Assembly: GCA_947037125.1 (NCBI GenBank)
Contig: CAMQTJ010000021.1
Span: 1-35,122, forward strand
Reading direction: 5' to 3'
From: an uncultured Holdemania sp.
Lineage (GTDB): Bacteria; Bacillota_I; Bacilli_A; Erysipelotrichales; Erysipelotrichaceae
DNA length: 35,122 nucleotides
In this document: piece by piece, positions 1 to 35,122 of the stretch
Layout: every line of letters begins with the position of its first letter
How positions within the stretch are numbered: the first letter of the stretch is position 1
Notes under the pieces: model-generated
Seen by the model: the letters and a program-made list of their open reading frames with translations, nothing else
Database searches by the model: none
Told to the model about the DNA's origin: nothing
Program-made: the position numbers and the translations under genes

Positions 1-100
1 GGTGCCCCAAACTTAACTGGGGTTTCTACTAATTAAGCAACAAACTAACTTGGGGTAATTTCAACCCCAAACAAGTTGGAAGTTTCTAAAAAGTGTAGAG

Positions 101-139
101 AGCACAATATTTGGTGAAAATCATATATTGTGCTTTTTT
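101..139 (+). terminator. Hairpin terminator at the 3' end of the transposase
   Basis: Perfect 10-bp stem AGCACAATAT (101-110) / ATATTGTGCT (125-134), followed on the plus strand by a T run. It abuts the transposase stop codon. The T run follows the stem on the plus strand, so it best stops transcription entering the element from the left; on the minus strand the tail is only moderately T-rich. Confidence 0.55.
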
Positions 140-1560
140 CATGTTTGAATACGATAATTTACGTCATCATTTAGAACATAAAGATTACGATTTCTAAATC
201 TATCCCAATTCGTATAACCATTTCCATTGTTCTTTAGTTGTTTAATAGTTTTATTTCGGTTTTCAATGATCGCATTATTCATATAAACATCTTTTCCATT
301 TTTATTTATCGTATAAAATGAATTTATCATTTCTTTTTTCCATCGTATCATTGTATGTGAGAAATCTACTAGTTCCTTTATCCCACTAGAGGAAAATTCA
401 CTAATTAAGTCTTCAAGGTTTGACTTGGCAGTATCTATTGTGGATTCACTATAAAATAAATCAAATTTTATTTTAATATTCATTAAAGTTTCAAACTCTT
501 TATTGATACTCAACATATAATCATGTAAGTCGTAATAATTCATATACCTAGCAAGTGTTCGGTTGTATTTTTTTTCTATGTTTGGATCGAATAAATATTT
601 GTATACTGATTTACCATCTTCAGTTTCAACCTTTACTTTTGCATCTTTATTTTTGAATAATAACCAATGAAATTTTTTCAAAACATAATACTTTTTCTTT
701 CTTTCATCTTCCTGAACAATTTCAATTGGAGTCATTGTTTCTTTTTTTCGCTTAGTTGGTTTGTAATCATTCATAGTACGCATTCTAACAGCGGTAATTT
801 TTCTACCCAATTCTTGATATACATGAAATTTGTCCACGATACAGCAACAATTTGGAAATATATGCTTCGCAATTATTCGATAAGTGTCCCACATATCCAT
901 TACAAAGTATTTTACCTTTTTTCTTTCATCTATATGAATTTGTCTAAAGTACTTTTCAAGTTCTTCTTTTCTTCTAGATGAAAGTAAATCAATAGTTTTA
1001 CCAGTGACAAAATCAACTAGTACACAAACATAATCACTTTTGTCGCTATGAAATGCATATACTTCATCAATACAAATACATTCAGGTAATGTCCTTCTAG
1101 TACAAAATACATGATTATCAAATATATGAGTTACAGTTGTGTCAGATATTGAATATCTTTTCGCAACAGATGAGAATGTTTCGTTAGCGAACTTCAGATC
1201 ATTTAAGACATTAAACACGGTCAGTAAAGAAATCTTCATATTCTTATAAGCGAAGGGGTTGTTCTCATAAAATGTTTTGTGGCATGCATCGCAAACGAAT
1301 CTACGAGCTTTATAATTAATGAAACATGGAGTATGTGTTGTGAGTGAGTGAAGTATTTTCTTTTTTGTATAGCCTTTTATCGTTTTGGTTTCAAAACCAC
1401 AAGCCGGACATGAATGGGGTACTTTAGTTAAAGTTATAGAAGCATATAAACCATCATTTTTATGAACAATAGATATGTCATCGACATGTGATGCTTGAAG
1501 ATTAAATAATTGAAGCAAATAAGTGTCACTTAAAGAAACAGGTTGAGTAAATAAGCTCAT
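139..1560 (-). CDS. ISL3-family DDE transposase
   Basis: Cut-and-paste transposase of 473 residues, a usual length for ISL3 family members. An N-terminal zinc-binding region has two CxxC pairs (Cys51/Cys54 and Cys90/Cys93), followed by a helix-turn-helix stretch around residues 125-150. The catalytic core shows Asp165 (in CIDEVYAF), Asp222 (in VMDMWDTY) and Glu433 (in IIENRNKTIKQ), which fit the DDE triad with the long insertion expected before the final Glu. The C-terminal NGNGYTNWDRFRNR stretch is typical of ISL3 transposases. The frame is intact, so the enzyme may be active. It lies 70 bp downstream of the DUF6431-like ORF on the same strand, presumably co-transcribed. Confidence 0.93.
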   Translation of the reverse strand: MSLFTQPVSLSDTYLLQLFNLQASHVDDISIVHKNDGLYASITLTKVPHSCPACGFETKTIKGYTKKKILHSLTTHTPCFINYKARRFVCDACHKTFYENNPFAYKNMKISLLTVFNVLNDLKFANETFSSVAKRYSISDTTVTHIFDNHVFCTRRTLPECICIDEVYAFHSDKSDYVCVLVDFVTGKTIDLLSSRRKEELEKYFRQIHIDERKKVKYFVMDMWDTYRIIAKHIFPNCCCIVDKFHVYQELGRKITAVRMRTMNDYKPTKRKKETMTPIEIVQEDERKKKYYVLKKFHWLLFKNKDAKVKVETEDGKSVYKYLFDPNIEKKYNRTLARYMNYYDLHDYMLSINKEFETLMNIKIKFDLFYSESTIDTAKSNLEDLISEFSSSGIKELVDFSHTMIRWKKEMINSFYTINKNGKDVYMNNAIIENRNKTIKQLKNNGNGYTNWDRFRNRNLYVLNDDVNYRIQT

Positions 1561-1629
1561 ACTGTTATACCTGCCTTAATAATATTGGAATACATAACTT
1601 AAAAACCTCGCTTTCCTTTGTTTATAATA

Positions 1630-2178
1630 CTAATCTACACCAGAATAGTTTAATAGGTAAGGTAAGTTATGTGGGTGAATAAACAAATTTTTGAAAGCAG
1701 TTTTAATTTGCATAAAGTTGCACTTGAAGTATTTAAAACAGTTTAAAACCAAACTTTGATCAAATAATAAATTATGCTCTAAAATCTTTTGCTTGAAATG
1801 AGAAATGTACTGACGAATAATATATTTAATATTAGATTCATCAATATACGCATCATTTAATATATCTTCAAATGAAGATTTATTTTCGTAGGCATAAATG
1901 ATCCTTACATGGTCATCTAACAGTATTTGAGAGTATGGAACAATATTGGATATTAATATCGCATGAGTTGCATTACAAACATTGCATTTAACCCTTAATA
2001 TACTAATAGGTGTATTGCCATTAACGGTTTTAATGTATCTTGTGTAATAAGCATGTCTGGTTAAACAGTTAAAATTACCGCAAGAACAAGATAATTCATG
2101 AAAAGGAAAGTATTTAATGAAATTATTATAAGTTTTTTGATTTAAACTATTGATATTTTTAACATAACAAGTTATCAT
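1630..2178 (-). CDS. DUF6431-like zinc-finger protein, IS accessory ORF
   Basis: Small protein of 182 residues upstream of the transposase on the same strand. Its N-terminal half has a metal-binding pattern: CSCGNFNC near residues 31-38, then VKCNVCNATHAIL near 64-76, so one CxCx(4)C group and one CxxC group. The basic, Tyr-rich stretch between them (HAYYTRYIK) is typical of the DUF6431 proteins that often precede ISL3 transposases; that family name is from memory. The function is unknown, but a DNA-binding helper of transposition is plausible. The start ATG at 2178 follows AAAGG on the minus strand. The upstream leader contains the 2198-2234 hairpin. Confidence 0.7.
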   Translation of the reverse strand: MITCYVKNINSLNQKTYNNFIKYFPFHELSCSCGNFNCLTRHAYYTRYIKTVNGNTPISILRVKCNVCNATHAILISNIVPYSQILLDDHVRIIYAYENKSSFEDILNDAYIDESNIKYIIRQYISHFKQKILEHNLLFDQSLVLNCFKYFKCNFMQIKTAFKNLFIHPHNLPYLLNYSGVD

Positions 2179-2197
2179 AATATTGCCTTTGGTGGCA

Positions 2198-2240
2198 GGT
2201 AAGAATCCAACTTTCGAATGGGCAGATTCTTACCTTTTTT
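2198..2240 (+). terminator. Hairpin with T-tract in the IS leader
   Basis: Perfect 10-bp inverted repeat GGTAAGAATC (2198-2207) / GATTCTTACC (2225-2234) followed by six T on the plus strand. It lies just upstream of the minus-strand accessory ORF. On the plus strand it is a good intrinsic terminator; on the minus strand it would be a 5'-leader hairpin able to limit expression of the transposition genes from outside promoters. Confidence 0.5.
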
Positions 2241-2313
2241 CTTTCTATTTTTATAAATCTAGAATATCACAGAAAACATGGGGTTTTCTAGAGAAAATAC
2301 ATAAAATAAGCAA

Positions 2314-2380
2314 AAAAATACAATCAGTACTAAAGGAAATGGTTAATCCCATTAAATCCTTTAAGTATGATTGTATTTTT
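2314..2380. repeat. Long imperfect inverted repeat, possible bidirectional terminator
   Basis: The left arm AAAAATACAATCA (2314-2326) pairs perfectly with TGATTGTATTTTT (2368-2380). Inside it, TACT/AGTA, AAAGGA/TCCTTT and AATGG/CCATT continue the stem with small bulges, leaving a 6-nt loop. The A-rich left and T-rich right edges give U tails on both strands. No gene ends next to it except the IS accessory region, so its role is uncertain. Confidence 0.5.
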
Positions 2381-2670
2381 AAATACTAATGATTAATGCC
2401 TTTAATAAAGGCGACCCCAAACTTCACCGAAGGTAAATAAAATGATATATTAATTTACCCCAAGAAATATGGGAGGTTATAAAAACCCCACGTTATTTGG
2501 TTTATCCTCAAAAGATAAGATATTAATTTATTTTATCTTTTTGTTTAATTAACCATTTAATTTGATAATGTTTAATTACGCATTTTCAATTAATCAATCA
2601 TAATGTAGAGTCGGGTTTAGTTTAAATTGTCGCTATTCATTAATATAACTATAATTCAGTTTAAGAGTCT

Positions 2671-2698
2671 TAATATTATTAATTAATTAATAATATTA
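2671..2698. repeat. 28-bp perfect A/T palindrome
   Basis: Perfectly self-complementary sequence built on TAATATTATTAATT and its complement, made only of A and T and centred between 2684 and 2685. It lies about 85 bp upstream of the -35 box of the regulator gene. It could extrude as a cruciform or bind a regulator, but low complexity makes a chance origin possible. Confidence 0.5.
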
Positions 2699-2760
2699 TT
2701 TTCGGTATAAGTAAGTTCAACTATAAAGTAATAATGGTTTTTTAACAATTATTTTTAATG

Positions 2761-2810
2761 CCGATATATCGGTGTAAAGTGTTGATGTATCGGCGCTGCT
2801 GTGATATGAT
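2761..2810 (+). promoter_or_regulatory. Sigma-A-type promoter with palindromic operator for the R-M regulator
   Basis: TTGATG (2782-2787), a 17-bp spacer and TATGAT (2805-2810) form a good housekeeping promoter. A perfect 12-bp palindrome CCGATATATCGG (2761-2772) sits just upstream of the -35 box, and a second copy of its half, GATGTATCGG (2784-2793), overlaps the -35 box and spacer. The upstream full site plus promoter-overlapping half site is the layout expected for an autoregulated Cro/C1-type controller. The sites are visible; binding by the neighbouring regulator is inferred. Confidence 0.65.
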
Positions 2811-2847
2811 AATAATGGTTTTAATTATTTTATACGGAGGTAGAAAA

Positions 2848-3054
2848 TTGATTTCATACAACAAATTATGGAAAAAAATGATAGATTTAAACATGAAGAA
2901 AAAAGACTTGAAAGAACTTACAGGAATAGGGTCAACAACTATGACCAAGCTTGTTAAAAACAAATCAGTGTCTATGGATGTTATGGTGAAAATTTGTTTA
3001 GCATTAAAGTGTAATATTGGTGATATTATGGATGTGTTGATATGCGAAGATTAA
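2848..3054 (+). CDS. Small Cro/C1-type (HTH) transcriptional regulator of the R-M operon
   Basis: A 68-residue protein that is almost entirely one helix-turn-helix domain. Residues 17-60 read as KKKDLKELTGIGSTTMTKL followed by VSMDVMVKICLALKCNIGD, the pattern of YozG-like HTH_26 regulators. I choose TTG at 2848 because GGAGG (2836-2840) is 7 nt upstream and because the promoter -10 box at 2805-2810 puts the transcript start after the earlier in-frame ATG at 2758. The last 13 nt overlap the first methyltransferase gene, suggesting translational coupling. By position it probably times methyltransferase and nuclease expression, as controller proteins do, though it could equally regulate only itself. 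Confidence 0.82.
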   Translation: MISYNKLWKKMIDLNMKKKDLKELTGIGSTTMTKLVKNKSVSMDVMVKICLALKCNIGDIMDVLICED

Positions 3055-4109
3055 AAGGTATTTCACTTTTTTCTAGTGCAGGAATAGGAGAAACATTTTT
3101 TAAAGATGTTGGTATTGATATTGTTGTAGCTAATGAATTGTTGCCTAAACGTGCTGAATTATATCAAAAGATACATAAAGATTCAATTATGGTGTGCGGG
3201 GATATAACAGAAGAGAGTATTTTTAATAAAGTGATTAACAATTGTCCTGAGAAATTGGATTTTTTATTAGCCTCCCCACCATGTCAAGGAATGAGTGTTG
3301 CAGGTAAGAATCGTTGTCAAAATTCTATGGAGTCTGATGAACGGAATTACTTAATTAATTATGTATTAAAAATTATAAATAAAACTCATCCTGACTATGT
3401 TTTAATTGAAAATGTACCATCATTATTAAAATTAGAGTTGAATTACAAAAATCAATTTAGAACGATTTTAGATATTTTGAAATACGAGTTTGGTAGTTCA
3501 TATTCAATTGAGGGAAGAGTTGTAGATGCTTCAGATTATGGAGTTCCACAAACACGATTAAGAGCGATAATAAAAATGAATAAATTAAATAAAATTTGGA
3601 ACTGGGTTAATTTGGTAGAAAAAAAAGTTACTGTTGAAGAAGCGATAGGTTATTTGCCATCCTTAGAAGCTGGGGAAAAATCAGATATTAAATGGCATTT
3701 TGCTCGTAAACATATAGATAAAAATATTTTATGGATGAAAAATACACCAACAGGAATGACAGCATTTTCTAACCCTGTTCATTTTCCACAAAAAGATGAT
3801 GGGACAAGAATAAAAGGTTATGAGTCATCGTATAGACGAATTAGATGGGATGCACCATCGCCTACTATAACGATACGAAATGACTGCATAGCTTCACAAA
3901 GGAATGTTCATCCAGGGAGATTATTGAAAAATGGTATATATTCTGATGCGAGGGTACTTACTCCTTTAGAATTAATGATACTTACTTCATTACCTGTGGA
4001 TTGGAGTATTCCAGATGATACACCTGAAATATTAATAAGACAATGTATTGGCGAATCTATACCGCCATTAATGTTAAAACAAATTGTGGGAGGAATAGTA
4101 AATGAATAA
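3042..4109 (+). CDS. C5-cytosine DNA methyltransferase 1 of a type II R-M system
   Basis: Transfers a methyl group from S-adenosylmethionine to C5 of cytosine. It has 355 residues, a normal length. Conserved motifs are visible in order: motif I variant LFSSAGIGE near residue 10, catalytic SPPCQGMS with Cys81, ENVPSLL near 127, QTRLRAII near 176 (motif VIII QxRxR), and a C-terminal [19 protein letters not shown] block. The target-recognition region lies between motifs VIII and IX, about residues 190-290. It is clearly paralogous to the next gene, with the same motif spacing and stretches such as [20 protein letters not shown]. It overlaps both the regulator (13 nt) and the second methyltransferase (8 nt), so the set is one operon. 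Confidence 0.93.
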
Positions 4110-5166
4110 AATAAAGGCGATTTCTTTATTCGCAAGTGCGGGTATAGGTGAATTATTGATTGATCAAACAAACATTGATGTTGTTGGTGCAAACGAACTA
4201 TTACAAAAACGAGCAGAATGTTATAGTTTTTTTCACCCGAACACTGAAATGTATTGTGGAGATATAACAGAGGAAAAAACAAAAGATTATGTAGTAAATA
4301 TGGCGAAAAAATATAATGTAAAAATGTTAATTGCGACACCGCCTTGTCAAGGATTTAGTACGTTAGGAAAAAATAAAGTTCAAACTCAATTCGTAAAAGA
4401 TAGACGAAACTTTCTTATTTTAGATGTATTTGAAATTATTGATAAACATGATTTTGATTATATTTTGATTGAAAATGTACCGAAATTTCTTGAAATGTTT
4501 TTCCCTTATGAAGATGATTTTTTTAAGATTAATGATATTCTTACTAATAAGTATTCAGAAGAATATAACATAGATATAGATGTTTTAAATGCAAAAGATT
4601 ATGGTGTTCCTCAATCTCGAGCTAGAGCCATAATAAAAATGTATAAAAAAAATTTAAATTGGTCTATGCCAATAAGTCAAAAGGAAATTAACATGGAAGA
4701 AGCTATAGGTCACCTTCCATCCTTGGAGTCGGGATGTGAATCTGACATTAAATGGCATACAGCCAAGGTTCAAAATGATAGAGCTATATTAGCACTAAGG
4801 CACACACCTACGGGTAAAAGCGCAATCATGAACGAAGTTTATTATCCTAAAAAAGAAGATGGTAGTAGGATTAAGGGATTCCATAACACGTTCAAGCGTA
4901 TGGTATGGGATCAACCTTGTCATGCAAGAACAACTTTTAGTGGAAGTATGAGTTCACATAATAATGTACATCCTGGTAGATTACTTGAAGATGGAACTTA
5001 TTCCGATGCAAGAGTATTGACTTTGCTAGAGACATTTATTGTTTCATCAATTCCGTCTAATATAGAGTTTCCCAAGAGGTCTTCGGACACATTTATTAGA
5101 ACCGTAATAGGGGAATCTATACCTCCAAAACTATTGCTTGAAGTTCTAAGAACGATTGGGAGGTAG
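4102..5166 (+). CDS. C5-cytosine DNA methyltransferase 2 of a type II R-M system
   Basis: Second C5-cytosine methyltransferase, 354 residues. Motif I variant LFASAGIGE, catalytic TPPCQGFS with Cys82, [15 protein letters not shown] and the C-terminal [19 protein letters not shown] block are present. The backbone matches the preceding enzyme almost motif for motif, so this is a tandem duplication. The two differ around residues 240-290 (for example [19 protein letters not shown] here against [19 protein letters not shown] there), where target recognition is expected. Two C5 enzymes are known in systems with asymmetric sites such as HgaI, where each modifies one strand. The gene ends 9 bp before the nuclease gene. 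Confidence 0.93.
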
Positions 5167-5175
5167 GATTGATTT

Positions 5176-6636
5176 ATGGCTGTTATGGTAGAAAGAAACA
5201 AATGGATTTTATATAAACATACATCTAGTTACGAAATTATAAAAGCAGTCGCTTTAGATGTGAAAAATAGTTGTAAAACAGATATTTCAGATGCAGAGAA
5301 GTATCGTATGCAAGAGAGATTAACAGCATTAAATCTTTATAAAACTAGAAATAGTAAAGAAAAGCCACTAGACTCCATGAATCATAGGGTCAATACACTT
5401 GCATATTGGATGTTTGGTTATAAATATAGAGTTAATGGAGTTAATAAATTCATTTATAGTCCGTTAGGAAACCTATTTCTTAAAAATATAAGTGACGATG
5501 AGAAAACTAGAAAGATATTTATTGCGATGTTATTTGCTATGCAATTCCAACACCCACATAGTAGTACAAATAAAGAGTTTCAATTATATCCCTTTAGATT
5601 AATTTTTAAATTGCTTTGTGACAAAAGATTAGAATACAAGATATATAATCAAGAAGTCGCATATTTAATTGTTTTTGAAACTACTATGTCAGAGGATAAG
5701 TATGAGAAACTTGTAAATAGCATATTAGAATTAAGAAAGTGTTCTAATGAAGAAATGTCAAATAAATTCAAACTAGACGAGCATACTTATGTAAACTCAG
5801 TTTATGAGTGGGAGTATTATACGCAAACTTTTTTAGAAAAAATAGGAATACTAAATAGAGTTAATGGTGAAATTATTTGTAAATTATATCATCCTACAAA
5901 AACAAACAGCAAAAGTAGGCCAACAGGAAGAAAGGCAACTAACGGATATATAACATTAAAAAGTGATATAAAACCATTTGTACAACTAATGCTAAATAAT
6001 TATTCTTTATTTACCTGTCCCATTAAGCTGAATGATGAGGAACGAATGTCTATTGATTGCATCAAAGAAATATATAGTTTTTATCCCAAAATACTATTGG
6101 ATGAGATAGGGGAATCAAACGAATTGACAACACTTCTGCAACTTCCAAAATTAATTGAGCAATATTCAAATAATCCAAATAATAGTACAGCATATTTATT
6201 TGAAAATGTCTTAACTGATGGATTTAATATGTTCTATAATGTAGATGCTACTACAAGAGGGGGATCATCACACACTGATATTGAATGTTTATATATTACG
6301 AAAAGCAAAAAATTTGCAGTAGAGTCTAAATCCACAGCTAATAAACTTTTAGGTATTAATGCAGGTAGACTACGTGAACATAGAGATGAAATTGGTGGCG
6401 AATATACCATAGTTATAACACCTAGATATGTGCCGGCAACAAAACGCGATATTATAGGAACCCCAATAGTAATTATATTAGCTAATACATTTGCTGAGTA
6501 TCTTTATAATCATATTTACAACGACATAAGAGATATAGATTTTGAAGATTTCTCATCAATTATTACAGATAATTTAGGCAAAGATATAAGTCATTTAATA
6601 TCAAATATGACATTAGAAAAGTTTGCAACAACCTAA
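5176..6636 (+). CDS. PD-(D/E)xK type II restriction endonuclease, possibly type IIS
   Basis: A 486-residue protein directly downstream of the methyltransferase pair, so very probably the cognate endonuclease. The C-terminal third contains a nuclease core: a Gly/Ser-rich GGSSHTD with Asp368 and then AVESKS with Glu383 and Lys385, giving D-x14-E-x-K, followed by RLREHRDEIGGEYTIVITPR. The N-terminal ~330 residues are mostly helical and may carry DNA recognition. Architecture (recognition first, cleavage last) and overall look recall AlwI-type type IIS enzymes, but the paired C5 methyltransferases recall HgaI, so the family is not settled. I choose ATG 5176, after GGGAGG at 5158-5163. ATG 5185 is a possible alternative. 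Confidence 0.8.
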   Translation: MAVMVERNKWILYKHTSSYEIIKAVALDVKNSCKTDISDAEKYRMQERLTALNLYKTRNSKEKPLDSMNHRVNTLAYWMFGYKYRVNGVNKFIYSPLGNLFLKNISDDEKTRKIFIAMLFAMQFQHPHSSTNKEFQLYPFRLIFKLLCDKRLEYKIYNQEVAYLIVFETTMSEDKYEKLVNSILELRKCSNEEMSNKFKLDEHTYVNSVYEWEYYTQTFLEKIGILNRVNGEIICKLYHPTKTNSKSRPTGRKATNGYITLKSDIKPFVQLMLNNYSLFTCPIKLNDEERMSIDCIKEIYSFYPKILLDEIGESNELTTLLQLPKLIEQYSNNPNNSTAYLFENVLTDGFNMFYNVDATTRGGSSHTDIECLYITKSKKFAVESKSTANKLLGINAGRLREHRDEIGGEYTIVITPRYVPATKRDIIGTPIVIILANTFAEYLYNHIYNDIRDIDFEDFSSIITDNLGKDISHLISNMTLEKFATT

Positions 6637-6722
6637 TTAAAATATATGTATAAAAATCATGAAATAATTTTCGATAAATTATATATATTGCTTGTCAAAA
6701 ACTAATTTAAAAGGAGAAAAAT

Positions 6723-7601
6723 ATGTTCGAGAACAATTATACAGTGGATTTCATTGATATAGGTGCAAAATATGGTTCTATTAAAATTAAAAATATAGTA
6801 TTCAATCCTATTGATATCGAAAATAATATCTTAAAAATAATTTTTGATGACAAAAATATAATGCATATGTTTGAAGAAAATAATTTAGATAGTTTCAATA
6901 GAAAAAATATTTATAGTAGATTTATTCCCCAAGAAAAAATGTTGCCTTCAACAAAAGAATATATAAAGAAAGGTATAGAAAAAAACAAAAATTTCTATTC
7001 TTTCTTGGCCGAAGGTATATTAGCACTTGTTTTTCGTGATATTTATGGATATGAGCTTTCGAAAGGTGTTATTGATGTTACTGAAACATTAACATATACT
7101 CATACTGGAGTTGATAGTTGTATGTATAATCTTGAAAATAGTATTATAGTCTTAGGTGAAGCAAAATTTTACGAAAACTTAAAAGGAGGTATTAAATCAA
7201 TAATTAATGACTTTACTAAAAAAGGTATAATAAGTAAATTATCGAGTCTTCAAAAAATTGCGAAATCCAATAAAATTTCTAATAGTATAGTTATTAAAAA
7301 TTTAGAAAATAATAATTATGACGGTTTATCGCTAGAACAATTTTTAAATCAAAAAATATTTTTTGTAGGCTTTGTTATGCATTCTAATATTGAATCTGAT
7401 TTAAAGTACGATGATAGCTTTTATTCAACGTATAAATTATCAACAAAAGGTATAAAAGATAATATTGATGTTAAATTAGGTAAAAAAATTAATAAAGGTA
7501 ACTATGAAATTATCATGGTACATTTACCAATAAATGAAAAAAAAGATTTAATTGAAAAAGTAATAGATACAGCATTAAATAAGTATAGAGAGGTGAAGTA
7601 A
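6723..7601 (+). CDS. hamA: Hachiman anti-phage system nuclease HamA (DUF1837)
   Basis: A 292-residue protein with a DUF1837-type PD-(D/E)xK core: Glu97 in FLAEGILALVFRD, Asp131 in HTGVDSCMYN, and Glu146/Lys148 in IIVLGEAKFY. In Hachiman and the related AbpAB system, HamA is the DNA nuclease effector held in check by the HamB helicase until phage DNA intermediates appear. The partner gene starts on the base after this gene's stop, which is strong support. AAGGAG is 8 nt upstream of the ATG. The 86-bp gap after the restriction gene lacks a clear terminator, so the gene could be read through from the R-M operon or have its own promoter; I could not define one. Confidence 0.88.
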   Translation: MFENNYTVDFIDIGAKYGSIKIKNIVFNPIDIENNILKIIFDDKNIMHMFEENNLDSFNRKNIYSRFIPQEKMLPSTKEYIKKGIEKNKNFYSFLAEGILALVFRDIYGYELSKGVIDVTETLTYTHTGVDSCMYNLENSIIVLGEAKFYENLKGGIKSIINDFTKKGIISKLSSLQKIAKSNKISNSIVIKNLENNNYDGLSLEQFLNQKIFFVGFVMHSNIESDLKYDDSFYSTYKLSTKGIKDNIDVKLGKKINKGNYEIIMVHLPINEKKDLIEKVIDTALNKYREVK

Positions 7602-9698
7602 ATGAACTATGATGATTTTACGAAGCAAAGAAAAGCTTTACTAATGGATTTAGATGCAGGTGAAAATCCATCAATTTTAGAATTAGGTATGTATGATCTA
7701 TCACCATATTTTAAAGATGACTTTAATGTTAGCCTAACTGAATCTATTATGTTAAATAAAAATCTAGTTCGAGGAGTGAGACATTTAAATAGTGAAATTT
7801 ATTTCGCTCCGCCACAACAAGAAGCTTTTGAATCGTTAAATAAAGAAAATAAAATAATTATTTCTGCACCAACATCATTTGGTAAAACATTGATTATAAA
7901 AGAATTTATTTACAGACAAAAACCAACAAAAGTTGTATACATTGTACCAACAAATGCATTAGCTTATGAACTTGAAAAAAGTTTCAAAAATAATACAAAC
8001 TTTGAAGATTATAATATTTTTGATAAAGCCGAGAAAGAACCTATTTTAGGTTCAAACATTGATAATAAAAAATCTTTATTTATAGGAACTCAAGAAAAAT
8101 TTCTAGAACTTGCTCAGCATGTTTTTGCAAATATAGATTTATTTGTAATTGACGAAGCTTACAAACTACAAGAATCAACACAATGTCAAAGAGGATACAA
8201 GTTATCAGAAACATTTCTACAAAGTATAAGCAAAAAAGCAAAAAAAATAGTTCTGCTTTCACCTCAAGCAAAGTTTGAAGGTTTTGAGAAATACGAGTTT
8301 TTTACATTTGAGAGTAATTTTAATTCTGTTGAGAAAAATTTTAAAGTATTATCTTCTGATGAATTATTTAATAATTTATTGAAAAAAGGTCTACAAGAAA
8401 AAAGTATTCTATTTTGCAAAAGTCCTATGCAAATTAATGGAGCATTTAATTATCTTGAGAAAAACCTAAAATCAACAAATTATAATTCATTATTAGTTAA
8501 TCAACTTGCAACTGATGTTCACCCAGAATGGACAGTTGTAAAATTGTTGTCCAGAGGAATTTTAACTCATCATGGACAAATGCCTAAATATGTACAAAAT
8601 AAAATGATTAATTTATTTAATTGTGATGATAACTATAATTTACTATTAGGTACTAACTCTATCTCAGAAGGCATAAATACATCTACAAAAAATCTTTTTA
8701 TCAATCCAGAATATAGAGATGTTAATAAAAATTTATTGTTAATAAAAAACACCATAGGTAGAGCAGGGAGATTAGGTCAATATCCAATCGGACATATTTT
8801 CTCTACTCAAAATATAGAAGATTTAGTTACAAAACAAATAATTATAGAATTATCTGTCTCAAAAGATGATGATTTATTAGAGTTAGAGAATACAAAAGAT
8901 GAATTTAAAATTAAAGAGTTTTCGGAGCAATTTAATTTAGATTTTGATTTTTGCAAAGAATTACTAGGTAAGTATAAAATTTCGTTAAGTAGGTTAGTTA
9001 AAATCTTAAATGTACTAAAAGAAAATCAAAAATTTCCATCAATAACAAATTTACCATATATGTCTAAAAAGACATTTGAACATGATTATTCAACGGATCC
9101 GAATAATGATCAAATTTTGGTCAAAGCATATCTGCAATTATATTACTTAGGAGATGAACGACAAAAAAAATTTTTGAACTCTTTCGAAGATGTAATAGGT
9201 TATTTTATTTTTGCAAAAAATAAAGATAATGATAAAATTGCTAAAAAAAAGAAAAAAGCACCTAAGAATAAACAGTATTTGCATTCTGAAATAATAAATT
9301 TATATATGCAGTTTAAATATTCTACTTTCGAATATTTAATATTACCAATTGTTAATATTGGGGTTGATATTTATTCTGAAAATAACGAATGGGAATTCGG
9401 AAAAAATGTTATAGAATCTTTGCAAGAAGTTAAAAGTAAATATTATAAAAAAGTTTTTGGCAACTTAAATATTGATAGCTTATCTGAACAACATTTGAAA
9501 ATTATTACAACACTCAAAGACTATGGAGTAACAAGTGTATTAAAAAATATTAATATATCTATGTTAACTGAAATTGATGAAAAATTAAATGTTAGATATT
9601 CAACAATAGATATTTTATGCACAATAACTCACCTTTCAAATAGTTCCTCGAAAAATAAAAAGTTATATATAGAAATTGTTAATAAATATATTAATTAG
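7602..9698 (+). CDS. hamB: Hachiman anti-phage system helicase HamB
   Basis: Superfamily 2 helicase of 698 residues. Visible motifs: APTSFGKT (89-96, Walker A), VIDEAYKL (182-189, a DEAY version of the DExH box), LLSPQAKF (218-225, motif III position), THHGQMPKYVQ (322-332), TNSISEGIN (351-359, motif V) and IGRAGRLG (385-392, motif VI). The C-terminal ~300 residues are Lys-rich and helical with no motif I recognise. HamB is thought to survey DNA and release HamA when it meets aberrant ends. The ATG directly follows the hamA stop codon, with GAGGTG about 8 nt upstream. It is the last gene of the defence island; the next plus-strand gene is 645 bp away. Confidence 0.88.
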   Translation: MNYDDFTKQRKALLMDLDAGENPSILELGMYDLSPYFKDDFNVSLTESIMLNKNLVRGVRHLNSEIYFAPPQQEAFESLNKENKIIISAPTSFGKTLIIKEFIYRQKPTKVVYIVPTNALAYELEKSFKNNTNFEDYNIFDKAEKEPILGSNIDNKKSLFIGTQEKFLELAQHVFANIDLFVIDEAYKLQESTQCQRGYKLSETFLQSISKKAKKIVLLSPQAKFEGFEKYEFFTFESNFNSVEKNFKVLSSDELFNNLLKKGLQEKSILFCKSPMQINGAFNYLEKNLKSTNYNSLLVNQLATDVHPEWTVVKLLSRGILTHHGQMPKYVQNKMINLFNCDDNYNLLLGTNSISEGINTSTKNLFINPEYRDVNKNLLLIKNTIGRAGRLGQYPIGHIFSTQNIEDLVTKQIIIELSVSKDDDLLELENTKDEFKIKEFSEQFNLDFDFCKELLGKYKISLSRLVKILNVLKENQKFPSITNLPYMSKKTFEHDYSTDPNNDQILVKAYLQLYYLGDERQKKFLNSFEDVIGYFIFAKNKDNDKIAKKKKKAPKNKQYLHSEIINLYMQFKYSTFEYLILPIVNIGVDIYSENNEWEFGKNVIESLQEVKSKYYKKVFGNLNIDSLSEQHLKIITTLKDYGVTSVLKNINISMLTEIDEKLNVRYSTIDILCTITHLSNSSSKNKKLYIEIVNKYIN

Positions 9699-10343
9699 AT
9701 GTAATATTTCAAAGTGTAATTTTTTTAATTCAATACACCAACTTTATTAAGTGAATTGTTGATTTATTAAAGAAATGATTATTGGATTTATATACGAATA
9801 TATTAGTTCGAAAATGCTCATTTTATAGATTGCGATTTTCAGTCTTCAAGATAATCTTGGTGTAGTAACTAATAATTACTGTAAAAATATTGTAGTTATA
9901 CTAGTAGAATGCCAATTCAAAATATTATAGGGGACGAGGTATTGAAAGTAAATTGCGAAATTTTAAGACATAATGACTAAAAAATAAATTATAAAGATTT
10001 GATGTAACGTACAATATTCCTAATTAATAAATTAAAAAGTAATAAAGCATGTAATAATAGAAATTTGGAATTTTCAAATATAATTAAATATTTAAAAATT
10101 AACCTAATTATAATTTGAGTTGAAATTAAAATAGTTGGTATGAAGTTATTTAAAACGTAAAGTGCATTTAGAAATTTATACTAATAAAAATAACCCATTA
10201 TCATATAGATAATGGGTTATTAAGTTTTATAGATATTTATAGCACTTACATATTTATTATAACATTAAAAATAAATAAGTTAAAGAGTGTTATTTCATTA
10301 TTTTTAGTTATATAATATAAGTATCAAACAGGAGGTTATTGAT
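9699..10343. other. 645-bp gene-free region
   Basis: Very A/T-rich with no ORF of credible length. It contains one strong hairpin (10189-10221), a 12-codon TTG micro-ORF (9942-9980) preceded by GGGGACGAGG, and the likely hpf promoter region with TATAAT at 10311-10316. It separates the defence island from core genes and may contain decayed island DNA. I see no tRNA, no direct-repeat attachment site and no recognisable small RNA. Confidence 0.6.
10189..10221 (-). terminator. Perfect 14-bp hairpin, probable bidirectional terminator
   Basis: AATAACCCATTATC (10189-10202) pairs perfectly with GATAATGGGTTATT (10208-10221) around a 5-nt loop. The better T tract is on the minus strand (TTTTTATTAG after the stem); on the plus strand the tail is AAGTTTTA. 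It may insulate hpf from island transcription, or end a minus-strand RNA from the hpf side. Confidence 0.6.
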
Positions 10344-10874
10344 ATGAAATTTGAAATCGTTGGAAAAAACATTGCCATTACTGATGGTATGAGAACAAAG
10401 ATCGAAACTAAGTTATCTTTTTTAGAAAAATATTTAATGATTGGTGAAGATACTGTTGCACGTGTTGTTGCAAGAGTTTATCCTAATAGCCAAAAAATAG
10501 AAATCACAATCCCTACACGAATCGGTATTTTAAGAACTGAAGTTACACATGAAGATTTATATGCTGCAATTGATTTAGCTATTGATAAATTAGAAGATCA
10601 AATCAGAAGACAAAAAACAAGATTATCTAAAAAACATAAAGAAAAATTGGCAGTTTCATTTATTAAAGAAATTGAAGAAAATGATGATACTATAAAAGAT
10701 GAAATTGTTAGAACTAAATCTATTAAACCTGATCCAATGGATGTGGAAGAAGCAATTATGCGTATGGAAATGCTTAATCATTCATTCTTTATCTTTACAG
10801 ATTTTGATACTGAAGCAATTTCTGTTGTTTATAAACGTAAAGATGGTGGTTATGGTTGTATCGAGTGTGAATAA
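10344..10874 (+). CDS. hpf: Long-form ribosome hibernation promoting factor
   Basis: Binds the 30S subunit in stationary phase and joins ribosomes into inactive 100S dimers. At 176 residues it is the long form: an N-terminal S30AE/YfiA domain (about 1-105, MKFEIVGKNIAITDGMR at the start) and a C-terminal dimerisation domain (about 120-176) containing DPMDVEEAIMRMEMLNHSFF and ending VVYKRKDGGYGCIECE. AGGAGG is about 8 nt before the ATG. A TATAAT at 10311-10316 is a possible -10 box without a convincing -35. A GAAA-loop terminator follows immediately, so it is monocistronic. Confidence 0.95.
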   Translation: MKFEIVGKNIAITDGMRTKIETKLSFLEKYLMIGEDTVARVVARVYPNSQKIEITIPTRIGILRTEVTHEDLYAAIDLAIDKLEDQIRRQKTRLSKKHKEKLAVSFIKEIEENDDTIKDEIVRTKSIKPDPMDVEEAIMRMEMLNHSFFIFTDFDTEAISVVYKRKDGGYGCIECE

Positions 10875-10895
10875 AAAGCCGAAAGGCTTTTTTTT
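10875..10895 (+). terminator. Intrinsic terminator of hpf
   Basis: AAAGCC-GAAA-GGCTTT stem-loop (10875-10890) with a T run to 10895, starting at the hpf stop codon. Confidence 0.9.
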
Positions 10896-10914
10896 AATTT
10901 TAATTAAACAAATA

Positions 10915-10947
10915 CTGACAAAATAGTCGTATAACATGGTATATACT
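10915..10947 (+). promoter_or_regulatory. Candidate Spo0A-dependent promoter of spoIIGA-sigE
   Basis: CTGACA (10915-10920) and TATACT (10942-10947) are separated by 21 bp, longer than the normal 17. The spoIIG promoter of Bacillus subtilis is known for a similarly long spacer (about 22 bp) that needs phosphorylated Spo0A. Weak 0A-box-like sequences overlap it: TTTTGTCAG on the minus strand at the -35 element and ATAGTCGTA in the spacer. The spacing and sequences are seen; Spo0A control is inferred. Confidence 0.45.
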
Positions 10948-10969
10948 TTCACACAGAAGGGAGATAAAG

Positions 10970-11674
10970 GTGATTAGTTATATTGAAGTTACTATTATTT
11001 ATTCGTGTTTGATGAGTGTTTTTAGCTATTTAATTGTTATGAAAGATAGTCAATTAAAAATGATAAATTATAAAATTATTCTTATAATTTTACTAATAAC
11101 TATCATAAATTCATTACTTTATAACAATAGTTTTATTGTTTATTTATTTGATATATTAATGTGTATATCAATATTTAAATATCAATTAAAAAATATTGTG
11201 AAGTTTTATTTAATTAGATTATTTTTTATGTCTATTAATATTACTCTATTTGATTGTTTGGTTATTAACTTACAGTATTTCTTTTATTATGATAGTATTT
11301 TATGGGCTTTTGGAATATTAATATTTCTATTTATAACCTATATTATATGTCTTTTATTTATCGATATATTAAATAATTCTAAACTAGTTGTGCCTTTTAA
11401 TTTATTTATTGATAATCAAAAGCTGAATTTATTTGGTTTTATAGATACTGGAAATAATTGTTTGTATCAAAAAAAGCCGGTTATATTTATTGATAATAAA
11501 TATTGGATAAGACAAAAAGATAGTGTAATAATTACTTGTCAAACACTAAATAAAACAAGTGATATGTTGGGGTATAGTGCTCAAATAGAAATCAATAAAC
11601 ATATACATGATGTCTATGTTGTGTACATTGGTAATCTTGAATATGATTGTATTTTGAATCATCAAATAGTATAA
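10970..11674 (+). CDS. spoIIGA: SpoIIGA, pro-sigma-E processing aspartic protease
   Basis: Septum-located membrane protease that cleaves pro-sigma-E in the mother cell after asymmetric division. The N-terminal ~133 residues hold about five hydrophobic segments. The cytoplasmic domain carries LFGFIDTGNNCL with Asp159 in the aspartic-protease DTG motif. At 234 residues it is shorter than the roughly 309-residue B. subtilis protein, mostly at the C-terminus. The GTG start at 10970 is set by GAAGGGAG 7 nt upstream. Its TAA overlaps the sigE ATG (TAATG), so the two are translationally coupled. Sequence similarity is low, as usual for SpoIIGA; the DTG motif, topology and sigE neighbour carry the call. 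Confidence 0.88.
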   Translation: MISYIEVTIIYSCLMSVFSYLIVMKDSQLKMINYKIILIILLITIINSLLYNNSFIVYLFDILMCISIFKYQLKNIVKFYLIRLFFMSINITLFDCLVINLQYFFYYDSILWAFGILIFLFITYIICLLFIDILNNSKLVVPFNLFIDNQKLNLFGFIDTGNNCLYQKKPVIFIDNKYWIRQKDSVIITCQTLNKTSDMLGYSAQIEINKHIHDVYVVYIGNLEYDCILNHQIV

Positions 11675-12369
11675 TGAGAAAAATTATAAATTGGATTAAA
11701 CAATTATTTATTAAACCTAAACAAACTCATTTTATTCAAGGTAGTGAAATATTACCTCACCCATTGAGTAAAGATGATGAACATGCGGCATTATTAAAGT
11801 GGAGAGACAAAGACTTACAGGCTCGTGATTTATTAATTGAACATAATTTGAGGTTAGTTGTTTATATTGCGAAAAGATATGAAACTAATCCAATATTTAT
11901 GGAAGATATTATAAGTATTGGTACCATAGGATTGATTAAGGCGGTTAATACCTTTAATATGGATAAAAATATCAAACTTGTTACTTATGCTTCTAGATGC
12001 ATTGAAAATGAGATATTAATGCATTTGCGTAAAAAGAATAGGCGTAAGCATGAATTGTCATTTGATGAACCTTTAAATGTTGATTATGATGGAAATGAAT
12101 TGCTGTTAAGTGATATTTATGGAACACCTGATAATACAGTTACTAAACAATTTTATGATAGTGAAAATAAAAAAGATTTATTAATTGCTTTAGAGGGTTT
12201 AGATGAAGAAGAAAAAATGATCTTAAAACTGCGTTATGGTATTGAGTGTGAACAAAAAACTCAAAAAGACATCGCTATTAAACTTGGAATATCACAATCT
12301 TATATATCTCGTTTAGAAAAAAAGATATTATATAAACTTAAAACTCAATTATTTGATAAAATACAATAA
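11674..12369 (+). CDS. sigE: RNA polymerase sporulation sigma factor sigma-E (pro-form)
   Basis: Mother-cell-specific sigma-70 family factor, 231 residues. The N-terminus is a pro-sequence of about 27 residues ending in HFIQGSEILP (19-28), equivalent to the cleavage region YIGGSEALP in B. subtilis. Region 2 follows (NLRLVVYIAKRYE, EDIISIGTIGLIKAVNTFN, TYASRCIENEI), then FDEPLNVDYDGNELLLSDI, and region 4 with TQKDIAIKLGISQSYISRLE. I choose ATG 11674 rather than the in-frame ATG 27 nt upstream, because it overlaps the spoIIGA stop and gives the expected pro-sequence length. With spoIIGA it shows that the organism has the engulfment-stage sporulation pathway. Confidence 0.96.
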   Translation: MRKIINWIKQLFIKPKQTHFIQGSEILPHPLSKDDEHAALLKWRDKDLQARDLLIEHNLRLVVYIAKRYETNPIFMEDIISIGTIGLIKAVNTFNMDKNIKLVTYASRCIENEILMHLRKKNRRKHELSFDEPLNVDYDGNELLLSDIYGTPDNTVTKQFYDSENKKDLLIALEGLDEEEKMILKLRYGIECEQKTQKDIAIKLGISQSYISRLEKKILYKLKTQLFDKIQ

Positions 12370-12388
12370 AAGTCGAAAGGCTTTTTTT
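12369..12388 (+). terminator. Intrinsic terminator of spoIIGA-sigE
   Basis: AAAGTC-GAAA-GGCTTT (one G-U pair) at 12369-12384 with a T run, overlapping the sigE stop. It separates the sporulation pair from the van cluster. Confidence 0.85.
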
Positions 12389-12423
12389 TATATTTTAATG
12401 AGAAAGAAATAAAAGTAATAAAA

Positions 12424-12480
12424 TCGTAAGAAATTCGTATGTTTGAAATGATATATATATTTATTAAAACATGTTAAAAT
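12424..12480 (+). promoter_or_regulatory. VanR box and promoter of vanRS
   Basis: TCGTAAGAAATT (12424-12435) is followed 11 bp on by a second TCGTA (12435-12439), a tandem arrangement typical of OmpR-type regulators. The first copy closely fits the VanR site consensus TCGTANGAAANTT that I recall from enterococcal van promoters. A TAAAAT at 12475-12480 is a possible -10 box without a good -35, as expected of an activator-dependent promoter. Confidence 0.6.
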
Positions 12481-12503
12481 ATATATATTAAGGGGTGTTA
12501 TAT

Positions 12504-13199
12504 ATGGGGAATAAAATATTGGTAGTGGATGATGAAAAAGAAATTGCAGATTTAATTGAATTATACTTACAAAATGATGGATATGATGTTTATAAATTTT
12601 ATAATGCTACTGATGGATTAAATTGTTTAAAACATCATGAAATATCATTGGCTATATTAGATGTTATGTTGCCCGATATGAATGGGTTTAAATTGTGTCA
12701 AAAAATAAGAGAAAACTATTTATTTCCTATTATAATGCTTACTGCAAAAGTAGAAAATACGGATAAGATTTTAGGGCTTACGATGGGTGCTGATGATTAT
12801 ATTACAAAGCCATTTAATTCATTAGAAATGGTGGCAAGAGTTAAAACACAATTAAGAAGATATACACGTTATAATCAAACAACTAATGTTATAGTCAGTA
12901 AAAATGAATATGATCATGGTGGTTTATTTGTATCAAAAGATAGTCATAAGTGTTTTATGTATAAAGATGAATTGCAGCTTACTCCAATTGAATTTAATAT
13001 ATTATGGTATTTGTGTTCTAAAAAGGGCGTGGTAGTATCATCAGAAGAATTATTTGAAGTAGTGTGGCAAGAGAAATACTTGGATAACAATAATACAGTT
13101 ATGGCACATATTGCAAGGCTTAGAGAGAAAATGAATGAGCCTGCACGTAAACCAAAGTTTATTAAGACTGTATGGGGAGTGGGGTATACAATTGAGTAA
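12504..13199 (+). CDS. vanR: VanR response regulator
   Basis: OmpR/PhoB-type response regulator of 231 residues. The receiver domain (about 3-115) has the acidic pair DD (9-10), phosphoacceptor Asp53 in LAILDVMLPDMNG, Thr80 in IIMLTAK and Lys102 in DYITKPF. The C-terminal winged helix (about 145-231) has LTPIEFNILWYLC and VMAHIARLREKMN, ending KFIKTVWGVGYTIE. I choose ATG 12504, 8 nt after AAGGGG, rather than the in-frame GTG at 12495 that overlaps that site. It is adjacent to vanS and begins a van cluster, so it likely activates its own promoter and the vanW promoter through shared boxes. Confidence 0.9.
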   Translation: MGNKILVVDDEKEIADLIELYLQNDGYDVYKFYNATDGLNCLKHHEISLAILDVMLPDMNGFKLCQKIRENYLFPIIMLTAKVENTDKILGLTMGADDYITKPFNSLEMVARVKTQLRRYTRYNQTTNVIVSKNEYDHGGLFVSKDSHKCFMYKDELQLTPIEFNILWYLCSKKGVVVSSEELFEVVWQEKYLDNNNTVMAHIARLREKMNEPARKPKFIKTVWGVGYTIE

Positions 13200-14346
13200 G
13201 AATACAATAAATAATAGAAATGATAAACATGAATATAATGATTATAATCAGTTAAAAAAGATTATTTTAAAAAAGGCAATATTAGTTAATGGATTAATTA
13301 TATTAGGTGCCATAATTCTCTTTAATATGTTTTTTTATGATAATATTGCAAATTTTATTGTAGGATTATTATGTTTTATTTTTAGGTGGAGTTTTGAGGA
13401 ATCCCTTAGTATTTATAATCTTGTTATTCGTAGTAATATTGATTTAATTATCAATTTATTATTATTTATATTGTTTATGACTACTTTGATTATATGTATA
13501 AATGAATTTATTAATTACTTAAGTGAAATAAATAGAGGTATTTCAGAACTTACACATGATAATGATAATGAAATAGAACTAATGCCAGAATTATTAACTA
13601 CTCAAAATAAACTAAATGAAATTAAACGTAATATTGCAACTAATAAGCATGCGGCACAAGAGGCTGAACGTAAAAAAAATGACTTAGTAGTTTATCTTGC
13701 TCATGATTTAAAAACACCACTTACATCAGTCATTGGTTATATTACATTAATTAAAGATGAAAAAAATATTAGTGAGGAAACTAGAAATAAATATTTGAAT
13801 ATCACACTTGATAAGTCATTAAGACTTGAAGAATTGATTAATGAATTTTTTGATATAACACGCTTTAATTTAACTAATTTAGTACTAGAATATAAAAAGA
13901 CTAATATTAGTAGAATGTTGGAACAAATATGTAATGAATTTACACCTATAATGCAAGAAAAAAATATCACATTTGAACTTGAATTAGATGAAGCTGTGGA
14001 AATTGTTTGTGATAGTGATAAGTTATTAAGGGTGTTTGATAATCTTTTAAGAAATGCCTCTAATTATAGTTATAATGATAGTAAGGTAATTGTGAAACTT
14101 AAAAAAAGAAATGATTATATTGATATAATGATTAAAAATCATGGTAAGACCATTCCAAAAGAAAAACTAGTACATGTATTCGATCAGTTTTTTAGGCTTG
14201 ATTCATCACGTAATACAGTTAGTGGTGGTGCAGGTTTAGGTCTTGCAATCGCAAAAGAGATAATTGAAAGACATAAGGGTATAATTGGTGTTAAAAGTGT
14301 TGATGAAAGTATTACTTTTATTATTAAATTACCAATAAAGTCATAA
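13192..14346 (+). CDS. vanS: VanS sensor histidine kinase
   Basis: Membrane histidine kinase of 384 residues paired with VanR. Two transmembrane helices (about 26-48 and 83-107) enclose a short extracytoplasmic stretch of about 35 residues. A linker/dimerisation region follows, then the H box LAHDLKTPLTSVIGY with His171, the N box DNLLRNASNYS, and the G boxes FFRLDSSRNTVSGGAGLGLA. All catalytic boxes are intact. I choose TTG 13192, which overlaps the vanR stop and lies about 8 nt after GGAGTGGGG; longer in-frame starts would run through vanR. The short sensor domain matches VanS proteins of vanB/vanG type better than large-sensor kinases. Confidence 0.88.
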   Translation: MSKNTINNRNDKHEYNDYNQLKKIILKKAILVNGLIILGAIILFNMFFYDNIANFIVGLLCFIFRWSFEESLSIYNLVIRSNIDLIINLLLFILFMTTLIICINEFINYLSEINRGISELTHDNDNEIELMPELLTTQNKLNEIKRNIATNKHAAQEAERKKNDLVVYLAHDLKTPLTSVIGYITLIKDEKNISEETRNKYLNITLDKSLRLEELINEFFDITRFNLTNLVLEYKKTNISRMLEQICNEFTPIMQEKNITFELELDEAVEIVCDSDKLLRVFDNLLRNASNYSYNDSKVIVKLKKRNDYIDIMIKNHGKTIPKEKLVHVFDQFFRLDSSRNTVSGGAGLGLAIAKEIIERHKGIIGVKSVDESITFIIKLPIKS

Positions 14347-14348
14347 AT

Positions 14349-14396
14349 ACGTAAGAAATATTTAATGAATAAATCATAAAAGTATCATGTTATAAA
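14349..14396 (+). promoter_or_regulatory. VanR box and promoter of the vanW-G-XY-T operon
   Basis: TACGTAAGAAATATT (from 14349) shares CGTAAGAAAT with the box before vanR. TATAAA at 14391-14396 could be the -10 box; TACAAT at 14421-14426 is an alternative. The 160-nt leader beyond this holds AAGGTAA/TTACCTT (14435-14458) and two TGTAAGTTA copies exactly 20 bp apart (14466 and 14486). Confidence 0.5.
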
Positions 14397-14555
14397 GAAA
14401 AATGAAACTTATTATTTTAGTACAATATATGTACAAGGTAATAAGTTTTTTTTACCTTACAACACTGTAAGTTATTAGCTGATATTGTAAGTTAGAGTTA
14501 TGGTTAGCGTTATTTGTTTAATATAAAATATATATGTAAGATGGAGGCAGTTTAT

Positions 14556-15374
14556 ATGACAAGAATTAGAGTTACACAAATATTACCGTTTTTATTACCA
14601 TTAAGAAAGAAACAAAAATACTTATTTTTTGATATAGCACAAAAATTAGATAAAAATACCTATGCAAAAAAAAGAATTCAACAATTATATGAACATAAAT
14701 ATTTTCAGACTTACAGTGTTTTATATAATTATGATACAGGATTTGATATGGTTTACCAAAGTAATAAAGTAAATAATCTTAAAATCGTAGCTAAAAAATT
14801 AAATAAATTGATTATTAAGCCAAATGAAACATTTTCTTTTTGGACAGCTATTAAAGATGTGAATAGTAATGATGAATATTTAGATGGTTTAGTTATGAAA
14901 GATGGAAAACTTACAATTTGTAAGGGTGGTGGGATTTGTCAGATAAGTAATTTATTGTATTGGATGTTTCTACATACACCAATGAATATTGTGGAAAGAA
15001 AAGGGCATGCAACAAAGGATTTTTATGACCCATTTGATGATGGTATTAAAGGTGTTGATGCTACAGTTGCGAAAGGCTGGATTGATTTAAAAGTTAAAAA
15101 TAATACTGATGATACTTATCAAATTAATTTTGATTTTGATGATGAAAATATAATTGGTCAAATATATTGTGATAAAAAATTGAATATTTCATATAAAATC
15201 ATAAATGAAAATTGTATCTACTACAGTAAAAATAATAATATATATCAAAGTGTTGATGTTATTAAAAAAATGATGAAAGGCAATGATGCAATGAGTAAAG
15301 AATTATTGTATACCAATATTTGTAATATTAAATATGAGTTAGCAAGTGATATTAAAGTTGAAAAAAGGGGATAA
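14556..15374 (+). CDS. vanW: VanW family protein
   Basis: A 272-residue VanW-family protein, first gene of the resistance operon. Its precise role is unknown in all van clusters. Family hallmarks are visible: LIIKPNETFSFWTAI (85-99), the conserved KGGGICQISNLLYWM with GGGICQ at 124-129, then ERKGHATKDFYDPFDDGIK with its Asp-rich core, and GWIDLKVKNNTDDTYQI. There is no signal peptide and no obvious transmembrane segment. I choose ATG 14556, 8 nt after GGAGG (14543-14547); an in-frame ATG at 14514 lacks a ribosome binding site. It is 3 bp upstream of the ligase gene. Confidence 0.9.
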   Translation: MTRIRVTQILPFLLPLRKKQKYLFFDIAQKLDKNTYAKKRIQQLYEHKYFQTYSVLYNYDTGFDMVYQSNKVNNLKIVAKKLNKLIIKPNETFSFWTAIKDVNSNDEYLDGLVMKDGKLTICKGGGICQISNLLYWMFLHTPMNIVERKGHATKDFYDPFDDGIKGVDATVAKGWIDLKVKNNTDDTYQINFDFDDENIIGQIYCDKKLNISYKIINENCIYYSKNNNIYQSVDVIKKMMKGNDAMSKELLYTNICNIKYELASDIKVEKRG

Positions 15375-15377
15375 GTT

Positions 15378-16424
15378 ATGAAAAAATTAAATATAGTAGT
15401 TTTATTTGGAGGATGTTGTAGTGAGTATAGTGTTTCATTAATGTCAGCTTATGCTCTACTTAATAATATAGATACAGATAAGTTTAAACCAATTATGATT
15501 GGCATAACTAAAAAGGGGCAATGGTTACATTTTAATGATGATTTAAATATGATTATTGAAGATACATGGCATACGTCTATCACCAATAAAATGGTTAGTA
15601 TATGTGCTAATAGGGATCAACATCAATTTATCATTGTTGATGATTTAGATATTAAAACGATATCATTTGATGCTGTATTTGTAATGTTACATGGTAAAAA
15701 TGGTGAAGATGGAACTGTTCAAGGGATGCTTGAACTATTTAATATACCTTTTATTGGTTGTAATACATTGTCATCAGCATTATGTATGGATAAAGATAAG
15801 GCTCATAAAATTGTTAGGTGTGAAGGAATTAAAGTACCTAAGTCATTAGTTTTTAATCAATATTGTGATCATTTTAAAATAATTGATTCAATAGCAGTTT
15901 TAAATTATCCATTATTTATAAAACCTGTAAAAGGGGGTTCTTCTATTGGTATTACAAAAGTTAATGACTTCAGTATGTTAAGTGATGCAATAAATAGTGC
16001 TTTTGAATATGACAATGAAATAATTATTGAAGAAAATATTAAAGGCTTTGAAGTAGGTTGTGCAATTATGGGGAATGATGAATTATTTGTAGGTGAAGTT
16101 GATGAAATTCAAATAAGTGATAACTTTTTTGACTTTAATGAAAAATATCATACTCAAAGTGCTATAACTCATTTACCTGCAAGATTAGATGATAAGAAAA
16201 TTGCTGAAATTAAAAGTATTGCGAAAACAATATATCGTAGTTTAGGTTGTTCAGGTTTTGCAAGAGTAGATATGTTTATTTGTGATAATGGTGAAATAGT
16301 ATTTAATGAAGTTAATACAATACCAGGATTTAGTGACCATAGTCGTTTTCCAAATATGATGAAAGCTAAAAATATTGAATTCAAAGATTTAATTACAAGA
16401 TTAATAGAGTTAGGAGTGAATTAA
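15378..16424 (+). CDS. vanG: D-alanine-D-serine ligase, VanG type
   Basis: ATP-grasp ligase of 348 residues that joins D-Ala to D-Ser, giving peptidoglycan precursors with low vancomycin affinity. Features: N-terminal VVLFGGCCSEYSVSLMSAYA, HGKNGEDGTVQG (105-116), CMDKDKAHKIV, KPVKGGSSIGITKV, and C-terminal FARVDMF and VFNEVNTIPGFSDHSR for ATP/Mg binding. The omega-loop EKYHTQSA (255-262) fits the EKYxxxxA type of D-Ser ligases (VanC, VanE, VanG) and not the D-Lac ligases. The similarity to VanG of Enterococcus faecalis recalled from memory is high across the protein (for example TLSSALCMDKD and FNEVNTIPGF). The gene overlaps vanXY by one base. Confidence 0.92.
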   Translation: MKKLNIVVLFGGCCSEYSVSLMSAYALLNNIDTDKFKPIMIGITKKGQWLHFNDDLNMIIEDTWHTSITNKMVSICANRDQHQFIIVDDLDIKTISFDAVFVMLHGKNGEDGTVQGMLELFNIPFIGCNTLSSALCMDKDKAHKIVRCEGIKVPKSLVFNQYCDHFKIIDSIAVLNYPLFIKPVKGGSSIGITKVNDFSMLSDAINSAFEYDNEIIIEENIKGFEVGCAIMGNDELFVGEVDEIQISDNFFDFNEKYHTQSAITHLPARLDDKKIAEIKSIAKTIYRSLGCSGFARVDMFICDNGEIVFNEVNTIPGFSDHSRFPNMMKAKNIEFKDLITRLIELGVN

Positions 16425-17188
16425 TGTATAGTTTAAAATTAAAGAAAAATACAATCTATCGTGGTGACTTAATACTAGTAAATAGTACATATGCATATCA
16501 TGAAATAAATGAGTATAGTAATAATAGTGTTAGTGTTGGTGGTAATATTTTTTTAAACAATAATGTTGCAATAGCATTAGCTAAAATTATGTTAGCGATT
16601 AATGCTTTTGATAAAATTAGTTTTGTGAGTGGACTTAGAAGTAATGTTGAACAAAGTGAAATTTATAATAAATCTTTACTTGAAAATGGAGAAGACTTTA
16701 CAAAAAAATATGTTGCTTTACCAAATCATAGTGAACATCAAACAGGTATGGCAATTGATTTAGGGGTTAAAAAAGAAAATATTGATTTTCTTTGTCCACA
16801 ATTTTTAGATACAGGAATTTGTAAAGAATTTTTAAACAATTGTCACAATTATGGTTTCATCAGACGTTATCCACAAGATAAAGAAATGATCACTTTAATT
16901 GCATATGAGCCATGGCATTTTCGCTATGTTGGTTATCCACATTCAAGTATAATCAAAAAATTAAAAATCACTTTAGAAGAGTATCACAATTTAATTCAAA
17001 AATATTCTTATAACACCAATAATTATATATATAAAAGTTGCAACCTAATATTTGAAATTGGTTATTTAAAAGCAAGTGATTTAGCTTATACGCAAATAGA
17101 TGTGGAAAATAAAGATTTTTTTTCAATATCAGGTGATAATCAAAATGGTTTTATTATTACAAAGTGGCGTGAATTTAATGAAAAATAA
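16424..17188 (+). CDS. vanXY: D,D-dipeptidase/D,D-carboxypeptidase VanXY
   Basis: Zinc peptidase of 254 residues that removes D-Ala-D-Ala dipeptide and terminal D-Ala, so that only D-Ser-ended precursors persist. The active site is complete: SEHQTGMAIDLG gives zinc ligands His105 and Asp112, and YEPWHFRYVG gives catalytic Glu162 and ligand His165. VSGLRSNVEQSEIYNKSL holds the conserved Arg and Glu-Gln that bind substrate. There is no signal peptide or membrane anchor, so it is cytoplasmic as expected for VanXY rather than membrane VanY. The ~70-residue C-terminal tail after PHSSIIKKLKITLEEY is present in VanXY-G-type proteins. The ATG overlaps the vanG stop codon (TAATG). Confidence 0.9.
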   Translation: MYSLKLKKNTIYRGDLILVNSTYAYHEINEYSNNSVSVGGNIFLNNNVAIALAKIMLAINAFDKISFVSGLRSNVEQSEIYNKSLLENGEDFTKKYVALPNHSEHQTGMAIDLGVKKENIDFLCPQFLDTGICKEFLNNCHNYGFIRRYPQDKEMITLIAYEPWHFRYVGYPHSSIIKKLKITLEEYHNLIQKYSYNTNNYIYKSCNLIFEIGYLKASDLAYTQIDVENKDFFSISGDNQNGFIITKWREFNEK

Positions 17189-18668
17189 TATTAGTAAAAA
17201 ATATTTAAATACAATTACTTTATTAATTATATTTTCACTCTTTTTAACACTAGTACAAATTGGTGGTAATAGTATTTCATTTAATCAAACAAATATTATA
17301 TTGGGGTTGTTGGCAACATTATTTTTATATCAAATTATTTTATTTTGGGGTGTAAAATCATATAAACAAAGTTTTATATTAATATTACTTACATATTTAT
17401 TTATTCCATTTTTTATATTATTTATAACATTTATTAGTAAATTATTTGACTTAAATGATATTTTTATATCAAATTCATTTAATTATAATCTAATTGTATT
17501 TGGTTTATCATTTATTTGTGCTGATTTAATTAGTAAAGTTAAATGGTCTAATAACACATGTTATCAAAAATCTAGGGCATGGGTTGAATTAGATATGAAA
17601 GCCTTCGATCATAATATAAATGTACTTAAAAGTAAAATAAATAATGATTGTAATATAATGGGGGTTATTAAGGCTAATGCTTATGGACATGGTGATGTGA
17701 TTATTGCGAAAGCATTGAATAAGAATGGTATTAGATTTTTTTGTGTAGCTACTATTTTTGAGGCGATTAAACTTAGAAAAGATAAGATAACAGGTGAAAT
17801 ACTTATTTTTGGTTATACTCCACCTGAATTGTTTTATCTGCTTAAAAAATATGATTTAACTCAAAGTATAATGGATTATGAATATGCAATTAAATTAAAT
17901 GATTATAATAAAAATATTAAAGTTCATTTAGCACTTGATACTGGAATGCACAGAGTTGGAATTAATTGTGATAATTTTGATGATATAAAAGCTATTTTCA
18001 AATTAAAAAAACTGAAGGTAAAAGGTATATATACTCATCTTTGTGCCAGTGATTCACAAGCTTTAAGTGATCGAAAATTTAGTATTGACCAATGTGATAA
18101 AATAATTGGTATTAGTGATCGATTAAAAGAATTAAATTTCAAGTTTAAATTACATATTATTAGTACTTGTGGTTTAATCAACTATCCCGATTATGCAATG
18201 GATTATGTAAGAATAGGTATTGCTTTATTTGGAGTTACAAGTAAGCAAGATGATATGACACCTGATTATGATTTACACCCAGTATTAAGCTTAAAAGCAC
18301 GAGTAATCAGTATAAAAAATTTAAAAGTTAATGAGGGTGCTGGATATAGTTGGGATTTTATTGCCCAAAAAACAAGTGTTATAGCAACGGTTTCAATTGG
18401 TTATGCTGATGGGATATCACGTAGTCTTAGTAAAAATGGTTATGTTTTAATTAATGGTAAAAAAGCTAAAATAGTTGGTAAGATGTGTATGGATTTAATG
18501 TTAGTTGATGTGAGTGGTATTGATGTGAACATTTTTGATATTGTTACACTTATTGGGAAAGATGAAGGTTTACAAATAAGTGTCTATGACATAGCTAATC
18601 AAACAAATACAATTACAATTGAAACAGTAAGTGCACTATCTGATAGATTAGAAAGAGTAATAAAATAA
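17178..18668 (+). CDS. vanT: VanT-like serine racemase with a short membrane domain
   Basis: PLP-dependent racemase that supplies D-Ser (496 residues). The N-terminal ~125 residues have about four transmembrane helices (near 11-30, 40-58, 65-88, 104-118). The racemase domain starts near residue 133 with SRAWVELDMKAF; it has the PLP lysine in GVIKANAYGHG, DTGMHRVG, the catalytic tyrosine in GAGYSWDF and MCMDLMLVDVSG. Known VanT proteins are about 700 residues with ten or more helices, so this is a compact form. Ile481 (in NTITIETVS) aligns by eye with Tyr354 of alanine racemase, which is Asn in VanT of vanG. I choose ATG 17178, overlapping vanXY by 11 nt. A plain alanine racemase activity cannot be excluded. 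Confidence 0.87.
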   Translation: MKNNISKKYLNTITLLIIFSLFLTLVQIGGNSISFNQTNIILGLLATLFLYQIILFWGVKSYKQSFILILLTYLFIPFFILFITFISKLFDLNDIFISNSFNYNLIVFGLSFICADLISKVKWSNNTCYQKSRAWVELDMKAFDHNINVLKSKINNDCNIMGVIKANAYGHGDVIIAKALNKNGIRFFCVATIFEAIKLRKDKITGEILIFGYTPPELFYLLKKYDLTQSIMDYEYAIKLNDYNKNIKVHLALDTGMHRVGINCDNFDDIKAIFKLKKLKVKGIYTHLCASDSQALSDRKFSIDQCDKIIGISDRLKELNFKFKLHIISTCGLINYPDYAMDYVRIGIALFGVTSKQDDMTPDYDLHPVLSLKARVISIKNLKVNEGAGYSWDFIAQKTSVIATVSIGYADGISRSLSKNGYVLINGKKAKIVGKMCMDLMLVDVSGIDVNIFDIVTLIGKDEGLQISVYDIANQTNTITIETVSALSDRLERVIK

Positions 18669-18669
18669 T

Positions 18670-18700
18670 AACCTAAAGAAATAATTTCTTAGGTTTTTTT
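18670..18700 (+). terminator. Intrinsic terminator of the van operon
   Basis: AACCTAAAGAAA / TTTCTTAGGTT stem with one bulged A and a short loop, followed by a T run. It begins at the vanT stop and marks the end of the resistance operon. Confidence 0.85.
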
Positions 18701-18750
18701 ATATACGTATAAAGTTAAATATAATAATATATTTTAGTAATATAAAATCA

Positions 18751-18779
18751 TTGACATTTTTTATATAACGTTATATGAT
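18751..18779 (+). promoter_or_regulatory. Promoter with internal palindromic operator for the PTS operon
   Basis: TTGACA (18751-18756), 17 bp, TATGAT (18774-18779): a near-consensus sigma-A promoter. A perfect 14-bp palindrome ATATAACGTTATAT (18763-18776) fills the spacer and enters the -10 box, an ideal place for a repressor. The adjacent GntR-type regulator is the likely ligand. Confidence 0.75.
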
Positions 18780-18813
18780 GTCTTATGTAATTAGGGCGGT
18801 GGAAGGAGTAAAT

Positions 18814-19542
18814 ATGAGTAAACTTAGTAGTAATAGTTCGGAACCACTATATGTGCAATTAATGATAAATATTAAAAATGATATAAAAAATGGTATTTAT
18901 AAAATTGGAGATCAATTACCTAACGAAGAAATATTAGGAGAAACATTTGGTGTTAGTAGAATAACAGTGCGTAGTGCAATAACTCAATTGGTAAAAGAAG
19001 GAGTTGTTGTAAAAAAAAGAGGAAAAGGAACATATGTATCTTTGCCTATATACGTTGAAAGCTTATCATCAGGTGGAAGTTTTAGTGAATCATGCATTCA
19101 GATGAAAGCGGTACCAAGCACGGTGATACAATCAAAAATGATAGTTAAGGCAGATTTAAATATTTCAAAATATTTAGGTGTTCAACTTGGTGATAGTGTA
19201 ATAAGAGTAATAAGAATACGACTAGTTAATAATATAGAAACAATAGTAGAACTTGATTATTTTAATAAAGATTTTGAGTTTTTATTTGAATGTGATATGT
19301 GTGAAAAGCCTTTAGGAGAAATAATGTTTAATGAAATTGGTTCAACAATAGAAAAATTTGAAGATTACTTTAGTGTTTGTAAAGCTTCTAAAGAAATTTC
19401 AGAAATGTTGAAATGCAATATAGGAAAGCCATTACTTGTTATAGATCAAATTGTATTAGGTAAAGACAATTGTATTATTTATTATAATAAACAATATATT
19501 ATGAGTGATCACTATACATGTTCTTTAACAACGTTTAAATAG
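18814..19542 (+). CDS. GntR family (HutC/UTRA) transcriptional regulator
   Basis: A 242-residue repressor-type regulator. The N-terminal winged helix (about 5-72) reads PLYVQLMINIKNDIKNGIY, QLPNEEILGETFGVSRITVR and KRGKGTYV. The C-terminal UTRA ligand-binding domain (about 90-240) normally senses a sugar phosphate or other small effector. I choose ATG 18814 because GGAAGGAG lies 6 nt upstream and because an earlier in-frame ATG at 18775 falls inside the promoter -10 box. It is the first gene before a mannose-family PTS and is only 8 bp from EIIA, so it probably autoregulates and senses the transported or phosphorylated compound. Confidence 0.92.
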   Translation: MSKLSSNSSEPLYVQLMINIKNDIKNGIYKIGDQLPNEEILGETFGVSRITVRSAITQLVKEGVVVKKRGKGTYVSLPIYVESLSSGGSFSESCIQMKAVPSTVIQSKMIVKADLNISKYLGVQLGDSVIRVIRIRLVNNIETIVELDYFNKDFEFLFECDMCEKPLGEIMFNEIGSTIEKFEDYFSVCKASKEISEMLKCNIGKPLLVIDQIVLGKDNCIIYYNKQYIMSDHYTCSLTTFK

Positions 19543-19550
19543 GAGGAAAA

Positions 19551-19964
19551 ATGAGAAAAATAATTATTGCAACACATGGAGATTTTGCTTCTGGTATTAA
19601 AAATTCATTAACTATGATTGCAGGAGATTTAGCTAATGATATAAAAATTTACTGTTTATATCCTGGAGCAAGTGCAACGGAGTTTGCAGACGAATTAAGA
19701 ATAGAAATAATCGAAAATAGCGAAGTTGAATATATTATATTAACAGATTTATTTGGCGCAAGTGTATGTACGGCGATGTCATTACTTACAATTTATACTA
19801 ATGTAGTAGTATTAGCTGGACTAAATTTAAATATTGCACTTGAAGTATTATTAGGCAAATCAACTAAATTAACAAGTGATGATATAGATGATTTATTACA
19901 AAGTGCAAAAGATGGTATTCAACAAATAAAATTAAATACAGAAATTATAGAAGAGGATTTTTAG
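19551..19964 (+). CDS. PTS mannose/sorbose-family EIIA component
   Basis: Cytoplasmic phosphocarrier of 137 residues that takes phosphate from HPr and passes it to EIIB. The phosphorylated histidine is visible in the N-terminal IIIATHGDFASGIKNSL (His9), and the conserved LTDLFGASVCTAMS stretch follows near residue 66. The length fits a free-standing EIIA-Man domain rather than an EIIAB fusion. AGGAGG is about 5 nt before the ATG. The gene is followed by a BtpA-like protein and then EIIB, EIIC and EIID on the same strand with very short gaps. Confidence 0.94.
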   Translation: MRKIIIATHGDFASGIKNSLTMIAGDLANDIKIYCLYPGASATEFADELRIEIIENSEVEYIILTDLFGASVCTAMSLLTIYTNVVVLAGLNLNIALEVLLGKSTKLTSDDIDDLLQSAKDGIQQIKLNTEIIEEDF

Positions 19965-19973
19965 GAGCGTATG

Positions 19974-20711
19974 ATGAAAAAAAATTTTTTAGAAATATTT
20001 AGAAATAAAAAACCGATATTTGCAATGCTTCATCTTAAGGGCGATAATTCACAAGAGATTTATGAAAGAGCAATAGTCGAAATTGAAAAATACATTAATG
20101 GTGGTGCAGATGCAATAATTGTAGAAAATTATTATGGAAATTATTATGATATGGAACGCGTGTTGACTTATTTGCAATCTAGTGAAATTAATATTCCTTA
20201 TGGTGTAAATTGCCTAAATATGGATGCGATGGGATTTGATTTAGCTAAACGTTTCAATGCAAGCTTTGTTCAATTAGACTCTGTTGCAGGTCATTTAAAA
20301 CCACGAGATGATTTTTCTTTTGAAGCATTCATGAATAAATATCGTAGTGATTTTAATGGGTATGTAATTGGTGGAGTTAGATTTAAATATCAACCATATT
20401 TATCACAAAGAACAGTTGAACAAGATTTGATTATTGGTATGAGTCGTTGTGATGCAATAGTAGTAACACAAGATAAAACTGGCGAAGAAACATCACTGGA
20501 TAAAATTATAGAGTTTAGAAATATAATTGGTAATTTCCCTCTAGTTATTGGAGCAGGATTAACACCAGAAAATTGTGAAAAACAGTTTGATTATGCGGAT
20601 GCATCGATAGTTGGTAGCTATTTTAAAGATACATATGTTGATACAGGTGATGTTGATATAAAACATGTAGAAACAATGATAGATGCTGTAAGAAAAATTA
20701 GGGAGAAATAA
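19974..20711 (+). CDS. BtpA/SgcQ family TIM-barrel protein
   Basis: A 245-residue protein of the BtpA/SgcQ family, predicted TIM barrel. Visible features are IFAMLHLKGDN at the start, the conserved GGADAIIVENYYGNYY, FVQLDSVAGHLKPRDD, CDAIVVTQDKTGEETS and LVIGAGLTPENCEKQF followed by ASIVGSYFK, which looks like a phosphate-binding end of a barrel. SgcQ sits in a PTS-linked sugar cluster in E. coli; its reaction is not established. Here it is the only likely metabolic enzyme in the PTS operon and may act on the imported phosphorylated compound. I choose ATG 19974, 6 nt after AGGAG; ATG 19971 is also possible. Confidence 0.85.
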   Translation: MKKNFLEIFRNKKPIFAMLHLKGDNSQEIYERAIVEIEKYINGGADAIIVENYYGNYYDMERVLTYLQSSEINIPYGVNCLNMDAMGFDLAKRFNASFVQLDSVAGHLKPRDDFSFEAFMNKYRSDFNGYVIGGVRFKYQPYLSQRTVEQDLIIGMSRCDAIVVTQDKTGEETSLDKIIEFRNIIGNFPLVIGAGLTPENCEKQFDYADASIVGSYFKDTYVDTGDVDIKHVETMIDAVRKIREK

Positions 20712-20714
20712 TAT

Positions 20715-21194
20715 ATGATTAAATGTGTAAGAGTTGATCATCGTCTATTGCATGGACAAGTAGCGTTTTCTTGGACTAAATTTTTAGATGCTGATTGTAT
20801 TTTAATTGCTAGTGATAATTTAATGAATGACGAACTTAAAATGAGTGCAATAAGACTTGCCAAGCCTACAGGGGTTAAACTTGTAATGAAAAGCATGCAA
20901 GATTCTATCAAGGCACTTAATTCAGGAATAACAGATAAATATAACTTATTTATAATTATCGAAAGTATAGAAGATGTATTTAAACTTACTAATGAAGTAG
21001 CAGCTATTACATCAGTCAATATAGGCGGAATGAAAAATGAAGAAGATAGGAAACAACTATCAAAAGCAGTTTATGTAAGTGCTAAAGATATTGAATTAAT
21101 CAAGATCATGAGTAGTAAAAATATTGAATTGGAAGTAAGACTTGTACCAAGTGAAACCAAAAAAAATATAATGGATCTTATAAAGGGAGAATAA
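20715..21194 (+). CDS. PTS mannose/sorbose-family EIIB component
   Basis: A 159-residue phosphocarrier that receives phosphate on His from EIIA and transfers it to the sugar during transport. The hallmark RVDHRLLHGQVAFSW gives the phosphorylated His14 or nearby His (HGQV). The remaining sequence, with ADCILIASDNLMNDELKMSAIRLA and the central SVNIGGMK, is typical of EIIB-Sor/Man. The substrate cannot be told from the sequence; relatives carry mannose, sorbose, fructose, fructosamines or N-acetylgalactosamine. AGGGAG precedes the ATG and the gene lies 3 bp after the BtpA-like gene. Confidence 0.94.
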   Translation: MIKCVRVDHRLLHGQVAFSWTKFLDADCILIASDNLMNDELKMSAIRLAKPTGVKLVMKSMQDSIKALNSGITDKYNLFIIIESIEDVFKLTNEVAAITSVNIGGMKNEEDRKQLSKAVYVSAKDIELIKIMSSKNIELEVRLVPSETKKNIMDLIKGE

Positions 21195-21197
21195 AAT

Positions 21198-21971
21198 ATG
21201 AATACAAATTTAGTTGTACAATCATTACTAATAGTGTTAGTTGCATTTATTAGTTATATGCATTGTTATATAGGGTCAACTATGTCAAATCGTCCAATAA
21301 TTGTAGCACCTCTTGTAGGGCTTGTATTGGGGGATTTAACACTTGGGATACAAATAGGTGCTACTTTGGAATTAATATTTCTTGGAGCAGTACCAATTGG
21401 GGCATCAAATCCACCAGATATGGTATCTGGAACTATTATAGGTACATCATTTGTTATTTTATCTGGTTCAAATATTGGTGCAGCAGTAGCACTTGCAGTT
21501 CCAGTTGCGACACTTGTTTTATTATTTGATAATTTATTGATGATGTTTGTTCTAACATCTTCAAGTCATATGGCAGATAAATACGCAAAATTAGGTGACT
21601 ATAAGGCGGTAGAAAGAATTGTTGTTTTATCATCAATTGGTAATAAATTAATATTAGCATTAGTAGTAGGTTTTGCATTTTATATTGGAATACCTGTAAT
21701 TGAACAAGTACTTGAAGTAATACCGGCATTTATTATAACAGGAATGGATGTTGCAGCTGGTATGTTGCCTGCAATAGGTTTTGCAATGTTAGCGAAAATG
21801 TTACTTACAAAGGAATTGTTTGCATACTTACTTGCTGGTTTTTTACTAGCAGCATATTTCCAATTACCAGTATTTGGAATTGCTTTAGTAGGATTAGTTA
21901 TAGCATTGTTGATTTTTCATACTAAAACAGGAAATAATATGGAGGTAAATGTTGATGACAACGAATTCTAA
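21198..21971 (+). CDS. PTS mannose/sorbose-family EIIC permease
   Basis: Polytopic membrane subunit of 257 residues that forms the sugar channel with EIID. It is hydrophobic almost throughout and carries the EIIC-Man signature: NRPIIVAPLVGLVLGDL followed by GIQIGATLELIFLGAVPIGA. The last residues (NMEVNVDDNEF) are polar and cytoplasmic. The 3' end overlaps the EIID gene by 17 nt, consistent with coupled translation of the two membrane subunits. Confidence 0.94.
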   Translation: MNTNLVVQSLLIVLVAFISYMHCYIGSTMSNRPIIVAPLVGLVLGDLTLGIQIGATLELIFLGAVPIGASNPPDMVSGTIIGTSFVILSGSNIGAAVALAVPVATLVLLFDNLLMMFVLTSSSHMADKYAKLGDYKAVERIVVLSSIGNKLILALVVGFAFYIGIPVIEQVLEVIPAFIITGMDVAAGMLPAIGFAMLAKMLLTKELFAYLLAGFLLAAYFQLPVFGIALVGLVIALLIFHTKTGNNMEVNVDDNEF

Positions 21972-22794
21972 TAAAAAGACAGTAGAATCAAATTCTTTAA
22001 TAACAAAAAAAGATTGGTGGCAAGTATTTAGAAGATCTTGTACGCTTGATGCTGCTTGGAACTATGAAAGACAACAAAATATGAACTATTGTTACGCAAT
22101 GATACCAATATTAAAAAGATTATATGGCAATGATAAAGAAAAAATGGCTGAAGCATTACAAAGACATTTAGAATTTATGTCATGTACACCTCATGTTGTA
22201 TCATTATTAATGGGAATAACAGGTGCGATGGAAGAAGAAAATGCAAATAATGAGAATTTTGAAGCATCATCAATAAGCGCCGTAAAAACTTCTTTAATGG
22301 GGCCGATGGCCGGAATTGGTGATTCATTCTTTTGGGGAACTTTATTAACAATTGCTATAGGGATTGGTGTTTCCTTCTCAACAGTCGGAAGTATAGTAGG
22401 GCCAATTGCGTTTTTACTAATTATTAATATTCCAGGATTTTTATCAAGATATTATTGCTTAGATTTTGGATTTAAATATGGAGTTAAGTTTTTCGCTAAT
22501 ATGGATGGAAATGATGTAGTAAGCAAATTAACTAAAGTAGCTTCAATTGTGGGATTAATGGTTATAGGTGGTATGATTGCTACCACAGTTAGTATTCAAA
22601 TACCACTTGAAGTTGGTGTAGAAGGAGCAATGGCGTCAATACAATCATACATTGATCAAATTATGCCAGGATTATTACCATTATGTTTAACTGGTGGAAT
22701 ATATTATTTACTTGGTAAAAACATTAAAACAACGACTATACTTTTATGGATTATTGTAATTTCTTGTTTAGGTGTTCTTGTAGGAATCCTATAA
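21955..22794 (+). CDS. PTS mannose/sorbose-family EIID permease
   Basis: Second membrane subunit of the transporter, 279 residues. Diagnostic motifs: TKKDWWQVFRRSCTLDAAWN at the N-terminus, NYERQQNMNYCYAMIPILKR, then SAVKTSLMGPMAGIGDSFFW, followed by hydrophobic helices. I choose ATG 21955, 9 nt after GGAGG (21941-21945); the in-frame ATG at 21949 is only 3 nt from that site. It is the last gene of the operon. The terminator shared with the convergent regulator gene lies about 115 bp downstream. Confidence 0.94.
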   Translation: MTTNSNKKTVESNSLITKKDWWQVFRRSCTLDAAWNYERQQNMNYCYAMIPILKRLYGNDKEKMAEALQRHLEFMSCTPHVVSLLMGITGAMEEENANNENFEASSISAVKTSLMGPMAGIGDSFFWGTLLTIAIGIGVSFSTVGSIVGPIAFLLIINIPGFLSRYYCLDFGFKYGVKFFANMDGNDVVSKLTKVASIVGLMVIGGMIATTVSIQIPLEVGVEGAMASIQSYIDQIMPGLLPLCLTGGIYYLLGKNIKTTTILLWIIVISCLGVLVGIL

Positions 22795-22811
22795 AATATA
22801 AGAATGTTTAA

Positions 22812-22835
22812 TATCAATATCAATATCAATATCAA
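22812..22835. repeat. (TATCAA)x4 short tandem repeat
   Basis: Four perfect tandem copies of TATCAA just downstream of the EIID stop codon, followed by ATACC-GTTTT-GGTAT, a small hairpin. Noncoding; a slippage-prone microsatellite. Confidence 0.85.
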
Positions 22836-22909
22836 TACCGTTTTGGTATAAATGTTATATGAATGTAGTTATAAAGTACCATAACAATAATATAATTTTA
22901 TAAAATAAT

Positions 22910-22939
22910 AAAACCCAAGAAAATTGTTCTTGGGTTTTT
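22910..22939. terminator. Bidirectional terminator between the PTS operon and the FadR-type gene
   Basis: AAAACCCAAGA (22910-22920) pairs with TCTTGGGTTTT (22928-22938) around a 7-nt loop, with T-rich sequence after the stem on both strands. It serves the convergent EIID (+) and regulator (-) genes. Confidence 0.9.
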
Positions 22940-22968
22940 CTAATTAATCAATCTCATAATAAGTAAAT

Positions 22969-23676
22969 TTATTTAAAATAATAAGTTTTTAACTGATTAA
23001 TTCTTGTTTTCATTAATTTACTCATAAGGGCACCTGCACGTTCACTTTGTTTGTTTTCAATTGCATCAATTAATTCTTGCATGAATATATTATTGGCTGA
23101 TGAATCAATATTATTAAAGACGATTTCACTAAACAATAAATTAAGTTTTGAAAACGAATTACAAACTAAAGAATAGATATTATTTTGTGTTGCATAATAA
23201 ATAGCTTTTTGAAATTCTAATTTTAATTCCGCTAGCATTTTTGGATTGCTTGCATTTTGCATTTGTTTATGTAAATCTCTAAGAATTACTACATCTTCAT
23301 CTGTACGATTTTTTGCTGCAAGATATGCACATTCACTATCATTATATAAACGATAAGCCATCAAAGAATCAAAGGTTTTTCGATCAAGTAATCCACCATG
23401 AAAATTAATGATTGCAAGCAGTGTATCTATATTACCATTTCTGGTATAATCCGCAACAAATGCACCAACTCGTGGTTCAATTGTGATAAATCCAGTCTTT
23501 TCTAATTCCTTTAAACCTGAGTTTATTATGGTCTTACTAACTTTCATTTTTGCTTCCATTATTCTTTGAGGAGGTAATTTTTCACCTACCACAAGGTCTC
23601 CTGAGATTATTTTTTTAGTTATTTCACTTACAAATAGCTCTTTTAAAGTTGGTGCAACAATTTCATTAAATTCCAT
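22969..23676 (-). CDS. FadR-type (GntR/FCD) transcriptional regulator
   Basis: A 235-residue regulator with an N-terminal winged helix (about 10-75: LFVSEITKKIISGDLVVGE, KLPPQRIMEAKMKVSKTII, FITIEPRVGAFVADY) and an all-helical C-terminal FCD-like domain (about 90-235). Such proteins usually bind organic acids or related effectors. I choose ATG 23676; an in-frame TTG at 23703 has no ribosome binding site. Even so, the site before ATG 23676 is only a weak AGGAAAAGAG. The gene is divergent from the hypB operon across about 150 bp, and TGGTCTGACCA (23692-23702) lies in its own leader, so it likely controls itself and perhaps the operon. Confidence 0.87.
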   Translation of the reverse strand: MEFNEIVAPTLKELFVSEITKKIISGDLVVGEKLPPQRIMEAKMKVSKTIINSGLKELEKTGFITIEPRVGAFVADYTRNGNIDTLLAIINFHGGLLDRKTFDSLMAYRLYNDSECAYLAAKNRTDEDVVILRDLHKQMQNASNPKMLAELKLEFQKAIYYATQNNIYSLVCNSFSKLNLLFSEIVFNNIDSSANNIFMQELIDAIENKQSERAGALMSKLMKTRINQLKTYYFK

Positions 23677-23691
23677 ATTTATCTCTTTTCC

Positions 23692-23702
23692 TGGTCTGAC
23701 CA
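23692..23702. promoter_or_regulatory. FadR-family operator palindrome
   Basis: TGGTC-T-GACCA is a perfect inverted repeat matching the general FadR-family site TGGTCNGACCA. It sits directly upstream of the FadR-type start codon, overlapping the probable transcription start region on the minus strand. Confidence 0.65.
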
Positions 23703-23785
23703 AACATCATAGTTATATTTTATCAAATAAATCACAAATAAGCTAGTACAATTGTGAAAAAATTAATGTAATACTTTTTTTAACC

Positions 23786-23801
23786 TGTTAATATATTAAC
23801 A
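23786..23801. promoter_or_regulatory. Rex-like operator upstream of the hypB operon
   Basis: TGTTAATATATTAACA is a perfect 16-bp palindrome. It matches the core of the Firmicute Rex site TTGTTAANNNNTTAACAA except for the outermost base on each side. Rex is a repressor that senses the NADH/NAD+ ratio. The site is 31 bp before the hypB start. A second small inverted repeat, GATGAT-TT-ATCATC (23805-23818), lies between it and the ribosome binding site. Confidence 0.55.
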
Positions 23802-23831
23802 TAGGATGATTTATCATCGATAGGAGAAATA

Positions 23832-24503
23832 ATGAAAGCGTTTAAAATTCTAGAAATAAAAGAGAGTGTTTTTAAAAACAACAATCAACAAGCTGATTTA
23901 TTAAGAGCAGAATTAAAAGAGAAAAAAGTATTTTTATTAAACTTAATGTCATCACCAGGATCTGGTAAGACAACAACGCTTACTAAATTAATACCATTGT
24001 TACAAAAAGATTTGAAAGTAGGGGTAATGGAAGCGGACATCGACAGTGATGTGGATGCTGTTACAATTGAAAAAACAGGGGCAAAAGTTATTCAACTTCA
24101 TACAGGTGGTATGTGTCATTTAGATGCTGATATGACACGTCAAGGTATGAATGGTTTAGGGGTAGATGATATTGATGTGGTTATCTTAGAAAATGTTGGA
24201 AATTTAGTCTGTCCTGCAGAATTTGATACAGGATCAGTAAAAAATGCAATGATTTTAAGTGTTCCTGAGGGGGATGATAAACCATTAAAGTATCCATTAA
24301 TGTTTACTATTTGTGATTTATTATTAATTAATAAAATTGATGTATTAGAGCATTTTGATTTTGATGTGAATAAATGTAAAGAAAGAGCTTTAAAGCTTAA
24401 TCCAAATATTAAGATTATTGAAATATCATCAAGAACAGGATTTGGGGTTGAAGAAGCATCACAATGGTTACTTGCACAAGTTAAACAATGGGGAGAATAC
24501 TAA
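23832..24503 (+). CDS. hypB: HypB-type nickel-insertion GTPase
   Basis: SIMIBI-class GTPase of 223 residues that, with HypA, delivers nickel to a target enzyme, classically [NiFe]-hydrogenase. The Walker A motif SSPGSGKTTT (residues 40-49) is intact. Switch and metal-site residues are visible: EADIDSDVDA, Cys95-His96 in GGMCHLDADM and Cys127 in NVGNLVCPAEFD, which match the G-domain nickel/zinc site of HypB. NKID at about 178-181 is the guanine-specificity motif. There is no N-terminal CxxCGC or His-rich nickel-storage stretch. AGGAG is about 6 nt upstream. The stop overlaps the next ATG, so the fusion enzyme is coupled. No hydrogenase gene occurs in the window. Confidence 0.93.
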   Translation: MKAFKILEIKESVFKNNNQQADLLRAELKEKKVFLLNLMSSPGSGKTTTLTKLIPLLQKDLKVGVMEADIDSDVDAVTIEKTGAKVIQLHTGGMCHLDADMTRQGMNGLGVDDIDVVILENVGNLVCPAEFDTGSVKNAMILSVPEGDDKPLKYPLMFTICDLLLINKIDVLEHFDFDVNKCKERALKLNPNIKIIEISSRTGFGVEEASQWLLAQVKQWGEY

Positions 24504-27184
24504 TGGCTGAAGTTAAATTAAAAGTATTAGAATTTGCAAACAAAGTTACAAGAACTAAAATGGGTAGCAAAAATGGAATAACAGTAGAAGATCCAAGATA
24601 TTATATAATGGAGCCTGTAATTACTGATGAAATGGCTGAAGTTGCATTGTGTATGGAATTTAGAGTTCCAAAATCAATTCCTGAATTAGCTAAATTATCA
24701 AACAAATCAGTAGAATTAACACATAAATTAGTTTGGGAACTTGCAGATCATGGAATATGTCTTGTAGATAGTAAATCTGGTGAAGATAGATTTTGGTATG
24801 AATTATGGGTTCCAGGAATTATGGAAATGATGTGTAATAATAAAGAAAACGTAAGAAAATATCCACAAATAGCGAAGGCATTTGAAGAGTATGGAAGAAT
24901 TCTTGGACCAAAAAGTATTGGTAAGTTTCCAATGGGTGTTGGAGTTATGCGTGTTATACCTATTGAAAGAGCAATTGATGGAGAAACAAGAAAAGCATCA
25001 TATGAAGAGATTTCAGGTTATTTAGAAGGTGCTTATCGTTATTCGGTATCTGATTGTTCTTGTCGTACATCAAGAGAAGCACTTGGTGAAGGTTGTGGAC
25101 ATTTAAAAGAGGATATGTGTATTCAATTAGATCATGCAGCTGAATATTATATTAGAACTAATAAGGGGCGTGAAATTACAAAAGCTGAAGCTTATGAAAT
25201 TATTCGTAGAGCTGAAGATAATGGATTAATGCACCAAATTCCAAATCTTGATGGATCAGGAAAAACGCATGCAATTTGTAATTGTTGTGGTTGTTCATGT
25301 TATGCAGTAAGAATTGGTAACATGTTTAAAAATACTGATATGATCAGAAGTAACTATCTTGCGAAAATTGATAAAGATAAATGTGTTGCATGTGGTGAAT
25401 GTGTTGAAAACTGTCCAACTAATGCTTTAAAACTTGGTCAAAAACTATGTACAATTAAGCCAATCAAAGAAAAGAAAATTGAAACTCCTCGTAACATGGA
25501 GTGGACACCTGATCGTTTCAATACTGATTATCGTACAAATCGTGATGATGTTGTAGATTCTGGAACAAGTCCATGTAAGACTAATTGTCCTGCACATATT
25601 TCAATTCAAGGATATATTAAATTAGCGTCACTTGGTAAATATAAAGAAGCATTAGAGTTAATTAAGCACGAAAACCCATTTCCTGCTGTATGTGGACGTA
25701 TTTGTCCAAGATCATGTGAATCAGCATGTACAAGATCTGATATTGATGAACCTATCGCAATTGATGAAATTAAAAAGTTTATAGCTGAACAAGACTTAAA
25801 TGAAAATAATCGTTTTATTCCAAAAATTAAACATGATTATGAAGAAAAAATTGCAATTATTGGAGCAGGTCCTGCTGGTTTATCATGTGCATATTATTTA
25901 GCGGTACATGGTTATAAAGTTACTGTGTTTGAAAAACATGAAAAATTAGGTGGAATGCTTACTTTAGGAATACCAAGTTTTAGATTAGAAAAAGATGTTG
26001 TATCTGCAGAAATCGAAATCTTAAAAGCATTGAATGTTGAATTTAAGACAGGTGTTGAAGTTGGTACTGATGTAACACTTGATGAATTAAGAACTCAAGG
26101 ATTTAAAGGATTTTATGTTGCAGTAGGTGCACAACTTGGTCGAAAATTAAACATTGAAGGTGAAAATAGCCAAGATGTAATATCTGGTGTTGATTTTTTA
26201 GTTAATACAAACTTAGGAAAACAAGATGAAATCAGCGGTAAAGTAGTAGTAATTGGTGGTGGTAATGTTGCAATTGACGTTGCTCGTGTTGCTGTAAGAT
26301 GTGAAAATACTTCAGTTAATATTTTCTGTTTAGAAAATCGTGAACAAATGCCTGCTCTTGTTGAAGAAATTGATGAAGCCTTAAGTGAAAATATTGTTAT
26401 CAATAATTCATATGGACCTGTAAAAATTATCTTAGATGATAATAATAAAGTTACAGGTGTACTATTTAAAAAATGTTTAAGTGTCTTTGATGCAAACAAA
26501 AAGTTTGCTCCAGTATATGATGAAAATGACACAATAGTTGTTGAATGTGAAAAAGTATTAATCTCTGTTGGTCAAGCAATTGATTATAAAAATTTATTTG
26601 TTGGAAGTGATGTAACTTTTAATCCAAATAATACAATTATTGCTGATGGATTTACTTTCCAAACTAATCAAAAAGACATCTTTACAGGTGGAGATTGTTA
26701 TACAGGACCACGCTTTGCAATTGATGCAATAGCATCAGGAAAACAGGGTGCTATATCACTTCATCGTTTTGTAAAAGTTGGACAAAGTTTAGTTAATGGT
26801 CGTGACAGACGTCTATACCATAGTTTTGATAAAGAAAATCTTAATCTAGATAGTTATGATGTTGCCCATAGAGCAAGTGTTAAACATAATCATGATACAG
26901 ATAAGTTTAAAGATAACCGTCTTGTTATTACCGAGGCCGATATGCTTAAAGAAACAAAGCGTTGTCTTGGATGTGGTGCAAGTGTTATTGATGAATATAT
27001 GTGTATTGGTTGTGGTCAATGTACTACTAAGTGTAAATTTGATGCAATTAAATTAGTTCGTGTTTATGATAATAAATCACTAGTTTATGAAGACGTTAAA
27101 CCTGCTGTTGTAAAGCATGTTATTAAACGTCAAGGTAAAATTGCAATTAAAAAAATTAAAGATATCTTTGATAGTGGGGAATAA
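24503..27184 (+). CDS. Multidomain Fe-S/flavin oxidoreductase (GltD-like fusion)
   Basis: An 893-residue soluble fusion. Residues 35-105 look like a winged-helix domain (SIPELAKLSNKSVELTHKLV). A Cys-rich part follows with CSC (185-187), Cys198, Cys206, CNCCGCSC (259-266) and a ferredoxin motif CVACGECVENCP (294-305). Residues 355-440 carry the GltD-like N-terminal cluster (CKTNCPAH, CGRICPRSCESAC). The FAD domain begins with IIGAGPAGLSCAY (near 454) and the NAD(P) domain has VVVIGGGNVAIDVA (near 583). The C-terminus has more Fe-S Cys (CLGCG at 821; CIGCGQCTTKC at 834-844). It resembles glutamate synthase small subunits and NfnB-like electron transfer flavoproteins, but the full architecture is not one I can name. 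ATG 24503 overlaps the hypB stop. Confidence 0.88.
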   Translation: MAEVKLKVLEFANKVTRTKMGSKNGITVEDPRYYIMEPVITDEMAEVALCMEFRVPKSIPELAKLSNKSVELTHKLVWELADHGICLVDSKSGEDRFWYELWVPGIMEMMCNNKENVRKYPQIAKAFEEYGRILGPKSIGKFPMGVGVMRVIPIERAIDGETRKASYEEISGYLEGAYRYSVSDCSCRTSREALGEGCGHLKEDMCIQLDHAAEYYIRTNKGREITKAEAYEIIRRAEDNGLMHQIPNLDGSGKTHAICNCCGCSCYAVRIGNMFKNTDMIRSNYLAKIDKDKCVACGECVENCPTNALKLGQKLCTIKPIKEKKIETPRNMEWTPDRFNTDYRTNRDDVVDSGTSPCKTNCPAHISIQGYIKLASLGKYKEALELIKHENPFPAVCGRICPRSCESACTRSDIDEPIAIDEIKKFIAEQDLNENNRFIPKIKHDYEEKIAIIGAGPAGLSCAYYLAVHGYKVTVFEKHEKLGGMLTLGIPSFRLEKDVVSAEIEILKALNVEFKTGVEVGTDVTLDELRTQGFKGFYVAVGAQLGRKLNIEGENSQDVISGVDFLVNTNLGKQDEISGKVVVIGGGNVAIDVARVAVRCENTSVNIFCLENREQMPALVEEIDEALSENIVINNSYGPVKIILDDNNKVTGVLFKKCLSVFDANKKFAPVYDENDTIVVECEKVLISVGQAIDYKNLFVGSDVTFNPNNTIIADGFTFQTNQKDIFTGGDCYTGPRFAIDAIASGKQGAISLHRFVKVGQSLVNGRDRRLYHSFDKENLNLDSYDVAHRASVKHNHDTDKFKDNRLVITEADMLKETKRCLGCGASVIDEYMCIGCGQCTTKCKFDAIKLVRVYDNKSLVYEDVKPAVVKHVIKRQGKIAIKKIKDIFDSGE

Positions 27185-27187
27185 ACA

Positions 27188-27529
27188 ATGCATGAATTAA
27201 GTATTTGTTATGAAATTATTAAAAGTGTTGAACAAATAGTTATAGAAAATGAATTAGAAAAAGTAAGTAAAATAACTTTAGAAATAGGTGAATTATCAAC
27301 TATTGTAAAAAAATATTTATTAGATTGTTTTGCACCAGCTGTAGAAAATACTATGTTTGAAGATACAATCATTGAACTTGAAACAATTGAAGGTATTGCT
27401 ATTTGTAATGGTTGTACAACTAATTTTAATGTTATTAAAAATAATGGGTATTGTCCTAATTGTGGAATACGTGATATGGAAGTTATTAGTGGTAAAGAAT
27501 TTTTAATTAAAAGTATTGAAGCTTATTGA
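27188..27529 (+). CDS. hypA: HypA nickel metallochaperone
   Basis: A 113-residue nickel chaperone partner of HypB. The N-terminal MHELSICYEI supplies the nickel-binding Met-His-Glu. The structural zinc site shows Cys at IAICNGCTTNF and a CPNCG pair near residues 92-95, so two CxxC motifs. Length and order fit HypA/HybF. It is 3 bp after the fusion gene, with GTGGGGA upstream. Having hypA and hypB flank the Fe-S/flavin fusion suggests the fusion, or a nearby enzyme, needs nickel or uses these chaperones for another metal. A strong hairpin follows the stop codon. Confidence 0.93.
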   Translation: MHELSICYEIIKSVEQIVIENELEKVSKITLEIGELSTIVKKYLLDCFAPAVENTMFEDTIIELETIEGIAICNGCTTNFNVIKNNGYCPNCGIRDMEVISGKEFLIKSIEAY

Positions 27530-27546
27530 TAGTGTTTGTTATTAAC

Positions 27547-27577
27547 TGTAAAGGTAATAAAATATATTACCTTTACA
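27547..27577 (+). other. Intercistronic hairpin between hypA and the flavoprotein gene
   Basis: TGTAAAGGTAAT (27547-27558) and ATTACCTTTACA (27566-27577) form a perfect 12-bp stem with a 7-nt loop. The tail AATTTATATAATC is A/T-rich without a U run, so it could be a weak attenuating terminator or an mRNA-processing/stability element. The next gene has its own strong AAGGAGG. Confidence 0.65.
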
Positions 27578-27606
27578 AATTTATATAATCTTAAGGAGGA
27601 TTAATT

Positions 27607-29136
27607 ATGCATTTTGATTCGATTATTATAGGGGCAGGTAATGGTGGTTTATCAGCAGCTACACGCCTTGCAACAAAGGGACAAAAAGTTTTAGTATTAG
27701 AAAGACACAATGTACCTGGAGGATGTGGAACAAGTTTTAGACGTGGACGTTTTGAATTTGAAGTAGCATTACACCAGTTAAGTTCAATGGGTTCTACAGA
27801 AAAGCCTGGAGATTTACGTAAATTATTTTCTGAATATGGTATTGAAGATAAGATTGATTGGATTGAAATTGAATCATTATATAAAGTAGTATTACCATCA
27901 GGTTTTACATGTGCACTACCTACTAATAGAGTTGATGCACAAAATGTCTTAATTGAAAGATTTCCTGAAGAAAAAGCAAATATTCTTCGTTATTATGAAG
28001 TTGTTTATAGCTTTTTTGATGAATCAGAAGACTTTGCAAAGGCACAAGCAAACTCAACTGGTGAACCAAGTGATCTTAAAAAGTTTGTAGTTAGTAAACT
28101 ATTTTCGAAAAAATACCCTACACTTGCAAAATATGCAATGAGATCTACACAAGATGTAATGGATGAATTCTTTAAAACTAAAGAGCTACAATTATGTTTG
28201 AATACTTATTGGTGTTTTATGGGTATGCCACCTGAAAGATTCCCATTCTCTATTTTAGCTAAATGTACAAGAATTTATATTGAAGATAAGCCTTATTATT
28301 TACGTGGTGGATCACAAGTAATTTCTCAAGCGTTGGTTGAATCAATTAAACAACATGATGGAATTGTGAAACTTAGTTGTGGTGTTAAACAAATTATCGT
28401 GAAAAATAAAAAAGCAGTAGGAGTTATTGATGAATTTGGTAATGAATATACATGTGATAATGTTATTTCAAATGCTTCACCTATTGACACATATTTTAAA
28501 TTATTAGACAAAAAAGATTTACCACAAAGTGCGATTGATCAATATCGTCAATATACAGTAGGTATTTCGGCACTTACATGTTTTATCGGATTAGATTGTC
28601 CACCTGATGAAATTGGTTTCACTGATTCATTTAACTTAATTTATGAAGATGCTGATTGTAATAATGCATTCAAAAATGCTTATGAATTAATGCCAACAAC
28701 AGATCCTTTAGTAACTACATGTTATACAGTTGATGATCCTAAAGTGTCACCTGAGGGAACTAGTGTAATTACAGCTGGTACTTTAAAATATGGTAAGGCG
28801 TGGATGGAACTTGCAGAAGATGAATATTATGATACAAAATATAAGGCTTGTGATATTATCATTGAGCGTTTAGAGAAAAAATTTAAGGGAATTAGAAGTC
28901 ATATTGAGGAAATTGAAATTGCAACACCATTAACTCATATGCATTATTTACATCATCCAGAAGGTTCCATTTATGGATTTGAACAAGATTTAAATCAATC
29001 AGTATTCTTCTTTCCAAGAGAAGACCAAATTGAAAACTTAACATTCGCAAATGGTTGGGTTAATGTTTGTGGGTTTGGACCAAATTATTTATATGGTGCA
29101 ACTGTAGCTGATGGTATTTTGAAAGGGGCAAAATAA
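27607..29136 (+). CDS. FAD-dependent phytoene desaturase/retinol saturase-like oxidoreductase
   Basis: A 509-residue flavoprotein of the CrtI/RetSat superfamily. The dinucleotide-binding motif is at the N-terminus (IIIGAGNGGLSAATRLA, residues 6-22, then VLERHNVPGGCGTSF). YLRGGSQVISQALVESI and a C-terminal NVCGFGPNYLYGATVADG are typical FAD contacts of this superfamily. These proteins reduce, desaturate or isomerise isolated or conjugated double bonds of hydrophobic substrates. No carotenoid-biosynthesis gene is nearby, so a carotenoid role is not supported. A reduction of a lipid, steroid, tetrapyrrole or isoprenoid double bond is possible. TAAGGAGG precedes the ATG. Its stop overlaps the next start. 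Confidence 0.8.
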   Translation: MHFDSIIIGAGNGGLSAATRLATKGQKVLVLERHNVPGGCGTSFRRGRFEFEVALHQLSSMGSTEKPGDLRKLFSEYGIEDKIDWIEIESLYKVVLPSGFTCALPTNRVDAQNVLIERFPEEKANILRYYEVVYSFFDESEDFAKAQANSTGEPSDLKKFVVSKLFSKKYPTLAKYAMRSTQDVMDEFFKTKELQLCLNTYWCFMGMPPERFPFSILAKCTRIYIEDKPYYLRGGSQVISQALVESIKQHDGIVKLSCGVKQIIVKNKKAVGVIDEFGNEYTCDNVISNASPIDTYFKLLDKKDLPQSAIDQYRQYTVGISALTCFIGLDCPPDEIGFTDSFNLIYEDADCNNAFKNAYELMPTTDPLVTTCYTVDDPKVSPEGTSVITAGTLKYGKAWMELAEDEYYDTKYKACDIIIERLEKKFKGIRSHIEEIEIATPLTHMHYLHHPEGSIYGFEQDLNQSVFFFPREDQIENLTFANGWVNVCGFGPNYLYGATVADGILKGAK

Positions 29137-30302
29137 TGGCAGATTTTAAGACAACGGTACTTAGTACCTTACAAAATGGTAAAAATGTTATTGAACAAAT
29201 TGATGCACTAAAGAAAACAGGTACAGATTATTCAATTAATGCTGATCGTACTGATAGAACAATTAATAAGTATCATAATGATAATTTAAAACTTAGAGTT
29301 AATGAAATCATTGAAGTAAATAAAGATGTTAAGACATTTAGATTAGTTAGTGATGATTGCATGTTGCCTGTATTTAAAAGTGGTCAATATTTAAATATCT
29401 TTACGGTAATTGAAGGAGTAAGAACTTCTCGTCCTTATTCAATTAGTTCTTCATCAAAACAACGAGCTTATTATGAACTAACAATTGCAAGAGTGCCTAA
29501 TGGTTTTGTTTCAAACTTTATGCTTAATGAAGTTAAATTAAATGATGTATTTGAAGCATCAAATCCAGCTGGTGAATTTGTCTTTAATCCAATTTTCCAT
29601 TCTGATAAATCAGTATTTATTGCAGGTGGTTCTGGTATTACTCCATTTATTTCAATGCTTAGTGAGGCTTTAGATAAAGGTCAAAAACGTAGCATTAAAT
29701 TAATTTATGGTTGTAAAGATTATGCAAGTGTATTATTTTTAGACTTATTACAAGAATATGCAAGCAAACATAGCAACTTTAGTTTTGATTTAGTATTAAC
29801 TAATAAAGATGAAAAAGTTGTAACTGAAGTTGGTTTTATTAATAAAGATATTATTAGTAAACTTGTACAAGATATTGATGATTCAACATTTTATATTTGT
29901 GGACCTCAAATCATGAATGATTTTGTTGTGAAACAATTAGAAGAATTAAAAGTTAAATCAAGATGGATTAGACGTGAAATGTTTGGTTCAAGTCCAAATA
30001 TTGTAACTGAAAATGGTTGGCCAGCAGAACTTAATGGTAGTGAAGTATTTACATTAACGATTAATAAAGATATTAAAGTTAAATGTAATGCTAATGAATC
30101 TTTACTTGTAGCTTTAGAAAGAAATAAAGTAAGAGTAAATGTTTGTTGTAGAAGTGGTGAATGTAGCTTATGTAAAGTTCAATTAGTTGCAGGTAATGTC
30201 TTCTTATCAAAAGGTAGTTTATTAAGACACTCTGATGAAAAATTTGGATTCATTCATTCATGTAAAGCATTCCCTATTAGTGATTTGGAAATAATTATAT
30301 GA
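29136..30302 (+). CDS. FNR-type NAD(P)H reductase with 2Fe-2S ferredoxin domain
   Basis: A 388-residue electron-transfer protein. After a helical N-terminal ~50 residues comes an FNR-like FAD domain with RPYSISS (99-105), a nucleotide-binding domain with AGGSGITP (163-170) and ICGPQIM (254-260), and a C-terminal 2Fe-2S domain with Cys338, Cys343, Cys346 and Cys376 (CRSGECSLC then HSC). This FAD-NAD-2Fe-2S order is that of oxygenase-type reductases and NADH:acceptor oxidoreductases. It probably passes electrons from NAD(P)H to the flavoprotein upstream or to the membrane partners downstream. The ATG overlaps the preceding stop (TAATG), and the stop overlaps the next ATG. Confidence 0.88.
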   Translation: MADFKTTVLSTLQNGKNVIEQIDALKKTGTDYSINADRTDRTINKYHNDNLKLRVNEIIEVNKDVKTFRLVSDDCMLPVFKSGQYLNIFTVIEGVRTSRPYSISSSSKQRAYYELTIARVPNGFVSNFMLNEVKLNDVFEASNPAGEFVFNPIFHSDKSVFIAGGSGITPFISMLSEALDKGQKRSIKLIYGCKDYASVLFLDLLQEYASKHSNFSFDLVLTNKDEKVVTEVGFINKDIISKLVQDIDDSTFYICGPQIMNDFVVKQLEELKVKSRWIRREMFGSSPNIVTENGWPAELNGSEVFTLTINKDIKVKCNANESLLVALERNKVRVNVCCRSGECSLCKVQLVAGNVFLSKGSLLRHSDEKFGFIHSCKAFPISDLEIII

Positions 30303-31081
30303 TGAATAAATACCTTGGTAAAATAAGTGGAAATGCATTTTTATTACTATTTACTATTGTTATTTTATTAATATCAGTTGGTTCGATGTATCAGCCAATT
30401 TATATTAACTTAGTTTTTAATGTTCTTATGCCAATTGCTGTTTTATTAACATTGAAGATGGTATTCTTTGAAAAAATGAAACTATCTACATTAGTTGTTA
30501 TGAGAACATTAATTGTATTAGCAGCATTCAATTTATTTGATGGTGATTTATATGTGAAAATTGTTATGATTTTCTTAGCAATTAATATTTTAGAAGCTAC
30601 AGTTACAGACTTTAAAATTAAAAAATATTATAATGTAATTTCAGGAATTGTTTTAACAATTACAATACCTTTAATTACAGCAACATGGCTTGGTGTATAT
30701 TATACAGCTACTACTGCAAATGTTATAGGGATCGTTTGTTGGATAGTTGCATATACAATTTGGAACTTTATATTTGTTACTAATGAATTTAGTGCAAGTG
30801 TTTCAAAGCTTCATGTTGGTATTTTAGCAACACCTTTAATCAGTATGCTATTATTAGGTAATCCAGGGTTTTGGTTATTAATTAGAGCTAATTCATTAAC
30901 TATTGGTGGTGTTATTCAAATCGCTAATAAACAATTTCTTGAAGAAAAACTTGAAAGTAGTGCATTTACTAAATTTGTTGCTGCAACAAAAAAAGATGGT
31001 GCTCAAATAGCATTTATGATTATCAATTTAGTTTTACTTGGCGTTATGGTTTATATACATTTTATGAAGGTGGGGATTTAA
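30299..31081 (+). CDS. Polytopic membrane protein, DUF5692-like (copy 1)
   Basis: A 260-residue integral membrane protein with about seven or eight hydrophobic helices and short loops. Family-type motifs shared with the following gene are NILEA (near residue 98) and WIVAYTIWNFIF (near 148). I recall such proteins as DUF5692, but that name is tentative. The function is unknown. Lying at the end of a redox operon, it could be a membrane electron or proton partner, or a transporter. No haem-binding His pair or quinone motif stands out. It overlaps the reductase gene by four nt (ATG at 30299; 30302 also possible), so it is coupled to it. Confidence 0.7.
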   Translation: MMNKYLGKISGNAFLLLFTIVILLISVGSMYQPIYINLVFNVLMPIAVLLTLKMVFFEKMKLSTLVVMRTLIVLAAFNLFDGDLYVKIVMIFLAINILEATVTDFKIKKYYNVISGIVLTITIPLITATWLGVYYTATTANVIGIVCWIVAYTIWNFIFVTNEFSASVSKLHVGILATPLISMLLLGNPGFWLLIRANSLTIGGVIQIANKQFLEEKLESSAFTKFVAATKKDGAQIAFMIINLVLLGVMVYIHFMKVGI

Positions 31082-31082
31082 T

Positions 31083-32000
31083 ATGATGTTTGAAAGTATA
31101 CCAATGTCAACATGGTTAATGGCAGGTTTTGTATTATTCATGTTAGTATTTATTAATGAAATTACAAGAAGAAACAAATATGTTTCACTTGCGTTTTATT
31201 TAGTGTTACCAATTGTCTTAACAATATTTGTATGGCCAAATACATCAGGTAGTGGATCAACTTCTGGTTATTGGTTTGCATGGGTTAAAACATATTCATC
31301 ACTATCTGGTGTATTATGTTTTATGTATGTTAGACATAAAAAAGGTGCAGTAGCAAAATGGGTTTTATTGTTACCGGCAATTATCTTAGCAGTTAATATT
31401 TTAGAAGCTATTATGCGTGATATTGAATGTATGGGATTAAACACTATTGAAAATGGTTTAACGATCATTGGTGGTCCATGGAATGCAATAAATGCAGTTG
31501 CAGGTGTTATTAGTATTATAACAATTTCAGGTTGGATGGGAATTGTAATTAGTAAGAAAAAGAGTCAAGATATGATTTGGCCTGACCAATCAATTTATTG
31601 GGTAATTGCTTATTCAATTTGGAATTTATCATATTGTTTAAATTGTATTTCTGATCGTGCATTTTATGCAGCTGTGCTACCTTTAATTGCATGTTTAATC
31701 GCAGAATTGTTCTTTAGAAAAGGGGCATGGTTACAACATCGTGCACAAACTTTAGCTTTATGGGCGATGTTTACTTTAACAATACCAGCTTTTGCAAGCA
31801 CATCACAATTTGCTGTTGCTAGTGCAAATAATGAAACAGCATTATTAGTTATAAGTATTTTATCTTTAGTATCTAATTTAGGTGTATTAGTTTATGAAAT
31901 TATCACAATTAAAAAACATAAACGTAATGTTTTTAAGCAAGATGTTTATGTAAATAGTAAATTTTATAAAGATGCTTTAATTGATAATGATTTAGCTTAA
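31083..32000 (+). CDS. Polytopic membrane protein, DUF5692-like (copy 2)
   Basis: A 305-residue protein with about eight hydrophobic segments, evidently related to the preceding one: both have NILEA followed by a polar stretch, and WVIAYSIWNLSY here against WIVAYTIWNFIF there. It has an extra central loop (MRDIECMGLNTIENGLTII) and a cytoplasmic C-terminal tail of about 40 residues rich in Lys and Asp. There is no enzymatic motif. Two paralogues in tandem suggest a heterodimeric membrane complex. The ribosome binding site AAGGTGGGG lies inside the 3' end of copy 1. This is the last gene of the operon. Confidence 0.7.
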   Translation: MMFESIPMSTWLMAGFVLFMLVFINEITRRNKYVSLAFYLVLPIVLTIFVWPNTSGSGSTSGYWFAWVKTYSSLSGVLCFMYVRHKKGAVAKWVLLLPAIILAVNILEAIMRDIECMGLNTIENGLTIIGGPWNAINAVAGVISIITISGWMGIVISKKKSQDMIWPDQSIYWVIAYSIWNLSYCLNCISDRAFYAAVLPLIACLIAELFFRKGAWLQHRAQTLALWAMFTLTIPAFASTSQFAVASANNETALLVISILSLVSNLGVLVYEIITIKKHKRNVFKQDVYVNSKFYKDALIDNDLA

Positions 32001-32010
32001 ATAAATTTAG

Positions 32011-32047
32011 GATTGAATTTCGACTTGTTCGATTTCAATCTTTTTTT
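32011..32047 (+). terminator. Intrinsic terminator of the redox operon
   Basis: GATTGAA (32011-32017) pairs with TTCAATC (32034-32040), with inner TCGA pairing and a T run to 32047, directly after the last operon gene. The 187 bp from here to 32234 are A/T-rich, with two TTATACCAAT copies and no gene. Confidence 0.85.
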
Positions 32048-32234
32048 ATGTAATATTTAATATTAAGCTTTAAAGAAATTTATTTATAACAAATAATGTT
32101 AATATACTCAAAATATGTGCCAATTATACCAATACCTATGATAATTTTTATACCAATGTTACAATCATTTTAATTGCTTTTTTATTATTACCTTTAAGGT
32201 TATTACTAAAAAAGCTCTTAATAGGGAGAATATT

Positions 32235-32735
32235 ATGGATAAAATTATATTTGAATGGAAAAAGTTAATTATTAAGCGAAAACATGTTGCAATGGTTATT
32301 TGTTTGCTTATGTTATTTCTATTATTATTTTCATGTAGTAATAATACAATAATTAAAGAAGATGATAATCTAACAGATGAAAAAATGAAAAGTCCTTGTT
32401 ATTCGATGAAATTTATGATGAATAATCTAAATGATTTGATTGCATCAAGTAATTTATGTACAAACCAATGGAAAGAAGATGTGGATGACTATAATAGTAG
32501 ATTAGAGGCATATACAAAACTATTGAAAAAAACCGAATTGAAAAATCATGAACAAATAAAAATTCAAGAGCAATTATTTATTGACTTAATTGAATTGGTT
32601 GAAGTACAAAATTACCAAACATTAGGTAATGTTGAAAAAACATTTTTTGAATATAAAAAGCATTATGAAAATAGATGCTTAGTTGAATATGAATATAATT
32701 TTAGTGAGGATATAAATGATGAAGAAAATAATTAA
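32235..32735 (+). CDS. Small membrane-anchored or lipoprotein-like protein
   Basis: A 166-residue protein I do not recognise. A basic start (WKKLIIKRKH) leads into a hydrophobic segment (about 18-33) ending LLLFSCSNN, which could be a lipobox with Cys34 or a simple membrane anchor. The outer part is charged and helical (SRLEAYTKLLKKTELKN, then KTFFEYKKHYENR) with three further Cys. The GGGAG site fixes ATG 32235. The 3' end overlaps the start of the RHS-like gene by 20 nt, so it is probably coupled to it. By position it could be a secretion partner, chaperone or immunity factor, which is conjecture. Confidence 0.7.
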   Translation: MDKIIFEWKKLIIKRKHVAMVICLLMLFLLLFSCSNNTIIKEDDNLTDEKMKSPCYSMKFMMNNLNDLIASSNLCTNQWKEDVDDYNSRLEAYTKLLKKTELKNHEQIKIQEQLFIDLIELVEVQNYQTLGNVEKTFFEYKKHYENRCLVEYEYNFSEDINDEENN

Positions 32736-35122
32736 TAACAACTGGAAAAGAATTTTAGCAGCCTTATTTAGTATGATTATGATTTTTGATGCACTATCTA
32801 ATCCTTTATATGTATTAGCGGATCAAATTAGTAAAGCACAAGTTGATGATAGTTATGGTAAGTATTATAATCGTGTTGTTAATGATGTAGAAAACATACA
32901 GCAAACAAGCACACCAACAATAGCACCAACAATAGCACCAACAATAGCACCAACAAAAGAACCAACAAAAGAACCAACAAAAGAACCAACAAAAGAACCA
33001 ACAATAGAACCAACATTAGAACCAACAATAGCACCAACAATAGAACCAACAATAGAACCAACAATACAACCGACAATAGCACCAACAATAGAACCAACAT
33101 TAGAACCAACATTAGAACCAACAATAGAACCAACAATAGAACCAACTATCATTCCAAAAGAGCCTACAATTGTAAATGTGGAAAGCACCTATTCAGTTGA
33201 TAGTGAAGTGATAAATCTTAGAACAATTAATTCAAAAACATATAAGTTAACAGATGGAAGTTATGTTTGCGAGACATTTTTTGAACCAATTCATATATTG
33301 GTAGATGAACAATATATCGATATTGATAACACGTTAAATAATATTAGTGATTTTAAATCGTTGCCTATTTATAGTAATAAATATGGTGATTATAAATTTG
33401 AATTAGCTAATGATAAAATAACAATAACAGATAAAAATAATCGGATTTTTAATATACAAAATCAAAGCGCTAATTTAGAAAATTATATAGTAGCCGAGAA
33501 TGTAATTTTATATACACAAGCATATGATAATATTGACATGGAGTATCGTTTAGATGGTAATAGGGTACAAACAAATTACTATATTAATGGACCTACTGAT
33601 ACAAAGACAATTGATTTTGTAATAGATAAAAATAATTTAGTTGTAGAAGATTTAGATGAAGCTTTATTATTTAAAGCTGAAGATGGTAAATTAGTTTATG
33701 TTTATACAAAACCAACACTTGTTGATAATAATGGAGTTAATATTCCTTTACTTTTTGATTATAAAACTGATGATCAATCATTACACGTGTCAATTACCTT
33801 AAGTCAAATTGAAAAGAGTGAAATGTTAGCTTTTCCTTATAAATTAAGCACAAACACAATTAATAAGGCAACTGAAATTAATATTAGTACTTCATATAAT
33901 CGTTCTAAAAATCCAAATATTACAAGCCAATATTCTGATCTATTTGTAGGGTATGATACTGGACATTTTTCACACGTTCCAGGAGGCTTTGGAATTGCTC
34001 GTACATATGTTCATGTAGGGGATTTAGGACTTGGTTCAAACAAAATAATCGAAGGAGCACAATTAAAATTATATAAAAAAGTAAATGAACCTAAGCAGTG
34101 TAATACAATAGAAATCGGTAAGACAAATGACTATAGTGATGTAGCAAATATTAGTTGGAGTAATAAACCAGGTACATCACATGTATCAACTACAACAATA
34201 GGTTCTTATGTAGGATATCAATCTTTTGATATTACAAGTTATATTTCTGATATATATCATGGTGTAAACAACGTCATAGAGATAAAATCAACAGATGAAT
34301 CAAGTGGTAGTTTACCAAATGTCTTTACAAGTGAATCAACTGGCTCAAGACCAAAAGTTGTTGTGCAATATCGAGATGCCTGGGATGTTGATCCAGGATT
34401 AAATATTAATACTTTTGATACTGAAATGCGTGTATTTAGTAAAAAAGATGCAGAATTTTATGGTTTAAGTTTTGATGGGATTGCGAAACCTGATAGTAAA
34501 GTAAGATTTGATTTAGTTAAAAAAGATGAAAATAATATTTTAGGTAGTTTTTATTCAAAAAACACTGATAAATATTTTCAAGATCCAATTTATAAAACAA
34601 ATCATATTTCAGGAACACAGGATTATCCGAAAAATGAAATAAATTATACAACTGATTACTTTACAAATATACCCGTAGAATTTGATTTACCTTATGAATA
34701 TAAAGTAAGTGTAGAAAAAGGAAGTTCTACAAGTAATACAGAATTTAGAACTGATGGTTTTATAAACTATAAAGTAAAACTTGGAGATAATTTAAAAAGT
34801 ATTTCTTCATATTATGGTGTAACTATTGATCAAATTAAAAAAGATAATCAACTTACAACAAATAAAGTAAAACAAGATGATCAATTATTTATTCGTTTAA
34901 GTAAAGATAATCCAAAAGTGAGTAAAGATGTATATACCCCACCTATTAAAGAAATCGTTTATGAAGCAATCTATGTTGATCGTGGACCTGATTGTTCAAA
35001 TGGGATGTGTGAAGTACTAGATCCAATTAATGCAACTACTGGTAATTATTATTATGAAGGTAGAGACTTTACAATTAAAGATTTTGAAGATGTAGAATTT
35101 TTAAGATATTATAATTCAATAG
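32716..35122 (+). CDS. Large exported RHS-like protein, 3' end beyond the window
   Basis: The frame stays open from ATG 32716 to the window edge (802 codons). Residues 1-37 are a signal peptide (IINNNWKRILAALFSMIMIF, cleavage near VLADQ). A Pro-Thr linker (about 68-145) of 19 four-residue repeats follows. Residues about 393-552 look like a DNRLRE domain (FVGYDTGHFSHVPGG, WSNKPGTSHV, FDITSYISDI, RPKVVVQY). Residues about 683-728 are a LysM domain (YKVKLGDNLKSISSYYGV), a peptidoglycan binder. From about 769, DPINATTGNYYYEGRDF is the DUF6531-type start that precedes YD/RHS repeats. Together this suggests a WapA-like polymorphic toxin or cell-surface repeat protein whose toxin tip is not visible. 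ATG 32719 is an alternative start; GAGG is at 32706-32709. Confidence 0.85.
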   Translation, partial: MMKKIINNNWKRILAALFSMIMIFDALSNPLYVLADQISKAQVDDSYGKYYNRVVNDVENIQQTSTPTIAPTIAPTIAPTKEPTKEPTKEPTKEPTIEPTLEPTIAPTIEPTIEPTIQPTIAPTIEPTLEPTLEPTIEPTIEPTIIPKEPTIVNVESTYSVDSEVINLRTINSKTYKLTDGSYVCETFFEPIHILVDEQYIDIDNTLNNISDFKSLPIYSNKYGDYKFELANDKITITDKNNRIFNIQNQSANLENYIVAENVILYTQAYDNIDMEYRLDGNRVQTNYYINGPTDTKTIDFVIDKNNLVVEDLDEALLFKAEDGKLVYVYTKPTLVDNNGVNIPLLFDYKTDDQSLHVSITLSQIEKSEMLAFPYKLSTNTINKATEINISTSYNRSKNPNITSQYSDLFVGYDTGHFSHVPGGFGIARTYVHVGDLGLGSNKIIEGAQLKLYKKVNEPKQCNTIEIGKTNDYSDVANISWSNKPGTSHVSTTTIGSYVGYQSFDITSYISDIYHGVNNVIEIKSTDESSGSLPNVFTSESTGSRPKVVVQYRDAWDVDPGLNINTFDTEMRVFSKKDAEFYGLSFDGIAKPDSKVRFDLVKKDENNILGSFYSKNTDKYFQDPIYKTNHISGTQDYPKNEINYTTDYFTNIPVEFDLPYEYKVSVEKGSSTSNTEFRTDGFINYKVKLGDNLKSISSYYGVTIDQIKKDNQLTTNKVKQDDQLFIRLSKDNPKVSKDVYTPPIKEIVYEAIYVDRGPDCSNGMCEVLDPINATTGNYYYEGRDFTIKDFEDVEFLRYYNSI
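32917..33144 (+). repeat. 12-bp coding minisatellite (Pro-Thr linker)
   Basis: Nineteen tandem 12-bp units of the type ACA-ATA-GAA-CCA, encoding T-[IKL]-[AEQ]-P. Variation between units is in the second and third codons. It encodes the Pro-Thr linker of the RHS-like protein and is prone to length change. Confidence 0.95.

Follow-up and report, generated by a model that had tools for sequence, protein, structure and literature searches.

A compact VanT with a four-helix membrane anchor and isoleucine at the specificity position in a vanG-type cluster of an uncultured Holdemania sp.

The stretch of DNA analysed here (the window; 35,122 nucleotides, contig CAMQTJ010000021.1 of assembly GCA_947037125.1) comes from a gut bacterium and carries a vanG-type cluster. 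The last gene of this cluster, vanT, encodes an uncommon form of a familiar enzyme. Its product joins a complete PLP racemase to a membrane part that is homologous to the last four of the ten helices of the acyltransferase-3 (AT3) domain of full-length VanT, and harbors isoleucine (Ile481) and threonine (Thr330) at two positions of the cofactor pocket. We consider it probable that the protein is the serine/alanine racemase of this cluster, held by a four-helix AT3 remnant and still feeding VanG. In the history that we propose, an ancestral VanT with the usual ten-helix AT3 domain would have lost its first six helices and, with them, the catalytic motifs of AT3, and the four remaining helices would have been eroded at their conserved residues. 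The resulting anchor, with its N- and C-termini inside, would tether a complete cytoplasmic racemase to the membrane while presumably moving neither acyl groups nor serine any more; the racemase would continue to supply D-Ser and some D-Ala to VanG, and Ile481 and Thr330 may alter the shape of the pocket near the PLP phosphate, probably making the enzyme less serine-selective. The remnant reading concerns a single sequence. Another AT3 protein is encoded elsewhere in the genome (L036) and could in principle act in trans.

The vanG-type cluster and its racemase

The cluster is ordered vanR-S-W-G-XY-T (Table 1), and the presence of a VanG ligase above its profile cut-off together with VanXY and VanT genes places it among the vanG-type D-Ala-D-Ser clusters. 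The VanXY-G score lies below the allele-level cut-off of 500 bits, and neither vanU nor vanY was recognised among the cluster open reading frames scanned with profiles. The vanT gene was read from the ATG at 17178, which produces an 11-nt overlap with the end of vanXY, to the stop at 18668; the open frame reaches upstream to 17100 (522 aa). A promoter scan yielded fewer promoter-like sites than were found in shuffles.

Table 1. Features of the van cluster and of the VanT protein (window coordinates).
Feature	Position	Strand	Basis
vanR-like response regulator	12495..13199	+	NF033117, 388.5 bits (cut-off 350, above)
vanS-like histidine kinase	13135..14346	+	NF033091, 380.2 bits (cut-off 400, below)
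vanW-like	14514..15374	+	PF04294; NF033128, 350.6 bits (cut-off 365, below)
vanG D-Ala--D-Ser ligase	15378..16424	+	NF000091, 503 bits (cut-off 495, above); EKY motif
vanXY-like D,D-peptidase	16424..17188	+	NF000149, 225.6 bits over 250/254 positions
vanT (compact), four-TM anchor and PLP racemase, 496 aa	17178..18668	+	NF033131 vanT-G-Cterm, 469.8 bits
Membrane anchor, residues 1-131, putative AT3 remnant (last four of ten helices)	17178..17570	+	HMM, alignment, hydropathy
Predicted helix, residues 7-27	17196..17258	+	AlphaFold model of anchor alone
Predicted helix, residues 35-57	17280..17348	+	AlphaFold model of anchor alone
Predicted helix, residues 63-89	17364..17444	+	AlphaFold model of anchor alone
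Predicted helix, residues 100-122	17475..17543	+	AlphaFold model of anchor alone
Racemase domain, residues 133-496	17574..18665	+	Pfam, NCBIfam, structure match
Lys165, PLP lysine (Alr Lys39)	17670..17672	+	Lys in 67/67 and 15/15 alignment rows
Thr330, at the position of the phosphate-binding Ser of Alr (Ser204) and VanT	18165..18167	+	Alignment
Tyr390, catalytic tyrosine (Alr Tyr265)	18345..18347	+	Alignment
Ile481, at the Tyr354 (Alr) / Asn (VanTG) position	18618..18620	+	HMMER, MAFFT

Upstream of the cluster lie hpf, a gene in the spoIIGA position and a sigE-like gene, a trio also present in three congeners, in which no VanT-G-type protein was found, the sole match being the housekeeping alanine racemase (Alr). 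The cluster looks lineage-specific because, in a wider region of two congeners, the open reading frames of at least 100 aa downstream of sigE match no window protein. It is situated between the hpf/spoIIGA-position/sigE block (10344-12369) and a GntR/PTS-like block (18775 onward); two congeners have other genes after sigE. Elsewhere in the window, positions 3042-9698 hold two adjacent cytosine-methyltransferase-like reading frames and a helicase-like one, recognised by eye only and perhaps constituting a restriction-modification or defence island, and a 107-aa reading frame of repeated VGSIVG-like units lies in a DNA repeat at 32865-33188 (reverse strand).

In the VanT protein, Pfam identifies Ala_racemase_N at residues 139-354 and Ala_racemase_C at residues 369-494. 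The VanT-G catalytic model NF033131 is passed above its cut-off of 460 bits and outscores all other models, including the alanine racemase model TIGR00492, which is also passed (312.6 bits, cut-off 168), and the best PDB match of the racemase domain is VanTG (4ecl; Z 48.7, rmsd 1.7, 45% identity). Equivalents of Alr Lys39, Tyr43, Arg136, His166, Arg219, Tyr265, Tyr284, Cys311, Met312 and Asp313 are kept, so that the PLP lysine, the catalytic tyrosine and the cofactor residues of a fold-III racemase are all in place; the Lys129 position is Ala, as in 12 of the 67 other VanT rows. These features bear on the possibility that vanT is decaying, its truncation and isoleucine reflecting relaxed selection in a cluster that no longer gives D-Ser. 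Consistent with decay, the AT3 motifs are gone and the protein deviates at 12 of the 80 columns conserved in the VanT set, a count among the highest; but vanT keeps an open frame that follows closely on vanXY, none of the ten catalytic and cofactor residues listed above is lost, and the full-length AlphaFold model is confident (mean pLDDT 87.5), and we judge decay improbable.

A single Ala_racemase_C match was found in the assembly (G000). VanT as the sole racemase of the genome was nevertheless ruled out by a housekeeping alr fragment at the start of contig C37 (L048:1-110), where 36 codons encode an Alr C-terminus with Tyr, the gene being cut by the contig edge. One gene further on, the neighbours match the congener region downstream of alr. 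Because C37 starts inside alr and continues with congener-like neighbours, the organism has a housekeeping Alr, and racemase counts in this assembly mislead since that gene is cut by the contig start.

The membrane anchor and its distribution

The initial annotation described a short N-terminal part with about four helices, against ten or more in known VanT enzymes. Four helices were predicted by AlphaFold both for the anchor folded alone (mean pLDDT 78.7; Table 1) and in the full-length model (residues 5-29, 35-56, 62-89 and 100-125, with residues 1-60 less certain), and a hydropathy scan gave four hydrophobic regions, the fourth barely above threshold. The ten helices of known VanT agree with PMC6182600, which places those of VanTG in residues 1-342, and with PMC12423673.

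A membrane HMM was built on 17 VanT membrane domains, all taken from full-length proteins (345 positions). Residues 13-126 of the window VanT scored 34.5 bits over its positions 221-334, compared with a maximum of 8.5 bits among 1000 composition shuffles. A new membrane domain was ruled out by this homology. The full VanT membrane domain displays ten main hydropathy peaks (19, 48/56, 87, 133, 155, 200, 229, 256, 284 and 320) besides two weak ones, and the last four of the ten are present in the window VanT. In tblastn searches with the window VanT the alignment extends beyond the racemase and covers membrane sequence of full VanTs as well, starting at residue 22 against G091 and residue 35 against G112, and the anchor is colinear with full membrane domains, the retained helices showing 15-24% identity. 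Judged from sequence, the anchor is an ordinary AT3 domain reduced to the last four of its ten helices. Because an even number of helices is retained, the racemase would stay cytoplasmic; the Lys and Arg residues in the counted segments (none in the outer loops, one at the N-terminus, one in the inner loop and two in the C-terminal linker) form a weak but consistent positive-inside pattern, in agreement with N- and C-termini inside.

A complete ten-helix AT3 domain is absent. PF01757 (Acyl_transf_3) has no match in the window VanT and scores 85.4 bits in the VanT of the syntenic locus L187, and the canonical membrane-bound VanT model NF033132 reaches 326.7 bits against a cut-off of 900, aligning residues 10-492 with profile positions 216-694. 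An R-X10-H motif in TMH1 and an RXXR motif in TMH3 are required for AT3 function (PMC9833829, excerpt), and the region that would hold both is missing from the window VanT. Among the 17 full VanT membrane domains, R-X10-H was found by pattern in 15 and HP..R and RxxSMY in all; at the sites of the latter two the window VanT reads FNQTNI and YLFIPFFILFIT, both motifs being substituted (FNQTNI and IPFFILFIT). A fold search with the isolated four-helix model recovered no solved AT3 structure, its two hits both having E > 1.

Mis-assembly of the contig could also have produced an in-frame deletion, and the assembly is indeed fragmented (135 contigs), with one alr cut by a contig edge. The retained helices, however, are diverged to the low identity given above, with AT3 motif residues replaced, unlike a recent artefact, and vanXY is intact up to vanT; we regard an assembly artefact as very improbable.

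In a survey of 272 genomes of the family, 90 had a match at E 1e-60 or better. The open frames at these matches measure 361-435 aa (too short for a membrane domain), 522 aa (the window), 611-619 aa (one genus, g27) or 708-721 aa, leaving the window as the sole frame between 435 and 611 aa, and the same length gap appears among the matches listed for 294 genomes of the order. No second four-helix VanT was found in the overlapping samples of 294 order, 395 class, 392 phylum and 272 family genomes. No compact VanT was noticed in phage and viral collections, where matches were mostly Alr-like; a first scan of genome contigs found no relatives; and neither a four-helix nor an Ile VanT appeared in listings of an open-licence literature that does not include the main VanT structure paper. 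The proposal of a distinct VanT subtype holds in part: the architecture is distinct and the specificity residue is not Asn, but the anchor appears to be an ordinary AT3 remnant known from one sequence. "Subtype" is too strong a word because no second four-helix VanT occurs in any survey, and a recurring compact subtype was rejected on the order, class, phylum and family samples.

The 611-619 aa frames were also considered as candidate compact VanTs and set aside, the one examined (L176:4362-6179, reverse strand, G077) being a 605-aa VanXY-VanT fusion in which Pfam VanY precedes alanine racemase N and C and the specificity residue is Pro; in G175, G191 and G196, of the same genus as G077, the frame open at the match measures 616-619 aa.

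In relatives the AT3 domain may be fused to the racemase, encoded by a separate gene upstream or downstream, or not found nearby, and fusion to a membrane domain is absent from many related vanG-linked VanTs. Domain loss is thus frequent among relatives, and the fused four-helix stump was seen once. The closest syntenic counterparts, two loci of the same family, L187 (G091) and L188 (G112), share the synteny R-S-W-G-XY-T and encode VanTs of 709 aa. Several other layouts were observed. The vanG-type clusters of L100, L173, L175, L213 and L217 read vanW-vanG-vanT, without vanXY beside vanT, those of L100, L175 and L217 also having vanR-vanS. At L218:6595-7620 (reverse strand, G770) vanXY and the racemase gene flank a separate VanT AT3 gene that is divided into two neighbouring parts (123 and 216 aa), the split being a fission, a frameshift or an assembly error. 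The 1009-aa VanT of Acetatifactor muris (L088:2144-5170) has an acidic low-complexity linker of ~250 residues between AT3 and racemase.

The specificity position

HMMER aligned the window segment NTITIETVS without gaps to ESITNELLS of VanTG (4ecl), which, together with MAFFT, confirms the earlier assignment of Ile481 to the position of Tyr354 in Alr and Asn in VanTG; the corresponding segment is ETIPQEVFS in the Alr 4y2w and TIPYE in congener alanine racemases. In the MAFFT alignment this column is Asn in 62 of the 67 non-Tyr, non-window rows and Tyr in all 15 Alr rows kept, with the row groups defined by the residue at the column itself. Grouping by a VanG-like neighbour gave 61 distinct loci, 59 of them scorable, with 51 Asn, 3 Ile, 2 Asp, 1 Val, 1 Leu, 1 Pro and no Tyr. 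Neither the usual Asn of VanT-G (which is not formally defining) nor the Tyr of Alr is therefore found at this position in the window VanT. The three Ile sequences are the window, L100 and L192; L217, of the L100 lineage, is a further one beyond the 59 scored, and L070, unscored by BLAST, has Leu by eye. Ile is not tied to the compact domain, because it recurs in the soluble-VanT lineage of L100, L192 and L217.

Tyr354 contacts the PLP phosphate and is Thr or Ala in the racemases Lyr and Bar and Asn in VanT, and Ser204 (Thr245 in Lyr) is another phosphate contact (PMC3485190, excerpt); the replacement Y354N turns Alr into a bifunctional Ala/Ser racemase (PMC5025676, excerpt). By analogy with this literature, a substrate balance of its own is plausible for the Ile481 enzyme, as the initial annotation suggested. 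Thr replaces Ser204 in 3/3 Ile rows (L100 and L192 being sisters) and in the one Leu row, but in 0/72 Asn rows and in 0/5 of the remaining rows without Tyr (2 Asp, Val, Pro, His). Among Tyr rows it does so in 2/70, and 5/70 have Asn at the Ser204 position.

These residues could instead accompany a reversion to a mainly alanine or broad-specificity racemase, which would enlarge the D-Ala pool and form D-Ser only in minor amounts. The alanine racemase model is passed, the Asn tied to Ser activity is absent, and Ile481 and Thr330 resemble the Tyr354 and Ser204 replacements (Thr, Thr) of the lysine-preferred Lyr (PMC3485190, excerpt). Against this, VanT-G is the top-scoring model and VanTG the closest structure, a VanG ligase above its cut-off is co-encoded, the genome has a separate housekeeping alr with Tyr (the 3' fragment at the start of C37), and VanTs are reported, in the title of Arias 2000, as active on both Ser and Ala. 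We consider such a reversion rather unlikely, and prefer a serine/alanine racemase that still serves VanG.

Loss of the AT3 domain and of Asn coincide in the alignment. The residue is not Asn in 0/48 AT3-linked and 6/17 unlinked rows (Fisher p 1.5e-4, ancestry ignored), the window with its partial AT3 being counted as unlinked (5/16 vs 0/48 without it); L023, L062 and L079 were dropped since a contig edge hides the neighbour, and the tree set already excluded L070, L085 and L130. Every non-Asn vanG-linked case lacks a linked intact AT3, and the Ile and Leu cases also have Thr for Ser204. On a quick tree the specificity residue changed six times, and a phylogenetic pairs test on six starred pairs had no power (averages: same way 0.9, opposite 0.0, ties 5.1), so a correlation beyond shared ancestry was not adopted. 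In a careful tree the window branched next to the L014 group with weak support (86/57), and the L100 lineage next to L016 (84/93). AU tests rejected neither a single clade of Ile rows (p 0.82 and 0.30) nor a single clade of all aliphatic rows (p 0.61 and 0.14), the second value of each pair coming from a set with one more row. It is doubtful that loss of intact AT3 and loss of Asn are coupled in vanG-type clusters, yielding a second functional VanT class of which the window, with its AT3 stump, would be an intermediate. If they were, VanTs without a linked full AT3 would repeatedly swap Asn for an aliphatic residue together with a Ser-to-Thr change in the PLP-phosphate cup, and this class would have its own substrate range.

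Significance and comparison with known systems

The window VanT belongs to the VanT-G catalytic family but lacks both marks of the canonical membrane-bound VanT, the full AT3 domain and Asn. From the resistance mutations that map to the AT3 domain of VanTG, it has been argued that this domain has a function not considered so far (PMC12423673, excerpt), and evolution experiments in C. difficile fixed vanT mutations whose reintroduction did not reproduce resistance (PMC11326576, excerpt). A natural VanT without a usable AT3, beside syntenic full-length ones, would inform the need for AT3 in D-Ser-based resistance, and the Ile481/Thr330 pair offers a natural comparison for serine versus alanine discrimination in this racemase fold.

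VanTG of the E. faecalis vanG cluster (4ecl) shares the racemase fold and sequence and a vanG-type operon with vanW, vanG and vanXY, but has ten helices (PMC6182600, excerpt) and Asn, in contrast to the four helices, Ile481 and Thr330 of the window VanT. The L187 and L188 proteins have the gene order of the window, yet are 709 aa long with a full AT3 and Asn.

The split VanT of the vanL type (NF033133) consists of separate membrane and racemase proteins. Here the likeness is that the two parts vary independently of each other, with a separate AT3 gene in many relatives, whereas the window anchor is fused and comprises only a third of an AT3 domain. The soluble Ile-type VanTs (L100 from Solobacterium sp. 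RGIG5894, L192 and L217) share Ile with the window, and L100 and L192 further resemble it in having Thr for Ser204 and Ala for Lys129; unlike the window, this group lacks a membrane part and a vanXY beside vanT, and L100 and L192 have CTD in place of CMD. Lastly, Geobacillus Alr (1sft; TIGR00492) has the fold, PLP lysine and catalytic tyrosine in common with the window VanT, which differs from it in the replacement of Tyr354, the membrane anchor and the van operon context.

Follow-up and report, generated by a model that had tools for sequence, protein, structure and literature searches.

A probable IsrA-family reductase of an uncultured Holdemania sp. and the genomic linkage of its six-cysteine domain to the nickel chaperones HypA and HypB

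In Acetobacterium wieringae ISORED-2, the putative isoprene reductase is IsrA, a protein of 901 aa with accession VUZ27132.1 that was identified by proteomics (Kronen 2023, PMC10134865). It is encoded in a five-gene isr operon, confirmed by RT-PCR and induced by isoprene, together with two hypA genes, hypB and a gene for a separate 4Fe-4S protein (PMC10134865). In the published description, IsrA carries CxC pairs at residues 180/182 and 254/256 and a hypothesised Cys6 cluster V, for which nickel was suggested; bifurcation was also considered (PMC10134865). Among 988 IsrA homologues, the gene neighbours include hypA (~73%), hypB (~56%) and DUF5692 (~40%) (PMC10134865). Our literature search found no paper on the IsrA family besides Kronen 2023 and Jin 2022, and none of the papers found describes a purified family member, IsrA or another, for which activity or metal content was proven.

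The second point of comparison is the GltD-like flavoprotein module. Among solved structures, it comes closest to StnC in the StnABC transhydrogenase (8oh5) and NfnA in NfnABC (9bov, 9n5u). NfnL of NfnSL (5jca, 4ylf) likewise has a GltD-like FAD/NAD(P) fold and carries two Fe-S clusters. In NfnL, Glu126 is a site-differentiated ligand of the proximal cluster (PMC9503767), whereas K170 of StnC seems to coordinate the cluster beside the FAD, which the authors conclude to be non-bifurcating (PMC10482914).

The window analyzed here, a stretch of 35,122 nucleotides from an uncultured Holdemania sp. (contig CAMQTJ010000021.1), encodes a fusion protein that combines such a module with an IsrA-like N-terminal region. 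The features of the locus are listed in Table 1. The genes are tightly packed: hypB overlaps the start of the fusion gene by a single base, hypA begins 3 bp after the fusion gene, and the RetSat/CrtI-like gene follows 77 bp further. The latter is overlapped by one base by the FNR-type gene, which in turn overlaps the first DUF5692 gene by four bases; the second DUF5692 gene lies 1 bp beyond.

Table 1. Features of the fusion gene and its neighbors (coordinates within the window).
Feature	Coordinates	Strand	Basis
GntR/FCD-family regulator, divergent	22969..23703	-	Pfam FCD, GntR; 128 bp upstream of hypB
HypB, nickel-chaperone GTPase	23832..24503	+	NCBIfam hypB 246.4 bits vs cut-off 121.2
IsrA-like multidomain reductase (most likely), 893 aa	24503..27184	+	Pfam, 56-homologue alignment, AlphaFold2; domain order and Cys positions as IsrA
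Winged-helix-like segment, residues ~31-110	24593..24832	+	Predicted fold and VIA-align, Z 6.6-7.9; DNA binding putative
Cys6 core, residues ~180-275: C185, C187, C206, C259, C261, C266 and H244	25040..25327	+	Conservation
[4Fe-4S] ferredoxin motif, C294-C304	25364..25432	+	Pfam Fer4; Cys invariant
GltD/DPD-type N-domain, two [4Fe-4S] clusters, completed by C821 and C824	25565..25804	+	Pfam Fer4_20; 8 invariant Cys; K424
FAD / NAD(P)H domain	25847..26740	+	Pfam Pyr_redox_2; Foldseek to NfnABC, StnABC, NfnL, GltD
C821/C824 and C-terminal [4Fe-4S] motif C834-C844	26963..27034	+	Cys motif, conservation
HypA, nickel metallochaperone	27188..27529	+	Pfam HypA 1.3e-29, 102.9 bits
RetSat/CrtISO/CrtI-like FAD flavoprotein, polyene-acting by homology	27607..29136	+	Pfam Amino_oxidase; PDB 4rep, 4dgk
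NAD(P)H:ferredoxin-type reductase (FAD, NAD, plant-type 2Fe-2S)	29136..30302	+	Pfam FAD_binding_6, NAD_binding_1, Fer2
DUF5692-like membrane protein	30299..31081	+	Pfam DUF5692 2.5e-9
DUF5692 membrane protein	31083..32000	+	Pfam DUF5692 4.7e-111

The fusion is encoded in a single open frame, with an in-frame ATG upstream at 24488 that would yield an alternative product of 898 aa. Pfam recognizes Fer4 (residues 288-310), Fer4_20 (355-434) and Pyr_redox_2 (449-746) and matches no family to residues 1-280; the ferredoxin motif near the C-terminus reads CIGCGQCTTKC. AlphaFold2, run with 56 homologues, modelled the whole protein at pLDDT 91.2 and pTM 0.91. The frame, the Pfam matches and the model together confirm the order proposed in the sequence-only reading, namely winged helix, Cys-rich core, ferredoxin, GltD-like FAD/NAD(P) module and C-terminal Fe-S motif. 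GltD-like models are the best NCBIfam matches, as would be expected of a glutamate synthase small subunit or a general NADPH:acceptor reductase with accessory domains. However, every such match falls far under its curated cut-off (TIGR01316, 278 against 471.75 bits; TIGR01318, 265 against 483), and the genome has a separate GltD-type gene of 465 aa, leaving this identification barely credible.

The N-terminal domain is less confidently predicted when modelled alone (pLDDT 75.8). Its matches to winged helices span approximately residues 30-110 with middling Z-scores of up to 7.9 (BlaI, 65 residues at 2.0 A), and the predicted fold resembles those of BlaI/MecI and ArsR/SmtB. A search of this domain alone against PDB and viral fold libraries returned only weakly scoring winged helices, and the Cys6 core, folded alone at moderate confidence, matched no known fold. 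Such similarity could indicate a regulator that binds DNA through the winged helix and senses nickel or redox state at the Cys site. This is very improbable given the complete FAD/NAD(P) module, the 22 invariant cysteines of the protein and the lipid- or polyene-acting enzymes encoded nearby; the locus also already has its own GntR regulator, relatives of which occur near the fused gene at five other loci.

The window gene is most likely a member of the IsrA family (clade 9 of Kronen et al.), as judged from its likeness to the published description in length, domain order, cysteine spacing and hypAB and DUF5692 neighbors. Both proteins have ~900 aa and an N-terminal region without known domain that bears two CxC motifs and a Cys6 site; a ferredoxin motif, DPD domain II, FAD/NAD(P) domains and a C-terminal ferredoxin motif follow. 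The CxC pairs here (185/187 and 259/261) are displaced from those of IsrA by a constant offset of 5. Both genes adjoin hypA and hypB, DUF5692 genes are common near homologues, and both hosts are devoid of NiFe-hydrogenase and hypCDEF. The operons differ: instead of two hypA genes, hypB and a separate 4Fe-4S protein, the window has one hypA, one hypB, a RetSat-like flavoenzyme, an FNR-ferredoxin reductase and two DUF5692 genes. The substrate may differ too. The fusion aligns over its full length with 55 homologues, and its architecture, considered unusual in the sequence-only reading, is shared by the 102 fused loci collected here, many of them from rumen genomes. Four plasmid records were found, three with the free-standing form and one with the fused form, and no relative was found on the viral contigs searched. 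The architecture is that of a described family, but the role of this family is still putative; the window gene would be a new member of a known but uncharacterized family.

Conservation separates the cysteines of the fusion clearly. Twenty-two of its 35 cysteines are invariant in the 56 homologues, so the pattern is not due to chance. They comprise four sets of four canonical [4Fe-4S] ligands and six more. The four sets are two single-ferredoxin motifs (C294/297/300/304 and C834/837/840/844) and the eight cysteines of a GltD-type cluster pair (358, 362, 397, 401, 405, 409, 821, 824). The extra site consists of CxCR (185, 187), C206, CNC (259, 261) and C266, accompanied by a histidine, H244, that is invariant in the 56 fused homologues. 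All six cysteines are present in 126 of 126 domain sequences, fused and free-standing. The CNCCGCSC stretch had been read as a dense cysteine cluster. C259, C261 and C266 bear this out in part, but C262 and C264 are cysteine in just 29 of 56 homologues, and the reading as a dense block of five ligands is rejected for this reason.

Free-standing forms of the domain are informative about the client of the chaperones. The separate 4Fe-4S protein of the isr operon, VUZ27135.1 (ENOG4105DQ9), corresponds in alignment to the N-terminal ~270 aa of IsrA (PMC10134865). Its free-standing homologues found here share all six cysteines with the fusion and differ from it in having no GltD/FAD module. One subgroup, represented by five loci, has its own hypB-hypA, which the stand-alone domain directly precedes. 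The other has no hypAB nearby and carries glutamine in place of His244.

Several lines of genomic evidence support the proposal of the sequence-only reading that HypAB serves the Cys cluster. The genes hypA and hypB flank 87 of the 102 fused loci. Of 60 related genomes, 15 carry the fused gene, and 14 of these have a HypA that scores above the cut-off; of the 45 without the fused gene, 5 do (P = 9e-9). Both a NiFe-hydrogenase and HypD are present in one of these five exceptions. They are absent from the remaining four, each of which encodes a free-standing Cys6 and ferredoxin protein of 367-387 aa followed directly by hypA and hypB. Because the free-standing form is hypBA-linked even in these hydrogenase-free, HypD-free genomes, the chaperones, by their genomic linkage, follow the Cys6 domain and not the GltD part. 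The hypAB linkage of the free-standing form appears to be new, since in the analysis by Kronen et al. the separate 4Fe-4S protein was not associated with HypA/HypB (PMC10134865). In the genome of the window (95.7% complete), the search covered NiFe-hydrogenase, HypD, LarA and CODH/prismane proteins and found a gene for none of them; among these families, there is accordingly no other client. The chaperones themselves retain expected residues: HypB keeps GMCHLDADM, C95 (CHLD) and C127, and HypA has the MHE start (Ni site) and two CxxC motifs (C73-C76 and C89-C92).

From this linkage, the Cys6 site probably holds nickel. The same reductase might instead have a nickel-free Fe-S cluster, ordinary or unusual, at these cysteines, with HypA and HypB serving another protein or metal. 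We regard this as possible but doubtful. It would fit with the 18 free-standing homologues that lack hypAB nearby yet keep all six cysteines, where the site evidently can exist without dedicated chaperones. It would also fit with the score of HypA, which is under the NCBIfam hydrogenase equivalog cut-off (75.6 against 88.1). Against it, hypAB is closely linked to the domain in two diverged forms, and no other known nickel client was found among the tested families in the same genome. Residue 244 points the same way: it is histidine in all 108 forms that are fused or linked to hypAB and glutamine in all 18 free-standing forms without hypAB. As the three groups form three deep clades on the tree, this split counts as a single His/Gln change. 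It is suggestive but not proof, and we have downgraded His244 as independent evidence for nickel.

The flavin site was examined with respect to electron bifurcation. In an Nfn-type mechanism, the FAD would split electrons from NAD(P)H between ferredoxin and an acceptor of higher potential, as the sequence-only reading envisaged for the fusion and Kronen et al. considered for IsrA (PMC10134865). The presence of a GltD/NfnL-like module is compatible with this. However, K424, which is invariant in the 56 homologues, aligns on StnC K170 in a gap-free stretch and, by counted alignment columns, on E126 of NfnL. Nfn-type bifurcation is therefore unlikely: the fusion has the lysine of the non-bifurcating StnC where NfnL has its glutamate ligand. 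No NfnS-type gene was recognized in the operon, the sole FNR-family gene of which carries a C-terminal plant-type 2Fe-2S domain (Fer2). Because of K424, Nfn-like bifurcation at the FAD is rejected, and we give this reading little credence. The StnC and NfnA modules share with the fusion both the lysine at the cluster next to the FAD and an RCLxCG segment after the FAD/NAD domain. Unlike the fusion, they come with NuoG/FdhF-like domains and with partner subunits. Only the fusion has a winged helix and a Cys6 domain, and it also has domains at both ends that NfnL lacks.

Gene neighborhoods provide clues to the substrate. The neighboring families other than hypAB vary between loci. Of 58 non-redundant members, 12 have a linoleate-isomerase homologue no more than 6 kb away, a distribution that requires at least nine gains or losses on the tree. 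These homologues match over their length PDB 2b9w, which we take to be the linoleate isomerase of Propionibacterium acnes (E 1.9e-59, 3.8e-135 and 2.8e-114). The structure is described as that enzyme in the literature (PMC2885616). Among the related genomes, the isomerase occurs only where the fused gene is present (5/5; P = 5e-4), with the two genes adjacent in two cases. Oleate hydratase is encoded near two further members, and Kronen et al. noted this enzyme in A. woodii (PMC10134865). The isomerase is a partner and not a homologue of the fusion. Its recurrence beside many members points to hydrogenation of unsaturated lipids as a candidate role for the family. The partner genes of the window are tied to this context, because three loci combine the isomerase with RetSat-like, FNR-ferredoxin and fused genes. 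The RetSat/CrtI-like protein of the window matches the carotenoid isomerase and phytoene desaturase NCBIfam models below cut-off. Neither linoleate isomerase (E <= 1e-15) nor oleate hydratase was found in the window or its genome. The fatty-acid link is thus indirect in this organism, its substrate may be another polyene, and no fatty-acid substrate is claimed for the strain.

Our preferred explanation, held at a probability of roughly 0.6, is that the fusion uses NAD(P)H to reduce conjugated C=C bonds at a Cys6 site that is matured by HypAB and probably contains nickel. The GltD-like module would hold a single FAD of the non-bifurcating StnC type that accepts hydride from NAD(P)H. The four [4Fe-4S] clusters would then carry electrons, one by one, to the N-terminal domain. 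There, the alkene would be reduced at a fifth metal site whose ligands are the six invariant cysteines and perhaps His244. HypB and HypA would mature this fifth site, most likely through nickel insertion. A conjugated polyene or a polyunsaturated lipid is the probable substrate; in many relatives, the neighboring linoleate isomerase may create the conjugation. In the window, the likely partners are the RetSat/CrtI-like flavoenzyme, its NAD(P)H:[2Fe-2S] reductase and the two DUF5692 membrane proteins. A broader proposal is offered more tentatively, at somewhat less than even odds: the Cys6-(His) domain, fused or free-standing with HypBA, may be a new nickel catalytic class that hydrogenates unactivated conjugated C=C bonds. 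With the isomerases, it would form an isomerise-then-reduce pathway by which anaerobes of the gut and rumen process PUFA.

Members of the IsrA family occur widely among anaerobes, yet the reaction and metal of the family are still putative. This analysis assigns the Cys6 domain as the client of HypAB and adds a recurrent link to fatty-acid double-bond isomerases. The new observations are the invariance of six cysteines in 126 sequences, the hypBA-linked free-standing form, the split at His244, the alignment of K424 and the isomerase neighbors. If the HypAB link means nickel, the domain would extend the short list of nickel enzymes by one site. A 2007 study reportedly described one CLA reductase gene from Butyrivibrio. 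If the isomerase link is real, the family would provide concrete candidate genes for the reduction of conjugated fatty acids in the rumen and gut.

Gene content within the window was also annotated away from the reductase operon. On the basis of their Pfam assignments, the glycopeptide-resistance-like genes look like a van-type cluster with racemase: they encode a response regulator, a histidine kinase, a VanW-like protein, a D-Ala-D-Ala ligase family member, a VanY-type carboxypeptidase, and an alanine racemase with an N-terminal extension of 160 aa. A sugar PTS operon encodes a GntR/UTRA regulator, PTS mannose-family IIA, a BtpA-family protein, IIB, IIC-like, and IID. The methyltransferase and helicase genes, together with those for two further proteins that had no match in a Pfam search, resemble a restriction-modification or defence locus. 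The 166-aa ORF had no matches in Pfam or NCBIfam.

Features of the window outside the reductase operon
Feature	Position	Strand
ISL3-family transposase	139-1560	(-)
Two adjacent C5-cytosine methyltransferase genes, DEAD/ResIII helicase, two further proteins	3042-9698	
Glycopeptide-resistance-like gene set (Pfam)	12495-18668	
Sugar PTS operon including BtpA gene	18775-22794	
166-aa ORF downstream of the operon	32235-32735	

At six of the collected loci (L037, L040, L067, L068, L074, L079), the fused reductase gene occurs twice per operon, in tandem or near-tandem. The Cys6 domain is also found in free-standing forms. Those without hypAB (L105, L106, L109-L116, L119, L120, L122-L127) span 417-447 aa, except for a 344-aa copy close to a contig edge; all six cysteines are retained and the residue equivalent to His244 is Gln. 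At L101-L103 and L117, where a free-standing Cys6 protein is encoded with hypB-hypA, an Old-Yellow-Enzyme/2,4-dienoyl-CoA-reductase-like gene follows. Its product (639-667 aa; Pfam run for L101) is a predicted double-bond reductase of another type.
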